Assembly: GCF_014695385.1 (NCBI RefSeq)
Contig: NZ_JACJOD010000014.1
Location: 186,001 to 250,000, forward strand
Source: Trichocoleus sp. FACHB-46
Lineage (GTDB): Bacteria; Cyanobacteriota; Cyanobacteriia; FACHB-46
Direction of reading: 5' to 3'
DNA length: 64,000 nucleotides
How positions within the stretch are numbered: position 1 is the first letter of the stretch; every line of letters starts with the position of its first letter. The notes under the pieces are model-generated. The model was not told where the DNA came from. It was given only the letters and a program-made list of their open reading frames with translations, and ran no database searches. A program made the position numbers and the translations under genes. This document shows positions 1 to 64,000 of this stretch, in pieces.

Positions 1-1
1 T

Positions 2-532
2 TCGGTACAACAACTGCGGGAGCAAATGGTGGCTCAAGCCCCAGAACCCGCCGATGACAGTTTGCGTCACACCGTTGTGACTGAGCTGATGGCTTACCTG
101 GAGGAGCGGCAGCAGAGTGACTGTGCAGACTACTTCGCTTTACGACTGCAAGATTTACCTGCCCATGAAATTGAGGCAATTTTAGGGCTAACCCCTCGTC
201 AGAGGGATTACCTCCAGCAGCGATTTAAGTACCATTTAATTCGATTTGCGCTCTCTCACCATTGGGAATTGGTGCATCAGTGGCTAGAAGCTGACTTAGA
301 ACATAATCTGGGTTTGACACCCCAGCAGTGGGAGGCCTTTCAAACGCAAATCAGTGCGCAACAGCTTAGAATATTGCAGCTAAAGCAACAGCAATTTACC
401 AATCTCGCGATCGCTCAAGACGTTGGGTGCACAGTAACTCAAATCCAAAAACAGTGGTCTCAGTTGTTGGAGCAAGCTTGGGAAATTCGCAATAGCCTAG
501 TATCCGGAGCAAGTCCATCTACAGATGAATAG
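2..532 (+). CDS. hetZ: HetZ-like protein, C-terminal part (5' end outside window)
   Basis: The reading frame is open to the left edge, so this is the C-terminal part of a longer protein and the ATG at 26 is internal. The visible 170 or so residues are helical and hold two helix-turn-helix-like segments: an LPAHEIEAILGLTPRQRDYL stretch, and a second near the end. The same layout and the signature WLEADLEHNLGLTPQQW recur in the full-length gene at 28453-29583 (WLETSLQEHSLGLTPEQW), so the two are paralogs. HetZ is a DNA-binding regulator of heterocyst differentiation that is also found in non-heterocystous filamentous cyanobacteria. The PatU-like gene starts 11 bases downstream, which matches the known hetZ-patU arrangement and is the main reason for calling this HetZ rather than a relative. 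Confidence 0.6.
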   Translation, partial: SVQQLREQMVAQAPEPADDSLRHTVVTELMAYLEERQQSDCADYFALRLQDLPAHEIEAILGLTPRQRDYLQQRFKYHLIRFALSHHWELVHQWLEADLEHNLGLTPQQWEAFQTQISAQQLRILQLKQQQFTNLAIAQDVGCTVTQIQKQWSQLLEQAWEIRNSLVSGASPSTDE

Positions 533-543
533 GGGTTTAGGAG

Positions 544-1656
544 ATGACTAAGAATCCTGAATCATTTTCCGAAGAGTTACTCGCATGGCTACTGCAAGAC
601 TCCAACTCAGCTGAATTTTCAACTGAGACGGGTGCCAATTCTATCAATTCAGGCAACCAGGCTCAGGTTGAGCCGCTCGCTTCTAGTCAAGCGAACCCAG
701 CGGTTAACTATGAGAGTAACAGTCCTGAATTAGCAGACTTAGATCCGTTGGATTCAGAAGGGATAGACTTTGCACTGACTAACTCCAGTGAAGTGCCAGC
801 CTTCTCCCCGCACTCAGGGAGCCAATCACTCAAACCGGGAGAAATACTTACTGTGCAAGACAGATTCCACGCTCTTTTAAAGCGTCGATTACAAACTGAA
901 ATTCAACGCCATCCGCCCCTGTTTCCTTGGGAATCGGAGGTCTATGCTTACGAGCCTGATCAAGTTGACTCAACTGTGGTCGGGCAGGTTCCCAGGCGGT
1001 TATGGGCAGCTCAACTACGCAACCTGAGTGTCCCCGTTGCGCTACCAGAGGCGGTTCTGGCTCAATTGCTGGACCAATGCCAAGATTTGCTGCAAACTTC
1101 TTTGCGGGAAGGAGCCAAATTAGTTCGAGCGGTTGAGACCTTATTTCCGGGCCATACTCAAACTCTGAATGATTTGGCTGGTATGGTACTGGTGTCTCCG
1201 GCTCGCTCTGGAACCTTGGATGCTCAGATGGGATCCTCCCTATTAGAAACGAGCACTAAGTTTCCCGATAGTTATGAAGCGGCTACACCGAAGCAGCAAA
1301 TGGCGCTATCCCTTCTGGCGGCTCGCGAAATTTTAAGTTCGCTAACTTTATCGATTTCAGCTAGCCAATCTTGCCTGGAACGCCAGTGGTTAACAGCAGC
1401 AGGGCTGTTGACCTTGGAGATCCGCTATCAGCCTCAAGCAGAACCAAGACTCCGGGTGCAAGGTCGGTTACCTTCCGGTGGCAGCTTAAAGTTACAAGGG
1501 CGATCGACTCAATCAACCGCTTCTCGGTCGCGACCGGGTTGCATTAGCGTTGAGGTATTTGATCCACAACCCAATCAAACCTATCCTCTAACCGTGGAAT
1601 TCTACGACCAGGAGCAAGAGCCGCTGGTCTTTGTGATTCAGCCGCTGAGCGATTGA
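544..1656 (+). CDS. patU: PatU-like protein
   Basis: This 370-residue protein starts 11 bases after the HetZ-like stop, so the two are probably co-transcribed. Residues 1-95 are acidic, rich in Ser and Asn and probably disordered. Around residues 98-125 a charged amphipathic helix follows the PGEILTVQDRFHALLKRR segment. Residues 275-368 look like a compact beta-rich domain. In Anabaena, hetZ is followed by patU (split there into patU5 and patU3), which affects heterocyst patterning. Position and domain layout suggest this is the unsplit form. I recognise no catalytic motif. The name rests on context and general resemblance, so a cyanobacterial protein of unknown function remains possible. Confidence 0.5.
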   Translation: MTKNPESFSEELLAWLLQDSNSAEFSTETGANSINSGNQAQVEPLASSQANPAVNYESNSPELADLDPLDSEGIDFALTNSSEVPAFSPHSGSQSLKPGEILTVQDRFHALLKRRLQTEIQRHPPLFPWESEVYAYEPDQVDSTVVGQVPRRLWAAQLRNLSVPVALPEAVLAQLLDQCQDLLQTSLREGAKLVRAVETLFPGHTQTLNDLAGMVLVSPARSGTLDAQMGSSLLETSTKFPDSYEAATPKQQMALSLLAAREILSSLTLSISASQSCLERQWLTAAGLLTLEIRYQPQAEPRLRVQGRLPSGGSLKLQGRSTQSTASRSRPGCISVEVFDPQPNQTYPLTVEFYDQEQEPLVFVIQPLSD

Positions 1657-1769
1657 GTGCTTAACCAGAATTGATTTTGTACAGAAGCGCTAGGATAACT
1701 CCAAGGCGCTTATGGTTGGCTTGCTACCAACCGCTGAGCGGCTAGAGTTAACTGCTTCTGTATAAATCT

Positions 1770-4139
1770 ATGTCTAACTCACCTGGGGTACGGCAACGGC
1801 GAGGCATCCCTGTTTGGCAGCAGCTACAGCAGCGTTTGCAATCACTGCCAAACGTTGAGGTGGAGGACTCGATCCTACTACGAGTACTTGTGCAGGTACT
1901 GGTAACGGTGGGAATTATCGCAACCGATATCGCGGCCAAGGATGCAGTGGCAGAATGGCCGATTACCAGTTATTGGGCGATTCCGTTGAGCTTGTTGGGG
2001 GCTACTTGGAGCTGGTACCGTCGCCACGATCGCAACATCCCAACGAAATTTTGCTTAGCCATTGGCATGTTAGTGACGCTACTGGCTTTTTTTGTGCGTC
2101 TATTTGGCGAGCTGAATGATACTCGCTTAGCGTTGGCTCAGTTATTAATTCAACTTCAGGTTCTGCACAGCTTTGATCTGCCGCGTCGCAAAGACTTAGG
2201 CTACTCGATGGTGATTGGTCTGATTCTGCTAGGCGTGGCGGGTACACTCAGCCAAACACTAGCATTTGGGCCATTTTTGCTCGTATTCGTAGCGATCGCC
2301 TTACCTGTTCTCGTTTTAGATTACCGCTCTCGTTTGGGATTGGTATTTCAAGGCTGGAAACTCCGCGGTGCTGACCTGGCTCCTAAGCGTTTGGGTATTT
2401 TCCTGCTAGTTGTGGTCAGTCTGGGACTGATCATTTTTGCTTTTTTACCTAGGCTACCTGGCTACCAATTGCGGACGTTTCCGGTCAGCGCGCCCGTAGA
2501 CTTCCAAGGGAAATTTGACACGAGTCGGATTCTGAACCCTGGTTATGTGCGGGGGGGACGCGGCGGAGGTGAGGAAGGTGAAGGAGAAGGATCTGGTGCT
2601 GAAGCGGGACAACGGGGGCAAGGCCGAGGGAAGGGCAAGCTAGACGAAACCTACTACTACGGTTTTGATACCCAAATCAACCAAAACTTGCGCGGACAAA
2701 TGAAGCCCCAAGTTTTGATGCGGGTGCGATCGCAAGCAGAGGGTTTTTGGCGCGTAGTCGCCTTCGATCGCTACACCGGACAAGGATGGGAAATTTCGCG
2801 TAATGACCAAGCAGAGACGATTAACCGCTCTAGTTGGTCTTATCAATTTTTCCTCCCTCGGCCCATTGTTTTGGGCAAAGCCAAGGAAGTAGTTCAGACT
2901 TATACGATCGTGGCGGAAGAACTGCCAAACGTAATTCCAGCGATGGCTTGGGCCAAGGAACTCTATTTCCCAACTCGTCAGGTTGCTGTAGATCCAGAAG
3001 GTAGTTTGCGATCGCCCTTAGCCTTAGTAGAAGGCTTTACTTACACGGTGATTTCGGAAGTGCCTTACCGCAACCGAACGTTGCTAAGCAAGGCTGCCAC
3101 CGACTATCCGGAGGCGATCCGGAAAAACTATCTTCAAGTTCCACCCGAAATTGCAGCCAAGGTGCGACAGAAGACGCAAGAGATTTTAGCCACTGCTCCA
3201 AATCCGCTCACTAGTCCTTCTGAGCAAGCGCTTTATTTGGCTCAGTACTTGAAACAGCAATATACGATCCAGCCCGACTTAGCTTTTCTGGAAGATAACG
3301 ACGACTTAGTCGAAGCGTTTCTCTTTCGCTTTGAAGGCGGCTACCCAGATCATTTCTCAACTGTGCTCACCGTCATGTTGCGATCGGTCGGGATACCTGC
3401 GCGTTTGGTAACTGGGTTTGCACCAGGAGAATTTAATCCCTTTACTGGCTTGTATGTGGTTCGCAACACTGATGCCTATGCCATGACGGAGGTTTACTTT
3501 CCCAAGTATGGCTGGTTTGCGTTTGACCCCATTCCAGGTCATGAACTGATTCCTCCCTCTGTGGAAGAAAACCAAACTTTTAGTGTGCTACGGAAGTTTT
3601 GGCAGTGGGTAGCGGGCTGGTTGCCTTCTCCGGTGACGGGTATTCTCAGTGGCTTGTTTAATGCGATCGCGACCATCCTGACTCGAACAATCGGTTGGTT
3701 TCTAGGACTTTTTTCGAAAGGATGGCTGGGCCTGTTTACAGGACTGATTGTATCCGTTGGGCTGGCTTTTCTAGGTTGGTTGGGTTGGACAGGTTGGCGA
3801 AATTGGCGCTATCAACGCTGGCTGGCCAAACTACCACCCATGGAAAGCCTATACCAGCAAATGCTGGCTTGGTTGGCAACCCAAGGGTTTCACAAACGAC
3901 CCGCCCAGACTCCTCTGGAATATGCTCAGCAATGGTACAGCCACCCCTCGCCAGAGTATAGTCAAACGATTGCGGCGATCTCACATGCCTATGTGGGCTG
4001 GCGCTATGGAGGTCAAGCTGCGAATGTGAGGCAGCTACAGCAGCAGTTTCGCAGCTTGAAAAAGCAGCAAGCTAAGCGATCGCTTGCCATCTGGAAATTG
4101 AGAAGTCAACGTCTGATGCAAAGACAGAGCGCTCGATAA
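1770..4139 (+). CDS. TgpA-type membrane transglutaminase-fold protein, catalytic residues replaced
   Basis: This 789-residue protein has about six membrane helices in residues 30-230 (DUF3488/TgpA N region), a Gly/Glu-rich loop near 265-290, a transglutaminase-like domain at roughly 480-600, another membrane helix near 660-685, and a DUF4129-like tail. The fold landmarks LRSVGIPARLVTGF and YGWFAFDPIPG are clear. The usual catalytic triad is not intact: the Cys position in GGYPDHF is Pro526, the His position in DAYAMTEVYFP is Tyr570, and only Asp586 remains. It should therefore not be assumed to be an active Cys transglutaminase or protease. It may bind or scaffold at the membrane. It lies 113 bases after patU on the same strand. 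Confidence 0.85.
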   Translation: MSNSPGVRQRRGIPVWQQLQQRLQSLPNVEVEDSILLRVLVQVLVTVGIIATDIAAKDAVAEWPITSYWAIPLSLLGATWSWYRRHDRNIPTKFCLAIGMLVTLLAFFVRLFGELNDTRLALAQLLIQLQVLHSFDLPRRKDLGYSMVIGLILLGVAGTLSQTLAFGPFLLVFVAIALPVLVLDYRSRLGLVFQGWKLRGADLAPKRLGIFLLVVVSLGLIIFAFLPRLPGYQLRTFPVSAPVDFQGKFDTSRILNPGYVRGGRGGGEEGEGEGSGAEAGQRGQGRGKGKLDETYYYGFDTQINQNLRGQMKPQVLMRVRSQAEGFWRVVAFDRYTGQGWEISRNDQAETINRSSWSYQFFLPRPIVLGKAKEVVQTYTIVAEELPNVIPAMAWAKELYFPTRQVAVDPEGSLRSPLALVEGFTYTVISEVPYRNRTLLSKAATDYPEAIRKNYLQVPPEIAAKVRQKTQEILATAPNPLTSPSEQALYLAQYLKQQYTIQPDLAFLEDNDDLVEAFLFRFEGGYPDHFSTVLTVMLRSVGIPARLVTGFAPGEFNPFTGLYVVRNTDAYAMTEVYFPKYGWFAFDPIPGHELIPPSVEENQTFSVLRKFWQWVAGWLPSPVTGILSGLFNAIATILTRTIGWFLGLFSKGWLGLFTGLIVSVGLAFLGWLGWTGWRNWRYQRWLAKLPPMESLYQQMLAWLATQGFHKRPAQTPLEYAQQWYSHPSPEYSQTIAAISHAYVGWRYGGQAANVRQLQQQFRSLKKQQAKRSLAIWKLRSQRLMQRQSAR

Positions 4140-4164
4140 ATTACATAATCAAGGGCGATCGCTT

Positions 4165-4203
4165 GTCATAAAACAATTTACCCTCCTTAAACGGGAGGGT
4201 AAA
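4165..4203 (-). terminator. Hairpin terminator between convergent genes
   Basis: A ten-pair stem (TTTACCCTCC at 4177-4186 with its complement at 4194-4203) is followed on the minus strand by the T-rich run TTGTTTTATG. It ends transcription of the small minus-strand gene at 4263 and may also stop read-through from the transglutaminase gene. Confidence 0.7.
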
Positions 4204-4262
4204 AATTTGATTTATCTATGATTGCAGTAAGGAAGTTAGCACGCTAGGACGAAGTGATAAAC

Positions 4263-4490
4263 CTAGGCTCCTAAAAGCTCGATCGCAACTTCCTTAATAT
4301 GCTGCAAGTTAAAACAAGTAACTCGTCCCATTAAAATTCGAGCCGCTGCTCGGAACTCAAAATCTGCTTCCTGCTGATTAATTTCTTGGCCGAATAGCGC
4401 TTTAGCAGCTTGCTGAATCTCTACTAAGATTTGAGCATACTCGTGTTGATAGTCTTGTTGAGAATCGACAGGGATAGAGGGTAGGGTCAT
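4263..4490 (-). CDS. Small hypothetical protein
   Basis: I recognise no family. From the ATG at 4490 the product is 75 residues (MTLPSIPVDSQQDYQ...), soluble and helical, with many Gln and Glu in the middle and a hydrophobic C-terminal helix ending in AIELLGA. The frame continues upstream to an ATG at 4538, which would add 16 basic residues. Neither start has a convincing ribosome binding site, and I prefer the shorter form because the extra stretch looks like leader sequence. It is convergent with the transglutaminase gene and shares its terminator hairpin. A coding role is supported by the sustained frame and the terminator only. Confidence 0.5.
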   Translation of the reverse strand: MTLPSIPVDSQQDYQHEYAQILVEIQQAAKALFGQEINQQEADFEFRAAARILMGRVTCFNLQHIKEVAIELLGA

Positions 4491-4756
4491 AATCAGGCGC
4501 TCTGGTCGAGGTGAGTTTGGCAAAGCTGCATGACGCATGAGCCTGCTTATTTCAGAATTCCCGAACTCACCAAAACTATCCGTACCACAGCTTCAAGATT
4601 TCGTAAGGAACCGTCACCTTTACATAAAGGATTGGCTTGGAATCTGAGGACGCAGGAGCCAGCCGATCCGTAGTTTCTCCGAATTCTGGCTCCTAGGTTC
4701 TAGCTTCTAACTCTTATAAAGGGCTGTATAGCCCAACAAGCTTGGCTCCAGTCAGG

Positions 4757-7348
4757 CTACTTAGCTTTGGCTTCCAAAGCTTCTAAGCGACTCTTCAGAT
4801 CTTGGTTCTCCTTTTTCATCTGATCTAGCTCTTCGCGCAGTTGCTTCACAGCTTTATCAGAGCCAGCGTGCTTCTGAACTCTTTGGACTGCTTCTTCAGC
4901 AATGCGACGCACTCGACCGTCAGGAGTCTGATCGGCAAGAGCTTGGAGGATGGGAATTGCTTTGAGCGTTTCCATCTGCCCTAGAGCCGCAGCTACCGCC
5001 ACTTGAGTCAGGAAGAAAGTTTCCCGTGATAGCTCACTAAGACGCTCTAAGATCCGTGACAAATTCACGTTGGTTTGACCAGAGGAAATGCCCCCTAACG
5101 CCCGGATTGCGGCGAGACGTAACGATTGGGGGAGTCCAGGAGCGGTGTACTCTAAGATCAAATTCAAAGCTGCTTCTGAAGTTTTCATCTGGCTCAGTCC
5201 CGCGATCGCCCCGGATCGTACGACCTCATTCCAGCCTGACCGTTCTGCTAGAACTGTTTTCAGCAGCTTCAGCACCTTGTCATCCTTAGGTTTTTCATGC
5301 AGGTTAGAAGCAGCAATCCCACCAATGGCCCGAATAGCAGCGGCTTCAACGTAGTAGCTGGGGTCGCCTTTTTCAACGATTGGTTTTAGGGCTTTATAGC
5401 TCTCAGAAGTCTTGATGCTAGCTAACGCTTCAACGACGGCTCGACGGACCTGGGCAACTTCATCCTTTAGCCCTGTGACCAGTCCTGCAAAGGCTTGGTC
5501 TAGTTTGACGTCTGCTAGTTGCTTAGCAATTTCTGCTCGGACTCCCCAAAAGCGATCGCGTTTTAGAGCATCCGATAGTGCCTTCACTGCTTCTAATCCA
5601 CCTTTCTTGGCTAAAGCCTCGGCAGCATAAATGCGGGAAATGGGGTCAGGATCATGCTGAAGCTGAGCTTTAAGTTCAGCGACGGGGTATTCCAGTGAAA
5701 CAGTTTTGAGGACGTGATTGCCTTGGTCAAAGCTGATGAACTGGGGCTTCTCTTCTAGGGGGAAGTAGAACGTCTGTTCCCGCTCATGGACTCGCACCGT
5801 GAAGGTTTTGAAGCTCTTCTCCTCACCTTCTACATACCCAAATGAAATCGGCAATTTGAGATCAAACAGCTCGTTCCGACTGCTGTTATCATTACTCTTC
5901 GCTTGGGTTTGAGTGATGGTGATTTTGGCTAACTTGCTATCGCCATCCCAGGCGTAGCTGACTTTATAGTCGGGATGTCCACCGCGAAACACATATTGAT
6001 CGAAGAGAAATAGCAAGTTGCGTCCCGTCGCTTTCTCGATCGCCCTTAATAAATCAATGGTTTCCACAGTTTGGTGAGCGTTGTCGTTGACAAAGGTGGC
6101 GATCGCTTTCCAAAACAAGTCATCCCCCAACTCCGCCCGGATCATGTGGTAGACACAAGCTCCTTTTTCGTAGAGGTGGCGATCGTAAAGCTCGATCGCT
6201 TCTCGATAAACGTGGGTGACAATGGGGCGACGGTAACGGGCAGTATCCTCTGCAATATAGTTGCGAGCTTCACCAAGCCGATAGTAAGCCGCTTCTTCGG
6301 CTCCGTATTCCTCTTCAGTCCACATCACTTCCGAGTAAGAAGCCATACCTTCTTTTAACCAAGCATGAGACCAGTGCTTGATTACCACCAAATCCCCAAA
6401 CCACTGGTGGGCCAGTTCGTGGCAGACCAAACTTTCGGTGCTGCGGTTATCTAGCGCGGCTCGTTCATCCAACAGGCAGCGATCGGTCAACAGCGTGGTG
6501 GAAGTATTTTCCATGCCGCCGAAAATGAAGTCATCGACGCAGACCTGAGCGTACTTCGGAAAAGGATAGGGATAGCCATACTTCTGGCTGAGAAACTCCA
6601 TCATTCGGGGAGTTTTGCCCATGCTGCGGCGGGCATCGGCTTCTCGGCTTTTTTCGACGTAATAAGGAACGGGTTTTCCTTGCCACTCATCGCGAATCTC
6701 GGCAAAGTCTCCGATTGCTAAGGTCATTAAATAAGTCGGATGCACCTGCTGTTGCAACCAGTGATAAATCTTGGTGTCGCCCTCAACCTCAGTGTTGATC
6801 AGCTCGCCGTTGGAAATTGCCGTTAAGTGCTTCGGCACCCGGACTCGAATTTCAGAGCTAGTCAATTGGCCTGGATAGTCAAAGCAAGGAAACCAGAAGC
6901 GAGAGTCTTCATCTTCGCCTTGGGTCCAGACCTGAACAGGTTTATTAGGATAATGCTTATCTGGTTGAATAAAGTAGAGACCTCGCTGGGGTTTTTCGAC
7001 GCTGTAGGCGATCGCTAACTCCAAGGGCTTCCCTGTTTCCGTGGGTTGCTGCAACTGGATGTACAGTTGTTCCCCATCGGTTTCAAAGGCTTGCTCAATC
7101 GCGGCAATTTTCACCGACTGAATGTTTAAGTTCACTGCATCCAAAGTCAGGCGATCGATGCCATTGCAAATTGGATTGAGGCGAATGGTGCAAGTGCCTT
7201 GGTAGGACTGGTTAGGAATGTCGAGAGCGAGATCTAAAAAGATATGCTCTACTTGACCAGGGCGATCGGGATTGTAGTGAGGCCGAGCACCCGGTAGCTC
7301 AAATGACTTATGGCTGTTCTGGTCAGAATCGAAAGACGACTGCAACAT
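4757..7348 (-). CDS. M1 family metallo-aminopeptidase with C-terminal HEAT repeats
   Basis: This 863-residue zinc aminopeptidase removes N-terminal residues from peptides. The M1 exopeptidase motif GGMEN is at 277-281. The zinc site HELAH is at 310-314, with the third ligand Glu333 in WLKEGMASYSE, so the HExxH-x18-E spacing is intact. From about residue 560 to 820 there are HEAT-type repeats (DPISRIYAAEALAKKGG, VAQVRRAVVEALASI and others) in place of the usual M1 C-terminal domain. The last 35 residues form a Lys/Glu coiled coil. There is no signal peptide, so it is probably cytoplasmic. The gene stands alone and is divergent from ssrA. The HEAT region probably binds substrate or a partner, which is inference. 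Confidence 0.9.
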   Translation of the reverse strand: MLQSSFDSDQNSHKSFELPGARPHYNPDRPGQVEHIFLDLALDIPNQSYQGTCTIRLNPICNGIDRLTLDAVNLNIQSVKIAAIEQAFETDGEQLYIQLQQPTETGKPLELAIAYSVEKPQRGLYFIQPDKHYPNKPVQVWTQGEDEDSRFWFPCFDYPGQLTSSEIRVRVPKHLTAISNGELINTEVEGDTKIYHWLQQQVHPTYLMTLAIGDFAEIRDEWQGKPVPYYVEKSREADARRSMGKTPRMMEFLSQKYGYPYPFPKYAQVCVDDFIFGGMENTSTTLLTDRCLLDERAALDNRSTESLVCHELAHQWFGDLVVIKHWSHAWLKEGMASYSEVMWTEEEYGAEEAAYYRLGEARNYIAEDTARYRRPIVTHVYREAIELYDRHLYEKGACVYHMIRAELGDDLFWKAIATFVNDNAHQTVETIDLLRAIEKATGRNLLFLFDQYVFRGGHPDYKVSYAWDGDSKLAKITITQTQAKSNDNSSRNELFDLKLPISFGYVEGEEKSFKTFTVRVHEREQTFYFPLEEKPQFISFDQGNHVLKTVSLEYPVAELKAQLQHDPDPISRIYAAEALAKKGGLEAVKALSDALKRDRFWGVRAEIAKQLADVKLDQAFAGLVTGLKDEVAQVRRAVVEALASIKTSESYKALKPIVEKGDPSYYVEAAAIRAIGGIAASNLHEKPKDDKVLKLLKTVLAERSGWNEVVRSGAIAGLSQMKTSEAALNLILEYTAPGLPQSLRLAAIRALGGISSGQTNVNLSRILERLSELSRETFFLTQVAVAAALGQMETLKAIPILQALADQTPDGRVRRIAEEAVQRVQKHAGSDKAVKQLREELDQMKKENQDLKSRLEALEAKAK

Positions 7349-7663
7349 TGGTAGAAGATGACCTGTAGGGCTAAAGAATAGAAGCGCCCACCCAAAAACC
7401 CAAAGAAGTTTTGGATTTCAAGAACTTCTGAGTTTTTGACTAGACCTTAAGACGGTTGACTAAACGAAGCCGAGCACACGGTTGTTTACAGAGTAGCGTG
7501 TTCTAGACCTGATATCTTAACTAACTCGAAGTCATATCCACTACTTTGTTACCTTGGGCTGGCGAACTGGTTAGAAGCAGCCGTTTCAGTCAGCCCTTAA
7601 GTGAAATAAGCTGCTATTCAACACATTTTGAAATAAATGAACTATAATTAGAGATCCAAGCAT
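7349..7663. other. Intergenic region between the M1 peptidase and ssrA
   Basis: This gap of about 315 bases lies between divergent genes and should hold both promoters. Apart from the ssrA -10 box, I see a partial hairpin at 7392-7415 (CCAAAAACCC with AGTTTTGG) and no open reading frame worth calling. Confidence 0.6.
7643..7648 (+). promoter_or_regulatory. -10 box of the ssrA promoter
   Basis: A perfect TATAAT lies 15 bases before the mature tmRNA 5' end. Transcription would start near 7655, leaving a short leader for RNase P to remove. No good -35 box stands at the usual distance; TTCAAC at 7617-7622 is weak and 20 bases away. Confidence 0.6.
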
Positions 7664-8046
7664 GGGGCTGCACTGGTTTCGACGTGATGGCGAAAGCTGC
7701 TTCGTGATGCAGGTCGAGAGTGAGTCACCTCTCGCAAATCAATGGCTCAAAACAAGTACATGCGAACAACATCGTACCCTTTGCTCGTAAAGCAGCTGCT
7801 GTTGCCTAAAAACCTCTCATAGGTTCGAGCGTCTGTAGTTTGACTCCGTTAAGGATTACAGACAAACCCCCAACGGATGCGTTAGCTAGTTACCTCTGGT
7901 TGACTGGTTAGCAAAGACTTTACCAGAGCATCCCATTGTCCGGGATAAAGGACAGTTCCCGCTTCGAGGATCAGAGAAGCTAAACCTGTGAACGATCGGG
8001 GGGTCAATACCCGTTGCGGACAGCGGTTCGATTCCGCTCAGCTCCA
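7664..8046 (+). ncRNA. ssrA: Transfer-messenger RNA (tmRNA)
   Basis: This RNA frees stalled ribosomes and tags the unfinished protein for degradation. The 5' end GGGGCTGCACTGGTTTCGAC and the 3' end GGTTCGATTCCGCTCAGCTCC are the classic tmRNA termini and pair as a seven-base acceptor stem with one G-U pair. The discriminator A is at 8046 and CCA is not encoded. The internal reading frame gives the tag ANNIVPFARKAAAVA and then TAA at about 7764-7811, a typical cyanobacterial tag. The length of 383 bases is normal, and the molecule is one-piece, not permuted. A terminator follows 15 bases later. Confidence 0.97.
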
Positions 8047-8060
8047 CTTCTAATTTTAGT

Positions 8061-8095
8061 AACCTCACCCATGCTTTAACTGGGTGAGGTTTTTT
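8061..8095 (+). terminator. ssrA terminator
   Basis: The stem AACCTCACCC / GGGTGAGGTT with loop ATGCTTTAACT runs straight into TTTTTT, giving a textbook intrinsic terminator 15 bases after the tmRNA 3' end. Confidence 0.93.
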
Positions 8096-8795
8096 ATTTA
8101 GGCTGAATCAGCTAGGCACTAGGCGTTTAGGTCAGAGAGCCAGCGCAGCTTAACGACAGCAACAGTTTCAAACAGGTCTACCACAACCAACTAAAAGATA
8201 GGTAGTGGCTAAGGTAGTCACCAGTAGAATAGTCATTGAAATCATAATCTTCGAAGCACCCTGTAATAGTTCACAGTCAACGACGACTCAATTTCATCTA
8301 GCCTAGTCAGATAGCTCAAGTTCGCTCTGCAAGCAGGCGCAAAAACCAGCAGATTTTGGTTCAAACAGCCTCAATCTCTTATCAGGACCGACAAGAGTGA
8401 AGCGATCGCTGAACCAGGTTAAATCATGTGGCAATGGCATGAGCGATCAACAGGAAACAAAATTTGACTCAGGCTGAAACACAGGGAACTTTAATCTGGG
8501 CCAAGCTATAGCAGCTTGACTTTGGCGTGAAGTTTTAGCTGAACTCTAAGGGCGTATTGTACAGCTTTATCACCGTATAAATACATAAGAAAAAGAATTT
8601 TCCTCATGCGCGATCGCGAAGCAAGCTAGGAAAGTAACTTGATACTATTAGCCATCCTTAAGTCAAGTTTTACTGTATAAACTAATACCTAAGAATCGGA
8701 GATTGCTTTTTAGAAACTTTACATCTCCTCCGTAATTGAGCGATCGCTGCTTGGTTCTCTATGTAAGCACTGAATTTATGGAGGGGACAGCAACG
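8096..8795. other. Long intergenic region without a recognised gene
   Basis: These 700 bases contain several HIP1-type GCGATCGC sites and only very short reading frames. I see no tRNA, riboswitch or repeat. The last 200 bases are AT-rich and probably hold the promoter of the small zinc-ribbon gene. A small RNA cannot be excluded by eye. Confidence 0.5.
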
Positions 8796-8993
8796 ATGCA
8801 AGTGCAAGCTCTCGAATGCCCCAAGTGCAGCAAGAAGGCAGTAGTTCAGCGCACCAGCGATCTTTATCTGTGCTTATCTTGCGACTTCAAGCGCGATTTA
8901 TCCAAGTCAGCGCCTTCTAAGCCAGACAACGATCTGTCTCTGATGTTGATGACGCTGCTGACGGCGCTCTTAATTGCACTGATCATTATTTAA
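8796..8993 (+). CDS. Small zinc-ribbon protein with C-terminal membrane anchor
   Basis: The product of 65 residues starts at the ATG at 8796, after GGAGGGGA at a workable distance; the frame is open further upstream but that part looks non-coding. Cys8-x2-Cys11 and Cys26-x2-Cys29 make a rubredoxin-like zinc knuckle (ECPKCSKK and LCLSCDFK). Residues 47-65 are a hydrophobic helix that runs to the end, so the protein is tail-anchored with its zinc site probably facing the cytoplasm. Small proteins of this form are seen across cyanobacteria, but I know of no assigned function. Confidence 0.7.
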   Translation: MQVQALECPKCSKKAVVQRTSDLYLCLSCDFKRDLSKSAPSKPDNDLSLMLMTLLTALLIALIII

Positions 8994-9078
8994 GTAAGCG
9001 TAAGTAAGGAGCGATCGCTCTTCGCATCAACCTGGAGACCGTGCCAAGATAATGGCAGTTTTGCGGGCTAGAGGATAG

Positions 9079-11091
9079 ATGAAAGGGCTGAGTAAGGTTT
9101 CATCCTGGATAGCGATCGCCTCACTAGCTGGGGGAGTGCTGGCTTGTCGTACTAATACGACCCCAAACGTCAGTCCTTCCACAGTTGGTCCTAAAGTATC
9201 TGAGCTGACTCTCAATGCTACGCCTGCACCAGGAACAACAAAACTAGTAGCAGCTGAGAATAGCGGTTTGCCCATCCAGCCCATTCCAGTTGATCGTCGG
9301 CTGCGAAATCCTTGGCCATCGGACTGGGAGCAGGAATTTCAGCAGCGAGCCCAACAGGTCATTGCTTTTTATCAAGGGAAGAAGTACGGCAACAATAAAG
9401 GCGAAAACGAGAAGCGGTCTTACCCTTACGCCATGTTCGATTTTTTGGCGGGAAATCGAGATGCCGCGATCGCTTTTTTGCAAAGTGAAGACAAGCAAGC
9501 CAAAGACAATCAGCACACAGCAGGCATTGACTATTACTATTCCTTCACGCTGAAAGGCCAGATGCGGAAATATTTTCTGTTTGGCCAATTTCTCGATCCT
9601 GCTTACAAGCAGCGGATGTTTGAGGGTGCTAAGAACTGGACCAAGCAAGACCCAAATCGGCGTCCCCACCCGATTTATGGCAAAGGCGATGACAGCAAGC
9701 AAGGTTGGGGTCCAGAGGTGCGGGGTAGTTGGGTAGATAATCGCAACACTGACAATCTCCGAGCCATGCGCGAAATTTCAGTGTACTTAATGGCAGAGGA
9801 GACAGAGAATGAAGCGGTACGCCGCTTATACAAGCAAAAGCTACATCGCTATGTTTCGGCTCTTTACCACATTGGGATGGGGGAGTGGGACTCAGAGAAT
9901 TATCACGGCCACACATTGGCAGCGTACCTGAATCTCTATGATTTCGCCAAAGATCCAGAAGTTAAGCAGTTGGCCAAGGCAGCTTTAGATTGGCTCTCGG
10001 CTACTGGAGCTGTGAAGTACTACCACGGCGGATTTGGTGGACCCAGTAAGCGGGATTACGGCAAAGGAAATGTAGTGTTTGGCTCTAGTGCGGCTAGGCT
10101 ACTGTGGTTGTACTTCGGAGATGCCACTCTGCCTAATCCTGAACCAGAGCGGGACTCAATTCATGTGATCACTAGCGCTTACCGTCCTCCTGAGGCCGTG
10201 GTGAATCTAGCCCGGAAACAGTTTGCTAAACCGACAGAATTGCTGATCACGCATCCTACTTACGAAAATTGGAAACCTGGTCGATCTGACGAACCTGCTT
10301 ATTGGGAAACCACTTTCTTCGGCCAAACCTATCAACTAGGAAGCGTGGTGTCTTCCTTTAAAGATGGCGATGTGGGGCCGTTCAAGTTAATGGCACAGAA
10401 CTCTCAACGCGGCGTGGATTATTTTGTGGCAAATACGGATGGCGATCGCGCGCAGCCTGGCAAGAATCGGGGCGACCAAATCGGTCAGTACCGCAATCTG
10501 ATGATTTGGTTGCGTCCTGCTTCAGAAACACCGTTTTTCTTTCAAGTGCCTAAATCTGCCAAAGCAGAGGTTGAAGATGGCGTTTGGTTTTTCCAATTTG
10601 AAAATACCTGGCTAGCCGTTTCTCCGATTAATCTTCAGCCTTATGAGGAAGTGGCGATCGCGAACAAAAAAACCGCTGACCTTTATCGGCAAGAACGCAC
10701 GCTGAAGTCTGTACCAGGCGATAGTGCTTATACAGGCTTCACCTTAGAAGTCGGGGAACCTGCAACTCACGGTCGTTACCAACAATTTAAGCAAGCCGTC
10801 AAAAATAAGAGCCAATTGAATTTGAGCCGTTTGCCCCAAGGAATGGTCCAGTTGCGAGGGGGCACTGGAGAAACTCTAGAGCTAAGGCACAATCCCCAAA
10901 ATGAGTTACCAACCGTAGTTCGTAATGGTGCGGTTTACGACTGGGAGCAGCACTTTGATCTCTACAAACCGACAGAAGGGAACGGTCCGATTTCTCTAGG
11001 TTGGAAACAAGGTAGGCTACGAGTGGTAGCGGGTAATTCCACCTTTGAAACCCAGGTTGAGGCAGCGGACACCCTAGAGGTTGCACCATAG
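9079..11091 (+). CDS. Large predicted lipoprotein, possible polysaccharide-lyase-like fold
   Basis: The 670-residue product starts after an AGAGGATAG ribosome binding site. A signal peptide ends in the lipobox-like GVLAC at residues 20-24, so it is probably a lipoprotein. Residues 90-330 are helical, with repeated aromatic and His motifs (NTDNLRAMREISVYLMAEE, NYHGHTLAAYLNLYDF), as in alpha/alpha-toroid domains. Residues 380-660 look beta-rich. This order resembles alginate or heparin lyases of the toroid-plus-beta-sandwich type, but I cannot identify the family or place catalytic residues. The function is unknown; action on cell-surface glycan is a guess from the fold. It precedes the DUF2358 gene by about 35 bases. 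Confidence 0.75.
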   Translation: MKGLSKVSSWIAIASLAGGVLACRTNTTPNVSPSTVGPKVSELTLNATPAPGTTKLVAAENSGLPIQPIPVDRRLRNPWPSDWEQEFQQRAQQVIAFYQGKKYGNNKGENEKRSYPYAMFDFLAGNRDAAIAFLQSEDKQAKDNQHTAGIDYYYSFTLKGQMRKYFLFGQFLDPAYKQRMFEGAKNWTKQDPNRRPHPIYGKGDDSKQGWGPEVRGSWVDNRNTDNLRAMREISVYLMAEETENEAVRRLYKQKLHRYVSALYHIGMGEWDSENYHGHTLAAYLNLYDFAKDPEVKQLAKAALDWLSATGAVKYYHGGFGGPSKRDYGKGNVVFGSSAARLLWLYFGDATLPNPEPERDSIHVITSAYRPPEAVVNLARKQFAKPTELLITHPTYENWKPGRSDEPAYWETTFFGQTYQLGSVVSSFKDGDVGPFKLMAQNSQRGVDYFVANTDGDRAQPGKNRGDQIGQYRNLMIWLRPASETPFFFQVPKSAKAEVEDGVWFFQFENTWLAVSPINLQPYEEVAIANKKTADLYRQERTLKSVPGDSAYTGFTLEVGEPATHGRYQQFKQAVKNKSQLNLSRLPQGMVQLRGGTGETLELRHNPQNELPTVVRNGAVYDWEQHFDLYKPTEGNGPISLGWKQGRLRVVAGNSTFETQVEAADTLEVAP

Positions 11092-11125
11092 GTTGAGTAA
11101 GAGTCGTTGGAGAGAGGGAAACAGA

Positions 11126-11584
11126 TTGCAGACGCAGGAGTATCAAGCTCAGGTAGAGCAGGTAATGCAAACGTTGAGAAATGATTTGCCGACTTTGTTT
11201 GAGCGAGACATTTCCTACAATATCTACACTCAAGACATCTTGTTCCAAGATCCAGTAAATCGGTTCAAGAGTAAGTTCAACTACCGCATCATTTTCTGGA
11301 CTCTACGATTTCACGGGCAACTCTTTTTCACCGAACTCTTTTTTGATTTACACGACGTCTCACACCCTGCTCCTGATGTGGTGCTAGCCACCTGGACAGT
11401 ACGGGGTAAATTGCGAGTACCTTGGAACGCCAATATTTTCTTCAACGGCTACTCAACCTATAAGCTCACGCCCAAAGGGTTGATCTACGAGCACATCGAT
11501 ACTTGGGACCGTAAACCGAGCGAGATTTTGCGGCAGTTCCTTCCTGAAAAGAGTTCGTCTGAGAACAGCGATCGCAGCCCTTAA
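11126..11584 (+). CDS. DUF2358 family protein (SnoaL/NTF2-like)
   Basis: I place the start at the TTG at 11126 because GGAGAGAGGG ends seven bases before it. The frame runs back to a TTG at 11081 inside the previous gene, but that has no ribosome binding site. The product of about 152 residues carries the DUF2358 features: an N-terminal helix, the FERDISYNIYTQDILFQDPV segment, a curved sheet, and the late GLIYEHIDTWDRKPSEIL motif. Proteins of this family are widespread in cyanobacteria and plants and have an NTF2-like fold without an agreed activity. It is probably co-transcribed with the lipoprotein gene just upstream. Confidence 0.85.
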   Translation: MQTQEYQAQVEQVMQTLRNDLPTLFERDISYNIYTQDILFQDPVNRFKSKFNYRIIFWTLRFHGQLFFTELFFDLHDVSHPAPDVVLATWTVRGKLRVPWNANIFFNGYSTYKLTPKGLIYEHIDTWDRKPSEILRQFLPEKSSSENSDRSP

Positions 11585-11629
11585 GAGCTCACACATTAGG
11601 CGATGCCCTAAATTTCTATCTTTCAGTCA

Positions 11630-11651
11630 ATATCTGAATATATGTTCATCT
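11630..11651 (+). promoter_or_regulatory. SmtB/ArsR-type operator upstream of the metallothionein
   Basis: ATATCTGAATATATGTTCAT contains the inverted pair TGAA-N6-TTCA (11635-11638 and 11645-11648) with AT-rich flanks. Read on the minus strand it closely matches the S1/S2 site of the smt operator-promoter in Synechococcus PCC 7942. A zinc-released SmtB repressor is expected to bind here. The site lies 36 bases before the start codon. No smtB gene is present in the window, so the repressor must be encoded elsewhere. Confidence 0.75.
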
Positions 11652-11686
11652 GTTAAAGTAGCTTAGAACTAGTAAAGGTAAATTCT

Positions 11687-11854
11687 ATGACTGCTGTGTC
11701 CCAAATGAAGTGTGCCTGCGATTCCTGCCTGTGTATTGTTTCTCCCAACGAGCAAGCAGTGCAAAAAGATGGCAAATACTATTGCAGTGATGCTTGTGCA
11801 AGTGGGCACTCTAATGGAGAAGGTTGTGGTCATACAGGTTGCGATTGCAACTAG
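11687..11854 (+). CDS. smtA: Bacterial metallothionein SmtA
   Basis: This 55-residue protein binds zinc and related metals in the cytoplasm. It has nine Cys (9, 11, 14, 16, 33, 37, 47, 52, 54) in the SmtA pattern: KCACDSCLC near the N-terminus, the zinc-finger-like YYCSDACASGH centre, and the GCGHTGCDCN end. Two His (about 40 and 49) match the known Cys/His cluster of bacterial metallothioneins. A SmtB-type operator lies just upstream and an intrinsic terminator just downstream, so it is a one-gene, metal-controlled unit. The sequence is complete and uninterrupted. Confidence 0.95.
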   Translation: MTAVSQMKCACDSCLCIVSPNEQAVQKDGKYYCSDACASGHSNGEGCGHTGCDCN

Positions 11855-11885
11855 GACTCAAACTCAAGCAATTCCTACAAAAAGA

Positions 11886-11916
11886 ACCCGCTGGTGCCAA
11901 GACTAGCGGGTTTTTT
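11886..11916 (+). terminator. smtA terminator
   Basis: The seven-base stem ACCCGCT (11886-11892) pairs with AGCGGGT (11905-11911), and the T run continues to 11916. It lies 31 bases after the smtA stop codon. Confidence 0.85.
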
Positions 11917-11966
11917 CATGAGTAGGCGATCGCCTCCCTTAAAGAGGGCTACACCTTAGCGCCAAC

Positions 11967-13265
11967 TTAGAGGCTAGACAGTACATCTCGTGCTGCTTCC
12001 AAGGTGCGATCGATATCAGCATCGGTGTGCGCCAAAGAAGTAAAGCCTGCTTCAAATTGCGAAGGTGCTAGGTAAACGCCCCGCTCTAGCATGCCGCGAT
12101 GGAAACGGCTGAACTTGGTGAGGTCGCACTTTTTGGCGTCTTCGTAGTTGTGAACTGGGCCTTCGGTAAAGAAGAAGCCGAACATACCGCTGATGCTGCC
12201 ACCGCAAGCTGCATGACCTGTTTCTTGAGCGATTTGCAGCAGACCTTCCACCAGCTTCTTGGTGACGCGATCAAGATGCTCGTAACTGCCAGGTTGCCGC
12301 AGCAGTTCCAGAGTTTTGATGCCAGCGGTCATCGCCAAGGGGTTACCGGAAAGGGTGCCAGCTTGGTACATTGGGCCAGCAGGAGCCACCATCGCCATAA
12401 TGTCGCGACGACCTCCATAAGCCCCTACAGGTAATCCCCCACCAATCACTTTACCCATCGTAGTTAGGTCGGGAGTGATGCCGAATTTTTGCTGAGCGCC
12501 GCCGTAGGAAATCCGGAAGCCAGTCATAACTTCGTCGAACACGAGCAAGGCACCATGCTCTTGAGTAATCTCGCGCAAGCCAGCCAAGAAGCCCGCATCG
12601 GGAGGAATGAACCCAGCATTACCCACGACAGGCTCTAGAATCACCCCAGCAATTTGGTCAGGATTCTCCGCAAACAGGACTTTCACGGCATCGAGGTCAT
12701 TGTAGGGAGCTGTCAAGGTGTTGGCAGTGGTGGACTTGGGCACGCCAGGAGAGTCGGGCAAGCCGAGAGTGGCAACGCCTGAACCTGCCTTAACCAAGAA
12801 CATATCGGCGTGGCCGTGGTAGCAGCCTTCAAACTTGACGATTTTCTCCCGTCCAGTGAAGGCTCGCATCAAGCGCAACACGGACATGCAAGCTTCGGTA
12901 CCAGAGTTGACGAAGCGCACCATTTCCACGCTGGGAACGGCATCAATCACCATTTCAGCCAGAATGTTTTCGAGCGCGGAGGGCGCACCGAAGCTAGTGC
13001 CTTTCTCTAGGACTTCGTGCAGGGCTTTGTTGACTTCAGGGTGGGAATGACCACAAATGGCTGGCCCCCAACTGCCTACATAGTCAATGTATTGGTTGCC
13101 ATCTACGTCCCAAGCGTAAGCTCCTTGAACGCGATCGAAAACGATGGGCTGACCACCCACAGATTTGAAGGCACGCACTGGAGAGCTAACGCCCCCTGGC
13201 ATTAGTTTTTGAGCAGCTGCGAAAATTTCTTCTGACTTAGTGGTTTTAAGTGTCGTGACAACCAA
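11967..13265 (-). CDS. hemL: Glutamate-1-semialdehyde 2,1-aminomutase
   Basis: This PLP enzyme makes 5-aminolevulinate from glutamate-1-semialdehyde in the C5 pathway that feeds heme, chlorophyll and bilins. The 432-residue length is normal. Family marks include [15 protein letters not shown] near the N-terminus, [20 protein letters not shown], the PLP-binding Lys in [18 protein letters not shown], and [14 protein letters not shown]. The start is a TTG preceded at good distance by AGGAGAGAACC, which is a convincing ribosome binding site. It faces the metallothionein terminator and stands alone on this strand. hemB, acting on its product, is 25 kb away. Confidence 0.97.
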
Positions 13266-13670
13266 GGTTCTCTCCTGATGTTTCTCTTAACTTTAAAGTC
13301 TGACCTAAAACTGGAGTTTTCACGGGCGTAGAGCTAGAGAGTTGAAAGCTGCCCCCTCCAACCCAAAGACTTTGTACTGGTTCAATATCCACCGCTGGAC
13401 AGGCGTGAACTGTGCGGCCAGAAGCTATGCTAGTCAATTATCCCATTTCTAGGAACCGCATGACTTCCTTCGCTACGAATCAGGAAGTGCATGCCAAGTT
13501 GAAGAGTGCTATAAATTTGCCTGCCAAATGATTGAGAGACTTTGAGTTACTCAAGATTTTCTGTAACGATCGCCCAACATTTTGCTGGAACTAGAAGTTC
13601 GGTCGCGATCGCGCGATGATATCTTAGACGGGTTAACGTTGCACCAACCTCCGCTGAGATTTCTGAAGTT
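13266..13670. other. Intergenic region between hemL and hisIE
   Basis: This gap of about 400 bases lies between divergent genes, with HIP1-like sites near 13566-13615. It has no open reading frame longer than about 25 codons and no structured RNA that I recognise. Promoters for both genes are expected here. Confidence 0.5.
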
Positions 13671-14321
13671 ATGTCTGCTCCTGAATCAACTGCTTTTCGT
13701 CAAGCTATCCCTGTAGACCAAATTCGCTACAACGAGCAGGGATTAGTGCCCGCCATTGTGCAAGATCACCTCGACGGCACGGTGTTGATGATGGCTTGGA
13801 TGAATCGGGAGTCCTTGCAAAAAACCCTAGAAACGGGCGAAACCTGGTTTTGGAGCCGTTCACGAGATGAGTTTTGGCATAAAGGAGAAACGTCGGGCCA
13901 TACCCAAAGGGTGCGATCGCTGCGTTACGACTGCGACAGTGATGCCCTGTTGGTCAGCGTGGAGCAAATTGGCGATATTGCTTGCCACACTGGAGAGCGC
14001 AGTTGCTTCCATCAAGTTGATGGTGGTGTGACTCCTCCACCCGCCGATACGCTCTCTCAAGTGTTTGGTGTGATTAGCGATCGCCGCGACAACCCCAGCC
14101 CCGACTCCTACACCTGCAAGCTCTTGGCAGGGGGCGACAACAAAATCCTCAAGAAAATTGGTGAAGAATCAGCAGAAGTGGTGATGGCTTTTAAGGATGA
14201 CGATGCTGAAGCGATCGCCGGAGAAGTAGCGGATTTGTTCTATCACACGCTGGTGGCTCTAGCTCATCACAAAGTAGACATTAAAGCCGTATACCGCAAA
14301 TTACAAGAACGCCGCCGTTAA
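13671..14321 (+). CDS. hisIE: Bifunctional phosphoribosyl-AMP cyclohydrolase / phosphoribosyl-ATP pyrophosphatase
   Basis: This fused enzyme carries out the second and third steps of histidine synthesis. The HisI half (residues 1-125) shows [31 protein letters not shown] and the zinc/magnesium segment [14 protein letters not shown]...[10 protein letters not shown]. The HisE half (130-216) shows [20 protein letters not shown] followed by the MAFKDDDAE acidic helix. The 216-residue length is usual for the fused form. It is a single gene with its own terminator hairpin about 75 bases downstream, and no other his genes are nearby, as is common in cyanobacteria. Confidence 0.96.
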
Positions 14322-14396
14322 ATTTCACCCATCCACTAACCAAAAATGTAGGGTGTAGTGAGCAAAGCTGAACGCAGCGAGCAAAATAAAGCAAAA

Positions 14397-14427
14397 GGGA
14401 GGTTTAATTCACCTCCCTATTTGTCGT
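14397..14427 (+). terminator. Terminator after hisIE
   Basis: The stem GGGAGGT (14397-14403) pairs with ACCTCCC (14411-14417), with an AT loop, followed by a T-rich tail (TATTTGTCGTTTTT). Confidence 0.75.
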
Positions 14428-14476
14428 TTTTGTAGCTTTACCTTAGAAGCGAGCTCTACAATGCACTAGGTTGATT

Positions 14477-14944
14477 TTAACGGTTAATTTTATCGAGAAG
14501 TATTATTAGGATTTTGACGATAATAGAACGTATATTCTTGAAATCGCGGTTTGGGTTAAATAAGATAAAAGTGAAAAGTATTACTTCTATTGTCAGGATA
14601 AGCTTTATTGAAACTGCACTTTTGCTCGTTTTTGATCTCTGAGATTCTTGCTTAGTGACATCAGACGAGGATGAGCGAGGGTTTTCTTTGTCATCTGTAC
14701 TTTGTATATTTTTAGGTAAGTCATTGTTGTTATAGCTGTCTATTATGAGTGTTTGATTATTATTTATAATAAACGTTTGGTTTAGGGGTGGCCCTTGATT
14801 TTTAGCTTTGTTTTTATCAAAGGACGGTTCAATAGGGCGATATCTAGCTATTCCATCTCCCTTTGCGGGTGGATTAAAAACATTAAAGAAGATTAAAAAA
14901 GCCACGCAAAGAAGAGAACTCGAAGAGATTTTTTTGTTGTTCAT
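14477..14944 (-). CDS. AT-rich orphan protein with signal peptide and C-terminal membrane helix
   Basis: I recognise no family. The 155-residue product has a hydrophobic N-terminal segment (residues 9-24) that looks like a signal peptide or anchor. A polar middle follows, rich in Asn, Ser and Lys (FIINNNQTLIIDSYNNND), and then a hydrophobic helix near 113-130. Base composition is much more AT-rich than in neighbouring genes, and the surrounding DNA from about 14450 to 15120 shares this. That suggests recent gain or a fast-evolving gene. The start ATG is followed by a basic MNNKK run as expected for a signal peptide. It could be an exported or membrane-bound small protein. Confidence 0.5.
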   Translation of the reverse strand: MNNKKISSSSLLCVAFLIFFNVFNPPAKGDGIARYRPIEPSFDKNKAKNQGPPLNQTFIINNNQTLIIDSYNNNDLPKNIQSTDDKENPRSSSSDVTKQESQRSKTSKSAVSIKLILTIEVILFTFILFNPNRDFKNIRSIIVKILIILLDKINR

Positions 14945-15128
14945 TATTATTGAATTCTTGTTTTTTACTTTTGGTTTTCATTTTTTTAGCCTCTAAGGTA
15001 AGCTTTGCTCTACTCTTCTATTCTAACAATTCTATTTATTTTTGTGGAGAACTCACTGTGGTCAAAAAACCGAATAATTGATATGCAAATTTCTAGCCCT
15101 TGCCTGGATAGTTAAGATTAAGGCTGTC

Positions 15129-16376
15129 CTATGAAAACTGCTTTTCAGCTAATAGGTCGTTAAGATGCTTCAAAATTAGTAAAGCAATGCCAATACTCAA
15201 AGCCATGCCCAGCCAAAAACTGTGGGCCACAAACTTCGACTGATCAAGCGCCCAACCGCCCAAAGGTGGCCCGATAAAATAACCGATCGCCCAGCATTGC
15301 GAGTTGATTGAGAGGTACACACCGCGTAAGGATTCTGGTGCCAGATCGACTACTAGTGAAGAAGCGGCAGGGGTGTATGCCACATTCGCGATCGCCAGGA
15401 CTGCCAAACTTAACCCAGCCCACAACCATTGCCCGCTGTTACTGATGCCAGTGGCCCACACCAACACAAAGCCTACCGCCCAAATCAGAGCCGAAATCAT
15501 CAAGGCATGGGGACGGCTAAAACGATTGAGCCAACGAGCAGCAGGAAGTTGGCAGAGCACAGATAAAACTAAGTGGGCCGTAAACAAAGCGCTAATTTCT
15601 TTTGGAGCAAACCCTTGACTAGAATTGCCGACTGAGACGAAGTTGCTAAAGTACAGCGGCATCGTGCTTTGGATTTGGGAGACATAGGTGGTGAATAGAA
15701 TATTCACCAACGCATAGACTAGCAAAGCGCGATCGCGTAGGGCCACACCCCAGCCTTTTAGCCACTGCTGAGGCTCGTTTTTGGGTTTAACGGTTTCAGC
15801 GATCGCGGCGTAAATCACCCCAAAAAAGACGACGAAAGAAATGCCATCAAGAATAAATAAAGTCCGATAAGCCCCCGTAGCACTGATTAGCACTCCTCCA
15901 AGTATCACGCCCAAACCTAAGCCCAAGCTATCAGCCAACCGAGTCAAGGCGTAAGCTTCATTACGTTGGTCTGGAGTGGTCAGATCGGCCACGACCGCTT
16001 CGGTGGCAGGCCAGTACAAGCCCAACCCTAACCCCATCAGCAGGTTGCCAATGACAAAAATGGGGAAGTTGGTGGTTGCAGCCAAGACAAAAGAAGCGAT
16101 CGCTGAAACCAGTGCCGACAGCAGCAAGGTTCGTCGCCTGCCGAACTGCGGAGAGTCACTCAAGGAGCCACTTGCAAGTCGCCCTAAAACACCAGAAATG
16201 GAGGCGCTACCTAAACCCAAACCAACAGCTGCTGCCGACAAATGCACCTGATTGACGAAAAAAATGGGAGCGTAAAATAGGGTAAAACCGCTGCCCACTT
16301 GAGAGAGCAATCGACCGAAGACCAGAATCCAAACTTGGGCGTTGAACTGGGGCAGCCAAGGAAATCGCGAATTGAT
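15129..16376 (-). CDS. MFS transporter, apparently starting at AUC
   Basis: This is a major facilitator superfamily protein of about 415 residues with twelve predicted membrane helices. It has the MFS loop motif GRLASGSLSDSPQFGRRRTLL between helices 2 and 3 and two similar six-helix halves. The first standard start in frame is a TTG at 16310, but it falls inside helix 1 and has no ribosome binding site. The frame stays open 22 codons upstream to an ATC at 16376, where AGGAG (16385-16389) stands eight bases away and the protein would begin NSRFPWLPQFNAQVWILVFG. I annotate that start. The substrate is unknown; drug or metabolite efflux is usual for this type. Confidence 0.8.
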   Translation of the reverse strand: MNSRFPWLPQFNAQVWILVFGRLLSQVGSGFTLFYAPIFFVNQVHLSAAAVGLGLGSASISGVLGRLASGSLSDSPQFGRRRTLLLSALVSAIASFVLAATTNFPIFVIGNLLMGLGLGLYWPATEAVVADLTTPDQRNEAYALTRLADSLGLGLGVILGGVLISATGAYRTLFILDGISFVVFFGVIYAAIAETVKPKNEPQQWLKGWGVALRDRALLVYALVNILFTTYVSQIQSTMPLYFSNFVSVGNSSQGFAPKEISALFTAHLVLSVLCQLPAARWLNRFSRPHALMISALIWAVGFVLVWATGISNSGQWLWAGLSLAVLAIANVAYTPAASSLVVDLAPESLRGVYLSINSQCWAIGYFIGPPLGGWALDQSKFVAHSFWLGMALSIGIALLILKHLNDLLAEKQFS

Positions 16377-16664
16377 GGGACTCTCTCCTGCTAATTAAAT
16401 CTAAGTCAAGCCAATCTCAGCGATCGCAAAAGCACCATTATTCATCAAGCGATCGCAGGTCGTTGCTCACTACTTCTTGCAATATTGCAGCTTCATCCCA
16501 GCTTAGAATCTCCCATTTTAAGGACATCTATTGACGAGATTTAGGCTGGTTCCAAATGGTTTGAGCGATCGCAGCCTTCCAATCATGATTCTTCCTGAAG
16601 AGGAAGCGATTTCCAGCAAGCTCCCCTTAAACTTTTCATGGAGTGACCGGAGCGTAAAGAAGCT
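16377..16664. promoter_or_regulatory. Divergent promoter region with strong minus-strand ribosome binding site
   Basis: These 288 bases separate the MFS gene (minus) from sucrose-phosphatase (plus). On the minus strand AGCAGGAGAGAG occupies 16381-16392 and decides the MFS start. HIP1-type sites occur near 16420, 16450 and 16565. No other feature is apparent. Confidence 0.6.
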
Positions 16665-17411
16665 GTGACGCAATTTCTATTTGTAACCGACCTGGACAAC
16701 ACTCTAGTAGGAGATGCCGCCGCCCTCCAAGTGTTGAACCAAAAGCTAGCCCAGCATCGCCAAGAGCATGGCACCAAAATTGTTTATAGTACCGGGCGAT
16801 CGCTGTCGTCGTACCAAGAACTCAAAGCCGAACAGCAATTGCTAGAGCCAGATGCCCTCGTCGTGGCAGTGGGCACCGAAATTTATTACAACGGCAGTGA
16901 CGCTCCAGATGCGACTTGGTCAGACAAGCTCTCGCACAACTGGGATCGAGATGTGGTGGTGGCTACCGGGGCGCATTTTGCGGATCTAGTACCTCAACCC
17001 GAGCCAGAACAGCGTCCTTTTAAGGTCAGTTATTTCTTGACGGAAGAAGCCGCTGTTGAAGTTTTGCCACAAATCGAAGCGTTATTAAAACAGCGCGGTT
17101 TGGAAGTAAAGCTGATTTATAGCAGTGGCAAAGACTTTGATATTTTGCCTCGCCAAGCAGACAAAGGCATGGCAATGGCATTTTTGCGGCAAACCTGGGG
17201 AATTGACTCTGCCCAAACTGTGGTGTGTGGCGATTCTGGCAATGATTGCGCTTTGTTCTCAGTGGAGAAGGAGCGAGGGATTATTGTCGGTAACGCCCAA
17301 CCGGAAATGTTGGCGTGGCACGAAGCCAACCCCTTCGAGCACCACTACTTAGCTAAAGCTCACTGTGCGGGCGGTATTCTGGAAGGTCTGAACTACTTCG
17401 GCTTTCTCTAA
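16665..17411 (+). CDS. spp: Sucrose-phosphate phosphatase
   Basis: This HAD-superfamily enzyme dephosphorylates sucrose-6-phosphate in the last step of sucrose synthesis, a compatible solute in cyanobacteria. HAD motif I is TDLDNTLVGD with Asp9 (nucleophile) and Asp11, motif II is VYSTGRS, and motif IV is CGDSGNDCALF. The 248-residue length and the FKVSYFL segment of the cap domain fit the SPP family. The start is GTG at 16665, with GGAGCGTAAAGAAG upstream. ruvA follows after 14 bases, so the two may share a transcript. No sucrose-phosphate synthase gene is in the window. Confidence 0.92.
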   Translation: MTQFLFVTDLDNTLVGDAAALQVLNQKLAQHRQEHGTKIVYSTGRSLSSYQELKAEQQLLEPDALVVAVGTEIYYNGSDAPDATWSDKLSHNWDRDVVVATGAHFADLVPQPEPEQRPFKVSYFLTEEAAVEVLPQIEALLKQRGLEVKLIYSSGKDFDILPRQADKGMAMAFLRQTWGIDSAQTVVCGDSGNDCALFSVEKERGIIVGNAQPEMLAWHEANPFEHHYLAKAHCAGGILEGLNYFGFL

Positions 17412-17425
17412 ACTTTTGCTAAACG

Positions 17426-18052
17426 ATGATTGGTTATCTCAAGGGCACCGTCGCCAGCATCCAAAAAAATCCCAGCAATCGGGTCACTCTCACTCTAGAT
17501 GTGAATCAGGTGGGCTACGACATCCAAGTAGTCCCTCGCCTAATTCAACAATTACCTGACTTAGGAGAGCCTGTCCAAATCTTCACGCATCTACAAGTGC
17601 GAGAAGACCAAATGATTTTGTTTGGCTTTGGCACCGCCGCTGAGCGAGATTTGTTTCGCCAACTGGTCAGCGTCAGCGGCATTGGCCCACAACTCGCCGT
17701 AGCGCTTCTAGACAAAATGGGGCTGCAAGACCTCGTGCAGGCGATCGTTTCTGGCAACACGAAAGCTTTGGCCCGTACCCCTGGTGTGGGAGCCAAAACC
17801 GCAGAACGGATTGCCCTAGAACTCAAAACCAAGCTGGCCGAGTGGCGGCAACATACAGGCTTGTCCAGCTTGCCCTCGGCTGGCCCCACCCCTGAAATTC
17901 AAGAAGATGTAGAAATGACGCTGCTGGCTTTGGGCTACACCAGCGACGAGATTATGCAAGCGCTGCAAGCCGTAGGACAAAACACCAGCCTGGCGAAAAA
18001 CTCCGAACCCGATGCCTGGATTCGGGAAGCGATCGCCTGGCTTAGCCAATAG
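17426..18052 (+). CDS. ruvA: Holliday junction branch migration protein RuvA
   Basis: RuvA binds Holliday junctions and loads the RuvB motor in recombination repair. The 208-residue product has the OB-fold N-terminal domain (MIGYLKGTVASI...), two helix-hairpin-helix motifs (SGIGPQLAVALLDKM and PGVGAKTAERIALELK), and the C-terminal domain (DVEMTLLALGYTSDEIMQAL) that contacts RuvB. Its length is normal. It follows sucrose-phosphatase closely. ruvB is not nearby. Confidence 0.97.
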   Translation: MIGYLKGTVASIQKNPSNRVTLTLDVNQVGYDIQVVPRLIQQLPDLGEPVQIFTHLQVREDQMILFGFGTAAERDLFRQLVSVSGIGPQLAVALLDKMGLQDLVQAIVSGNTKALARTPGVGAKTAERIALELKTKLAEWRQHTGLSSLPSAGPTPEIQEDVEMTLLALGYTSDEIMQALQAVGQNTSLAKNSEPDAWIREAIAWLSQ

Positions 18053-18173
18053 AAAACCACTCTTCTGGTCGCTGTCTGTGCTCCTGGAGACTGATGTGGT
18101 TGCTGAGCGAAAAAATTCACAATTGGTAATAAAGTTCTCAGTAATTTCAATTTCCGTTTTCTAAAGGATAGCT

Positions 18174-19844
18174 ATGGTAAGCCCTATTGAGTTCAGCTTA
18201 TTTGCTCCCCGTGTCGAGAAAGTGGCACTCATCGGATCGTTCTTAGACTGGAAGGAGGCGCCGATGACCAAAGGAGAAGATGGCTACTATCGGGCCTCTG
18301 TAGACTTGGAAGACGGAGTTTATCAATACAAATTTCGGGTGCTGTCCAAGACTGAGTACTTGCACGGTCAGTGGCTCGATGTGAACGATCCCTACGCCAC
18401 CGAAATCGACCTCAATACTCAAAATGGCATGATGCGCGTCAAAGATGGGGAAAAGGTCAGCACCTTCTACGAATGGCAGCACGATGATAAACCCTTACCT
18501 GCCAACGAAGAACTCGTCATTTATGAGATGCACATTGCAGATTTCGTAGGTGAAATTGAAGGGGTGACGTTGGGGCAGTATTTTCTTGCCGCGATCGCCA
18601 AACTAGACTACCTCGTAGAACTGGGCATCAATGCAATCGAACTCATGCCCGTGACGGAATACACCGGAAATTACCGCTGGGGCTACTTGGTGCGTTATTT
18701 CTTCGCCCCTGAGTCCAGCTACGGTAATCCAGAAGACTTGAAAAAATTTATTGATGAGTGCCATGCGCGCGGCATTCGGGTCTTGATCGATGGCATCTAT
18801 AACCACTCAGACGGGGAAAGCCCGCTCCTCAAGATCGATCGCGACTACTGGTACTACCACGACATGCACTATCCAGATGACCCAGACAACTTCTGGGGGC
18901 CAGAGTTTAACTACGATGGCTACGATGAAACCCTGGACATCAAACCAGCCTGGAAGTTTATTGGCGATGTCGTGCGCTATTGGGTGCAGGAGTACCACAT
19001 TGACGGCATTCGCTACGATGCGATTCGCCAGTTGGGGAACTACGACTTTTTGTTCTGGCTAACCCAGGAAGCGACGAAAGCCGCAGGCAACAAACCTTTT
19101 TACAACATTGCTGAGCATATTCCAGAGGCCATTTGCGTCACAGAACCGGATGGCCCATTTGAAGGCTGTTGGCATGAAAGCTTCCGCATCTTTGCAATCG
19201 AGCATATTTGCAGCGATAGGTTCGATTTAGCCAAGCTGAAAGAAGCCTTAGATGGTAAGTTCCAAGGTTTTGCGGGTGCCACTTCTGTCGTAAATTATCT
19301 CGCCAGCCACGATCGCGAACGCACTCTAACTGAGTTAGGCGATCGCGGCATCTTTGACCAAGCAGCGTTTCAACGCGCCAAGTTAGGTGCAGTCTTACTG
19401 ATGACCGCAATGGGTCTGCCCATGATTTGGATGGGCGACGAGTTTGGTGAGTATAAGCGTAAAACCGAAACTACAACCCAGCCGAATAAATTGCAGTGGC
19501 ATTTATTAGAACAAGATTTTAACCAAGACTTACTCAAGTACTATCAAAAGCTCATTGCCTTGCGGAAAAAAATTCCAGCCCTGCAAAGTAGCAATGTTAA
19601 TTTTTTCTACGAACATATCGAGAATCAAATATTAGCTTACGTGCGCTGGAATGATATGGGTTCCAGAGTCGTAGTCGTTGCTAATTTCTCTGATCAATCC
19701 TTCCCTGAATATCAAATTCCGCAGTTTCCAGAAGATGGCAATTGGTATGAATGGTTGAACGATCGCCAATACCAAGTAGAAAATGCTTGCCTCACTACGG
19801 AACTCAAAGATTTTGCAGCGAAAGTATTTATCTACCAGCCTTAA
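18174..19844 (+). CDS. GH13 alpha-amylase-family enzyme with N-terminal CBM48-like domain (copy 1)
   Basis: The 556-residue product begins with a starch-binding, early-set domain (residues 1-105; LIGSFLDWKEAPM, DGVYQYKFRV) followed by a GH13 barrel. The catalytic residues are present: DGIYNH (region I, 206-211), nucleophile Asp282 in DGIRYDAI, acid/base Glu314 in NIAEHI, and His379-Asp380 in NYLASHDRE. A beta-rich C-terminal domain closes the protein. It is closely related along its whole length to the next gene. It differs at substrate-facing spots: WGYLVRYFF in place of the usual WGYNPRYFF, and SHDRE in place of NHDHN. It probably acts on alpha-1,4-glucan such as glycogen, as a hydrolase or a branching-type transferase. 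Confidence 0.88.
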   Translation: MVSPIEFSLFAPRVEKVALIGSFLDWKEAPMTKGEDGYYRASVDLEDGVYQYKFRVLSKTEYLHGQWLDVNDPYATEIDLNTQNGMMRVKDGEKVSTFYEWQHDDKPLPANEELVIYEMHIADFVGEIEGVTLGQYFLAAIAKLDYLVELGINAIELMPVTEYTGNYRWGYLVRYFFAPESSYGNPEDLKKFIDECHARGIRVLIDGIYNHSDGESPLLKIDRDYWYYHDMHYPDDPDNFWGPEFNYDGYDETLDIKPAWKFIGDVVRYWVQEYHIDGIRYDAIRQLGNYDFLFWLTQEATKAAGNKPFYNIAEHIPEAICVTEPDGPFEGCWHESFRIFAIEHICSDRFDLAKLKEALDGKFQGFAGATSVVNYLASHDRERTLTELGDRGIFDQAAFQRAKLGAVLLMTAMGLPMIWMGDEFGEYKRKTETTTQPNKLQWHLLEQDFNQDLLKYYQKLIALRKKIPALQSSNVNFFYEHIENQILAYVRWNDMGSRVVVVANFSDQSFPEYQIPQFPEDGNWYEWLNDRQYQVENACLTTELKDFAAKVFIYQP

Positions 19845-19895
19845 AAGCTGCTTTAATTCGCCTATTTCCTGAAACCAACACGCCTACTGCTTGTA

Positions 19896-19917
19896 GGGGC
19901 ACCTCCTGTGGGTGCCC
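19896..19917. repeat. Intergenic hairpin, GGGCACC/GGTGCCC type
   Basis: GGGCACC (19897-19903) and GGTGCCC (19911-19917) form a seven-pair stem with a seven-base loop between the two amylase genes. A similar but perfect palindrome lies at 37347. Such elements are dispersed in many cyanobacterial genomes. No T run follows, so I call it a repeat. Confidence 0.5.
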
Positions 19918-20085
19918 GGTTTGTTCTCATGCCTCAATTTCCATCAGATTGCGATCGCCCCCATCCTAAAGACATAAATCAAAGTAAAGCAGACCTGTGA
20001 TTGTCCTTACCCTAGCGGGATGATTTAATTCAGAAAAAAATCAGAGAATCGTCCTAGATTCAACTCAACTGCTTTCAAAAGTTTT

Positions 20086-21741
20086 ATGTCAAGCCCTATT
20101 GAATTTAATTTATTTGCTCCCTATAACGAAGGTGCTGCTTTAGTCGGGTCTTTTTCTGATTGGGAAGAGATCCCCATGCAAAAAGACAAAGATGGTTTTT
20201 TTCGCACCACTGTTGAACTCAAAGATGGCGTTTATCAATATAAATTCCGGGTGCAATCAAAAAGCTGGTTTTTTGAACCCGATCAGTGGGTAGATGTCAA
20301 TGACCCTTACGCTACGGATATTGATAACCCTACTCAAAACGGTGTGGTGCGGATCAAAGATGGGGAAAGAATTGTCGATACTTACGTCTGGCAACATGAC
20401 GACAAACCCTTGCCGCCCGACCATGAACTAGTGATTTACGAAATGCACGTGGGCGACTTTTCCGGTGGTGAAGACGATCCCCACGCTCGTGGCAAATACA
20501 AGCACGTGATTGAGAAGTTAGACTACCTGTGCGATCTAGGCATTAACGCGATCGAATTGATGCCCGTCAAAGAGTATCCAGGTGACCACAGCTGGGGCTA
20601 CAACCCCCGTTATTTCTTCGCGACAGAATCTAGTTATGGCACCACCGAGGAGCTAAAGCGCCTGATCGATGAATGTCATGGCCGTGGCATTCGCGTGATC
20701 ATGGATGGGATCTACAACCACTCCGAAGCTGAAAGCCCCCTGACCCAAATCGACCACGACTATTGGTATCACCACGAACCCCGTGACCCCGACAACAACT
20801 GGGGACCAGAATTTAATTACGAGCACTACGACGAAAACCTAGACACCTATCCCGCTCGGCGGTTTGCGGGTGATACTGTGCGCTTCTGGACACAGGAATA
20901 CCATATTGATGGCGTTCGCTACGATGCCGCTCGCCAAATCGCCAACTACGACTTTATGCACTGGTTGGTGCAAGAGGCGAAACAAGCCGCAGGTAGCAAA
21001 CCGTTTTACAACATTGCCGAGCATATTCCCGAAAACCCTAGCATCACCAACGTCGATGGCCCGATGGATGGCTGCTGGCACGATAGTTTCTATCACTGCG
21101 TTTTAGAGCATATTTGTGGCGATACTTTTGACCTGGAGCGGCTCAAAGATGTGATTGACGCTAGACGGCAAGGCTTCATGGGAGCCACCAACATCGTCAA
21201 TTACCTCACCAACCACGACCACAACCACATCCTGGCCGAGCTGGGCGATCGCGAAATTTTTGACGAAGAAGCCTTCAAGCGCGCCAAACTAGGGGCAGTG
21301 CTGCTGATGACAGCAATGGGCGTGCCACTGGTTTGGATGGGTGAAGAATTTGGCGAGTACAAATACAAAACCGTAGACCAAGCAAAGATTGAATGGCCCT
21401 TGCTAGGAAATGACTTGAATCGCAGCTTGTGGGATTACTACAAAGGCTTGATCCAACTCCGCAAGAGCAATCACGCCCTGTATACCGAGAATGTCGATTT
21501 CTTCCACGAGAACCCAGAGGCCAAAGTTCTAGCCTATACCCGCTGGAATGATGAAGGTTCTAGAGTCGCCGTTGTCGCCAACTTCTCCGACCAATTTTTG
21601 GCAGGCTATCAAGTGCCCAACTTCCCAGCCAACGGCACTTGGCATGAGTGGACTAGAGACTACGATGTAGAGTCGGGAGACCACAACCTCATCGTTGATT
21701 TGGGTAGCTACGAAGCTCAGGTGTTTGTTTGGCAATCCTAA
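20086..21741 (+). CDS. GH13 alpha-amylase-family enzyme with N-terminal CBM48-like domain (copy 2)
   Basis: The 551-residue product is the tandem paralog of the gene at 18174: the first 60 residues are nearly parallel (MSSPIEFNLFAPYNEGAALVG against MVSPIEFSLFAPRVEKVALIG), and similarity continues to the end. Catalytic residues are intact: DGIYNH, nucleophile Asp280 in DGVRYDAA, acid/base Glu312 in NIAEHI, and NYLTNHDHN. This copy keeps the more usual WGYNPRYFF motif, so it may be nearer the ancestral activity. The two genes are 241 bases apart on the same strand and each probably has its own promoter. The likely substrate is alpha-1,4-glucan. Confidence 0.88.
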   Translation: MSSPIEFNLFAPYNEGAALVGSFSDWEEIPMQKDKDGFFRTTVELKDGVYQYKFRVQSKSWFFEPDQWVDVNDPYATDIDNPTQNGVVRIKDGERIVDTYVWQHDDKPLPPDHELVIYEMHVGDFSGGEDDPHARGKYKHVIEKLDYLCDLGINAIELMPVKEYPGDHSWGYNPRYFFATESSYGTTEELKRLIDECHGRGIRVIMDGIYNHSEAESPLTQIDHDYWYHHEPRDPDNNWGPEFNYEHYDENLDTYPARRFAGDTVRFWTQEYHIDGVRYDAARQIANYDFMHWLVQEAKQAAGSKPFYNIAEHIPENPSITNVDGPMDGCWHDSFYHCVLEHICGDTFDLERLKDVIDARRQGFMGATNIVNYLTNHDHNHILAELGDREIFDEEAFKRAKLGAVLLMTAMGVPLVWMGEEFGEYKYKTVDQAKIEWPLLGNDLNRSLWDYYKGLIQLRKSNHALYTENVDFFHENPEAKVLAYTRWNDEGSRVAVVANFSDQFLAGYQVPNFPANGTWHEWTRDYDVESGDHNLIVDLGSYEAQVFVWQS

Positions 21742-21753
21742 GCTTTTGTTCAA

Positions 21754-21780
21754 AGCTCCTCTCCTCTTTGGAGAGGGGCT
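21754..21780. repeat. Hairpin of the CTCCTCTCC/GGAGAGGGG type
   Basis: AGCTCCTCTCC (21754-21764) pairs with GGAGAGGGGCT (21770-21780) around the loop TCTTT, just after the second amylase gene. Almost the same stem occurs at 38537-38559. There is no clear T run. It may slow or end transcription before rpsO, or be a dispersed repeat. Confidence 0.55.
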
Positions 21781-21899
21781 TGGGGAGAAGTCTGAGGTTT
21801 ATTTATTCTGTGCTCCTTAACAGTTTCACGCTTAATGTCCAGCATCCTTGTGGTAGGATGGTAGACTGCTGAACTTATGATTAGGAAGTAACTGCATCC

Positions 21900-22169
21900 A
21901 TGGCCCTGCTGCAAGAGCGTAAGCACGAAATCATTTCTGACTACCAGGTTCACGAGACTGACACTGGTTCTGCTGATGTCCAAGTTGCCATGCTCACAGA
22001 GCGGATCAACAAACTGAGTGACCACCTGAAGACCAACAAAAAAGATCACGCCTCTCGTCGTGGTCTCTTGAAAATGATCGGTCATCGTAAGCAGTTACTC
22101 GCTTACATCCTGAAACAAGATCAGGGACGTTATAGAGCTTTGATCGGTCGGCTAGGCATTCGCGGTTAG
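21900..22169 (+). CDS. rpsO: 30S ribosomal protein S15
   Basis: The 89-residue product has the S15 pattern throughout: [24 protein letters not shown], then [21 protein letters not shown], and the end [12 protein letters not shown]. It binds 16S rRNA helices early in small-subunit assembly. The pam68-like gene starts 13 bases later, so the two form an operon that ends in the terminator at 22652. Confidence 0.98.
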
Positions 22170-22182
22170 AGGGTAAGCGGTT

Positions 22183-22662
22183 ATGGCTCCTGAATCTGAC
22201 GATCGAGCACGCCTACCTTTTGAACCTACTAAAAATCGTAAAAAAGCTGCCAAAACAGAAAGCTCTAAGCCTCAACCAGTCGTGAAGCAAGAGAGCCAAC
22301 CTAAAGCCAGTACGCAAAAATCCTCTCAGCAGGAAATGGCGATTCCGGATGTAGTCAGCAAGCGTATGGCTCGTCGGATGGCTTTTTTCTGTGGTATCCC
22401 TACGAGTTTAGGGATGGCTACATTTTTTGCGGCTTATTGGGTTGTCAGCCACGACTGGATCAAACTGCCCAACGTAGTAGTCGTACTAGTGAGCATGGGC
22501 TTTTTTGGTCTAGGAGTTTTGGGACTGACCTACGGGGTGCTTTCAGCCTCTTGGGACGAAGAAGCACCAGGTAGCTTACTAGGAGCCTCAGAGTTTGCTA
22601 TCAACTGGGGCCGCATGACCGGAGCGTGGCGCTCTGCGAAACAGCAAAAAGATTCGCCTTGA
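22183..22662 (+). CDS. PAM68 family photosystem II assembly protein
   Basis: The 159-residue protein has a basic, disordered N-terminal part (residues 1-60, rich in Lys, Ser and Gln) and two membrane helices (about 72-92 and 100-122). The C-terminal segment SWDEEAPGSLLGASEFAINWGRMTGAW is typical of PAM68/DUF3464 proteins. In plants and Synechocystis this family helps early photosystem II assembly in the thylakoid. It is co-transcribed with rpsO, an arrangement common in cyanobacteria. The transcription terminator stem includes its last codons and stop. Confidence 0.9.
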   Translation: MAPESDDRARLPFEPTKNRKKAAKTESSKPQPVVKQESQPKASTQKSSQQEMAIPDVVSKRMARRMAFFCGIPTSLGMATFFAAYWVVSHDWIKLPNVVVVLVSMGFFGLGVLGLTYGVLSASWDEEAPGSLLGASEFAINWGRMTGAWRSAKQQKDSP

Positions 22663-22684
22663 GTTTTTCGAGGCGAATTTTTCT
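22652..22684 (+). terminator. Terminator overlapping the end of the PAM68 gene
   Basis: ATTCGCCT (22652-22659) pairs with AGGCGAAT (22671-22678), and a T run follows. The left arm codes for the last two residues and abuts the TGA stop at 22660-22662, so coding sequence and terminator share bases. Confidence 0.85.
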
Positions 22685-22800
22685 TGGCGATCGCTTAATT
22701 CAATCCAGTCAGACCCACAAGCCATTCGGTTATCGCTATCCTGAAACATAGGATAGTTCGTTAAGTCTAATCGCTCTCTTCTAAGCATGAGGACTTCAGC

Positions 22801-23859
22801 ATGATTGTGGTTATGAAGAGCGGCTCGCCGGAAGCCGAGGTTGCTCGTATTACCCAAGAACTCACAACTTGGGGTCTGACACCAGAAAAGATCGTTGGGA
22901 AACACAAAGTTGTCGTGGGTCTAGTGGGGGAAACAGTTGACCTAGACCCATTACAAATTCAAGAAATTAGCCCTTGGATTGAACAAGTTTTACGAGTTGA
23001 GCAACCATTTAAGCGAGCCAGCCGAGAGTACCGCCACGGAGAAGCGGGCGATGTCGTCGTTTCTACACCGAATGGTCCTGTCCATATTGGTGAACATCAC
23101 CCGGTAGTCGTGGTAGCAGGTCCTTGCTCGGTCGAAAACGAAGAAATGATTGTGGAAACGGCGCGGCGAGTGAAAGCGGCAGGCGCACATTTCTTGCGGG
23201 GCGGTGCCTACAAACCTCGGACTTCACCCTATGCCTTCCAGGGCCACGGGGAAAGCGCTCTGAACCTGCTGGCCGCAGCTCGTGATGCCAGTGGCTTGGG
23301 AATTATCACCGAAGTCATGGACGCGGCTGATTTAGACAAGATTGCCGAAGTGGCAGATGTGGTGCAAGTCGGTGCCCGCAATATGCAAAACTTCTCGCTC
23401 TTGAAGAAGGTGGGGGCTCAAGATAAGCCTGTGCTGCTGAAGCGGGGGATGTCGGCCACGATCGAAGAATGGCTGATGGCAGCGGAGTACATTCTAGCTG
23501 CGGGAAACTCTAACGTGATTTTGTGTGAGCGTGGCATTCGCACGTTCGATCGCCAATATGCCCGCAATACACTGGATCTGTCTGTGTTGCCTGTGCTGCG
23601 ATCGCTCACCCACCTCCCGATCATGATTGACCCCAGCCACGGGACAGGCCGAGCAGAGTACGTCCCTGCAATGGCAATGGCGGCGATCGCAGGTGGCACT
23701 GACTCACTGATGATCGAAGTCCATCCCAATCCCAAGAAAGCCCTCTCCGATGGCCCTCAATCCCTCACACCCGATCGCTTTGACCAGTTGATGAAAGAGC
23801 TAGCAGTAGTGGGTAACGCTGTGAATCGTTGGCCTCAATCTGCGGCAGCGATCGTTTAA
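22801..23859 (+). CDS. aroF: 3-deoxy-7-phosphoheptulonate synthase (DAHP synthase, AroH/KDO8P-like type)
   Basis: This enzyme joins phosphoenolpyruvate and erythrose-4-phosphate in the first step of the shikimate pathway. Residues 1-70 form the ferredoxin-like domain of this subtype (MIVVMKSGSPEAEVARI). The barrel carries VVAGPCSVENEEMI, LRGGAYKPRTSPYAFQG, VQVGARNMQNFSLLK, KRGMSATIEEW and DPSHGTGRAEYV. The length of 352 residues is normal. The gene is monocistronic with an intrinsic terminator directly after it. Confidence 0.96.
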   Translation: MIVVMKSGSPEAEVARITQELTTWGLTPEKIVGKHKVVVGLVGETVDLDPLQIQEISPWIEQVLRVEQPFKRASREYRHGEAGDVVVSTPNGPVHIGEHHPVVVVAGPCSVENEEMIVETARRVKAAGAHFLRGGAYKPRTSPYAFQGHGESALNLLAAARDASGLGIITEVMDAADLDKIAEVADVVQVGARNMQNFSLLKKVGAQDKPVLLKRGMSATIEEWLMAAEYILAAGNSNVILCERGIRTFDRQYARNTLDLSVLPVLRSLTHLPIMIDPSHGTGRAEYVPAMAMAAIAGGTDSLMIEVHPNPKKALSDGPQSLTPDRFDQLMKELAVVGNAVNRWPQSAAAIV

Positions 23860-23885
23860 AGCTCGGCAACTTTAATAAATCAAGG

Positions 23886-23925
23886 AAAGGAGGAGAGCTA
23901 ATTCAAAACTCTTCTCCTTTTTTTG
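23886..23925 (+). terminator. Terminator after the DAHP synthase gene
   Basis: AAAGGAGGAGAG pairs with CTCTTCTCCTTT (one mismatch) around an AT-rich loop, and a run of Ts ends at 23924. It stands between this gene and the convergent hepT gene and could serve both directions. Confidence 0.85.
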
Positions 23926-23926
23926 A

Positions 23927-24274
23927 TCAATATTCTTGATCCAAAATTTGTCGAATCTCTGCATCTAGTGAAGGAATTTTATTGGCAATCACATCCCACA
24001 CAATGTCGTAGTCAACGCCGAAATATTTGTGAATTAGGCGATCGCGCATCCCAGCCATTGCTCGCCATTCAATATCAGGGTATTTCTCACGTAAAGGCTC
24101 AGGAATTCGCTTGACTGCTTCACCAATTATTTCGATACTCCGTACAAAAGCTCGTTTGAGTGTTTCGTCTTGCACAAAGGTTGCTTTCTCTAAACCCGCA
24201 GAACTTTCCAGGATGTAAGCGGTCTCATCAAGAATGTGCTGTAAATATTCACGGGCTGACAGAGACATATTCAA
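23927..24274 (-). CDS. hepT: HepT-like ribonuclease toxin (DUF86)
   Basis: The 115-residue helical protein has the HEPN signature R-x4-H-x-Y at Arg77-His82-Tyr84 (RDRLIHKY), which is the RNase active site of HepT. The [11 protein letters not shown] helix and the [13 protein letters not shown] segment are typical of DUF86. Its first codons overlap the last 26 bases of the mntA gene upstream, so the two are translated together. In the characterised HepT/MntA system the antitoxin attaches AMP units to the Tyr of this motif and so blocks the RNase. The start may be the Met at 24274 or the one two codons later. Confidence 0.92.
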
Positions 24275-24563
24275 CTTCTTCTAGAATGCGCGGGCCAATG
24301 TAGGGGCTTAAAGACTCAACTGTAAGTAGGTCAACGGCTCGACCAAAGAGGTCTTCTAGAAAAAAAGACAGGTGCATGAAGTTGTCGAATGTCTTTTGCT
24401 CTGGCTCAAAAACGACCAAAACATCAACATCACTTTGCTCGTGAATTGCAGTATCGCGCACAAAGGAACCAAAAATACCACAACGTTGAACACCAAAACG
24501 CCGTAATTCCTGTTGATGTTGCTTCAGAAGATCAAGTACTTGAGTTTTGGTTTGAACAGGCAT
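24249..24563 (-). CDS. mntA: MntA-like minimal nucleotidyltransferase antitoxin
   Basis: The 104-residue product is a minimal nucleotidyltransferase: GSF at 32-34 ([21 protein letters not shown]) and the metal-binding Asp45-x-Asp47 pair. Residues 60-95 make the short helical tail ([19 protein letters not shown]). In the HepT/MntA type VII toxin-antitoxin family this protein neutralises HepT by adding AMP to its active-site Tyr. The stop codon lies inside the start of hepT, as usual for this pair, with the antitoxin first. Such pairs are mobile accessory genes in cyanobacteria. Confidence 0.92.
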
Positions 24564-24695
24564 TTTAACTGATACCTACTTAGGCTGCGATCGCTTGACT
24601 CAAGCTTTACAAATTAGAAACCTGTTGGATAAAGTCAGCTGTTGACTAATGTAAGAACCAAATATATTAGCCACAAAGATGCATCAAGCAGATAC

Positions 24696-25412
24696 TTATA
24701 TTTCGCTGCGATGAGGTAGTGAGACAACTTCTTCTAGAAGTATTTTTTCGTCCCGGTAAGACAACTTGTAGCAAATCTCTCGGCCTGGGGCAACTGCCCA
24801 AAAATATAAGGGTTTCGCAAAAGCGCAAAGCTCATATTTAGGATGATTTGACTTGCATTTACAGTCATTTTTGCTATGTTGACCCTGTTGACAGCAATAA
24901 TGATAGTCTTCAATTAATTTCTCAAACTCCCGGCTATCTTTTTTCACCTCTCCACAGATCATAATGTTGCCGGCATGAGATTTTATGACCAGATCGACTC
25001 CACGAGCTAACGCTCCAAAATCCTCTCTTCTCGCTTCTATCTGCACCTGGGATATGTCCCAACCATATTTCAAGATTAATGCTGATGCAGCTGAAAGTTG
25101 ACTAATACCCTCCCGAAATAAAGCCCGTGTCCTACGACCCTTATAAGCAAAATGCCAGAATAGTTGAAAACCTTTTTGTTGCCCTTTGCTTCCACTTGCT
25201 GTCAGTAGAAGGGAACTTTGAGCATAGCCTCCTTCATCAATACTAAAGAGCTGTGCTTCTAACCCTAAGATAAAATATTTTGCTTCATCGCTGTCTAGGG
25301 CAGGATCGATACGCAAAGCAGGTTTACCATCTGCTACAGACTCATGAACCGGAAGATTGGCATACTTCTCTGCTAGATATTCTTCTAACTCGTATATCCA
25401 ATTTCTCTGCAT
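24696..25412 (-). CDS. Orphan protein with PD-(D/E)xK-like nuclease pattern
   Basis: I recognise no family. The 238-residue product has a segment GVDLVIKSHAGNIMICGEVKKD in which Asp140, Glu155 and Lys157 fit the D...ExK core of PD-(D/E)xK nucleases (two hydrophobic strands and the right spacing). Shortly after comes a Cys-rich patch, Cys173-Cys174...Cys184-x-Cys186, which could bind zinc. The N-terminal 100 residues may be a recognition domain. No signal peptide or membrane helix is seen. It lies 132 bases upstream of the mntA-hepT pair on the same strand, so it may belong to one accessory island. A restriction or defence role is inference. Confidence 0.5.
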   Translation of the reverse strand: MQRNWIYELEEYLAEKYANLPVHESVADGKPALRIDPALDSDEAKYFILGLEAQLFSIDEGGYAQSSLLLTASGSKGQQKGFQLFWHFAYKGRRTRALFREGISQLSAASALILKYGWDISQVQIEARREDFGALARGVDLVIKSHAGNIMICGEVKKDSREFEKLIEDYHYCCQQGQHSKNDCKCKSNHPKYELCAFAKPLYFWAVAPGREICYKLSYRDEKILLEEVVSLPHRSEI

Positions 25413-25758
25413 ATTAATTGTGTTGAAGAATTACTGATGAGTTCTTAGAAAACTCACTTTCCAATAGTATCAAAATTCATTTGTCTGTCATTAGTAAGTC
25501 AAAAATTGTTCGTTGAAGATTTTTATTTATTCAATCTTTGTGAAACTTTGGTAAAAGAGTAATAGAAAGCATACTCTTGTCTGAAAAAATTTATGGTCAG
25601 ATAGTGCAGCTCAAACTTAGAGGTGATAGTGCGATCGCCCCTCTCTCAGCCCTCTCACCACTTCTCTAGTTATATTTTCTGAGGGAAAGCTTATGTTATG
25701 GGTAAATTTCTTGGTAGGAAAGATAACCTAGGGATGTAGCCTTCAGACTGGCTGAGTC
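25413..25758. other. Intergenic region before the Eis-like acetyltransferase
   Basis: This AT-rich gap of about 345 bases between divergent genes should contain promoters for both. I see one HIP1 site near 25632 and no gene, RNA or repeat. Confidence 0.5.
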
Positions 25759-27024
25759 ATGACCACAAACCTGACCGGGATTACGCTGCGACAAGCCGAA
25801 GAAACCGACCTCCCCCAAGTCGTTAACTTAGACCGATTAGCCTTTGCTCCCTTGCGATCGCCTGCTGAGATTGAACGCGATTGGTATGGTCAAGGGCTGA
25901 ACCTACCGGGTCGCCAGCACATGCTTGCCGTGGATGACTTAACTGGGCAGGCTGTTGCGACCTATGCTCAGCTTGACCTCAGCGTCGTGCTGGAAGGGCA
26001 AGGGTTTACCACAGCGGGAGTAGCTGGGGTGGCGGTAGCTCCAGAGCGACGGGGCCAGCGAATTGCGCGGTTTATGTTGGAGCAAGGGGTACAAGAATGG
26101 CGATCGCAGCAAATACCCCTAGCCATGCTTTACCCGTTTCAGCACGGCTTCTATCGGCAATTGGGTTGGGCTTGGGTGGGGCGGCTGCACCAATATACCG
26201 TGGCAGCAAAGCATCTACCGCTGTATCCAGAGCGGTTTGGTATGGTGCCCTACGACCCGAAACACCATCAACCAGCCCTGCAAGACGCATATCAACGCTC
26301 AGCTTTGCGGCGGAATGGGTGGTTGCAACGGCAAGAGCTACAGTGGCAACCCCGCCTGAAGCCAGAACCCGGAAAAGAAATCTACTGTTATCAAGAAGCA
26401 GGTAAGCTACTCGGCTACATGATTCTGCAATATGCGGCTGCGGATTCTCTTCCCGGTACGCTCTCTGTGGTGGTGCAAGAATGGGTGGCGCTAAACGCTG
26501 ATGCTTATCGGGGGATTTTAGGTTTTCTCTCAGCGTTGCGAGATCAAGTGCACACCGTAGTTTGGAACACTTACCCAGAAGACCCGTTTCCCTATTTAGT
26601 GCGGGAGCAGCACCGGGTTTTAGAGGTGAACCAAGCTCCCCGCCTCTATGGCTTTACCCATCGCTTTGGCGAGATTGGCGGTGGTTTCATGTGGCGCTTG
26701 GTGGATCTAACCACCGCTTTTCGGCTCCGTCCAGTCAAGCAGGGTTCTCCCTTTATCTTGACTTTCCAAGTCAGCGATCCAATCCTGGGCGACCAGACGA
26801 TCACGGCTAACTTTACGGCAGAACGAATGCACCCCGTGGCGCAGCCTGTGCCTGCGGTCGTGAAGACTTCTGTGGAACACTTGACCGAACTATTTTGTGG
26901 CTTGCGACGGGCGACAGAAATGGTTTGGACGCGAGAAATTGAGTACGAGGGCGATCGCGCTTTGCTGCAAAAGTTGGATGCCGCTTGGCAATGCACGCCT
27001 CCCTTCTGCTGGGACTATTTCTAA
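25759..27024 (+). CDS. GNAT acetyltransferase, Eis-like
   Basis: The 421-residue product matches the Eis layout: an N-terminal GNAT domain (residues 1-150, with VAGVAVAPERRGQRIARFML as the acetyl-CoA loop), a second GNAT-like domain (about 160-300), and a C-terminal sterol-carrier-like domain (about 310-421) ending CTPPFCWDYF. Eis proteins acetylate amines on aminoglycosides or peptides. The final Phe carboxylate, which acts as general base in known Eis enzymes, is conserved here. The physiological substrate in cyanobacteria is unknown. The gene is single and convergent with the next one. Confidence 0.88.
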   Translation: MTTNLTGITLRQAEETDLPQVVNLDRLAFAPLRSPAEIERDWYGQGLNLPGRQHMLAVDDLTGQAVATYAQLDLSVVLEGQGFTTAGVAGVAVAPERRGQRIARFMLEQGVQEWRSQQIPLAMLYPFQHGFYRQLGWAWVGRLHQYTVAAKHLPLYPERFGMVPYDPKHHQPALQDAYQRSALRRNGWLQRQELQWQPRLKPEPGKEIYCYQEAGKLLGYMILQYAAADSLPGTLSVVVQEWVALNADAYRGILGFLSALRDQVHTVVWNTYPEDPFPYLVREQHRVLEVNQAPRLYGFTHRFGEIGGGFMWRLVDLTTAFRLRPVKQGSPFILTFQVSDPILGDQTITANFTAERMHPVAQPVPAVVKTSVEHLTELFCGLRRATEMVWTREIEYEGDRALLQKLDAAWQCTPPFCWDYF

Positions 27025-27034
27025 TCCAGCGTTA

Positions 27035-28333
27035 TTAAGCGTCTTCTTCTGACTCGTCCACAGCATTAGTAGCTTGGAAGGCGTTCAAATTCTTGAGTTG
27101 CTGATCAACACTTTGCAGAAGCTGATTCAGAGCAGGCAAAGCGTCTAAGGGCGTACCATTCAAGCTCAAATCCGTTTGGGTGCGATCGCGAATTTCATCC
27201 AACTTGCGCTGCAATTGCTGAGCAATACCCAAAGCATCTCGGCTGAGGTTAGCTAATTGCTGCTGCTGATAAAACTTTAAGGCTGCCCCTCGTAAAACCT
27301 GTAGTGTGGCTTCTTCTCCATAGGTACCAGGCATAACCCGAAACCGTAACAGGAGACGAGACTGTTGATACAGGCGCTCGACTTCTTCCTGCCTCGGCTT
27401 CTCGACAGGAATCATGGGTAGGTTTGTCAGCCGCTTCAGTTCGTTGATCACGCCTTGGAAGACAGCAGCAGGCAAATTTTCTAAAACGGATTGCAGAACC
27501 CCATTTTGGCTCCACAGAATCCGTCCCTGATGCTGCTGTCGCTCAAAATAAAGCCGACCAATCCCACCCACCAAGACTCGCCCTAGCAGTTCATCCAGCA
27601 AATTCTTGGGCGGCAGGGCGGTGAGTACCTCAATCGAGCTAGATAAATGTTGTGGGTGCACGTCTAAGACTGGCAGCGCTGGAACAGCAGACGTTGGAGG
27701 CACCTCTGGAGGCGCAGAAATCTCTGAGGCAGGGCTCGGCTTGGTAGAATTAGCGACTGGTTTGGTAGACGCAGGTTTGCTAGGGCTAGGAGATGTGGCG
27801 GCTGGTGCCATGAACTCAGTTTCGTCTGTTTTGAGTCCAGGAATGTCTAGCCTTTCGGGGCTGTCCACCACTAGGGTTGGTTGGTTGTTGCGCTCTGACG
27901 GATCGGTGGGGCGAGGTTTGGAGGTGGAGCTAGGCGTAGAAGGTTGAGCGAGCCTAGGAGCCGCTTTCTGCGACTTCTGCTTCTGCTGATCTGCGTGGCT
28001 GAGATAAGCAGAGAGCATTTTCTGATGAGTTTCTGAGGAGATGGAGCGAGGGACTAATGAGCAGTTGATATAAGCCAAAATCCTGCGGACATAGTCTAAA
28101 GCGGCTGTATCCTCTAAATTCACCATACCTAAGTTCATGCGGCTCCCTTCTACGGATAAAGGCAGCACTTGGTGATAGAGACAAGCCTCAAAAGGGAGCA
28201 GGCTATCAATCAACTGAAACATTTGCGCGGAGTCCAGCCAAGCCATACCGTCGCTTTGAGTTGACGATAAAGAGGGATGATTACCAGGGCTGGTGTCCTG
28301 ACGCCCGCCGCGATCGCCTAAGGGAGACGCCAT
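27035..28333 (-). CDS. PilB/GspE-like protein without an ATPase domain
   Basis: The 432-residue protein starts with a MshEN/GspE N-terminal-like domain (about 40-115: LPFEACLYHQVLPLSVEGSR...LGMVNLEDTAALDYVRR). A Pro/Ser/Thr-rich linker (115-235) follows. The next domain (about 240-370) resembles the middle part of PilB, with GRLYFERQQHQGRILWSQNG, LPMIPVEKPRQEEV and LRFRVMPGTYGEEATLQVLR. There it stops: no Walker A, Asp box or Walker B is present, so it cannot be a pilus motor by itself. A short helical tail ends the protein. It may modulate type IV pilus or secretion ATPases, which is inference. No pil genes are adjacent. Confidence 0.65.
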   Translation of the reverse strand: MASPLGDRGGRQDTSPGNHPSLSSTQSDGMAWLDSAQMFQLIDSLLPFEACLYHQVLPLSVEGSRMNLGMVNLEDTAALDYVRRILAYINCSLVPRSISSETHQKMLSAYLSHADQQKQKSQKAAPRLAQPSTPSSTSKPRPTDPSERNNQPTLVVDSPERLDIPGLKTDETEFMAPAATSPSPSKPASTKPVANSTKPSPASEISAPPEVPPTSAVPALPVLDVHPQHLSSSIEVLTALPPKNLLDELLGRVLVGGIGRLYFERQQHQGRILWSQNGVLQSVLENLPAAVFQGVINELKRLTNLPMIPVEKPRQEEVERLYQQSRLLLRFRVMPGTYGEEATLQVLRGAALKFYQQQQLANLSRDALGIAQQLQRKLDEIRDRTQTDLSLNGTPLDALPALNQLLQSVDQQLKNLNAFQATNAVDESEEDA

Positions 28334-28452
28334 AGAAACTCATTAAACTTGATTACCTACTATCCTAATCGGGCCAGTCATTAAAATCCCGGATTAAGCT
28401 CAGCAGATTCAACCAGATTGTGTAAAGAACTTCAGCCGTTACTGCAGTTAAT

Positions 28453-29583
28453 TTAAGAAGCACTACGGAGTTCTTGAGCCGCGAGATAAAGCTTGCTCCA
28501 TTCCCCCATGACTTGATTGGTCTTCAAGTTCAAGTCACCTGCGATCGCTTCTAGAGTGCAGCCTTCCCGAAGACGGTCCAACAGTTGGCGTTGTTCTGGA
28601 GTGAGTTTATCGACATATTGCTGCCACTGCTCCGGCGTTAACCCTAGGCTGTGTTCTTGCAGCGAAGTCTCCAGCCAATTTGCCACTAATTCTGGTTCGT
28701 TTTTCAGCGCGAAAACCCGAATCGCGTGATAGCTGATTTTCTCTCGCAACCGATAAACTTGCTTGATCGGCAGGTCTAGAGTCCGAGCGATCGCTTCTTG
28801 CGAGTGGCCTTGGAGATAAAGCTGTAGCCAACGGGCTGCATCTGGCTCTACTTTCTCCGCTAGGTATTGCTCAAACGATTGCTTCACGGCAGTTCGAGCC
28901 ATCTGCTGTTCTTCCCAAGCTTGTTCGTCTTGGTACTGAGAAACGGCCTGATTGTCGAGCAAGCTGACGGGGTTTTCGGCTTCATCGGGGGTGATTTCTT
29001 CCGAAACTAGCCGCACTAAATCGCCACTGGGAACTTGAGTCATGCCACCGCGTTGAGAGCGGCGCAAGTAGTTAACAAAGCGATAGACGAGCAACGGTTG
29101 ATTGCGGATGGGTCTGAGGCAGTACTCCTCGACGCTCGCTAGGAGCAAGTTATTCCGCATCCGGGAGTCTGAGGTGCATTGAGCAATCCAAGTGACTTGC
29201 TGTTGCATGTAGCCGTCACTTTGCAACAGTTCCTGAATCACTTCCTGCAACACATCGACGACAGAGCGTTGGCGATCGCGGCTGAGTGCGACCCAAGTCT
29301 TAATCTTGTTACGAATGAGAAATAAGCTACTAAGGCGCTGAATGAGCTTACGGTAAGCCCGCTCTGGCCCTACACCCAGATAGCGCTGCTGCAAAATGCG
29401 ATAGCGATAATCCATTGCTTGCTGAACAATCGCGAGTTGGTCAGAAGTTAACGTGTCAAAACGCGCTAAATCCTCTCCCATCAGCCAACGGATAATACTT
29501 TCCCGATGCGCCACAGATTGCTCTGAGCAGTCTGTTTCAAGTTGCGATCGCCAGTCATTTGCCAGTTTGTCTGCCAGTCTCAT
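28453..29583 (-). CDS. HetZ-related regulator
   Basis: The 376-residue protein is all helical. Its C-terminal part, from about residue 235, parallels the HetZ-like fragment at the left edge of the window: a sigma-like helix-turn-helix (QEAIARTLDLPIKQVYRLREK), the signature WLETSLQEHSLGLTPEQW, and a second helix-turn-helix (EAIAGDLNLKTNQVMGEW). HetZ-type proteins are DNA-binding regulators in filamentous cyanobacteria, and this one fits the group annotated as HetZ-related. No PatU-like gene is near it. It is transcribed alone, and the downstream neighbour is the PilB-like gene on the same strand 120 bases away. Confidence 0.7.
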   Translation of the reverse strand: MRLADKLANDWRSQLETDCSEQSVAHRESIIRWLMGEDLARFDTLTSDQLAIVQQAMDYRYRILQQRYLGVGPERAYRKLIQRLSSLFLIRNKIKTWVALSRDRQRSVVDVLQEVIQELLQSDGYMQQQVTWIAQCTSDSRMRNNLLLASVEEYCLRPIRNQPLLVYRFVNYLRRSQRGGMTQVPSGDLVRLVSEEITPDEAENPVSLLDNQAVSQYQDEQAWEEQQMARTAVKQSFEQYLAEKVEPDAARWLQLYLQGHSQEAIARTLDLPIKQVYRLREKISYHAIRVFALKNEPELVANWLETSLQEHSLGLTPEQWQQYVDKLTPEQRQLLDRLREGCTLEAIAGDLNLKTNQVMGEWSKLYLAAQELRSAS

Positions 29584-29878
29584 TGGAGTTGCGATCCTTT
29601 TAGTCCCTACCTATAGAGTTTGTGGCCAACCCTTCCGCTTGGCCCTCACCCACATGGGTAAAAATATCGCTTACTAATACGTAAATTTACGTTACTTAAG
29701 CTCAAGTGTCGGGGCATCGTTAACTTTATGTCTGCCATTAGTGTTGGTTTACACCTCGAAACCTGTACCAGACTCCGTACCAGACAACCAGGTTTCGTGA
29801 TTGCTTTGGATGACTATAGCAATCCCAAATGAGGATGACTAGCCGCAGGCAGTAGCTCCGAGAGCGGCTGATAGTAGC

Positions 29879-30175
29879 CTAATAGTCACTATTATCGCTG
29901 CTGTCATCAATCGAAATAACCAAACGTTCCAATGCCTCAGTAAGGTGATTCAATCGCTCCAGGGAATGGTTTTGAGTTTCAGCCAACGTCTGCACAGCAT
30001 CGCTCAAAGCAAAGATTTGGTATCCCTGTTGCTGCACCTGTTGAGATTGTTGTTGTACCTGAACTGCTAAAGCATCTACACGCTCCGCCAAGCGGTCAAT
30101 GGTCTCGGTGGTCACTAGTACAGCTTCACCAATTTGCTGAATAATCGATTCTAAGCGGCTTACTCTTACTTCCAC
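29879..30175 (-). CDS. Small coiled-coil protein
   Basis: The 98-residue product is almost entirely a predicted coiled coil with regular hydrophobic heptads (RVSRLESIIQQIGEAVLV, DRLAERVDALAVQVQQQ, LERLNHLTEALERLV) and a Gln-rich middle. A short acidic tail (DDSSDNSDY) ends it. Proteins of this form are common in cyanobacteria and have no known function; some sit next to toxin-antitoxin or type IV pilus genes. Here there is no informative neighbour. The start is the ATG at 30175. Confidence 0.6.
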   Translation of the reverse strand: MEVRVSRLESIIQQIGEAVLVTTETIDRLAERVDALAVQVQQQSQQVQQQGYQIFALSDAVQTLAETQNHSLERLNHLTEALERLVISIDDSSDNSDY

Positions 30176-30925
30176 GCCTCAGAGTCCTTATCATCAGATT
30201 GCAGTTTGAGCCAAAACCTAGTTTCCTAGGCCTGAGTTAGCGTTTGCACCCTAAAGTCGTAAACTCTTAGCTGTTAGTTGTCAAGGCATCACTGCTCTCT
30301 GAAGCTAGCTTTTCGGGCTGTACAGCCATATTCCAGCGTACAAAGGTATCAAGCTAGTACCGATGATTTGACTCAGCTAAGACATGAATAATCATCTGTT
30401 GTAGCATCTTCTCCGGATTAACCCGCCAGGTTTGCAAATCTACTCAATTTAATCCCTGAGCGGCCCTCACTTGATAGCCAACACAAATTGCATTAGCTCA
30501 GCATAGTGACCTGAAGGTATTTGGCTCGATAAAAGTTTTACGCAGGTCCATGATGGCTGACTCAGAAGGAAGGGGTAAGCTCAAACGAGTCGAATTTAAG
30601 TCTTGTGTTAGGTAAATCTTTTGGGTAGAGATCGCCGAGCTTCGGCTGTTTGAGGCCACCAAATTGAGGGATTCAAAATCTAGAAGATCAAGACAGGCTG
30701 GTCAAGCAGCTAACTTAGGGTTTCAACTATCAGCAATGCTGCTTACACGCGTTAGGCTGAAATTCCAAAGCAGCTTCATCGAATCTTTATAAAACCGCAG
30801 GGTTATGAACCAGGCAATGAAGATTTGGACAAGCCTTGTGGAGAGGGCTATCACTGTTAATCGAGTCCCGTCTATATATTAGTGGTGCGTACGTGCTTCT
30901 ACGGTCCTATAGTGACAGGCTTGTC
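30176..30925. other. Long intergenic region before the sugar-phosphate transferase
   Basis: This gap of about 750 bases lies between divergent genes. I find no reading frame of convincing length and no structured RNA. It presumably holds the transferase promoter and perhaps a long leader. The frame of the transferase extends back to 30836, but that part looks untranslated. Confidence 0.5.
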
Positions 30926-31603
30926 ATGACGACGCATTCTGTATTGTCTCCGATATCTAGCCCCTTCACTGTACCGGAATCTGTCTTTCAGGTTCCTCAT
31001 CCATCAACCTGCTCTGTAGCGAAACGGTTGCTTGACATTTTCGGCAGTGTAATCGGCCTATTGATTCTGGCGCTCGTGTTCGTCCCTGTGGCGATCGCGA
31101 TCAAGCTAGATAGCCCTGGCCCAATTTTCTATAAGCAAAAGCGTTACGGCCTACATGGTCGACCTTTTGAGATCCGCAAATTCCGCTCTATGGTGGAAAA
31201 TGCTGAAGCTCTTAAGGCGCTGATTCCCAACGAAGCCCAAGGCTTAATCTTCAAGAACCGCGAAGATCCTCGCGTCACTCAAGTCGGTCGTTTTTTGAGA
31301 CGCACTAGCCTTGATGAATTTCCCCAATTCTGGAATGTGCTGAGCGGGGAAATGAGTTTGGTCGGCACTCGCCCCCCAACTGGTGACGAAGTCGTTCACT
31401 ATGATGAGCACCATTGGCAGCGCTTGTGTGTCAAGCCCGGTATTACGGGAGAATGGCAAGTGAATGGTCGTTCTTCAGTCAAGGACTTCGAGAAGATTGT
31501 TGAGCTAGATTTGCGCTACCAAACCCATTGGACCCCTCTGTACGATTTGACAATCATCTTCAAAACCGTATTTGTGATTTTTGCCAAAACTGGGGCCTAC
31601 TAA
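30926..31603 (+). CDS. Polyprenyl-phosphate sugar-1-phosphate transferase
   Basis: The 225-residue product, started at the ATG at 30926, is the catalytic part of the bacterial sugar transferase family that begins exopolysaccharide repeat-unit assembly on undecaprenyl phosphate. It has one membrane segment (SVIGLLILALVFVPVAIAI), then the active-site region LDSPGPIFYKQKRYG, FEIRKFRSM, TSLDEFPQFWNVLSGEMSLVGTRPP (Asp-Glu pair) and KPGITGEWQVNGRS. It lacks the four-helix N-terminal part of WcaJ-type proteins, as in the short PglC-like class. A terminator follows, so it is transcribed alone. No glycosyltransferase cluster is adjacent. Confidence 0.92.
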   Translation: MTTHSVLSPISSPFTVPESVFQVPHPSTCSVAKRLLDIFGSVIGLLILALVFVPVAIAIKLDSPGPIFYKQKRYGLHGRPFEIRKFRSMVENAEALKALIPNEAQGLIFKNREDPRVTQVGRFLRRTSLDEFPQFWNVLSGEMSLVGTRPPTGDEVVHYDEHHWQRLCVKPGITGEWQVNGRSSVKDFEKIVELDLRYQTHWTPLYDLTIIFKTVFVIFAKTGAY

Positions 31604-31930
31604 CCCACGAACTCAGCCGCGATCGCCTCACTTTCAAGGCTGAAAAAAGACAGCATGCTCTAGTTCCACCACTCTGTCCTTAAAACGGCAGGGTGGTTTT
31701 TTGTAGCGGGGCAATGGAGCCTCAGAGTCACAAATAGCGGGCTGGAAAACAGATTGATGATGCTTTGTTGTCCTCACTTCATGCTAGCGTTAGCGCAACT
31801 ACGGGAGAGTTGCTTGAACATTCACAAATGCAAATCAATGGGCTCAGACAAGAACTGACATACCGAGCGATGTCATTAGTACCGCCAGTAAAGCAAAACT
31901 CCCTAGTTGGTGATGTGAGGAAGTGCCGCA
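31604..31930. other. Intergenic region before the YdcF gene
   Basis: These 327 bases hold the terminator of the sugar transferase at 31666 and otherwise nothing recognisable. A frame of 36 codons from an ATG at 31827 overlaps the next start codon, but it has no ribosome binding site. Confidence 0.5.
31666..31702 (+). terminator. Terminator after the sugar transferase
   Basis: CCACCACTCTG pairs imperfectly with CGGCAGGGTGG around a loop TCCTTAAAA, followed by TTTTTT. It lies about 60 bases after the stop codon. Confidence 0.75.
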
Positions 31931-32974
31931 ATGTTTGAACTATTAACCTTAGTTCTGCTGTGGCTGCTAGTCGGCATAATTATCTGGTACGTCCTACAGA
32001 AGCTGATTCCGAAGGAGTACTACACTTGGCTCGGTGCCTTTGTGATGGTGTTATTCATCATTCTGGCCTTCCTAACGCCAACCAGCCGAGTCGTCTCCAC
32101 AGTTTGGAGCGTGTTATCGCTGCCCTTCAAGCCGCTTGGCTTATCGTTGTTGCTGCTAGCTGCTGCTGCCGCCAAGATGGATAAAGGCGGGCTGAAAAAG
32201 CCGGGGGGTACTTTGGTGATCGCTGCCCTGTTAATTTTGCTAATTTCCAGTACTCCTTTTGTGGCCTATGCACTGGCCCAAAAAACCGAGCAGGCCGCCA
32301 TTCAGTTCGATCAGCAACGGCGGGAACTTTGTGACCTCCAGTGCCCGACGACGCTGACCCCTCCAGAAGGACAAACAGCAGCAGCGATCGTGGTGTTGGG
32401 ATGGGGAACCACGCAGGCGAATCTACCCTATCGGCGGCAGATTCAGCTGACGGATACGGGCGATCGCATTATTTACGCTGCCCAACTGTATCAAGACCAA
32501 CTACGGCTAGGGAATAGGCCTTTGGTGATCGTCAGTGCAGGCCCTAGGGGCGATTTGCAAGGCAAGCCTGAGGAAATCGTGGAAGCGAGGGACATTGAAA
32601 CCTTACTGATCAATATGGGAGTGGCTAGAGACGACATTGTGGTGGAACCGACTGGCGTGGATGTGCGTACTAGCGCTGTCGCCGTAGGACGAATTTTGAT
32701 GGAGCGGCGGTTGGGCGATCGCGTGATCTTAGTTTCTTCTGCCACGAATACTAGGCGAGCCGCTTTAACCTTTGCCAGGGTAGGCATTCGAGTTATTCCT
32801 CGACCCACGAATTTTTATACCTTTGAGTCGGGTGGCAGTCTCAAGCGCAGATTACGGATTGCCGACTTTGTCCCCAGCGCTGACACTCTGGTAGTCACGA
32901 CTCGCGTGATTGAGGAATATTTGCTCTCGGTGTACTACTTCTTACGCGGCTGGCTCGCACCTTTGGGCATTTAG
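31931..32974 (+). CDS. YdcF/ElyC family membrane protein (DUF218)
   Basis: The 347-residue protein has four membrane helices in residues 1-115 and then a Rossmann-like DUF218 domain (about 135-320). Family marks are AAAIVVLGWGT, the RNRPLVIVSAGPRGD-like strand-loop, and VILVSSATNTRRAALTFAR near the end. E. coli ElyC and SanA of this family act in cell-envelope maintenance and have poorly known activities. The active domain follows the last helix and is likely periplasmic. The gene runs in the same direction as the ABC exporter 69 bases downstream, so they may be co-transcribed. Confidence 0.85.
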   Translation: MFELLTLVLLWLLVGIIIWYVLQKLIPKEYYTWLGAFVMVLFIILAFLTPTSRVVSTVWSVLSLPFKPLGLSLLLLAAAAAKMDKGGLKKPGGTLVIAALLILLISSTPFVAYALAQKTEQAAIQFDQQRRELCDLQCPTTLTPPEGQTAAAIVVLGWGTTQANLPYRRQIQLTDTGDRIIYAAQLYQDQLRLGNRPLVIVSAGPRGDLQGKPEEIVEARDIETLLINMGVARDDIVVEPTGVDVRTSAVAVGRILMERRLGDRVILVSSATNTRRAALTFARVGIRVIPRPTNFYTFESGGSLKRRLRIADFVPSADTLVVTTRVIEEYLLSVYYFLRGWLAPLGI

Positions 32975-33043
32975 CTTGGCTCGCAGGGGAGTTGCCTGCT
33001 GCTGAGGTAATTCGTTTAGGATGATCAAAAGGTTGCTGGATTT

Positions 33044-34798
33044 TTGCTCATGGCTCGCTCTCAGCTACGGAAACTTGCGGCTTACTTACAACCCCACTGG
33101 AAAACTACTGTTTTAGGTGTTTTATCGCTGCTGATCGTCAATTTAGTTGGGGTCTATATCCCGCTGGTCATCCGCGACGCTGTTGACGACCTTCAAGTCA
33201 CCTTCAGCTTCGACCAAGTTTTGTACTATGTAGGGCTGATTTTGGCCCTAGCGTCGGTCATGTGGGGAATTCGCATGGCCTCTCGGATTTTGCTCTTTGG
33301 CACCGGGAGGCAGGTCGAATTTGACTTGAAGCAGAAGATCTTCAATCACTTGCTAACCCTAGAGCCGTTTTACTTCTCACTCAACACTGCTGGGGATCTC
33401 ATTAGCCGCGCGACAAGTGATGTAGACAATATTCGGCGGTTGGTGGGGTTTGCTGTGCTCAGTTTGGCAAATACCGTCTTTGCCTATACTTTGACCTTGC
33501 CCGTCATGCTGACGATTGACTGGAAGCTGAGCTTACTGGCGATCGCACCTTACCCATTCATGTTGATGTTGGTGCGTTTGTTTAGCGATCGCCTCCGCAA
33601 TGAGCAGCTAGAGGTGCAAGAAGAACTGTCTAAAATGAGCGATCTGATTCAAGAGGACATGAGCGGCATCGCCTTGATCAAGATCTACGCTCAAGAGGAA
33701 AATGAGCGGCGAGCCTTCCGACAACTGAATCAGCAACTGCTCAAAGCCAATCTGAAGCTAGCTAGAACCCGCAATACCTTATTTCCTTTGTTGATCGGCA
33801 TCGCCAGCCTCAGCATTTTGGTGCTGTTGTGGCAGGGGGCCAGAGCGATCGCCACGGGAGCGCTGAGTGTCGGTGACTTTATCGCCTTGCTCCTATATGT
33901 CGAACGCCTGATCTTCCCCACGGCACTGCTCGGCTTCACGATTACAGCCTATCAACGGGGTGAAGTCAGTATCGATCGCGTCGAGTCAATTTTGACGGTG
34001 GAACCGAAGATCAAAAACGAGCCCGATGTGGTGCCGTTAACTCTAGCAGAGGTCAAAGGTCGCCTCAGCGCCCGTGATCTCAGCTTTACCTATCCTGGCG
34101 CCGTCATACCAGCGCTGCAAAATGTCAGCTTCACAATCGAACCGGGAGAAACCGTCGCGATCGTAGGGCCAATTGGGTCAGGTAAGTCCACCTTGGCAAA
34201 TGCGATCCCCCGACTGCTGGATATTGTGTCAGAGCAACTGTTTGTCGATGACTACGACATTACTCAGTTGCGCTTGCAGGATTTGCGATCTGCGATCGCG
34301 TATGTGCCCCAAGACAGCTTCCTCTTCAGCACCACAGTCAAGAACAATATCCGCTATGGCGACCCTCTAGCAGAACAGCCAGAGGTAGAGTACGCGTCCA
34401 AACAAGCTCAAATTCACCAAGAAATTCTCAATTTCCCGCACCAGTACGAAACAGTGGTAGGTGAACGAGGGATTACGTTGTCTGGTGGGCAACGCCAACG
34501 CAGCGCCCTAGGCAGAGCTTTATTGGTTGATGCGCCCATTTTGATTTTGGATGATGCCCTCTCTAGCGTAGATAACCAAACCGCCACCCAAATTCTGAAA
34601 AATTTGTCGGAAGGTACACAACGTAAAACGGTGCTGTTTATCTCTCACCAACTGGCCGCCGCCGCTACCGCCGATCGCATTTTTGTCATGGATCACGGTC
34701 ACATTGTCCAAATGGGCACCCATGATCAACTGCTCAAGCAGCCTGGACTATACCAAACTCTATGGAGCCAGCATGCCTTAGAAGAAATGCTACGCTAG
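33044..34798 (+). CDS. ABC exporter, fused permease and ATPase
   Basis: The 584-residue half-transporter has six membrane helices in residues 15-300 and a nucleotide-binding domain from about 345. Motifs are intact: Walker A GPIGSGKST (near 374), Q-loop VPQDSFLFSTTV, signature LSGGQRQR (near 479), Walker B ILILDDALSSVD and the switch His in LFISHQ. It would act as a homodimer, or as a heterodimer with a partner not in the window. It resembles MsbA/MdlB-type lipid or drug exporters; the substrate cannot be read from the sequence. The cobalamin riboswitch starts about 70 bases after its stop and belongs to the next genes. Confidence 0.93.
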   Translation: MLMARSQLRKLAAYLQPHWKTTVLGVLSLLIVNLVGVYIPLVIRDAVDDLQVTFSFDQVLYYVGLILALASVMWGIRMASRILLFGTGRQVEFDLKQKIFNHLLTLEPFYFSLNTAGDLISRATSDVDNIRRLVGFAVLSLANTVFAYTLTLPVMLTIDWKLSLLAIAPYPFMLMLVRLFSDRLRNEQLEVQEELSKMSDLIQEDMSGIALIKIYAQEENERRAFRQLNQQLLKANLKLARTRNTLFPLLIGIASLSILVLLWQGARAIATGALSVGDFIALLLYVERLIFPTALLGFTITAYQRGEVSIDRVESILTVEPKIKNEPDVVPLTLAEVKGRLSARDLSFTYPGAVIPALQNVSFTIEPGETVAIVGPIGSGKSTLANAIPRLLDIVSEQLFVDDYDITQLRLQDLRSAIAYVPQDSFLFSTTVKNNIRYGDPLAEQPEVEYASKQAQIHQEILNFPHQYETVVGERGITLSGGQRQRSALGRALLVDAPILILDDALSSVDNQTATQILKNLSEGTQRKTVLFISHQLAAAATADRIFVMDHGHIVQMGTHDQLLKQPGLYQTLWSQHALEEMLR

Positions 34799-34871
34799 GA
34801 ACCAAAATCTGGGGTCGCAGTTTTGTGGCAAAAACGTTTATGTCAATAAACAGTGATATGATTGCCCTACT

Positions 34872-35010
34872 CATGCGGTTCTAGTGAGGAACAGTCACTA
34901 GAGGTAACGGGGAAAGTTCGGTGCAAATCCGACGCTGTCCCGCAACTGTGAAGGAATTTTTTGCTCAGCTAAGTAAAAATTTCCTAGCCAGGATGCCCGC
35001 CGGTGGGAAG
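34872..35010 (+). promoter_or_regulatory. Cobalamin (vitamin B12) riboswitch
   Basis: The conserved core is present in order: GGTAACGGGGAAAGTTCGGT, GTGCAAATCCGACGCTGTCC and CGCAACTGTGA (B12-box helices), a variable stem, then GCCAGGATGCCCGCC. This is the RF00174-type element that represses downstream genes when cobalamin is plentiful. The cbtB start codon lies 30 bases after the last core element, so control probably acts on its ribosome binding site or on early termination. It predicts that cbtB and the His-rich gene are on when B12 is low. Confidence 0.95.
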
Positions 35011-35039
35011 TTCTATAGCTCTAAAGTGCGAGGTACACC

Positions 35040-35237
35040 ATGAGAACTGCATCCCTAACTTCTGGCTCACTTCAGCAACAGGCCGTCCGTTGGACACTTT
35101 CGGTGCCTGTGCAAGCCACCTTATTTACTTCCTTGTGTGCGTTGACGCTCTGGACGGTTTACTTCTCAAGCTATCCTGCCGCCCACAACCAAATGCACTC
35201 GCTACGCCACCATACCTTGAGTGTTAGCTGCCACTAG
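35040..35237 (+). CDS. cbtB: CbtB family cobalt transporter subunit
   Basis: The 65-residue protein has one membrane helix (about residues 22-42) and a C-terminal tail with four His plus a final Cys-His (AAHNQMHSLRHHTLSVSCH). That is the pattern of CbtB, the small subunit of the CbtAB cobalt uptake system, whose tail is thought to bind cobalt. The cobalamin riboswitch directly upstream supports the assignment, because cbtAB is a known B12-riboswitch target. The usual CbtA partner (five membrane helices) is missing; a different His-rich protein follows instead. Confidence 0.85.
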   Translation: MRTASLTSGSLQQQAVRWTLSVPVQATLFTSLCALTLWTVYFSSYPAAHNQMHSLRHHTLSVSCH

Positions 35238-35295
35238 AATTTCGCGCTTCGTCAGAATTCTTATCTCTCAGCATCCTCAAAGGTTCTAAGTCATA

Positions 35296-36489
35296 ATGGC
35301 AAAAATTAAACTTGTTTCGCTCCTCAGCTTATTAGGGCTGCTAGGAGCTTTAGGCTATGGTGCGGTTGGGCGATCGCAACTCCTACAGCCATCGGTGAAG
35401 CTGGCAACTGAACCATCTACCACTCAGTTACTACCCTTTGAGGCCGATGCCGCGCAGCCCCAAAATCCAGTGCAAATGACGCTACAAGCGCTGGATGCAA
35501 CCGGGAAGCCACTGCAAAATGCCAACATTCATGTCAAACTGCTAACCCCGCCTACGAATCCTTGGTTGCCCACCGACTTTCCCATCGTTGAGGGCACCAA
35601 GCTACTGGATTTGGCGGCGATCGCCGCTAACGGTCAACTGCAATTTCAGCAAATGCTCCCGATTCGCGGTGACTACCAACTCCAAGTCGAAGTTATACCA
35701 ACCGTTGCTAATGCCTTTGCACCTTTCCAGCAAACCTTAACTTTGTCCGTCGCCGAAAATTCAATTAAATATCGCAACTTCGCCATCCTAGCCGTGATTT
35801 TGGTGGCAGTAGGTTTCGGCGGCGGTTGGGTGATTGGTGGCAAGCAAGAGTTGCAACCTGGAGAAATTGCCCCTCAGCGAGTTCGGCTGTTGCTGAGCGG
35901 AGCCATTGTGGTCGCGATCGCTGCTCTGCTAGTCGTCAATATTAGTGCTGAACTGTCTCACTCCCATGAGCACTCTCACGAACATGAGCATAGAGATAAG
36001 GCGATCGCCGCTTTGCCGTCTAGTGCGAACACGCAAGGCTTGGAGGTGAAGCTGTTAGGGCATCACCATGCCATGGTAGGCGAACCTGCTGAGTTGGCTG
36101 TACAGGCGATCGATGTGAAAACGGGTCAACCAGCAACTGATGTGGTGTTTGACATCAAAGCCAAATCTTTAGAAGCAGGCTGGGTTGCATTTACTCACCA
36201 AGCAACACCCAATAACCAAGGTGAATTTGCTTGGCAACAACAGTTTTTTGATGGCGCACCCCATCAAGTGGAAGTTGAAGTCACACCCAAACCCGGTGCG
36301 GCTCGTCAGTTTTCATCCTTCAAAGTGGCTCAAGAGATTGAAGTTGAGGGCGTAGAGCCACCGTTGCGATCGCGCCTCCTTTCCCTTGGCTACTTTATCA
36401 GCATTTTGCTGGTCGGCTTAGGACTGGGCTTATGGATACAACAACGGCGACAACCACGATCGCTCCTTGACAGCAAGGCGTTAAATTAG
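35296..36489 (+). CDS. His-rich membrane protein downstream of cbtB, likely cobalt-related
   Basis: I recognise no named family. The 397-residue product has an N-terminal signal or anchor (residues 7-26), an Ig-like extracytoplasmic domain (about 50-155), two membrane helices (162-180 and 198-216), a His/Glu stretch (222-232, with six alternating His: SHSHEHSHEHEH), a second Ig-like domain with HHH at 256-258 (about 245-345), and a last helix (363-380). The two Ig-like units resemble each other, which suggests duplication. It starts 58 bases after cbtB and shares its B12 riboswitch. I infer a role in periplasmic capture or delivery of cobalt, or as a substitute for CbtA. Confidence 0.6.
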   Translation: MAKIKLVSLLSLLGLLGALGYGAVGRSQLLQPSVKLATEPSTTQLLPFEADAAQPQNPVQMTLQALDATGKPLQNANIHVKLLTPPTNPWLPTDFPIVEGTKLLDLAAIAANGQLQFQQMLPIRGDYQLQVEVIPTVANAFAPFQQTLTLSVAENSIKYRNFAILAVILVAVGFGGGWVIGGKQELQPGEIAPQRVRLLLSGAIVVAIAALLVVNISAELSHSHEHSHEHEHRDKAIAALPSSANTQGLEVKLLGHHHAMVGEPAELAVQAIDVKTGQPATDVVFDIKAKSLEAGWVAFTHQATPNNQGEFAWQQQFFDGAPHQVEVEVTPKPGAARQFSSFKVAQEIEVEGVEPPLRSRLLSLGYFISILLVGLGLGLWIQQRRQPRSLLDSKALN

Positions 36490-36625
36490 ACATAATGGCA
36501 AATTGTCTGTCTATTCCTGCTCGGACCAGGTGAAGGCATCACAAAAAGCTGGCATGCTGATTGTGCAAAGCATTTCATAAAGAGCATTAGCCAGCTACCT
36601 GTACGGCAACTGTTAGGAGAATTTC

Positions 36626-36970
36626 ATGGCTTACGCAATTATTGAGACGGGTGGTAAGCAACTGCGGGTAGAACCCGGTCGCTTTTATGATGTAGAGCGG
36701 ATTGCGGGTGATGTCGATGCCGCTGTCACCATTGACAAAGTGCTATTTGTGCAAAACGACGGTGAAATTTCTGTTGGTCAGCCTTTAGTAGCAGGGGCAG
36801 CAGTTCAAGGTACCATCCTGCGCCAACTGCGAGGCCGTAAAATCATCGTGTACAAGATGCAGCCTAAGAAAAAAACCCGTAAGAAGCAGGGTCACCGTCA
36901 AGAATTAACCCGCTTGATGATCAACTCCATCAACCTGAATGGCACCGAGTTGGGTGCGGGCGAAGGCTAA
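36626..36970 (+). CDS. rplU: 50S ribosomal protein L21
   Basis: The 114-residue product starts [18 protein letters not shown] after a GTTAGGAGAATTTC ribosome binding site. It has the L21 core ([17 protein letters not shown]) and the basic [21 protein letters not shown] segment that contacts 23S rRNA. It is followed 57 bases later by rpmA in the conserved rplU-rpmA order. The roughly 135-base leader before it has no structure I can name. Confidence 0.97.
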
Positions 36971-37027
36971 GATCAAGTCAGGCAGCGTTGTCAACTTGCA
37001 AAACTTGTAGAGATCTCTGAGGGAACA

Positions 37028-37312
37028 ATGGCTCATAAGAAAGGTACAGGTAGTACTCGTAACGGTCGCGACTCAAATGCTCAGCGCCTCGGCGTCAAGC
37101 GCTTCGGCGGTCAAGTGGTTCGTGCTGGCAACATCCTAGTGCGTCAACGTGGCACCAAGTTCCACCCTGGTAGCAACGTCGGTCGTGGCAGCGATGACAC
37201 TCTCTTCGCTCTCGTTGATGGTGTTGTCACCTTCGAAAGAAAAGGTAAGAGCGGCAAGAAAGTCAGCGTTTATCCCGCTGCTGCTGAAGCTCCTGTTGCA
37301 GTTACTGCATAA
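37028..37312 (+). CDS. rpmA: 50S ribosomal protein L27
   Basis: The 94-residue product has [20 protein letters not shown] and [21 protein letters not shown], with [17 protein letters not shown], all typical of L27, whose N-terminus reaches the peptidyl-transferase centre. The protein begins directly with the mature sequence, without the cleavable extension found in Firmicutes. It is the second gene of the rplU operon and is followed by a GC-rich palindrome at 37347. Confidence 0.98.
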
Positions 37313-37346
37313 GCTAAGGCGATCGCGATTTGCTAAATCGATTGTG

Positions 37347-37368
37347 GGGGCACAGCATGCTGTGCCCC
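37347..37368. repeat. Perfect 22-base palindrome after rpmA
   Basis: GGGGCACAGCATGCTGTGCCCC is a perfect inverted repeat, followed by TATTTTG. It can form a strong hairpin and may terminate the rplU-rpmA transcript. It is also of the GGGGCAC/GTGCCCC type seen at 19897, a class dispersed in cyanobacterial intergenic DNA. Confidence 0.7.
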
Positions 37369-37540
37369 TATTTTGTTTGCTTAAAATCCGGAGTTTTACA
37401 GAACGTTACTGAGTTGTGAGTGGGCAAGCAACAAGCCTTAAACTAGTAGACTGTTGAGAAATTTGAGAGTTAGCTAACCTTTCGTTACGAGGTTGCTAAG
37501 CCAGGTAGGTTTTTCTAAATTTTTACCTTTAGTAGACGCT

Positions 37541-38524
37541 ATGTTTCCGACCCATCGCCCTCGCCGCTTGCGTGCCAATCCTCAGCTTCGTCGGATGGTA
37601 CGTGAAACTATTGTCACCACCAGCGATTTGATCTACCCGCTGTTTGCCGTTCCGGGAGAGGCGATCGCTCAGGAAGTTCGCTCCATGCCAGGCGTTTACC
37701 AACTCTCCATCGACAAAATTGTGGAGGAAGCCAAGGAAGTCTATGACTTGGGCATTCCCGCAATTATTCTGTTTGGCATTCCCGCCGACAAAGACACCGA
37801 CGCAACAGGGGCTTGGCATGAGTGTGGCATGGTCCAGAAAGCGGCGACTGCGGTCAAAGAAGCAGTCCCTGACCTGATCGTCATTGTTGACACCTGCCTG
37901 TGCGAGTACACCTCTCATGGTCACTGCGGCTACTTGCAAGTGGGGGATTTGAGTGGACGGGTGCTGAATGACCCTACTTTAGAGCTGCTGAAGAAAACAG
38001 CAGTTTCCCAAGCAAAAGCAGGTGCTGACATCATCGCGCCTTCTGGAATGATGGATGGCTTTGTGCAAGCGATTCGTCAGGGCTTGGATGAAGCAGGTTT
38101 CCAAGATCTGCCGATTCTTTCCTACGCCGCCAAGTACGCCTCTGCCTACTACGGCCCTTTCCGGGATGCGGCTGATTCTGCGCCTCAGTTTGGCGATCGT
38201 CGTACCTACCAGATGGACCCTGGCAATGCCCGTGAAGCCCTTAAGGAAATTGAGCTGGACATTGCCGAAGGCGCGGACATGCTGATGGTCAAGCCTGCGC
38301 TGGCCTACATGGACATCATCTGGCGCGTTAAAGAGGCAACCAACTTGCCTGTCGCAGCTTATAACGTATCCGGTGAATACTCGATGGTGAAAGCCGCAGC
38401 CCTCAACGGCTGGATCGACGAAGAAAAAGTCGTGATGGAAACCATGACCAGCTTCAAGCGTGCGGGTGCTGACCTGATCCTCACCTACCACGCTAAAGAT
38501 ATTGCCCGTTGGTTGGGTGCTTAA
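37541..38524 (+). CDS. hemB: Porphobilinogen synthase (delta-aminolevulinate dehydratase)
   Basis: This enzyme condenses two 5-aminolevulinate molecules to porphobilinogen in tetrapyrrole synthesis. I start at the ATG at 37541 ([19 protein letters not shown]), a typical HemB N-terminus; the frame extends 16 codons upstream without support. The 327-residue product has [16 protein letters not shown] with the metal-binding Cys set, the active-site Lys regions IAPSGMMDG...[19 protein letters not shown] and [12 protein letters not shown]. The Cys-rich motif indicates the zinc-type metal site as read here. A GC-rich hairpin separates it from the convergent GH3 gene. Confidence 0.97.
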
Positions 38525-38536
38525 CCGCTCCCCCGT

Positions 38537-38559
38537 CCCCTCTCCTTGTAGGAGAGGGG
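38537..38559. terminator. Hairpin between convergent hemB and GH3 genes
   Basis: CCCCTCTCC (38537-38545) pairs perfectly with GGAGAGGGG (38551-38559) around TTGTA. It has no T run but sits 13 bases after hemB and 6 bases after the GH3 stop, where a bidirectional terminator is expected. It is nearly the same stem as at 21754. Confidence 0.6.
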
Positions 38560-38564
38560 TGCCC

Positions 38565-40220
38565 TCAGACTTGCGGGTTGAATAAAGCGTCTAGAGCGAT
38601 CGCTTGGGCGGCAGGCATTTGGCCGTAGGTAAAGACATAGGGTACATCAGCAGGAAGGTGGGGAATAAATTTCTCCAATGCATAAGGACTACCGTAGATC
38701 ACCAATGCTTGGAGTTGATTCGTTTCCAGCAAAAATTTAAACCAATCTTGCGCTGTCTGAGTCAGCCCAGCACTGCCCCGGAACGGGTTGCCACGAATAA
38801 ATAGTTGCAGCAGGGTTGGTTGGGGAGTTGTGAGTTGAGACTCAAAGGCGATCGCTGGAGTATGACTATCTACCAATTGCAAGTGATAACCCTTGTTCTG
38901 GGGTAGGGCGATCGCCGGGGTATATCGTCCTAAAAACTCACCAGCAGCTAAGGCATCGTCCACCACCACGACATTACGTAAAGTTTGGCCCTCGCTCGGT
39001 TGACTCAGACGCGACTCTTTAGGCAGGTGCATCTGCATGGAGTCCTGGAGGATGCCATTGACGGTGGCGATCGCCTCTGGCGTCGAGAGTTGCTCTAACT
39101 GAATTGGCGGTGGCGGTAAATTTTCCCAAGCGTGGGTGATGTCAGCACTTTCGGGCATCGGGGAGCAAACTTTGAACTTGGCCCGCCAAATCCGTTCTAC
39201 CGACGCTTGAATGCGTTCTGGCGTAATCCGACCTGTTTCTACGGCTTCACATACCGCTTTGATGGCACCTTCGGGGTCAAGCGGCATCAACAAAATGTCT
39301 GCGCCTGCTTCCACGGCCAACACTGGCGCTTCATTCACGCCATAGCGGTTAGCGATCGCGCCCATGACTAAGGCATCGGTGACAATCAAGCCCTCGAAGC
39401 CTAAGTTTTGCCGCAGTTCTTGAGTCAGAATCCGGTGAGAAAGGGTCGCCGGAAACTGGGCATCCCACGCAGGGATTTGCAGGTGAGCACTCATTACCGC
39501 ATCGACACCTGCCGCGATCGCACTCTTGAAAGGAGGCAGTTCAATCTCAGCAAAACGTTTTTCAGAATGCGTAAGAACGGGCAAATCCAGGTGCGAATCT
39601 GTAGCAGTGTCGCCATGGCCTGGAAAATGTTTAGCAGCCGTTAGAACTGGATGCTGTTGAGCACCTTGAATAAACGCCGTTGCCAGCTTCGATACCGTTT
39701 CTGGCGTTTCCCCAAATGCCCGGACGTTGATCACTGGGTTGTGGGAATTGTTGTTGACATCCACAGTTGGAGCCAACACCCAGTTAAGGCCGATCGCTAG
39801 CGCTTCTTGAGCCGTGTAAGCTCCCATCGCCTCGGCATAGTGCAAAGCTTGGGCTAAATTAGTTTGGGCGATCGCGTTGAGGGCCATCGGGGGCGGAAAC
39901 CAAGTGGCACCGGAAAAGCGCTGCCCTACCCCTTCCTCAATATCAGCGGCAATTAGGAGGGGAATTTGCGCCCACTCTTGGAGTTGTTGCGATCGCAGGG
40001 CAATTTCGGCGGCACTCCCACCTAACAAAATCACGCCACCTACACCCAGATCTTGCACCCAGTGCTGCAATGTGGCAGCAGGAGGCTCCCAAACGGGATA
40101 CTGAATTTGATGGTCAAACAAATACCCTGAGGCTCGGACAACAACCATCTGAGCCACTTGCTCAGCCAGGGATAAGCTCTCCCAGTTGGGCAATGGAGAA
40201 GTCACGCTAGATCCGACCAA
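38565..40220 (-). CDS. Glycoside hydrolase family 3, NagZ-like beta-N-acetylhexosaminidase
   Basis: The 551-residue product has the GH3 barrel with KHFPGHGDTATDSHLDLP (Lys/His-Asp catalytic loop of NagZ-type enzymes) and the nucleophile Asp in GLIVTDALVMGAI. NagZ removes N-acetylglucosamine from cell-wall fragments during recycling. Residues 360-551 form an extra C-terminal domain that short proteobacterial NagZ lacks. There is no signal peptide, so it is probably cytoplasmic. The annotated start is a TTG; a GTG five codons later (MTSPLPNWESL) is equally possible. It follows rbfA by five bases in one operon. Confidence 0.88.
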   Translation of the reverse strand: MVGSSVTSPLPNWESLSLAEQVAQMVVVRASGYLFDHQIQYPVWEPPAATLQHWVQDLGVGGVILLGGSAAEIALRSQQLQEWAQIPLLIAADIEEGVGQRFSGATWFPPPMALNAIAQTNLAQALHYAEAMGAYTAQEALAIGLNWVLAPTVDVNNNSHNPVINVRAFGETPETVSKLATAFIQGAQQHPVLTAAKHFPGHGDTATDSHLDLPVLTHSEKRFAEIELPPFKSAIAAGVDAVMSAHLQIPAWDAQFPATLSHRILTQELRQNLGFEGLIVTDALVMGAIANRYGVNEAPVLAVEAGADILLMPLDPEGAIKAVCEAVETGRITPERIQASVERIWRAKFKVCSPMPESADITHAWENLPPPPIQLEQLSTPEAIATVNGILQDSMQMHLPKESRLSQPSEGQTLRNVVVVDDALAAGEFLGRYTPAIALPQNKGYHLQLVDSHTPAIAFESQLTTPQPTLLQLFIRGNPFRGSAGLTQTAQDWFKFLLETNQLQALVIYGSPYALEKFIPHLPADVPYVFTYGQMPAAQAIALDALFNPQV

Positions 40221-40225
40221 AGGTT

Positions 40226-40669
40226 TTAATCCTCATCCTCATCTTCAGCTCCAACCAAATCTTGCTCCCAGTCGTCTGCGTCTTGGTCAATTTCTGCGGC
40301 TGCATCGTCAGGCTTGCGGTCTTGACTCAACTGGTTAATCAGAGAGAGAACACGGGTGCCGCGCTCAATAGAGCGATCTTCGACAAAAATCACTTCTGGG
40401 GTGCGTCGCAGCCGAACCCGCTGTCCTAGTTCGCTACGAACATAGCCTGTCGCTGACTTCAGCCCCGCCATTGTCTCCTCTCTCGCTTCATCGCTGCCAT
40501 AAATGCTGACGAAGACTTTGGCATGCTGCAAATCGCCCGATACGTCTACGTCGGTGACGCTGACCATACCCGTACCCACTCGGTCATCTTTAATGCCAGA
40601 GAGGAGCATTTGGCTGACTTCTCGTTTAATTAATTCTGAAACGCGAGAGACGCGACGACTAGTAGCCAT
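40226..40669 (-). CDS. rbfA: Ribosome-binding factor A
   Basis: The 147-residue product has the KH-like RbfA domain: [18 protein letters not shown], the [17 protein letters not shown] strand, and [27 protein letters not shown]. It helps mature the 16S rRNA 5' end on the small subunit, especially in the cold. A strongly acidic tail (residues 118-147, many Asp and Glu) is added, as in other cyanobacteria. The ATG follows GAGCAGGTTTGTT. It is the first gene of the rbfA-GH3 pair. Confidence 0.95.
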
Positions 40670-40820
40670 AACAAACCTGCTCTTTAACTCGAAAGCGAGA
40701 CGTACATTTTACTGCGTCCGTACTCGAAACATGAGCCTCGTGTCAGGGCAGATGTTCGGTACAGACTTCTAATTTAGGCAGGGGTTGAGCAGTCAACCTC
40801 TCTCCAGAGAAATGAAGTGC

Positions 40821-41024
40821 TTATGCAGGGCTTAGTCCTAGCATGGCCCGGAGCGTCAGACTGAGAAAGACCAAGCCTGCGACGAAGATGCCTGTCAAGG
40901 CGATCGCGGTGGTGGGCTTCTTAAAAAGAGGGATTAAAGGTCTGACAGCATTTAGGAAGACTCCCAAACCAATACTGATGAAGTAGGTGGGGTAGCGAGA
41001 TACGTTAACCAAAAAGTCTCTCAT
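40821..41024 (-). CDS. DUF751 / Ycf33-like small membrane protein
   Basis: The 67-residue protein has the DUF751 pattern: MRDFLVNVSRYPTYFISIGLG, then RPLIPLFKKPTTAIALTG, and two membrane helices (about 12-30 and 40-60). Relatives are encoded as ycf33 in some plastids and are conserved in cyanobacteria; no function is established. It is upstream of rbfA on the same strand (about 150 bases), an arrangement repeated in cyanobacteria. Confidence 0.9.
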   Translation of the reverse strand: MRDFLVNVSRYPTYFISIGLGVFLNAVRPLIPLFKKPTTAIALTGIFVAGLVFLSLTLRAMLGLSPA

Positions 41025-41236
41025 GGCTTTGATCTAGTAGCGGGTTTCAAAGTTGAAGCTTGCCCAGGTGCTAAGTCCGACTTTTATTTTAATGCCATAA
41101 GTAGTTTCTCTAGGGCTGAAGTGACAAGCTGCAAGATTTCTCTACAACGTCTAGAACGTTTAGGTTAGGGTTTTACCATCAGACCGCAGACAATTCAGCA
41201 GGAAGGCCATACACTAAGTATAAAAACTTAAGCAGC

Positions 41237-43357
41237 ATGGATGATTTAGATACACGGGAATGGCTACTAACGAATGGATTAGGTAGCTTTGCCAGTGGAA
41301 CCGTTTGTGATGCTCATACTCGCACCTATCATGGTTGGCTATTTGCCGCCCTCGATCCGCCTAGCCAACGCACGCTCCTCCTTTCTCACATTGAAGCAAG
41401 TTTGGAGATTGCGGGACAGGTCTTTGCCTTAGGCACGCATTATTGGTTAAACGATGCCATTGCTCCTCAGGGCTTTAGACTTTTGCGATCTTTTACGGTG
41501 GACCCTGTTCCAACTTGGGTTTGGGGAGACTTTCCTGGGCAACTCACCCGCCGATTGATCTTGCCCTATGGCTGGGTAAGCGATCGCGACTCCACGTCAT
41601 CTCTTGCCCAGAATAATACGTCATCTTGCTTTAGACACCAAACTTTGATCCAATACAGCTATGCAGGCAGTGAGGTAGCAACACTAAGATTGCGGCCTTT
41701 GATTGGCGATCGCGATTTTCACCATCAACAACGAGCTGAACCGGAGGTCCGTTTTTCCCAAATTGTGGGGCCACAACAACTGCTGTTGCAAGCGATTCGG
41801 CCTGGTATGGTAGGCACACCGTGGCATCTACGCTGGACGCAAGGCAACTATGAACCCGATGGCCTCTGGTACTGGAACTACCACTACCCAGCAGAAACTC
41901 AACGCGGACTAGCCGACTACGAAGACCTCTACAGCCCTGGGTATTTGACTGCGGTTCTGCAACCCGGTGATCAGTTAACTCTAGAGGCTAGCGTCGGTTG
42001 GCCAGAATCAGAGCTGCCTTTGCTCAATCACTCCTTGTTCACAGTAGCCATTCAAGCCGAGCAACAGCGATTGGCCCACGACTTTGCTGCGGTTCTACCT
42101 GCGTCTGCTCGAGCTCTAACCTGCACTCCCCCAGAAAAACCGCCTGAGTTAAAACCTAGCGATGCGAGTCATTTATGGCATCAATTACTCCGGGCAGGCG
42201 ACCAATTTTTGGTGTATCGCGCTTCGATTACAGGCCCAACTGTGATTGCTGGATATCCCTGGTTTAACGATTGGGGACGGGACACGCTGATTGCCCTACC
42301 AGGGTTAGCCTTGGCAACGCAACGTTTTGACTTAGCCAAAGGCTTATTGCAAACTTTTGGGCACTATTGCCACTTGGGTCTGATTCCGAACGCCTTTCCC
42401 GACGTGGGTGTGCAGCCTTCCTACAACAGCATTGATGCTGCTTTGTGGTGGATTGAAATTCTTGGTCTTTATCTGGAAGCAACCGCAGACTGGGAATTCT
42501 TGGCGCAACAATACCCAGTGGTGCAAAAAATCTACAAAGCTTTTATTGCAGGTACACTCTACAACATCCGGGTGGATGCCGCGGATGGCCTCGTCACCTG
42601 GGATGCTCCCGGCGTGGCCCTCACCTGGATGGATGCGGTAGTTGAGGGTAAGCCGATTACGCCTCGGCGGGGCAAGCCGATAGAAATCAATGCTTTGTGG
42701 TACTCAGCTCTGCGCTGGGCGAGCCAGTGGGCTGAACGCTTAGATAAAGAGGCTGTTACTAATCCTGAGACGTTGGTTAACCAAGCTCGACGCTACCGCC
42801 AACATGCCGATCAGGTCCAAGCGTCGCTGCAGCAGTTTTGGAATCGCGAGCAGCAATACTTTTACGACACCATTGAACCGGACGATCGCCCAGACCCCAA
42901 AATCCGTCCCAATGCAGTTCTGGCGTTGTCTCTGCACCACTGCGGCTTTCCAGCAGAACAAGCGCGTCAGGTGTTGCAAGTGGCTCGCGATCGCCTACTC
43001 ACTCCCTATGGCTTACGCAGCCTCGACCCTGCTGATCCTGACTACGTGGGGTACTATCTGGGTCAACCAGGAGGTGTGGCACCCCAACCGATTCGTGATT
43101 GTGCTTACCATCAAGGCACCGTTTGGAGCTGGTTAATTGGTCCTTTTGTGCGAGCTTGGGAACGCTTCTTCGACACCCAGGACAGCGAACCCTTACCTTT
43201 TGACTGGCAACCATTGCTTGATCACCTGCAACAACAAGCTTGCCTCGGTTCGATTTCCGAAATTTTTGATGGCGATGCCCCTCACAATCCCCAAGGGGCG
43301 ATCGCCCAAGCTTGGTCAGTCGCAGAAGTGATCCGCCACTGGCCAGGTCGAGAATAG
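41237..43357 (+). CDS. Amylo-alpha-1,6-glucosidase (glycogen debranching enzyme type)
   Basis: The 706-residue product has the N-terminal GDE domain (WLLTNGLGSFASGTVCDAHTRTYHG, residues 8-32) and a C-terminal alpha/alpha barrel like the GH133 domain. Marks are AGYPWFNDWGRDTLIALPGL, FPDVGVQPSYNSIDAALWW, the acidic TWMDAVVEGKPITPR and GKPIEINALWYSALR. It probably removes alpha-1,6 branches in glycogen breakdown, which suits the two GH13 genes elsewhere in the window. Its stop codon touches the stop of the convergent Rad52-like gene with no gap, so any terminator must lie inside one of the genes. Confidence 0.92.
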   Translation: MDDLDTREWLLTNGLGSFASGTVCDAHTRTYHGWLFAALDPPSQRTLLLSHIEASLEIAGQVFALGTHYWLNDAIAPQGFRLLRSFTVDPVPTWVWGDFPGQLTRRLILPYGWVSDRDSTSSLAQNNTSSCFRHQTLIQYSYAGSEVATLRLRPLIGDRDFHHQQRAEPEVRFSQIVGPQQLLLQAIRPGMVGTPWHLRWTQGNYEPDGLWYWNYHYPAETQRGLADYEDLYSPGYLTAVLQPGDQLTLEASVGWPESELPLLNHSLFTVAIQAEQQRLAHDFAAVLPASARALTCTPPEKPPELKPSDASHLWHQLLRAGDQFLVYRASITGPTVIAGYPWFNDWGRDTLIALPGLALATQRFDLAKGLLQTFGHYCHLGLIPNAFPDVGVQPSYNSIDAALWWIEILGLYLEATADWEFLAQQYPVVQKIYKAFIAGTLYNIRVDAADGLVTWDAPGVALTWMDAVVEGKPITPRRGKPIEINALWYSALRWASQWAERLDKEAVTNPETLVNQARRYRQHADQVQASLQQFWNREQQYFYDTIEPDDRPDPKIRPNAVLALSLHHCGFPAEQARQVLQVARDRLLTPYGLRSLDPADPDYVGYYLGQPGGVAPQPIRDCAYHQGTVWSWLIGPFVRAWERFFDTQDSEPLPFDWQPLLDHLQQQACLGSISEIFDGDAPHNPQGAIAQAWSVAEVIRHWPGRE

Positions 43358-44056
43358 CTACGCTGTTTTAGCGATCGCTGCTGGAACTTGGGACTTCAGG
43401 TAGGCCAGAAATTGGCTCAATTCGTTGTTAGTCAGCTTTGAGCGAGTCTCCTTACCTGCAAACTGCTGCTTGAGATAGTTACGGCCCTGAAGCTCAGTCC
43501 AGCCCAAACGCTTCATCTCGTGAGTAGTTTCCTGCATCAACCGCTCGCGACCCACCGGACCCTCTGCGATCGGCGTAGGCTCCCCGCTCCAACCGTTCTC
43601 CAAAGCAAACTTAGCGGCTCTGCCATCGCCTTTTCCCTGCATGTAGCGGATAAAGGATTCTTTGCCTTGCCGCCCCTTTTGCTCATCGAGGTAAGCACAC
43701 AGGCCAAACTGCTCGGCTGCATCTTTGAAGGCGTTACGAAAAGCGCGCACAGGTGGTGTCCCAATGATTTTGGCTTTACCGCGATCGTTCATCTCTGGAA
43801 AGGTTTTGTCGTCGCCAATGCCAGTGCGCGTGACCCCACAGATAGTAAGTTCGCAGCGAATCACGGTATAGTCGCCTGTCGTAATCGGGTCGCTATATTG
43901 GCTACTCCATTCCCCAGGGCAGACCGCATTGAGCCGTTGCGTAATAATTTGGTGCGGCACAAAAAACCAACGTCCGCCTCCGGGCAAGTCTCGCTCTTTG
44001 TGCTCTTCTGGCAGAAACCACGCTTGCAGTTGCGGCAGAATTTCTTCGAGTTTCAT
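43358..44056 (-). CDS. Rad52/22-family single-strand annealing protein
   Basis: The product of about 232 residues from the ATG at 44056 resembles Rad52/Rad22-type repair proteins in its first 130 residues: the basic GGGRWFFVPHQIITQRLN, the sheet region YTVIRCELTICGVTRTGIG, and APV-like PPVRAFRNAFKDAAEQFGLCAYL. Such proteins anneal single-stranded DNA. The C-terminal third is a separate helical module (ERLMQETTHEMKRLGWTELQGRNYLKQQF) seen in other cyanobacterial members. A TTG five codons earlier is possible. There are no prophage genes around it, so it seems to be chromosomal. Confidence 0.8.
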   Translation of the reverse strand: MKLEEILPQLQAWFLPEEHKERDLPGGGRWFFVPHQIITQRLNAVCPGEWSSQYSDPITTGDYTVIRCELTICGVTRTGIGDDKTFPEMNDRGKAKIIGTPPVRAFRNAFKDAAEQFGLCAYLDEQKGRQGKESFIRYMQGKGDGRAAKFALENGWSGEPTPIAEGPVGRERLMQETTHEMKRLGWTELQGRNYLKQQFAGKETRSKLTNNELSQFLAYLKSQVPAAIAKTA

Positions 44057-44234
44057 AGGTTTGGGGTGCAATAACTAGATGCCTGAAGTCAGGCGGGAAC
44101 TTGAATCAAAATCTCTACCTTCTATTGTCTCCAATAGAACGGGCGATCGCCTAGGGGAAATCACGACTCGGTGAAGATGAGCCGGAACCCATCAGAAACT
44201 TGGCTAAACTAAGCTTAGAGTTGCCACCGCTGCC

Positions 44235-44972
44235 ATGACTTATGCGCCTAACTTGGGCACGCCAGAAGATGCACTAGAGGATGTTATATTTCCCCCCAGT
44301 GACTTGCTGAGTGATGAGCCACCCTTGGAAAGCTATTTGCATTTGCAACAACTCCTGCTGCTGTTAAAGTGCCTGGATTGGTGCTGGCACCAGGGAGGAC
44401 TAACAGCCCGCGACGATTATTTTGCGGCAGGCAATCTCACCATTTATTACAGCCCTCGCCAGCGCAAGTCCGAGCAATTCCGGGGGCCAGATTTCTTTGT
44501 CGTGCTTGGCACAGAGCGGAAGCCTCGGAAAAGTTGGGTAGTTTGGGAAGAAGACGGCAAATATCCCAACATCATCGTGGAGCTGCTATCGCCCTCTACT
44601 GCTGATACCGACCGAGGGTTGAAAAAGCAAATTTATCAAGATATTTTTCGGACCCCAGACTATTTCTGGTTCGACCCGGAACGCCTGGAATTTGCTGGTT
44701 TTCACCTGGTAGATGGCCGCTATGAACCTCTAGAACCTAATTCTCAAGGTTTGCTCTGGAGTCAGCAATTACAGCTATTTTTGGGCATTCATAAAGCTCA
44801 GTTGCGCTTCTTTACGGCTGAAGGCCAGCTAGTACCCACGCCAGAAGAATCGGCGGAGGCGGAACGACAGCGAGCTGGACATGCGTGGCAGCGGGCTGAA
44901 CAAGAACAGCAAAGAGCCGATCGCTTGGCCGAGAAATTACGAGAATTAGGCGTAGATCCTTCAGAGATTTAG
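44235..44972 (+). CDS. Uma2 family nuclease-fold protein
   Basis: The 245-residue product has the Uma2 (DUF820) core: GPDFFVVLG, VVWEEDGKYPNIIVELLSPSTAD and DYFWFDPERLEFAGFHL, a PD-(D/E)xK-type fold expanded in many copies in cyanobacteria. The C-terminal 40 residues are a charged coiled coil (EAERQRAGHAWQRAEQEQQRADRLAEKL) ending LGVDPSEI, typical of this subgroup. Activity and target are unknown. The next gene follows 58 bases later on the same strand. Confidence 0.9.
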   Translation: MTYAPNLGTPEDALEDVIFPPSDLLSDEPPLESYLHLQQLLLLLKCLDWCWHQGGLTARDDYFAAGNLTIYYSPRQRKSEQFRGPDFFVVLGTERKPRKSWVVWEEDGKYPNIIVELLSPSTADTDRGLKKQIYQDIFRTPDYFWFDPERLEFAGFHLVDGRYEPLEPNSQGLLWSQQLQLFLGIHKAQLRFFTAEGQLVPTPEESAEAERQRAGHAWQRAEQEQQRADRLAEKLRELGVDPSEI

Positions 44973-45030
44973 CAGAGCGATCGACCAAGCATGAGCTAAC
45001 TTGAGACTAAAGCATTCCAGGAGAAAATTC

Positions 45031-45837
45031 ATGGTTGCTGAAGTTCAAGAGTTTGATGCTAAGGCCTTTGTCAAAGTACGGGCCTCTCTGGATGCAAGGG
45101 AACAAAGCTGGTTAACTTGGGCAGGATCAATTTATGCCTTTATTCCCGGAGAGAAACGGCAACGCCTATTCAAAATGGTGGGTATGAGCGTCAGCCGCTG
45201 TATACCAGCAGAGCAGGAGGGAGTCTGGGACTTTGTCTCACGAGAACTGACTTATTACCTCGACCCTCACACCAACGAGATTTTGCATCAATGGCACAAT
45301 CCTTGGACGGGTGAAACATTGCCTGTAATGCATGTCGCTAACAACCCGGTGCAAGGTTACTTTCAAGGTCAGTTTCCAGCCCAAGTGGATGGTGAAATTG
45401 CCACCTTCGTATTTGATTTGTTCCCAACTTATCCCAACCCTCTAGCGGGAGACGATCGGTTTCGGGACTACAGCCCTCAAGCTATCTATCAAGCGGCGGA
45501 ACTGTTCAAACTTACGGTGCCTTTGGCAGAGCTGCTCAATCCTGAACTCAATTCGGTTTCTCAATTGCACCTCGGCTGGGATCGCATTGGGCCTTGGCTA
45601 CCCTGGATGAAGATGGGCGATCGCCCTGGTCAGCTCATTTACAGTGCTTACGGTAGCAAGGTAGGTGGCTTGGCTGAGTTGCCACCACAGCTACAGTCAG
45701 AGATCAACACTAGAGTTCCCGCTTACCAATCAGCTCCTCAATCTCCTCAAGATGAGTCAGATGTAACTTCTTGGATCTACTTCAAACAGCACTTTGCCGA
45801 CTATTTAGCAGGAGTCACCTTTCCGATTTCAGAATGA
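45031..45837 (+). CDS. DUF1838 family protein
   Basis: I take the ATG at 45031 because CCAGGAGAAAATTC stands just before it; the frame runs ten codons further upstream. The 268-residue product has DUF1838 marks: the middle KMVGMSVSRCIPAEQEGVWDFVSRELTYYLDP, and WHNPWTGETLPVMHVANNPV. The function is unknown. It contains many aromatic residues and no signal peptide. The CHAT gene follows after 24 bases, so they are probably co-transcribed. Confidence 0.88.
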   Translation: MVAEVQEFDAKAFVKVRASLDAREQSWLTWAGSIYAFIPGEKRQRLFKMVGMSVSRCIPAEQEGVWDFVSRELTYYLDPHTNEILHQWHNPWTGETLPVMHVANNPVQGYFQGQFPAQVDGEIATFVFDLFPTYPNPLAGDDRFRDYSPQAIYQAAELFKLTVPLAELLNPELNSVSQLHLGWDRIGPWLPWMKMGDRPGQLIYSAYGSKVGGLAELPPQLQSEINTRVPAYQSAPQSPQDESDVTSWIYFKQHFADYLAGVTFPISE

Positions 45838-45861
45838 GAAACTGCACCCGGTTTAATCATC

Positions 45862-47172
45862 ATGAAACAAGTGATTCGCCGCATTGGTTTATGGTTGGTA
45901 CTCTCCCTCTTCTTCGCCTCTGTTGTCCATGCCGCTCCACTAGATACTGCGCTTGACCAAGGAAGGGTAACAGAGGCAGTCCCTCTAATTGAACAAACTT
46001 GGGAAAAGCAATACGAAGATTACTTTCGCGTCAATTTTCCAGACCCAACTATTACGGCGGCAGATGTAGCCAAAACCCTGAGTCAACTAGCAACGCAAAC
46101 AGGCCAAAAGCCAGCTCTGATCTATGTTGTGCCCAGAGCCAAACAACTAGAACTGGTGCTCATTAGCCCTGGTCAACCCCCAGTGCAAAAACGCGTTGCA
46201 GCGGCTCCTGCTTCGGTGTTGTTGCCTAAGGTCAAGCAGTTTAGCCTAGCGATCACCGACCCCCGCCTCAAGCCTAGCAATCAGTACTTGCCAGCCGCAC
46301 AGCAACTCTATGAATGGATGCTCTCGCCGTTAGAAGCAGAGTTGGCTGCTCAAAAAATCGACACGCTGATCTTTTGCTTAGGGGTAGGGCTGCGCACATT
46401 ACCCTTGTCAGCGCTACATGATGGGCAGCAGTTTCTAGCCGAGAAGTACAGTCTGTCTCGGATTCCTGCTTTTACTTTGACGGATACTCTCTACAGCGAT
46501 ATCCGTAGGGCACCTGTTTTAGCGATGGGCGCTTCTAGCTTTAAGGAGCATATCCCTTTGCCAAGCGTTCCCGTAGAGTTATTCTTGGTGGCTCGCAATA
46601 CTAAATCTCGGCGATTTTTTCTCAATCAAGACTTCACTTTGGCGAATTTGCAGCGCCAACGCACCAGTCAAGCTTTCAAAATTATTCACTTGGCGACTCA
46701 CGCTGACTTTCAACCAGGATCTCCTCGCCATTCCTATATCCAGTTGTGGGATGACAAGTTGCAGCTGAACGAAATGCAGCAGTTGCGTTGGCAAAATCCA
46801 TCAGTGGAGTTGTTGGTGCTGAGCGCTTGCAAAACGGCAATTGGCGATCGCAATGCGGAGTTGGGGTTTGCGGGGTTGGCAGTGCAGGCGGGGGTAAAGT
46901 CGGCGATCGCAAGTTTGTGGTATGTCAGCGATAGGGGGACTTTAAGCTTGATGAGTGAGTTTTATCGCCAACTACAAACGGCTCCAATTAAGGCGGAGGC
47001 TTTGCGACAGGTGCAAATTTCGCTATTGCGGAAGCAGGTGCGGATTGAAAACGGGCAGTTGCGGAGTTCTAGGGGACCGTTTTCGCTGCCTCCAGAACTG
47101 GCAGGGCAGAATGAGGATCTCTCGCATCCTTACTATTGGGCGGCGTTTACGGTGGTGGGGAGTCCTTGGTAG
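45862..47172 (+). CDS. Secreted CHAT-domain protease
   Basis: The 436-residue protein begins with a signal peptide (residues 1-24, ending VVHAAP). Its C-terminal half is a CHAT caspase-like domain with the His-Cys pair intact: His280 in IIHLATHADF and Cys323 in LVLSACKTAIGD, then GLAVQAGVKSAIASLW. The N-terminal half shows the CHAT-associated PALIYVVPRAKQLELVLISPG pattern. Many cyanobacterial CHAT proteins of this form carry TPR repeats, but this one does not. The export signal suggests a periplasmic target. Its substrate is unknown, and its neighbours do not resemble known CHAT systems. Confidence 0.85.
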   Translation: MKQVIRRIGLWLVLSLFFASVVHAAPLDTALDQGRVTEAVPLIEQTWEKQYEDYFRVNFPDPTITAADVAKTLSQLATQTGQKPALIYVVPRAKQLELVLISPGQPPVQKRVAAAPASVLLPKVKQFSLAITDPRLKPSNQYLPAAQQLYEWMLSPLEAELAAQKIDTLIFCLGVGLRTLPLSALHDGQQFLAEKYSLSRIPAFTLTDTLYSDIRRAPVLAMGASSFKEHIPLPSVPVELFLVARNTKSRRFFLNQDFTLANLQRQRTSQAFKIIHLATHADFQPGSPRHSYIQLWDDKLQLNEMQQLRWQNPSVELLVLSACKTAIGDRNAELGFAGLAVQAGVKSAIASLWYVSDRGTLSLMSEFYRQLQTAPIKAEALRQVQISLLRKQVRIENGQLRSSRGPFSLPPELAGQNEDLSHPYYWAAFTVVGSPW

Positions 47173-47210
47173 GTTGGGGGTGTTTGGGGTATAGCGAAGT
47201 CTGTTGAATT

Positions 47211-47284
47211 CGAGCCTATGGGGGCACTCGCCCCCAAACCCCCACTGAGGGACGGTTGCGTCCCCCAGGCCCCCTCCAAACGAA
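47211..47284. repeat. Left copy of a 73-base inverted repeat
   Basis: This 74-base segment and the segment at 49735-49807 are inverted copies that differ at only two bases and one indel. It carries two small hairpins: GGGGGC-ACTC-GCCCCC and GGGACG-GTTG-CGTCCC. The two copies enclose the divergent VOC and Ca2+/H+ exchanger genes. Confidence 0.9.
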
Positions 47285-47380
47285 GCTGATGGTTGGGTGT
47301 TTCGAGTTTGGGGCCGTTACTTTTTAGCGTCTGATTCCTCACCCTTCACTCTTCCTTTTTCATCCTTCCTACTTCATCCC

Positions 47381-48415
47381 TCATCCTTCCCCACCCACTA
47401 ATGTCCAAAAGTAACCATCAGGAGCAGTAAAGGAGAAGCTGGGTTCACCAAATTCGTTGGGGATGATGGCTGTGATTTGTTGAGCGGAACTGGATTGGAT
47501 GCGATCGCACATTGCTTGAAGTCCTTGGACGCGGTAGGTGTAGAGGGACATGCCGAGGCTTCCGGGTTGGGCGTGGGTGTAGCGATCGCTCAGTGGGATG
47601 GATTCGGGGAAGCGGATGATATAGAGTCTACCGGAGCGGGCGGCTTGCAGGTCTGTGGCGGAGGAGCGGGGTTCGTCGAAGGCGGTGACGAGGAAGTGTT
47701 CTCCGGGTGCTAGGTCAAAGATTTGGCGTCCGGCAGGTGAGCTTTCGTAGCTGGTTTCGACATCGTCGCGGACTCGCACTAAGCCGAGCACGTCTTCGTA
47801 AAATTTGAGGCTGGTTTTGCTGTCGTCTTGAATCACCAGTCCCATGTGAGTAAACTGGCTGGTTTGGAAGCGGGCATGTTCGTGGATGGTGCCGTAGTGG
47901 GGCAGGCTGTAGCCGAATCGCTGAAACAAGACTTGGCGGGCTAGAGGTTGCAGCAGCAGCATTTCGCGCACGCCGATCGCATCGCTAGTGAAAGGCTGAC
48001 TTTTGCGATCTTTGTTATAAATGACTTCCCAGTGCGGCTGGATGTAGCGGATGGGCCATCCTGCAATAGCCGCTTCTTCGGCATGGTTCCACAGAGTGAG
48101 GGCATCAGCGGTCATGGTTGTGGCCCAGCGATTGCCTTTCACCTTCATAGAATCTAAACCCAAGCCTTCATTGGTGGGATGATCCCAGTGCATTAAACGA
48201 ATCAGGCCATGATCGGCGTTTTGGTGGTGCAATCGCAGCGATCGCACCGCTGAATTCACGCCGTACAATTGCTGAGCGGTTTCTGCCGTTAACTCGCCAA
48301 TTTGCCCAATTTGATAGCCAAATTGCTCCCAGTACTGAATCGGGGCTAGTGGGTCCACTACACCGATACAAACTTCGTAGATGCCTGCAACAATTTGGGG
48401 TTGGCTGGAAATCAT
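47381..48415 (-). CDS. VOC (glyoxalase/dioxygenase-fold) family protein
   Basis: The 344-residue protein is built of two VOC-type domains: the N-terminal one near residues 5-115 (VAGIYEVCIGVVDPLAPIQYWEQFGYQ) and the second near 190-340 (FTHMGLVIQDDSKTSLKFYEDVLGL...GYFWTLVGG). The metal ligands are not obvious, so I give no reaction. Start: the frame extends to TTG/GTG a few codons upstream, but the ATG at 48415 (MISSQPQIVAGIYEV) is the likeliest start. It is divergent from the Ca2+/H+ exchanger, 102 bases away. Confidence 0.75.
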   Translation of the reverse strand: MISSQPQIVAGIYEVCIGVVDPLAPIQYWEQFGYQIGQIGELTAETAQQLYGVNSAVRSLRLHHQNADHGLIRLMHWDHPTNEGLGLDSMKVKGNRWATTMTADALTLWNHAEEAAIAGWPIRYIQPHWEVIYNKDRKSQPFTSDAIGVREMLLLQPLARQVLFQRFGYSLPHYGTIHEHARFQTSQFTHMGLVIQDDSKTSLKFYEDVLGLVRVRDDVETSYESSPAGRQIFDLAPGEHFLVTAFDEPRSSATDLQAARSGRLYIIRFPESIPLSDRYTHAQPGSLGMSLYTYRVQGLQAMCDRIQSSSAQQITAIIPNEFGEPSFSFTAPDGYFWTLVGGEG

Positions 48416-48517
48416 CGAAAATGCCACCAACGAAATTGAAGTGTATAGGCAGCATATTCTAATCTAGCCTGCTAGATTGGCAATGCCCGTTATCTCATCC
48501 ACGCCACAAGTGGCTTT

Positions 48518-49615
48518 ATGGTAAAAAAACTGTTTTCGCTTGGTCTATTAGTCTTTATCCCTATTTCCATTGCGGCAGAACAACTGCACTGGGGATCACT
48601 AGCTGTGTTTATCACCTCAGCGATCGCGATCGTTCCGTTAGCAATTTGGTTGAGTACAGCCACCGAGGAAGTCGCTGTCATCACTGGCCCCTCCATTGGT
48701 GGGTTATTAAACGCCGTTTTTGGCAACGCCACCGAGTTGATTATTGCCTTGGTTGCACTCCGGGCAGGTCTGATTGATATTGTGAAAGCCAGCATCACAG
48801 GAACCATCATCAGTAACCTGCTTTTGGTGATGGGCCTATCGATGTTTTTGGGTGGTTTGCGCTACAAAGAGCAAGACTTTCAACCGATTGTGGCGCGGGT
48901 CAATGGTTCATCCATGACCCTAGCAGTGACCGCACTCGTCTTACCTGCTGTTGTGCTCTACACCTCGGATGGCGTTGAACCAACGGCGATGACCAACCTT
49001 TCCCTCACCGTCGCCGCAGTTCTGATCATTGTTTACGGCTTAACTTTGTTGTTTTCTCTTAAAACCCATAGTTATCTCTATGAAGTCGGGCTATCAGATT
49101 TGGAAGAATCAACAGCTGCCCAAACTTCGCACTCCGAGGCAACTACGCACAAACCCAGCCTACCGCTCTGGATTGGAGTCCTGATCATAGCCACGCTGGG
49201 AGTCGCCTTTGAGTCAGAATTGTTTGTCGGCGTCGTCGAGGAAGCTACCGCAGGCTTAGGACTGACCCCCCTCTTTACTGGCGTTATTCTGTTGCCCCTA
49301 GTAGGTGGTGCCGCAGAATATGTGACTGCCGTTCGCGTCGCCATCAAAAACAACATGGACCTGTCCGTCTCCGTCGCCATGGGGTCCAGCCTGCTAGTCG
49401 CCCTGCTAGTCGCCCCCATCTTAGTCCTCGTCGGACAAATCATCGGCCAACCCATGGACCTCAGTTTCAACCCCTTTGAAATCGTCGCCGTCGCGATCGC
49501 TGTCGTCGTCGCCAACCTAATCAGCCTAGACGGACGCTCTAACTGGCTAGAAGGCGCACTCTTGCTCGCAACCTACACCGTGTTAGGCGCAGCTTTTTAC
49601 TTCCATCCAGCGTAG
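48518..49615 (+). CDS. Ca2+/H+ antiporter (CAX type)
   Basis: The 365-residue membrane protein has eleven or so helices in two inverted halves joined by an acidic loop near 180-210 (VGLSDLEESTAAQTSHSEA). The first ion motif is VFGNATELIIALVALRAG. The second is GGAAEYVTAVRVAIKNNMDLSVSVAMGSS, where the usual GNAAEH reads GGAAEY; the essential Glu is kept. Such exchangers move Ca2+ out of the cytoplasm in exchange for H+. The gene lies inside the 73-base inverted repeat. Confidence 0.92.
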   Translation: MVKKLFSLGLLVFIPISIAAEQLHWGSLAVFITSAIAIVPLAIWLSTATEEVAVITGPSIGGLLNAVFGNATELIIALVALRAGLIDIVKASITGTIISNLLLVMGLSMFLGGLRYKEQDFQPIVARVNGSSMTLAVTALVLPAVVLYTSDGVEPTAMTNLSLTVAAVLIIVYGLTLLFSLKTHSYLYEVGLSDLEESTAAQTSHSEATTHKPSLPLWIGVLIIATLGVAFESELFVGVVEEATAGLGLTPLFTGVILLPLVGGAAEYVTAVRVAIKNNMDLSVSVAMGSSLLVALLVAPILVLVGQIIGQPMDLSFNPFEIVAVAIAVVVANLISLDGRSNWLEGALLLATYTVLGAAFYFHPA

Positions 49616-49734
49616 GGAAGGGATGAAGGAGGAAGGATGAGGGATGAAAAGTGAAGACACAGAGAAAGGATAAGGAGCCAGAAGTTAGAAACTAAGAAGC
49701 AACAACCCCAAGTATCGAAGCACTCACACTTAGA

Positions 49735-49807
49735 TTCGTTTGGAGGGGGTCTGGGGGACGCAACCGTCCCTCAGCGGGGGTTTGGGGGCGAGTGCCCCCA
49801 AGGCTCG
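49735..49807. repeat. Right copy of the 73-base inverted repeat
   Basis: This is the inverted partner of 47211-47284, nearly identical along its full length. It starts 120 bases after the exchanger gene and ends just before the argD stop at 49815. No transposase or target duplication is visible. Confidence 0.9.
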
Positions 49808-49814
49808 GATTTAA

Positions 49815-51083
49815 CTAAATTGATAAACTAGCGATCGCCCGCTCCACCGCCTGCAAAGCCAAATTCACCTCCGCCTCACTCACAATCAACGGTGGCACCC
49901 ACCGCAGCACCTTCGGCCCCGCCGGAACCAACAACAACCCCTCCGCCATTGCCGCCTTCACAATATCGCCCGCTGTTAACGCCACCTCTGGCTGCAACAC
50001 CAAGCCATTGATCAAGCCCCAACCGCGCACCTCAGCGAGCAAGGTGGGATAACGCTGAGCGATCGCCTCTAACCCAGCCCGCAATTGCTCTCCCCTAGCT
50101 TGAACATTCGCCAGCAAGTTTTCCTGCTCCAGCGTGTGGCAGACACTCAAAGACACCCCACAGACAAACGGATTGCCGCCAAAAGTGCTGGCATGATCGC
50201 CCGCTTCAAACACATCGCAGAAAGTTTTACACAGCAGCGCCCCAATCGGAATGCCACCCCCCAAACCTTTAGCAGAAGTAAAGACATCCGGTTCAATCCC
50301 CAGGTTCTCGTAGCCCCAGAGCTTGCCAGAGCGGCCCATACCGACTTGCACTTCATCCAGCATCAACAAAATACCTGTCTGGTCACAAATTTCGCGAATT
50401 CGCTGGAAGTAAGCGACATCGCCCGGATTTACGCCGCCTTCGCCTTGCAACGGCTCCAGCAGAATTGCTGCCACTCGCCGCTCTTGGCTGTCTAACTCCG
50501 CGATCGCTGCTTCTAGCGCTGCCAAATCGTTGTAAGGCACATAGTGGAACCCTGGCACCAGCGGATTAAAGTTCTTCTGGTACTTAGGCTGACCTGTAGC
50601 CGTAATCGCCGCTAAGGTGCGTCCGTGGAAACTGGCATGGGCGGTGATGATCACCGGATCGCTAATATTCAGAACCGTGTGAGCATACTTACGAGCTAGC
50701 TTGATCGCTCCTTCATTGGCTTCCGCGCCAGAGTTACAGAAAAAGGCGCGATCGGCGCAGGAATGCTCCACTAACCACTTGGCCAATTCACCTTGCTGCG
50801 GAATGTAGTAGAGATTGGAGACGTGATGGAGAGTTTGGATTTGCTGCGTTACAGCGGCCACCAAAGCGGGGTGAGCATGACCCAAGGTACAGGTGGCAAT
50901 TCCAGCCACAAAGTCTAGATACTCTCGGCCTTCTGTGTCCCAAACGCGGCAACCCAATCCTCGCTCTAACGCCAAGGGAAAACGCCCGTAGGTGGTCATG
51001 ACATATTCATCAAACTCAGCTGCATTAAAGGGAGCAGCTGCTGGCTCTACAGGAAGATGTGGGACTAGCGTTTCTGGGCTCAC
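49815..51083 (-). CDS. argD: Acetylornithine aminotransferase
   Basis: This PLP enzyme converts N-acetylglutamate semialdehyde to N-acetylornithine in arginine synthesis. The 422-residue product has YLDFVAGIATCTLGHAHPALVAAV, FFCNSGAEANEGAIKLARKYA, LLMLDEVQVGMGRSGKLWGYE and the PLP-binding Lys in TSAKGLGGGIPIGALL. The start is GTG, with an N-terminal extension of about 25 residues. It stands alone. Some family members also act on succinyldiaminopimelate. Confidence 0.95.
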   Translation of the reverse strand: MSPETLVPHLPVEPAAAPFNAAEFDEYVMTTYGRFPLALERGLGCRVWDTEGREYLDFVAGIATCTLGHAHPALVAAVTQQIQTLHHVSNLYYIPQQGELAKWLVEHSCADRAFFCNSGAEANEGAIKLARKYAHTVLNISDPVIITAHASFHGRTLAAITATGQPKYQKNFNPLVPGFHYVPYNDLAALEAAIAELDSQERRVAAILLEPLQGEGGVNPGDVAYFQRIREICDQTGILLMLDEVQVGMGRSGKLWGYENLGIEPDVFTSAKGLGGGIPIGALLCKTFCDVFEAGDHASTFGGNPFVCGVSLSVCHTLEQENLLANVQARGEQLRAGLEAIAQRYPTLLAEVRGWGLINGLVLQPEVALTAGDIVKAAMAEGLLLVPAGPKVLRWVPPLIVSEAEVNLALQAVERAIASLSI

Positions 51084-51236
51084 AGACTTAATCCTTGTAC
51101 GAGTACTAAACTGCGAAAAACTGGTCAGACTCCTAGATTAATCGAATTTTGCGAAAACCTGTGCAGCTTCCAGGCAGAGTTTATTCAAGGTTTCTTAACG
51201 ACTAAACTTTGGACTGAACTATAGGGCAACTTCAGC

Positions 51237-52919
51237 TTGCTCAATCAATCTTGTCGTTTGCAACTACCTCTTTCCCAAGCCATGCACTTGAGCCAACTGA
51301 CTGGATTTTCTGGAAACATATCTTTATTGCTGATCACTTCCAATCAAGGGCAAGTTGCAGCCTTAGTTCCCACGCTGATTATTCTGTTGCTCGTCGCCAC
51401 GGTCGTTGCCTTGTTGTCGCGACGATTTCGGATTCCCTATGTGACTGGGTTGGTATTGGCAGGACTGGCGATCGCGGAATTTTTGCCCAATCGCATCGGC
51501 CTGGATTCTTCCCTGATTCTGAATTTGTTTCTGCCAATTCTGTTGTTTGAAGCAGCGATCAACACTGATATCAGTCGTCTGCGGAGTCTGATAAAGCCGA
51601 TTGTGTTGTTAGCAGGACCCGGTGTGGTGATCGCATCGGGGATCACAGCCATCATCCTGAAATTTGGTTTAGAACTCGCCTGGATTCCAGCCCTCCTGCT
51701 TGGCGTGATTCTAGCGATCACCGATACGGTTTCGGTCATTGCTGTGTTTAAGGAAGTTCCAGTTCCAGCACGGCTTTCCACCATCGTCGAAGGAGAGAGC
51801 TTATTCAACGACGGCATCGCTCTCGTTTTATTCAGCTTAATTTTGAAGGTTTATGAAACGGGCTCCGTCACTGTAGGCGAAAGTATTCAAGAACTAATCG
51901 TGGTGATTGTGGGGGGTTCTTTAGTCGGGGCGGCTTTAGGGTACTTAAGCACTGAGTTATTTGTGCGCTCAGATGACCCACTCAGCAGCATTTTGCTCAC
52001 TGTAGCCGTGGCGCTCGGAGCCTTTCAGCTTTCCCAGTTGATTGCCGTCTCCGGGGTGGTAGCAGTGGTCGTGGCGGGTTTAATTCTCGGTAACTTGGGC
52101 TTGTCGCGGGGGGTGTCTGCATCTAGCCGGATCACGCTGTTGAGTTTCTGGGACTACGCGGGATTCGGAGTCAATACCTTTATCTTTTTGCTAATTGGCT
52201 TGGAAATTGATTTACCCGTGCTGTGGCGGACGCTGCCTGCGGTGTTGCTAGGAGTCCTCGCCTACCAAGTCGGGCGATCGCTCTGTGTGTACCCTTTGCT
52301 AGCAGTCGTGGGTTGGTTCGATCGTGCTGTGCCGTTACGCTGGCAACATGTGCTGTTTCTCGGCAATATCAAAGGGTCGTTGTCGATGGCCTTAGCGCTC
52401 AGCTTGCCAGCCAGCTTACCCGGGCGCGGCGAATTAATTGTGTTGGTGTTTGGGGCAGTGTTGCTGTCGTTGGTGGTGCAAGGATTGGGCTTACCTTGGG
52501 TCGTTCGGCAGTTGCAACTGTCTCAAATCTCCGATGCAGGCCAACAGGTGGAAGAGTTACAGGCGCAGCTCATTGCTGCCAAAGCAGCTCAAGACGAGCT
52601 GGATGGTTTACTCAAAACTGGAGTGTTGCCCCGCTCTATCTTTGAAGAAATGCGCTCTGGCTATCAGGTGCGCGTGGTCTCGGCAGAGAAAACTCTACGC
52701 GACTTGTTCAACCGCCGCATTGATACTGCCAATGTGGGCAATGGAGCGGCAGAAACCTTTGGCGATCGCATCAAGCTCGATGCCATCCGCAGACGCTTAC
52801 TTTTGGTAGAAAAAGGCGCACTCAATGATGCGTTGCGGAAACGGGTTTTGTCTGAAGTGATCGTGCGATCGCGTTTGCGCCAGATTGATGAGCAATTATT
52901 AAAGCTAGAAGACGATTAA
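51237..52919 (+). CDS. Cation:proton antiporter, NhaP/CPA1 type
   Basis: The 560-residue membrane protein has twelve or thirteen helices in residues 30-420. CPA1 marks are VTGLVLAGLAIAEF, VGESLFNDGIALVLFSLI-type (here VEGESLFNDGIALVLF) and the ion-binding Asp of LAITDTVSVIAVFKE. Residues 430-560 form a cytoplasmic helical tail (QVEELQAQLIAAKAAQDELDGLLK) that could be regulatory. It probably exchanges Na+ for H+. The start may be the annotated TTG at 51237 or the ATG at 51282 (MHLSQLTG); neither has a clear ribosome binding site. Confidence 0.9.
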   Translation: MLNQSCRLQLPLSQAMHLSQLTGFSGNISLLLITSNQGQVAALVPTLIILLLVATVVALLSRRFRIPYVTGLVLAGLAIAEFLPNRIGLDSSLILNLFLPILLFEAAINTDISRLRSLIKPIVLLAGPGVVIASGITAIILKFGLELAWIPALLLGVILAITDTVSVIAVFKEVPVPARLSTIVEGESLFNDGIALVLFSLILKVYETGSVTVGESIQELIVVIVGGSLVGAALGYLSTELFVRSDDPLSSILLTVAVALGAFQLSQLIAVSGVVAVVVAGLILGNLGLSRGVSASSRITLLSFWDYAGFGVNTFIFLLIGLEIDLPVLWRTLPAVLLGVLAYQVGRSLCVYPLLAVVGWFDRAVPLRWQHVLFLGNIKGSLSMALALSLPASLPGRGELIVLVFGAVLLSLVVQGLGLPWVVRQLQLSQISDAGQQVEELQAQLIAAKAAQDELDGLLKTGVLPRSIFEEMRSGYQVRVVSAEKTLRDLFNRRIDTANVGNGAAETFGDRIKLDAIRRRLLLVEKGALNDALRKRVLSEVIVRSRLRQIDEQLLKLEDD

Positions 52920-53307
52920 GAAGCTTTATCTAAGATTTTGCTTGAGGTGGTTCTACCTTAGCTTTTTGAGGGCCGAGTCAATGGCTGACTTCATTCGCCC
53001 TCAATAGCGACCACCCCTAGCAAATAACTACTTATTTCTGCACTTTAGAAGGCTCTTGACTACTAGGTGGAGTTGGCAAAATGGATTTCACCTGACCATC
53101 AGAAGGCTGAGATAATTTAGCACCAGTTTGATAAGGAATGGCAAATTCGGGTTTCATAAGTAATAAGGGTGTTTGTTATTAGATATTTCAGGTTTCATGT
53201 TAGTAGTTTGAGCCCCCAGATTTTCTCTATCTCAAGCATTGTGATGCAAGGCTAACTCCATGTAGGAGTTCCACCTCATGACATATCTCCTTCAAAAGGC
53301 TTTTGTA
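52920..53307. other. Intergenic region after the antiporter
   Basis: These 388 bases hold only one possible short gene (53032-53157, minus) and no recognisable RNA or repeat. Just after the antiporter, a T-rich imperfect hairpin could act as its terminator. Confidence 0.4.
53032..53157 (-). CDS. Possible small protein of 41 residues
   Basis: An ATG at 53157 opens a frame of 41 residues (MKPEFAIPYQTGAKLSQPSD...) rich in Pro, Ser and Gln, ending KVQK. No ribosome binding site is clear and I know no relative. It is listed because the composition looks protein-like and the gap is otherwise empty. Confidence 0.3.
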   Translation of the reverse strand: MKPEFAIPYQTGAKLSQPSDGQVKSILPTPPSSQEPSKVQK

Positions 53308-53985
53308 TCAAGTGCAGCCCTGCACAAAATCAATCACCTCATGCAGGGTTCCTGGCTTAGTGACAATCAAAATGGTTGATCCGGGTTCTAACACGGTGCT
53401 GCCGTTGGGGATTTTCAGCGAGGTTTGCGGGTGGGTTTGATAGCCAATGATCAAAGATCCGGTCGGAAAGCGTTGATCTTGCGCCACTTCTGCCACACTG
53501 CGCCCGACCACATGACATTGGTTGGGAATCGCTAGCTTTAATACTTCAATCTGGCCTTGCTCAAAGTGCATGATCGATTCCACCTCTGGATATTCGATCG
53601 CATTCACCATTGTCGATACCGCTAGCTCGATCGCATTGATCACATGCGTCGCTCCAGCAATGCGGTAGGGTTCACCAAAGTCTCGATGCCGCATCCGCAC
53701 CATGATTTGCGGCACCCCGTAATGCTTACCTAAAGTAGCCATTGCCAAATTCAGGGCATCATCCCGTAAGACCGCAGCCAAAGCATCGGCTTTGCGAATT
53801 CCCGCTTCCAGCAAAACTTCTGTGCTGACAGCACTGCCTTCAAAAGCCATGACTCCCACTTGCTCGCGGGCGTAGCGGCAAGCCACTGGGTCAATGTCTA
53901 TCACCGCCACCGTATGTCCTAAATCCACCAATCTCTGGGCCAAGTTAAGCCCGATTAGCCCTGCTCCCCCAATCAGTACGTACAT
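53308..53985 (-). CDS. TrkA-type potassium-transport regulatory protein
   Basis: The 225-residue soluble protein has an N-terminal Rossmann RCK-N domain (MYVLIGGAGLIGLNLAQRLVDLGHTVAVIDID) and a C-terminal RCK-C domain (about 140-220, PNGSTVLEPGSTILIVTKPG). It would bind NAD(H) or a nucleotide and gate a potassium channel or Trk transporter. GLIGLNLA keeps the Gly pattern. The ATG follows AAGGGAAAGC. It is divergent from the K+ channel gene, with 162 bases between the starts, and may work with it. Confidence 0.88.
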   Translation of the reverse strand: MYVLIGGAGLIGLNLAQRLVDLGHTVAVIDIDPVACRYAREQVGVMAFEGSAVSTEVLLEAGIRKADALAAVLRDDALNLAMATLGKHYGVPQIMVRMRHRDFGEPYRIAGATHVINAIELAVSTMVNAIEYPEVESIMHFEQGQIEVLKLAIPNQCHVVGRSVAEVAQDQRFPTGSLIIGYQTHPQTSLKIPNGSTVLEPGSTILIVTKPGTLHEVIDFVQGCT

Positions 53986-54147
53986 TGCTTTCCCTTGATG
54001 AAGGCCCCTTGCTTTACTTTACAAGTTGTCAACAACTCGCGGCTGTACCACGAGTCACCTGTCCTAGAGAGAGGAGCTCGCAACGTTTTTGCACCACACC
54101 CCTCGATCGCGGGTATTCTGCAAACAGAGACCCTTTAGCGTTGCTAT

Positions 54148-55236
54148 GTGAATCCCGATAACCTCTTTAACTCTCAAGCCACCATTGAGCAAAGATATCG
54201 ACGCATCAAAGCTGAATTGATCGGCGGCGCGATCGCTCTCATGGGAGTGTTTCTGATTGGCACGGTTTGGTATTGCTGGGTTGAGGGGTGGCGCTGGCTG
54301 GATGCTGCCTACATGACCGTGATCACCCTAGCGACCGTTGGCTTTATGGAAGTCCATGAGCTGGGCGATCGCGGACGGTTATTTACTATCATCTTGATTT
54401 TGATGGGAGTGGTGGCGATCGGCTATATCGTCAATCGGTTCACAGAAGCATTGATTCAAGGGTACTTTCAAGCAGGACTGCGGTTACAGCAGCGACGGCG
54501 CATCATGGAATCACTGACACAACACTATATTCTCTGTGGCTTTGGGCGAACGGGTCGTCAGATTGCCTTGGAGTTTAAGGCCGAGGGCATCCCCTTTATT
54601 GCCATTGATTCTGATCTGGCGGAGGTGCACGAAGCGCAGGAGCTAGGCTATGTGGCCATTCAAGGCGATGCCACGCTCGACGAGGTACTAACTGGGGTGG
54701 GGATTGAGCGAGCCGTTTGTTTGGTAGCAGCTTTGCCTTCCGATGCCGAGAATCTCTACACCGTGCTTTCGGCCAAAACTCTGAATCCGCAAGTCCGGGC
54801 GATCGCCAGAGCCAGCACCGAAGAAGCCCTCAAAAAGCTACAACGAGGGGGTGCAGATGCCGTCGTATCGCCTTACATCACGGGCGGTAAACGCATGGCC
54901 GCCGCTGCCCTCAGACCTCAGGTGATGGATTTTGTCGATGGTATTTTGACTGGGACAGACCGAGCATTCTACATGGAGGAGTGTTTGCTAGAGCCAGGCA
55001 CTTGCCCCTATGTCGGCCAAACTCTACGCGAAGCTCGTCTGCGATCGCAAACCGGAGCCTTAGTGCTAGCGATTCGTCGGGCCGACGGTAGCTTGATTGC
55101 AGGTCCCACTGCCGACACCACCTTGATGACCGGAGATGTGCTCATTTCTATGGGAACCGCCGAGCAACTGCGCGAACTCAATCAAGTCCTGGGTCCAATT
55201 CGCCACCGCGTGCCCCGCCTCCCCAAGCACACCTAA
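54148..55236 (+). CDS. Two-helix potassium channel with RCK domain
   Basis: The 362-residue protein has two membrane helices (about 23-43 and 78-100) around a pore loop with the filter TVGF at 63-66 (TLATVGFMEVHELG), where TVGYG is usual. A linker leads to an RCK-N domain (YILCGFGRTGRQIALEFKAEG; about 125-240) and an RCK-C domain (250-345). It would assemble as a tetramer in the membrane. The start is a GTG. The stop overlaps the convergent zinc-ribbon gene by four bases. Confidence 0.9.
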   Translation: MNPDNLFNSQATIEQRYRRIKAELIGGAIALMGVFLIGTVWYCWVEGWRWLDAAYMTVITLATVGFMEVHELGDRGRLFTIILILMGVVAIGYIVNRFTEALIQGYFQAGLRLQQRRRIMESLTQHYILCGFGRTGRQIALEFKAEGIPFIAIDSDLAEVHEAQELGYVAIQGDATLDEVLTGVGIERAVCLVAALPSDAENLYTVLSAKTLNPQVRAIARASTEEALKKLQRGGADAVVSPYITGGKRMAAAALRPQVMDFVDGILTGTDRAFYMEECLLEPGTCPYVGQTLREARLRSQTGALVLAIRRADGSLIAGPTADTTLMTGDVLISMGTAEQLRELNQVLGPIRHRVPRLPKHT

Positions 55237-55898
55237 GGTGCGGTTAAAGCATGACCACATTGAGCACAAAAGCGATCGCTGAGGCTAACTGCTTTGCCAC
55301 ACTGCGAGCAGAAGCGCTGGGCTGATTCGGTGGAGGAAGGTGCGGGAGCGGGAGCAGGAGTTAAAGGAGTTGAAGTGACGGGAGGGGTGCCAATCTGCAT
55401 TTGCAGATTGCCCATTCGCATCTGCATGGGTTCTAGCTGCATTTGCATATCTCCCATCTGCATAGGTGGCATAGACGGCAGCGGCGACATCGGTGGCAGG
55501 GGTGATAGCGGAGAGATCGGCAGCATGGGTGGCATAGATGATGCCGCAGCAGCACCAGTATTGGTTCCAGCCACTGGTTGGAGTGGTAAAGTTTCTGCCC
55601 CTGTCAAGCTGGGTGGCGCAGTCAACAGATTGAGCCTGCCCCCTGCCAATTGCACAAAGAACTGGCCTTGAGCCGATTCAATCCGCAAGATCCAGCCAGC
55701 CGGAGTTCGGAATAAGGTGGGCGGCACCACCCAATGACCTGTGGTGAGGCTAGTCCACTGACTCTGCTGCTGACTAGAACTGGCGCTGGTCAAGGCGATC
55801 GCAGTTTGGGTTCCTACGTTCTCGACCTGGAGTTGCTCGGTACTGCTGAGATTGCCAATGTAAGCCATAGAAAGATTAAGCATGGCGATCGCGTTCAT
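55233..55898 (-). CDS. Zinc-ribbon protein with Met/Gln-rich central repeat
   Basis: The frame opens at a TTG at 55904 but I take the ATG at 55898. The product of 221 residues has a beta-rich N-terminal domain (to about 95), a Pro-rich stretch (PISPLSPLPPMSPLPSMPPM), a Met/Gln repeat (PMQMGDMQMQLEPMQMRMG) and a C-terminal double-Cys zinc ribbon (FCSQCGKAVSLSDRFCAQCGHAL). MxM patterns are known to bind Cu(I), but nothing else supports a copper role. The family is unknown. It overlaps the end of the K+ channel gene by four bases, convergent. Confidence 0.6.
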   Translation of the reverse strand: MNAIAMLNLSMAYIGNLSSTEQLQVENVGTQTAIALTSASSSQQQSQWTSLTTGHWVVPPTLFRTPAGWILRIESAQGQFFVQLAGGRLNLLTAPPSLTGAETLPLQPVAGTNTGAAAASSMPPMLPISPLSPLPPMSPLPSMPPMQMGDMQMQLEPMQMRMGNLQMQIGTPPVTSTPLTPAPAPAPSSTESAQRFCSQCGKAVSLSDRFCAQCGHALTAP

Positions 55899-56103
55899 TA
55901 GCAAGTTAACGTGGAAGTTCGGAGAACGGGTATTAAGATTCCCTAGAAAAGTTTCGGGCAGGTTTCAGGAACAGCGGCGAGTGATAGAAATTGTTATTTG
56001 ACTCTAAAGCGTTCTAAAGAAGATTCCGTATCAGCGGCTACAGTATCGAACTCTCTCAGCCTCTATCAAGGATGAATGACTCCAGCAAGGTGGGTGGTTT
56101 GCC

Positions 56104-57537
56104 GTGCGATTTGATCACTATGATCCAGAGGGTTTTTATGACGAGTTGTTTATTGCCAAAAGTAAGCCCCGTCCGGAAGCCACCCTCTTAATCGAGCGGT
56201 TTAATTCTTTCTCCGCTAGTGAAATCAAACGTCGCCAGCAATCTGCCCAGATCGCCTTGATGAAGTTGGGCGTAACGTTCAATGTCTATAGCGATGGTCA
56301 GGGCACCGAGCGCATCATGCCCTTTGACATCATTCCCCGCATTGTCTCGGCGCAGGAATGGAAAGAACTAGAACAAGGCTTAAAGCAACGCATCTACGCG
56401 CTGAACTTGTTTCTGCATGACATCTATAACGAGCAAAAAATTCTGCGGGATAGTGTGATTCCGGCAGAGCTGATTTATTCAGCCACCGGATTTCTCAAGC
56501 CTTGCCTGGGATTAAACCCGCCGGGAGGGATTTGGTGCCACATCACCGGGACTGATTTGGTACGCGATCGCGATGGTCGCTGGTATGTGCTGGAAGACAA
56601 CCTCCGCTGTCCTTCTGGCGTGTCCTATGTGCTAGAAAATCGCCGCGTCATGAAGAGTACTTTCCCGCAACTCTTCAACACCATGCCGATTCAGCCCGTA
56701 GAGGACTACTCCAGTCACCTGCTAGAAACCTTGCTGAATCTAGCCCCAGAGCATCTGAGCGATCCTACCGTGGTGGTGCTGAGTCCTGGCATCTATAACT
56801 CAGCCTACTTTGAGCATTCCTTTCTGGCTCAGCAAATGGGCGTGCAACTGGTGGAAGGGCGAGATCTAGTCGTGGCGGATGGCTATCTACAAATGCGGAC
56901 CACCAAAGGGTTGCAGCGCGTGGATGTAATCTACCGCCGCATTGATGATGATTTTATTGATCCCCAAGCCTTCCGCTCAGACTCGTTGCTCGGTGTTCCC
57001 GGACTGATGGAAGTGTACCGCTCTGGGCGAGTGGGGCTAGCTAATGCGCTAGGGACAGGCGTGGCTGACGATAAAGTCATCTACGCCTATGTGCCGCAGA
57101 TTATCCGTTACTACTTGGGCGAAGACCCCATTCTCGCCAACGTGCCGACTTATCTGTGCTGGGAACCCCAACAACAAAGCCACGTTTTGGCTAACCTGGA
57201 CAAACTAGTGGTCAAAGCTGCGAATGAGTCGGGGGGATATGGCATGTTGATTGGTTCCCAAGCCTCGGCAGCAGAGCGGGAAGCCTTTGCCGAGAAAATT
57301 AAGGCTAGCCCCCGCAATTACATCGCTCAGCCCACCCTTTGTCTCTCCCGAGTGCCTACCTTGATGGAAGAGCAAATCGAAGGTTGCCACGTCGATCTGC
57401 GCCCCTACATTCTCTACGGCAAAAACATTTATGTCAGTCCTGGCGGTTTAACCAGGGTGGCGTTGCGAAAAGGCTCTCTCGTCGTCAACTCCTCGCAGGG
57501 CGGCGGTAGCAAAGATACTTGGGTGGTCTGCAAGTAA
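56104..57537 (+). CDS. Circularly permuted ATP-grasp type 2 protein (DUF404/DUF407)
   Basis: The 477-residue product is the COG2308-type ATP-grasp: [15 protein letters not shown] at the start, [42 protein letters not shown] (metal and nucleotide region), [14 protein letters not shown], and [16 protein letters not shown] near the end. ATP-grasp enzymes join a carboxylate to an amine; this family is thought to make an amide or peptide bond of unknown identity. The start is GTG. The alpha-E gene follows after 13 bases and the transglutaminase after that, so they form one operon. Confidence 0.95.
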
Positions 57538-57550
57538 GGAGATAAAAGTG

Positions 57551-58501
57551 ATGCTCAGTCGAGTTGCAGATTCAATTTATTGGCTGAATCGCTATGTGGA
57601 ACGAGCCGAAAATGTTGCTCGTTTTATTGAAGTGAATCTGAATTTATTGCTAGATTCTCCCCCTGGGGTAACTCAGCAATGGGAACCTCTAATCCTGACC
57701 ACAGGTGATTTGCCTTTGTTTCAACAACGCTATGGTGAGGCGACCGCAGAGAATGTGATGCGGTTTCTCACCTTCGATCGCCACTATCCTAATTCCATCC
57801 TCTCTTGTCTGTCAGCAGCGCGCGAGAATGCCCGTTCTGTGCGTGAGGTGATCTCCTCCGAGATGTGGCAGCAGCTGAATGCCTTCTACTTTATGGTGAA
57901 AGAGGCGGCTGAGACAGATTCGCTGCCAGAGTGGCAGGACTTCTTTACTGAGGTAAAAATGTCTAGTCACTTATTCGCAGGCATCATGGATGCCACGATG
58001 ACCCACGGCGAAGGTTGGCACTTTGGGCAGATTGGTCGCTTGTTAGAAAGAGCTGACAAAACAGCGCGGATTCTGGATGTGAAGTACTTCATCTTGCTCC
58101 CCTCCGCCAAAGATGTGGGCACCACCTTGGATGAGTTGCAATGGATGGCGTTGCTCAGATCAGCGAGCGCTTATGAAATGTACCGTAAGCGGCAGCGGCA
58201 CCGAATCAACCCCACTGCCGTAGCGGAGTTTCTGATTCTCGATCGCGAATTTCCCCGGTCGATTCAGTTTTGCATCCTGCAAGCGGAGCGATCGCTGCAT
58301 CGCATTACGGGCACCCCAACCGGAACCTGGAGCAATCCGACTGAGCGGGCAGTGGGACGGTTACGATCTGAACTCGGCTACCTGACGATTGACGACATCA
58401 TTGAAGCAGGGTTACATGAGTTTTTAGATAAAATTCAGCGACAACTGAATGACATTGGCGAAAAAGTCTTTTCTACCTTTGTCGCCGTCAATCCGGTATA
58501 A
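57551..58501 (+). CDS. Alpha-E domain protein (DUF403)
   Basis: The 316-residue helical protein is of the COG2307 alpha-E family: MLSRVADSIYWLNRYVERAENVARFIEVN is the typical beginning, and HFGQIGRLLERADKTARILDVK and DREFPRSIQFCI follow. The ATG at 57551 has AAGGAG nine bases upstream; a GTG one codon earlier is also possible. Family members are encoded together with COG2308 ATP-grasp and COG1305 transglutaminase proteins and are thought to assist them. It is the second gene of the operon. Confidence 0.95.
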   Translation: MLSRVADSIYWLNRYVERAENVARFIEVNLNLLLDSPPGVTQQWEPLILTTGDLPLFQQRYGEATAENVMRFLTFDRHYPNSILSCLSAARENARSVREVISSEMWQQLNAFYFMVKEAAETDSLPEWQDFFTEVKMSSHLFAGIMDATMTHGEGWHFGQIGRLLERADKTARILDVKYFILLPSAKDVGTTLDELQWMALLRSASAYEMYRKRQRHRINPTAVAEFLILDREFPRSIQFCILQAERSLHRITGTPTGTWSNPTERAVGRLRSELGYLTIDDIIEAGLHEFLDKIQRQLNDIGEKVFSTFVAVNPV

Positions 58502-58531
58502 GCATTGGCCCCTCACTCCTCCTGACTTTCC

Positions 58532-59434
58532 TTGCATTACCAAATCGCCCACACCACTACCTACAGCTACAGTCAGCCTGTGACGCTGGCTCCGCACTTG
58601 GTCAGGCTGCGTCCCCGCTGTGATGCCAGCCAATCCTTGCAGTCCTTCTCGCTGGTGGTTGATCCCAAACCACTGGGCATCTCGCAGATCACGGATTTAG
58701 ATGGCAATGCGGTGGTTAAGCTGTGGTTCCAGCAAGAGTTGACCGATCGCTTGCAGATTCAAGTGTTGTCGCAAGTTGAAACCCTCCGCAGCAACCCTTT
58801 CGACTATTTGATGGAGGCTTGGGCGCTGAAGTTGCCGATTGATTATCCTGCCTCCCTCCATACACAGCTCAAACCCTACCTAAGCGGGCAAACGCTGCAT
58901 TACTCCACCAGCCTTGATCCCGTCGCCGTGAAATTGGCCCAGGAGATCCATCAAGCGACTGGAGGAGATGCGATCGCGTTTCTCTCCGAGCTGAGTCAAC
59001 GCATTCACCAAACCTGTAAACATACGATTCGAGAATTTGGCGAACCCCTAGCACCAGGGATCACCTGGGCGCAACGCTTAGGCTCCTGCCGCGATTTGAC
59101 CGTGTTGTTTATGGAAGCTTGTCGGGCGATGGGGTTGGCGGCGCGGTTTGTCAGCGGCTACGAAGCGGGCGATCACCAAGCTACCGAGAGACATCTCCAT
59201 GCTTGGGCAGAAGTATATCTCCCTGGAGCAGGCTGGCGTGGCTACGATCCCACCCAAGGTTTAGCCGTAGCCGATCATCATATTGCCTTGGTTGCCAGTG
59301 CAGCTCCAGCTTACGCAGCTCCCATTTCTGGGACGTTGAATCGAGCGGGTGCAGTGCAATCTAGCCTGAAATACCACCTATCGATTCAAGCCCGCACAGA
59401 CTTTGGGCTATCCCAATTTGCCACGAATGCTTAA
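58532..59434 (+). CDS. Transglutaminase-like Cys protease of the ATP-grasp operon
   Basis: The 300-residue product starts at a TTG (MHYQIAHTTTYSYSQPV), with the N-terminal BTLCP-type beta domain of this family. The transglutaminase core is intact: Cys186 in RLGSCRDLTVLFM, His223 in RHLHAWAEVYLPG, Asp239 in GYDPTQG. It may cut or transfer a peptide bond made by the ATP-grasp partner. It is the third gene of the set, 30 bases after the alpha-E gene. It contrasts with the inactive-looking TgpA protein at 1770. Confidence 0.95.
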   Translation: MHYQIAHTTTYSYSQPVTLAPHLVRLRPRCDASQSLQSFSLVVDPKPLGISQITDLDGNAVVKLWFQQELTDRLQIQVLSQVETLRSNPFDYLMEAWALKLPIDYPASLHTQLKPYLSGQTLHYSTSLDPVAVKLAQEIHQATGGDAIAFLSELSQRIHQTCKHTIREFGEPLAPGITWAQRLGSCRDLTVLFMEACRAMGLAARFVSGYEAGDHQATERHLHAWAEVYLPGAGWRGYDPTQGLAVADHHIALVASAAPAYAAPISGTLNRAGAVQSSLKYHLSIQARTDFGLSQFATNA

Positions 59435-59440
59435 CAGCTT

Positions 59441-60208
59441 TTAGTCGATAGGGATATCTTCGTTTGAGTCTTGCAGGGCGTGCTCCCACTCAATCTCTGG
59501 CATACATTCAAAGGCTTGACGCAAACAGGCTTCCCAATGTCTGCGAATTTGAGCTAAGTAAGGTGCGCCAATCCGGAGCCGCAGTTCATGCTTGATCCGG
59601 AAGCTATTAATTTCATACATGACCAAGCTGATCGGCGGCCCCACCGAGATATTGGATTTCATGGTGGAGTCAATCGATAGCAAGGCACATTTAGCCGCTG
59701 CTTCTAGAGGCGTCTCAAAGGTCAAGGTGCGATCGAGAATCGGCTTGCCATATTTAGTTTCGCCGATTTGCAAAAATGGGGTGTCTTTAGTGGCGTGGAT
59801 GCAGTTGCCCTGACTGTAAATCATATACAGCTCTGGCTCTTGCCCTTTGATCTGTCCGCCGAGAATCACGGTACAGGTGGCATCAATGCCATCTTGCTGC
59901 AACCAAGAGCGGTCTTGCTCCTGAATTTGGCGCAGCTTTTCGCCGATGTAACGGGCAATCTCATAGAAGTTGGGCAAGGTATGAAGATTCACTTCTGCCC
60001 CAGACTGGAGGTCTTGCCGCAGCAGGGTTAAAGCGCCTTGCGTCACCGACAAATTCCCTGAGGTGCAGAGCAGCAGAATCCGCTCTCCGGGCTGAGACAG
60101 GTCAAACAGTTTTTGGTAGGTGGAGATGTAGTCAACGCCAGCATTGGTGCGCGAGTCCGCAGCCATGACCAAACCAAATTTAGTCAGGATTCCCAGACAG
60201 TAAGTCAC
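59441..60208 (-). CDS. Anbu proteasome-like peptidase
   Basis: The frame is open to 60316, but the GTG at 60208 gives a protein starting MTYCLGILTKFGLVMAADSR, exactly as in Anbu proteins, so Thr2 becomes the N-terminal nucleophile after Met removal. The 255-residue product is an HslV/proteasome-beta fold (ERILLLCTSGNLSVTQGAL, SNISVGPPISLVMYE). Anbu genes are known to be linked with the ATP-grasp, alpha-E and transglutaminase genes, as here, but on the opposite strand, its stop 7 bases from the transglutaminase stop. The ribosome binding site is weak, but the Anbu N-terminus is decisive. Confidence 0.93.
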   Translation of the reverse strand: MTYCLGILTKFGLVMAADSRTNAGVDYISTYQKLFDLSQPGERILLLCTSGNLSVTQGALTLLRQDLQSGAEVNLHTLPNFYEIARYIGEKLRQIQEQDRSWLQQDGIDATCTVILGGQIKGQEPELYMIYSQGNCIHATKDTPFLQIGETKYGKPILDRTLTFETPLEAAAKCALLSIDSTMKSNISVGPPISLVMYEINSFRIKHELRLRIGAPYLAQIRRHWEACLRQAFECMPEIEWEHALQDSNEDIPID

Positions 60209-60353
60209 GGTGGGTTCGGGGATGAAGAATTTTCCTTGATTGTAGAGCCAGAGCCGTTCTGGGAAAACTTTTTTTAAGATGAGCGATCGCCTTAAAAGAT
60301 TGGGACAAGCGATCACCCAACGAGTTGAGCTTCAAAATCATGCAGGATAGCCA

Positions 60354-61355
60354 ATGATTGTCAAAGAATTGGATGCTTTTGTCTCCCAAAATAAGTTTGC
60401 TAAGGCAGGGCGTACAGCCGAGGAGCAAATGGCATTCTACCTACGCCGCGCCTTTAGCGATGAGCAAAAGCTTTATGTGTTTAACGGGTTGCGTTTAGAG
60501 CAGGACAATGATGCGGCTCAAATTGACCATTTGATCCTGCACCGACATGGAGTCGTAATTATTGAAAGTAAAAGTGTTTCAGAGCAAGTCGAAGTGAATC
60601 AACATGGCGAATGGATTCGTTGGTTCAACGGCACTCCTCAAGGAATGCCATCTCCTATTCAGCAAGCTCGTAGACAAGCAGACTTTCTGAAGAAATACCT
60701 GAATGACCATGCAGATAGACTACGAGGAAAAATTTTAGGGTTACAAACTTACTTTGGTGGCATGGGCCTAGATGTTCTCGTTGCAATTTCTGACTCTGGC
60801 ATGATCAAGCGCTCTGAAGGAATAACTTTAGAAGAGATTTCTAAGGCTGATCAAGTTGTAGAGCGAGTACAGGCAATCGTTGAAAAATATCGAAAAGCCA
60901 ACAGCCTGTTTAGCCTCAATCTTAAAGATGCAGGCTACTGGTTCAATGACGAAGAACTGTCTAAGATAGCTGACTTCTTAGTTCAGCACCATCGGCCTTT
61001 AGGTCAACCCGTTTCTGAACCACCTTTAGTAGAAACGCCAAAGCTCAAAATTTCTCAGCTTGCTTCGCCCACTCAAGCAGCTACCTCCATACCAAAACTT
61101 CGTTTGTCGCCACAACCTAAAGAGGTCGTGGCTTCTCAGGCTCAAAGCTGCCAACATTGCCACAGCTCCCACTTGTCAGTCGAGTATGGCAAATATGGCT
61201 ATTACTTGAAGTGCACTGAATGTAGCGGCAATACGTCAATTAAGGCAGTTTGCCCTGCTTGCAATGCCAAAGCAAAAATTCGCAAAAGTGGCAAACAGTT
61301 TTTCGCAGAGTGCGCTAGTTGTGAGACATCTGCGTTATTTCATACAAATCCTTGA
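60354..61355 (+). CDS. NERD nuclease-domain protein with C-terminal zinc ribbons
   Basis: The 333-residue product has a NERD domain (about 20-150) with Asp58 in AAQIDHLILHRHG and Glu71-x-Lys73 in VVIIESKSVS, a PD-(D/E)xK-like active site. Residues 180-260 are a linker. The last 75 residues hold three Cys pairs (CQHCHSS, CTEC, CPAC, CASC) that form topoisomerase-type zinc ribbons and probably bind DNA. It is divergent from Anbu with 145 bases between starts. A DNA-processing or defence role fits the domains but is not proven. Confidence 0.87.
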   Translation: MIVKELDAFVSQNKFAKAGRTAEEQMAFYLRRAFSDEQKLYVFNGLRLEQDNDAAQIDHLILHRHGVVIIESKSVSEQVEVNQHGEWIRWFNGTPQGMPSPIQQARRQADFLKKYLNDHADRLRGKILGLQTYFGGMGLDVLVAISDSGMIKRSEGITLEEISKADQVVERVQAIVEKYRKANSLFSLNLKDAGYWFNDEELSKIADFLVQHHRPLGQPVSEPPLVETPKLKISQLASPTQAATSIPKLRLSPQPKEVVASQAQSCQHCHSSHLSVEYGKYGYYLKCTECSGNTSIKAVCPACNAKAKIRKSGKQFFAECASCETSALFHTNP

Positions 61356-61360
61356 GGCCG

Positions 61361-61567
61361 TTAGTCCAGCTTTAAAGCACTCGCAGGAACTTCATCCCAA
61401 GAATTGACCGTTCGCATCGTAGCAACCCAACCTGCTTTTTTTTGGGTTTCGGTGAGGTTGCTCTCAAACGACTCATGGCAATCCTTGGCGTGATCTTCAC
61501 TGCAAGAAGCGATGCAAGAGTAGAGGATGCCAGAGGGATCAATTTGTTCGTTTACCCAAATTGTCAT
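61361..61567 (-). CDS. Small Cys-containing cyanobacterial protein
   Basis: The 68-residue product (MTIWVNEQIDPSGILYSCIASCSEDHAKDCHES...) has three Cys and two His in a row of motifs, SCIASC and HAKDCHES, that could bind a metal. The conserved-looking N-terminus and the Trp-rich end (GWVATMRTVNSWDEVP) suggest a real gene. Its function is unknown. It is convergent with the NERD gene, with only five bases between the stop codons. Confidence 0.7.
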   Translation of the reverse strand: MTIWVNEQIDPSGILYSCIASCSEDHAKDCHESFESNLTETQKKAGWVATMRTVNSWDEVPASALKLD

Positions 61568-61709
61568 AGCGTCGTGTCTCCAAGCTTTGGGTTTACTATT
61601 CTATCTAAAAGAAATTTCTACAGGACAAGACGGTTCAGAGCAAGAAAAATCGTATCCTTTTTAACAATTTCCCAGAATTTGTAATGGCAGGTGCCAAAAC
61701 TTGTTGCGC

Positions 61710-62225
61710 TTAACTGAGTTGAGTTATAGCAGGAGCGATCGCGGCCAAATTTGCCAGTGACTGACCCGTGACTCGACAAGTACGCCAATCGGGTAAAACA
61801 TCGGCTCCCATCCGTTCATAAAACGCGATCGCTGGGGCATTCCAATCCAAAACGCTCCACTCTAGTCGACCACAATTTCGAGTGACTGCGAGTTGAGCTA
61901 GGTACGTCAGCAACGCTTTGCCAATTCCTTGACCTCGGTACTCTGGCAGCACAAACAAATCTTCCAGATAAATTCCTGGCTGAGTCAAAAAGGTGGAATA
62001 GTTGTGAAAAAACAGCGCAAACCCCACACCTTGAGCCGCCACTTCTGCCACCAGTGCTTCGGCATAAGGGCGATCGCCAAATAGATGCGACTCTAAAGTT
62101 GCTGGACTACCTACCACCTCATCAGATAGTTTCTCGTACTCCGCCAAGGCTTGAATTAAGGCAAAAATAGTCGGAACATCGGCGGCGATCGCAGGACGCA
62201 CCACACAAGCAGTAGACAAGGCCAT
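61710..62225 (-). CDS. GNAT family N-acetyltransferase
   Basis: The 171-residue product is a single GNAT domain: VRPAIAADVPTIFALI, then the acetyl-CoA loop LPEYRGQGIGKALLTYLAQLA and RLEWSVLDWNAPAIAFYERMGA near the end. The GVGFALFFHNYSTF and GIYLEDLFVLPEYR segments are like those of diamine (spermidine-type) acetyltransferases. A polyamine or small amine is a possible substrate. It is about 100 bases from the sigma factor gene on the same strand. Confidence 0.9.
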   Translation of the reverse strand: MALSTACVVRPAIAADVPTIFALIQALAEYEKLSDEVVGSPATLESHLFGDRPYAEALVAEVAAQGVGFALFFHNYSTFLTQPGIYLEDLFVLPEYRGQGIGKALLTYLAQLAVTRNCGRLEWSVLDWNAPAIAFYERMGADVLPDWRTCRVTGQSLANLAAIAPAITQLS

Positions 62226-62328
62226 AAAGACAACAGGATAGACACGTCAAGGGCAATGCCAAACAGCCCTCGCTCTAGCCTACAATCTTCTTCCCCTTCC
62301 CTGCCAGGGAAGGCGCTAGGGGTTAGGT

Positions 62329-63579
62329 CTATTTCAGCCAACCTTTCAATCGTGCCGCCACTTGCGGACGACGGAGTTTGCGCATCGCTTTGCTTTGAAT
62401 TTGGCGCACCCGTTCTCGTGAAAGGTTAAATAAACCACCAACTTCTTCCAGGGTGCAAGGTTCTCCGGTGGCCAAGCCATAGCGTAGAGAGATAATATCC
62501 TTCTCTCTCTGTGTCAGCACATCGGCCAACACTTCCCAGATATCTTGGCTCATCATCACTTCACTGATCTGCGCTTCTGGCGATTGGGTGTTGCCATCTT
62601 CTAGCAGATCCATCAGCTCTGTGTCTTCGCCTTTACCGACGCGATGATTGAGGGAGAGCGAGCGCCGCCGTACCTGTTGCAGCTCCCGGAGTTGCCGAGG
62701 TGAGACTTCTAAAGCTTCTGCTACTTCTTCTTCACTAGGGTTACGACCCAGTTCCCGCTTCAGATCACGGTGGACTTTTTTCAGCTTATTTAGCTTCTCC
62801 ACCACATGCACCGGGAGACGAATCGTCCGAGCATCATTGGCGATCGTCCGAGTGATCCCCTGGCGAATCCACCAGTACGCATAGGTAGAAAACTTATATC
62901 CCTTATCGGGGTCAAACTTTTCAGTAGCGCGGTTCAGACCCAAAGCCCCTTCTTGAATCAGATCTAGAAAAGGCACGCCCCGATTCAAATATCGTTTGGC
63001 GATCGAGACCACCAATCGCAAGTTCGAGCGAATCATTTTGCGCTTGGCTACACGGCTCTGATAGAGACGGTGTTCGAGCTGCCGTTCTGTCAATTCCAGA
63101 GCTGCCGCTAAGTCTGCTTTGCTGGGATGACGGTCTAATTCAGTTTTGAGGCGTTCATGCAGTTCGTCGATTTCAACGAGATACTGGACTCGCCGCGCCA
63201 ACTCGATTTCTTCGTTGGCTTTGAGTAGCGGGTAGCGAGCCATCTCCTTGAAGAAGGCACCTACAGCGTCATCCGATACAGTTTTGTTATAACCTGACAG
63301 CCTAGTCGCGATTTGTACCGTGGTATCTGGATCTTCCAACTCTAAGAGGCTGCTATCCCCTAAATCTAGAGCGTCGGGTGTGACTAAATCGGCTACACCT
63401 GGCTCTACTTCACCTCCAGCTAAATCAGCCTCCTCAAAAGTCGTCACACTTGTGAAATCAGGTTCTGTTTCGATTTGTAAGGTATTGGCAGGGTCAAACT
63501 CAGAAAAGCGCATATCAAAATCTAACTGGGTGTCTGGGTTAGAGAGGCTATTGGGTGGATACATATAACGAGGTAGCAC
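62329..63579 (-). CDS. sigC: Group 2 sigma factor, SigC-like
   Basis: The 416-residue sigma-70 protein has region 2 (MIRSNLRLVVSIAKRYLNRGVPFLDLIQEGALGLNRATEKFD, then FSTYAYWWIRQGITRTIAND), region 3 (VEKLNKLKKVHRDLKRELGRNPSEEEVAEAL) and region 4 with the helix-turn-helix CTLEEVGGLFNLSRERVRQIQSKAMRKLR. The long acidic N-terminus of about 100 residues and the AVGAFFKEMARYPLLKANEE segment point to SigC rather than SigA, SigB or SigD. It directs transcription in stationary phase or under stress in cyanobacteria. The start is GTG at 63579 or ATG at 63564. Confidence 0.88.
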   Translation of the reverse strand: MLPRYMYPPNSLSNPDTQLDFDMRFSEFDPANTLQIETEPDFTSVTTFEEADLAGGEVEPGVADLVTPDALDLGDSSLLELEDPDTTVQIATRLSGYNKTVSDDAVGAFFKEMARYPLLKANEEIELARRVQYLVEIDELHERLKTELDRHPSKADLAAALELTERQLEHRLYQSRVAKRKMIRSNLRLVVSIAKRYLNRGVPFLDLIQEGALGLNRATEKFDPDKGYKFSTYAYWWIRQGITRTIANDARTIRLPVHVVEKLNKLKKVHRDLKRELGRNPSEEEVAEALEVSPRQLRELQQVRRRSLSLNHRVGKGEDTELMDLLEDGNTQSPEAQISEVMMSQDIWEVLADVLTQREKDIISLRYGLATGEPCTLEEVGGLFNLSRERVRQIQSKAMRKLRRPQVAARLKGWLK

Positions 63580-64000
63580 TTGGCTTAGCAGTGTTCTCTT
63601 TGGGGCTAAGATTTAAGCTTTTAAGGCGGCTAAAGCGCTTCATTCACTCAGACTGAATCCAAGAACAACCATATAAGTGATATTTGATTCCAGTTTTGAA
63701 ATAGGGTACGTAAATTACCAGAGACAAATTGCTCCAGTTGGAATATTAGGTACTTTGAGAATAAAGTTGGCCAAAAATAATTTTCAGCACTTTCTTCTCT
63801 AGTACGAGTGTTAAAAAGTCAACCTAGGTCTTCTGAAGCTGATGGGGAAATCAACTCGCAAACCCTTATTTCGCAGTCTCTGGAAGCACCCTGTTCTGTC
63901 AAGCGGGGTACTGATATCCGTAGTGACTAGTTAGAAAAAGTACTAGTACTCAAAAGAATATCCAGTAGGTGCGATAAAATCATTTAACTTTTTTAGTTTT
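63580..64000. other. Region upstream of the sigma factor gene, to the window edge
   Basis: These 421 bases hold the sigma factor promoter and leader. They are AT-rich with several T runs, and no gene or structured RNA is visible before the edge. Confidence 0.5.

Follow-up and report, generated by a model that had tools for sequence, protein, structure and literature searches.

The stretch of Trichocoleus sp. FACHB-46 DNA analysed here (64,000 nucleotides, referred to below as the window) contains a gene with an ATG start that is followed on the same strand, after 132 bases, by an mntA-like gene, and the latter overlaps a hepT-like gene (Table 1). The hepT-like and mntA-like products both score below the NCBIfam equivalog cut-offs. 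The first of these open reading frames and its distance from mntA are as the initial annotation gave them, and the reading frame is a real gene under purifying selection. Each of the three genomes covered by the search in this genus has it, with the copies of the two congeners (G386 and G387) at 83-85% DNA identity. The pairwise protein identities within the genus are 85.3, 84.5 and 84.8%, the changes fall mostly at third codon positions, and the dN/dS values for the three pairs are 0.073, 0.122 and 0.067.

Table 1. Features of the nuclease locus and its surroundings, in window coordinates
Feature	Coordinates	Strand	Remarks
Gene for a predicted stand-alone PD-(D/E)XK-type nuclease	24696-25412	(-)	238 aa; putative active site D140, E155, K157; E101 in preceding helix
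Putative catalytic segment, residues 140-158 (D140 to E155-V-K157-K158)	24939..24995	(-)	Coordinates from residue numbers; equivalent in 8/8 members
Cys patch, residues 173-186 (C173, C174, C184, C186)	24855..24896	(-)	Coordinates from residue numbers; genus-specific
mntA-like nucleotidyltransferase antitoxin gene	24249..24563	(-)	104 aa; Pfam NTP_transf_2, E 2.1e-13; neighbour outside the nuclease system
hepT-like RNase toxin gene	23927..24274	(-)	115 aa; Pfam HepT-like, E 6.3e-29; neighbour outside the nuclease system
Junction of two syntenic blocks	24596..24692		97 bases; collinear matches stop at 24595 and resume at 24693

The initial annotation recognised no family for the 238-residue protein, and searches of Pfam, NCBIfam, PADLOC, PHROGs and PDB sequences likewise place it nowhere. 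The last four returned zero matches, and the only Pfam row is HSDR_N_2 over residues 110-165, with an E-value of 0.18 and a score of 12.3 bits, below the cut-off of 25; Mrr_cat (PF04471) was not reported by the Pfam scan of this protein. A PADLOC scan extended to the eight members of the family described below gave a single match (E 0.047). We recognised no publication as describing the family, which is weak evidence, the protein having no name to search by.

The family is rare and patchy, because searches of genomes, plasmids, phages and viruses yielded so few members. Among 386 Cyanobacteriota genomes, a sample that excludes the two congeners, the protein query and the family profile found the window's own genome only, the profile being without a match in all 385 others. 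One match of the protein query in these genomes, in G297 (16.9 bits, one internal stop), was set aside as chance. The same was done with 13 weak rows (13.2-17.3 bits, most interrupted by stops) spread over seven of the 194 relatives searched, in which the gene itself was recovered from its own genome and the two congeners. A plasmid search revealed a relative in Rhizobium phaseoli (E 0.01, 26% identity), and from its sequence another one was reached in Variovorax, so that two members of the family are plasmid-borne. Three further members, from an Acetobacteraceae MAG, Sphingomonas alba and a Geobacteraceae bacterium, came from a scan of genome_contigs. In the 398 genomes of the phylum of the Sphingomonas member the profile detected that member and none in the 397 others, and in 392 relatives of it, that member and one N-terminal fragment. 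The fragment (L122 1414-1698) is another family member, from a relative of Sphingomonas alba, and is ended by the end of its contig. No member was found in phage records or viral_contigs, and a Foldseek comparison with viral models had no row at E 0.001.

The resulting set consists of eight distinct members from Cyanobacteriota, Alpha- and Betaproteobacteria and one Geobacteraceae bacterium. Judged by sequence comparison, the distant relatives are true homologues of the window protein: a profile built solely from five members of the proteobacterial type retrieves its reading frame at E 4.1e-11 among the 1361 ORFs of the contig, with the next row at E 0.47. The pattern D-[LIVM]-x(13-15)-E-[VI]-K-K is kept in all eight proteins, in which E101 of the preceding helix, the GW that follows this helix and F204-W205 of the last core strand are also invariant. 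In the window protein the acidic and basic positions of the pattern are D140, E155 and K157, located where the initial annotation had put them. The equivalence of D140 rests on BLASTP and on spacing: the BLASTP pairing with the Rhizobium protein aligns it with the Asp of that protein, but MAFFT puts it in an insertion, in a column unaligned with the Asp of the relatives, and a domain-only alignment left this gap unmended. The bare motif D-x(8-22)-[DE]-x-K was rejected as evidence on its own, given that it occurs in 7407 of 10000 shuffles of the protein, which itself contains three. What raises the motif above chance is its conservation in the whole set together with the fold match of a modelled relative and the profile similarity to Mrr_cat.

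This similarity was measured by profile-profile comparison (hhalign) of the family with 19 Mrr_cat domains and with 16 HSDR_N_2 domains, 300 column shuffles serving as the null. The comparison with Mrr_cat scored 29.8 (pairwise E 0.00039, probability 35%), a value reached by none of the 300 shuffles, the best of which scored 19.3, and the reversed alignment scored 10.3. In the Mrr_cat alignment the conserved Asp and Lys are in register, and E155 faces the Gln of the QxK form. HSDR_N_2 gave a score of 20.0 with a probability of 2%, which two of the 300 shuffles reached. Mrr_cat against HSDR_N_2, used as a positive control, scored 40.5.

The initial annotation had proposed structure prediction and a fold search. 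The AlphaFold model of the window protein is poor (pLDDT 45.5) and was kept out of the fold search, which was made with an AlphaFold2 model of the Geobacteraceae relative (L025), built with four members and having a pLDDT of 81.4 and a pTM of 0.83. L025 is 24% (BLASTP) or 28% (MAFFT) identical to the window protein. Its model contains helix 100-115, strands 123-125, 134-136 and 147-151, helices 155-169 and 181-196 and strand 200-204, and this alpha-beta-beta-beta-alpha-(alpha)-beta order is that of PD-(D/E)XK enzymes; D133 lies next to the second core strand, and E150/K152 lie at the third. The model is less certain at residues 139-143 and around the active site, with a mean pLDDT of 66-68 for residues 121-150. 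We thus find the alpha-beta-beta-beta-alpha-beta core in the predicted structure of the relative and infer it for the window protein. With this model, the top two rows of Foldseek are both BsaXI, at E 0.02 and 0.07, and none reaches E 0.001; VIA-align likewise ranks BsaXI highest, with Z-scores of 9.2 (151 residues, 3.3 A) and 8.7, followed by a drop to 5.8. Its first ten rows (Z of at least 5.0) are made up of restriction-type nucleases, tRNA-splicing endonucleases of related fold and the uncharacterized protein 6okh. Support for the initial assignment to the PD-(D/E)xK class comes from the distant homologues, from the profile comparison and from the fold of the modelled relative.

The CC...CxC patch that was pointed out in the initial annotation consists of C173, C174, C184 and C186, which sit between the second core helix and the last core strand; of 10000 shuffles of the protein, 143 contain four Cys within 14 residues. 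These residues are present in three of the eight members, all from this genus, and are absent from the five others, i.e., Cys ligands shared by the whole family, which would be a mark of a zinc knuckle, were not found. The patch may be a candidate metal site and is no family trait.

The initial annotation had also linked the gene to the HepT/MntA pair, and comparison with the two congeners speaks against this link. The run amylase - S15 - 159-aa gene - aroF - hepT - mntA is complete in both G386 and G387, where HepT is 90 and 86% and MntA 96 and 97% identical to the window proteins, and no nuclease gene is found beside it. The nuclease gene of G386 is located 456 kb from aroF-hepT-mntA, next to the GNAT gene that also adjoins it in the window, and that of G387 is on another contig than aroF-hepT-mntA, beside other genes. 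The adjacency seen in the window coincides with a block junction: window positions 11967-24595 match G386 2,021,026-2,032,712 and positions 24693-41169 match G386 2,488,623-2,506,047 in the contig comparison, the blocks following the same order in one direction save for gaps and a cross-match of tandem paralogues. A comparison of contig C14 with about 195 kb of G386 revealed no reciprocal junction, and the junction is either a true rearrangement or a misassembly. In both cases the adjacency is unconserved, and the blocks are apart in the congeners. In both congeners S15 and aroF are preceded by two tandem genes that we assign to the alpha-amylase type, with about 60% protein identity (L120 2343-5970 and L121 1723-5262), and DNA matches point to this pair in the window too, near 18173-21741.

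The nuclease gene is next to mntA in one of the three genomes of the genus, that of the window, and among the eight genomes or records in which a member of the family occurs, HepT adjoins the family gene in this one only. The co-occurrence check thus returned no HepT gene beside any of the seven other members, and four of those seven records have no HepT match at all. It is therefore very improbable that the nuclease gene is an accessory third gene of the HepT/MntA module, as its position 132 bases away on the same strand might suggest. A partial parallel is offered by the Rhizobium plasmid, whose family gene has an NTP_transf_2 gene at a distance of about 1.1 kb, though on the opposite strand and in a record without HepT. 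We reject the partnership on the grounds of synteny, and the adjacency of the toxin-antitoxin genes looks accidental rather than functional.

The defence setting proposed in the initial annotation has weak and mixed support across the relatives. In the Geobacteraceae record the family gene is followed directly downstream and on the same strand by a Mrr_cat gene (E 2.2e-15) and an AbiTii gene (E 4.2e-49), and the three genes in series (L025 687-3101) form a possible small defence cluster. In the scans, which covered selected genes beside the relatives, no clear defence neighbours were detected next to relatives other than this one. An HNH gene is situated beside the Acetobacteraceae copy; the HNH gene adjoining in L023 is PtuB-like (E 0.00045), and L019 has a WYL regulator at a distance of 1.7 kb. 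The gene immediately upstream of the family member on the Rhizobium phaseoli plasmid (L003 1843-3323) resembles Brig1, an antiphage DNA glycosylase, but weakly (E 0.00044 and 19.8 bits, where the cut-off is 230). The chromosomal neighbours within the genus are ordinary GNAT, transporter or epimerase genes, by our assignment of the reading frames. The Geobacteraceae neighbourhood, the HNH gene of the Acetobacteraceae copy, the two plasmid copies and the patchy spread point to a role in defence, which is plausible, if unproven. The occurrence of the gene in three of three genomes of the genus, on the other hand, suggests that it resides there stably and is not a mobile defence gene.

The explanation that we favour, with a probability of about 0.68, is that the gene encodes a solitary metal-dependent PD-(D/E)XK endonuclease of a rare unnamed family, with a likely accessory role in restriction or defence that is independent of HepT/MntA. 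The parts of this reading differ in strength: the nuclease fold is highly probable, catalytic activity is predicted and has good odds, and for a defence or restriction role the odds are about even. In such an enzyme, about 90 residues at the N-terminus would make up a helical/beta lead-in and about 150 at the C-terminus the nuclease core, where D140 and E155 would hold Mg2+ and K157 would position or activate the water that breaks the phosphodiester bond, as in BsaXI and HsdR. Cutting, target and purpose are here what we infer: the substrate would probably be DNA, and an accessory restriction- or defence-type nuclease would be the most likely role.

A PD-(D/E)XK enzyme could also serve repair, recombination or RNA processing instead of defence. 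This alternative, which we consider unlikely, would fit the occurrence of the gene in all three genomes of the genus, its purifying selection and its ordinary chromosomal neighbours, and the structural matches include Hjc resolvases and tRNA-splicing endonucleases. One would, however, expect a house-keeping repair enzyme to be spread more widely than a family that is very patchy, missing from all 385 other Cyanobacteriota genomes of the sample and all 397 other genomes of the phylum of the Sphingomonas member, and in part carried by plasmids, and for this reason such a role is disfavoured. Inactive members exist in the PD-(D/E)XK superfamily, of which Pfam names NA-iREase1, and the protein might accordingly be a catalytically dead one that binds nucleic acid or a partner; with D, E and K kept in eight of eight members from distant groups, this is improbable. 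A bolder version of the nuclease reading, to which we give somewhat less credence than to a repair or processing enzyme, is that the proteins represent a new family, made up of single-gene antiphage nucleases or of modification-dependent restriction enzymes, which plasmids would have spread thinly and which would be resident in one cyanobacterial genus, where a metal-binding Cys loop would have been gained that senses or grips the target.

The preferred reading of a solitary endonuclease supplies a probable functional class for a protein left unnamed by four family libraries, and the eight sequences, together with a usable model of one of them, make a set for testing. A false lead is also removed: as the toxin-antitoxin neighbour looks accidental, there would be no point in searching for a three-gene module.

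The family itself is rare and unnamed, and its kind, the PD-(D/E)XK nuclease, is well known. Its likeness to HepT/MntA, a type VII toxin-antitoxin system, is limited to the unconserved adjacency in the window, and these are separate protein families. The nuclease domain of HsdR (HSDR_N_2, PF13588; EcoR124I, 2w00) resembles it in fold (Z 5.0) and in the weak Pfam match, but the family protein has no helicase domains and stays below the gathering score of 25 bits. Mrr_cat (PF04471) is related at the profile level, with D and K in register, but has QxK where the family has ExK, and the 238-residue protein does not reach its Pfam cut-off. The best structural match to the family model is the N-terminal endonuclease domain of the Type IIB restriction-modification enzyme BsaXI (PDB 8w2p, 8w2q), at 11% sequence identity across the match. 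The BsaXI RM chain has 914 residues, with the nuclease fused to a methylase, and acts together with an S subunit, whereas the family protein has 238 residues and no Pfam methylase domain, which sets it apart from the fused-methylase Type IIB/IIG enzymes. In BsaXI, cutting depends on every one of the residues E73, D90, E105 and K107 (PMC11997821); the structural alignment does not display which residues superpose, but the 15-residue step from D90 to E105 in this D-x14-E-x-K arrangement is the same as that from D140 to E155.

Follow-up and report, generated by a model that had tools for sequence, protein, structure and literature searches.

A cobalamin riboswitch-associated cbtB unit in cyanobacteria with a two-Ig membrane protein in place of CbtA, a probable cobalt-acquisition module

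Organization of the cbtB locus

The window, i.e., the whole stretch of 64,000 nucleotides from Trichocoleus sp. FACHB-46 (genome G000, contig 14) that was analyzed, contains a cobalamin riboswitch followed after 22 nt by cbtB and, after another 58 nt, by a gene encoding a protein of 397 residues, here called the partner. The following features are distinguished:

34859..35017, + strand: cobalamin riboswitch aptamer (RF00174), found with cmscan
35027..35033, + strand: TGCGAGG with the Shine-Dalgarno sequence, 13 nt 5' of the cbtB ATG, probable expression platform
35040..35237, + strand: cbtB, 65 aa (PF09489)
35296..36489, + strand: two-Ig partner of CbtB, 397 aa, no Pfam or NCBIfam family (domains from AlphaFold2)
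35959..35991, + strand: codons of six alternating His (residues 222-232), by direct reading; segment predicted to be periplasmic and disordered

In line with the full riboswitch claimed by a preceding sequence-only reading, cmscan of the window returned RF00174 over its full length (positions 1-189) at 59.8 bits (gathering threshold 31.5; E 2.6e-12). The assignment is based on this Rfam match rather than on the folding energy of the leader, for which the minimum-free-energy z-score is weak (-1.7). Of 26 loci with a riboswitch for which the start of cbtB was assigned, 21 show the TGCGAGG motif, at 10-17 nt before this start, while it is missing in a Nostocales subclade lacking the riboswitch, and translational control of cbtB via this combined motif and Shine-Dalgarno expression platform is probable. 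TGCGAGG might pair with CCCGCA, which is invariant in the aptamer, but no specific pairing is backed by covariation. The unit is flanked by an ABC exporter gene on its upstream side and by rplU and rpmA, which encode ribosomal proteins, on its downstream side (names by reading), and a promoter-like site is present between the partner gene and rplU. Due to this gene order and the site preceding rplU, riboswitch, cbtB and partner gene look like a two-gene transcript. Elsewhere in the window, a tmRNA gene is encoded at 7664-8049 (RF00023, 121 bits).

CbtB and the two-Ig partner protein

Assignment of the 65-aa protein to CbtB, as previously claimed from its His-rich tail, is confirmed by a profile match to PF09489 (29 bits at a cut-off of 27) and by comparison with archaeal CbtB (hhalign probability 95%, E 3e-8). 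It possesses one membrane helix and a C-terminal His/Cys tail, in which H49, H53, H57, C64, and H65 are invariant in an alignment of 23 homologues and R56 is kept, too.

The 397-aa partner, on the other hand, did not match any Pfam or NCBIfam family, and its homologues gave only weak Pfam matches, Ig-like domains among them. An AlphaFold2 model computed with 22 homologues (mean pLDDT 81.6) predicts transmembrane helices at residues 3-23, 156-180, 194-219, and 357-385 and beta-sandwich Ig-like domains at 33-152 and 243-351, in agreement with the two Ig-like domains and four membrane segments read earlier from the sequence. Hence, the order of elements is helix, Ig domain, and helix, followed by helix, His loop, Ig domain, and helix, with the loop (residues 216-238) being disordered in the model (pLDDT <50). 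If the N-terminus is inside, this helix order would place both Ig domains and the His loop in the periplasm.

Direct reading of the sequence also verified the six alternating His at residues 222-232 and HHH at 256-258. The proposal that these His runs define the protein did not hold, however, as the loop following the third helix is variable among homologues, with one to seven His, rich in Met and His in some members and short in others, and HHH is confined to the closest relatives; the runs are lineage-specific and not a conserved feature of the family. The invariant His of the partner is H323 within FFDGxPH, and H224 is nearly invariant. Other invariant or nearly invariant positions are E219 and the motifs (T/S)DFPxVEG and PIRG. 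An origin of the partner with internal duplication of a TM-Ig module is only suggestive at an hhalign probability of 33%. Foldseek and VIA-align searches against the PDB retrieved only generic Ig or macroglobulin-like folds, with coverage mainly of the second Ig domain, and no function was deduced from these structural matches. Transthyretin matches (E 0.16) were dismissed as chance. A protein described in the context of Zur and ZepA (PMC10957091), considered as a possible earlier description of the partner, is a different protein.

Obligatory pairing and absence of CbtA

In 292 cyanobacterial genomes, the partner was found in 17, and CbtB in the same 17 plus one (G174), in which an intact cbtB is located behind a riboswitch and a 57-codon remnant is left of the partner gene. 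CbtA (PF09490) is encoded in none of these 292 genomes and, as expected from the earlier reading, was not found by profile search in the host genome either. Searching 84,980 species with an alignment of the partner gave 145 relatives, of which the best 80 were kept, all of them cyanobacterial, whereas a single-sequence search of genome contigs did not retrieve any relatives. In 78 of these 80 loci the partner gene is preceded by cbtB; the remaining two lie at contig ends, where less than 290 nt are available upstream. Likewise, cbtB is present on 14 of 15 partner-bearing plasmids, the fifteenth holding only a fragment of the partner gene. Thus, the pairing of CbtB with the partner is obligatory and a phylum-wide rule in cyanobacteria. 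The possibility that the partner represents a divergent CbtA is not supported, in view of the lack of PF09490 matches for all 22 homologues, an hhalign probability of 0.1% against an archaeal CbtA and the presence of two Ig domains.

Outside the Nostocales, 37 of 39 loci have a riboswitch 5' of cbtB (11/12 whole-genome loci, 17/18 from a second collection, 8/8 plasmid copies, and G174), the exceptions being L025 and L075. Together with the pairing and the absence of CbtA, this supports the initial proposal of a B12-controlled two-gene unit with a partner other than CbtA that recurs next to cbtB and the riboswitch in cyanobacteria. On plasmids outside the Nostocales, the riboswitch has been retained in all eight copies inspected, although most of these are embedded in metal islands, which argues for B12 control being under selection and moving with the cbtB-partner pair.

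In a tree of 70 partners obtained by a quick method, 21 riboswitch-less Nostocales proteins form one clade with full SH-aLRT support, and 36 out of 36 members of this subclade in the genome collection are without a strong riboswitch. Loss within this clade would be the simpler reading, as riboswitch copies flank it on both sides of the midpoint-rooted tree. Besides, Nostoc-type genomes show decayed riboswitches before cbtB at 12-45 bits, compared to >80 bits for intact ones (L104, L027, L030, L062, L028, L031, L056, L035, L052, L103, L041, and L051), a graded series apparently representing fossils of a lost riboswitch. An objection raised in the sequence-only reading, namely that most homologues might neighbour copper or zinc genes and lack a riboswitch, fails in this form but is half true: one Nostocales subclade is indeed riboswitch-less and adjoins an FTR1-multicopper oxidase cluster or an importer of the CbiMQO type, and metal islands do contain the plasmid copies, but the non-Nostocales copies among the latter retain the riboswitch.

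Genomic context and link to cobalt

Only one other riboswitch candidate was detected in the host genome. It precedes the cobaltochelatase gene cbiX, scoring 30.7 bits, just under the threshold, and 32.7 bits in the sister genome G002. Candidates 5' of cbiX are also found in G001, G234, and the genome of L045. At L108 (1127-2185 and 2220-2398), cbiX with a His-rich C-terminus is encoded behind a sub-threshold cobalamin riboswitch, and the same holds for G001 and G234.

HupE of the host is encoded without a riboswitch as part of a nitrile hydratase cluster and appears to be dedicated to this nitrile hydratase. The cluster (L120:1453-5596, G000:C37) shows the order CobW gene, nitrile hydratase, HupE, and the alpha chain bears the active-site motif CTMCSC, which is that of the cobalt type. 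CbiM is not encoded in G000, G001, and G002, and G000 shows one modest NicO match (69 bits). The genome G001 belongs to the same genus and consists of one contig; neither HupE and CbiM nor NicO/NiCoT was found in it, yet it still possesses the riboswitch-cbtB-partner unit as well as riboswitch-cbiX. This leaves the cbtB-partner pair as apparently the only recognised dedicated cobalt importer candidate of G001, in a count that covers HupE, CbiM, and NicO/NiCoT, next to which general permeases such as CorA, ZIP, or Nramp may be present, and that takes the absence of CbtA from the 292 other genomes.

Several neighbours of the pair have a bearing on its role. In a minority of Nostocales loci (G148, G123, L069, and L105; L071 is the G148 genome), cbiM-cbiQ-cbiO follows the partner gene on the same strand, with CbiM of G148 being fused to a PDGLE domain. 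Directly 3' of the partner gene in G068, a hupE lacking the first 83 residues (L121:1392-1835) is probably a pseudogene and the trace of a riboswitch-cbtB-partner-hupE operon. In 11 loci, a DUF1636 gene follows, giving the order cbtB-partner-DUF1636, while on an archaeal plasmid (L161) the order is cobN, ATP-binding protein, cbtB, cbtA, and (2Fe-2S) ferredoxin. Hence, the partner occupies the slot of CbtA.

An FTR1-multicopper oxidase cluster is the neighbour in about 30 Nostocales loci. One and the same chromosomal slot, between a multicopper oxidase gene and an mqnC-like gene, is filled either by a riboswitch-less cbtB-partner pair or by the other type, oppositely oriented and accompanied by DUF1636 (L032, L041, L042, L050, and L091 versus L037, L048, L063, and L086), as would result from replacement of one by the other in situ. 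At L099:7131-7889 and in five similar loci, a second unannotated protein with the motif KGGxxIPLxxCNC and no Pfam family is encoded convergently to the partner gene; it is probably membrane-anchored and secreted and in some loci located beside a cytochrome-biogenesis-like membrane protein. Plasmid copies of the pair are found among genes for P-type ATPases, Nramp, ZIP, ArsR/SmtB, MerR/MerF, and RppAB, and P-type ATPases of the CPC type are also among the chromosomal neighbours. A cobalt exporter such as CoaT is expected to carry SPC, and the neighbouring ATPases were set aside as evidence for cobalt due to their CPC motif.

Proposed function

The unit is best explained as a B12-repressed module for cobalt acquisition, a CbtAB variant with an unrelated protein replacing CbtA, to which we assign a probability of roughly 0.6. 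This is based on the retention of the riboswitch, the riboswitch before cbiX, the CbtB-partner pairing, the absence of CbtA from 292 genomes, the importer count in G001, the location of the host's own HupE in the nitrile hydratase cluster, the cbiMQO and HupE neighbours and the occupation of the CbtA slot. Moreover, cbtB of Pseudomonas denitrificans is repressed by B12, with a 43-fold effect for CbtBA (PMC8123684). Some cyanobacteria probably get cobalt for B12 via this unit. Arguments against it are the total of just five membrane helices with no recognised transporter fold, the variable ligand loop, the riboswitch-less Nostocales subclade beside FTR1/multicopper oxidase or RppAB genes, and the plasmid neighbours in metal islands, which point to a broader handling of metals.

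According to the mechanism proposed, scarcity of cobalamin would cause the riboswitch to leave the Shine-Dalgarno site of cbtB free, while B12 would switch the unit off. CbtB, with its single helix and His/Cys tail, and the partner, with four helices, two Ig domains and the metal-ligand loop, would then be made and could form a complex in the inner membrane with their ligands directed toward the periplasm. This complex may capture Co2+, the presumed metal, and move it into the cell, where corrins are synthesized. If a genome encodes no other dedicated importer, transport of the ion is most likely accomplished by the pair alone, and where a CbiMQO-type importer or HupE adjoins, the pair may feed that permease. 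Going beyond this, one might tentatively regard CbtB plus the two-Ig protein as a self-sufficient, hitherto undescribed cobalt importer family, in part spread by plasmids as a riboswitch-cbtB-partner cassette and in some cyanobacteria the sole dedicated cobalt importer.

Among the alternatives, a family of more general metal specificity is conceivable, though less convincing than the cobalt module, in which riboswitch copies handle cobalt and the Nostocales copies without a riboswitch have taken on another metal, nickel or iron. The uniform lack of a strong riboswitch in that subclade, the CbiM-PDGLE fusion next to the pair, the RppA/RppB or FTR1-multicopper oxidase clusters as neighbours and the occurrence of one copy of each type in some genomes (L051 and L059) are consistent with such a split, whereas the invariant residues of the partner are common to both types and synteny may be inherited rather than functional. 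For the window, this explanation is compatible with a cobalt module. It is likewise conceivable, at a slightly lower probability, that the pair is accessory only, capturing and handing over metal at the periplasmic side similar to CbiN or NikK/NikL and always serving another protein as permease, be it HupE, CbiMQO, or one of general type (ZIP, Nramp, or CorA). The Ig domains and ligand-rich loops at few transmembrane helices, cbiMQO directly downstream in several Nostocales, the HupE remnant in G068, and the proximity of Nramp or ZIP genes in many plasmid loci would fit this role, but most loci are without a dedicated Co/Ni permease beside the pair, and G001 lacks HupE, CbiM, and NicO altogether. 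Finally, a role in efflux or tolerance as part of heavy-metal islands, with the riboswitch being incidental, as the plasmid context and the CPC-type ATPases might suggest, is highly improbable, since the riboswitch is kept on every inspected non-Nostocales plasmid copy, a B12-repressed exporter makes little sense and the host copy is located between ABC exporter and ribosomal-protein genes on the chromosome.

If the cobalt-acquisition module proves true, it would be a candidate cobalt source for B12-making cyanobacteria without HupE and CbiMNQO, and CbtB would be the constant part of a modular system with an exchangeable second subunit. Being marked by a riboswitch and present in culturable strains, the gene pair is testable.

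Comparison with known systems

In Anabaena PCC 7120, the riboswitch operon alr4027-btuB2-btuFCD is induced about 100-fold by cobalt starvation (PMC10878165). It resembles the unit described here in having a cobalamin riboswitch but serves corrinoid uptake, and neither cbtB nor the partner is described in it (PMC10878165). The alr4027 product is probably a DUF1636 protein, judging from an RT primer encoding GESGGQ. A cyanobacterial HupE cobalt permease under control of a B12 riboswitch (PMC4284471) shares regulator and presumed purpose, but the partner is an unrelated protein, and in contrast to that system the HupE of the host belongs to the nitrile hydratase cluster and lacks a riboswitch. 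NikK and NikL, accessory components of the NikKMLQO ECF nickel importers (PMC2667541, PMC2868824), are comparable as additional proteins of the membrane or periplasm that are associated with Co/Ni import, and cbiMQO adjoins the partner gene in some Nostocales. The partner, however, pairs with CbtB and not with NikM, and it does not match such families in Pfam.

In a published survey, cyanobacteria are listed without any cobalt transporter of the CbtAB type (PMC2667541, Table 2). CbtX was not chosen as a name for the partner, since another predicted cobalt transporter bears it (PMC2667541). Current annotations of the proteins read "CbtB domain-containing" or "hypothetical". The closest relative is CbtAB itself (PF09489 plus PF09490), a predicted cobalt transporter that is likewise a two-gene unit with a B12 riboswitch and a His-tailed CbtB of one transmembrane helix. 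The layouts also correspond in that some partner loci have a DUF1636 gene at the position of the (2Fe-2S) ferredoxin gene of the archaeal unit. CbtAB differs in the second subunit, as CbtA is missing from the 292-genome sample and the partner, with its two Ig domains, shows no detectable similarity to an archaeal CbtA. The system is real and still without a name, and it is best read as a B12-repressed module for cobalt acquisition with an unrelated two-Ig membrane protein substituting for CbtA.
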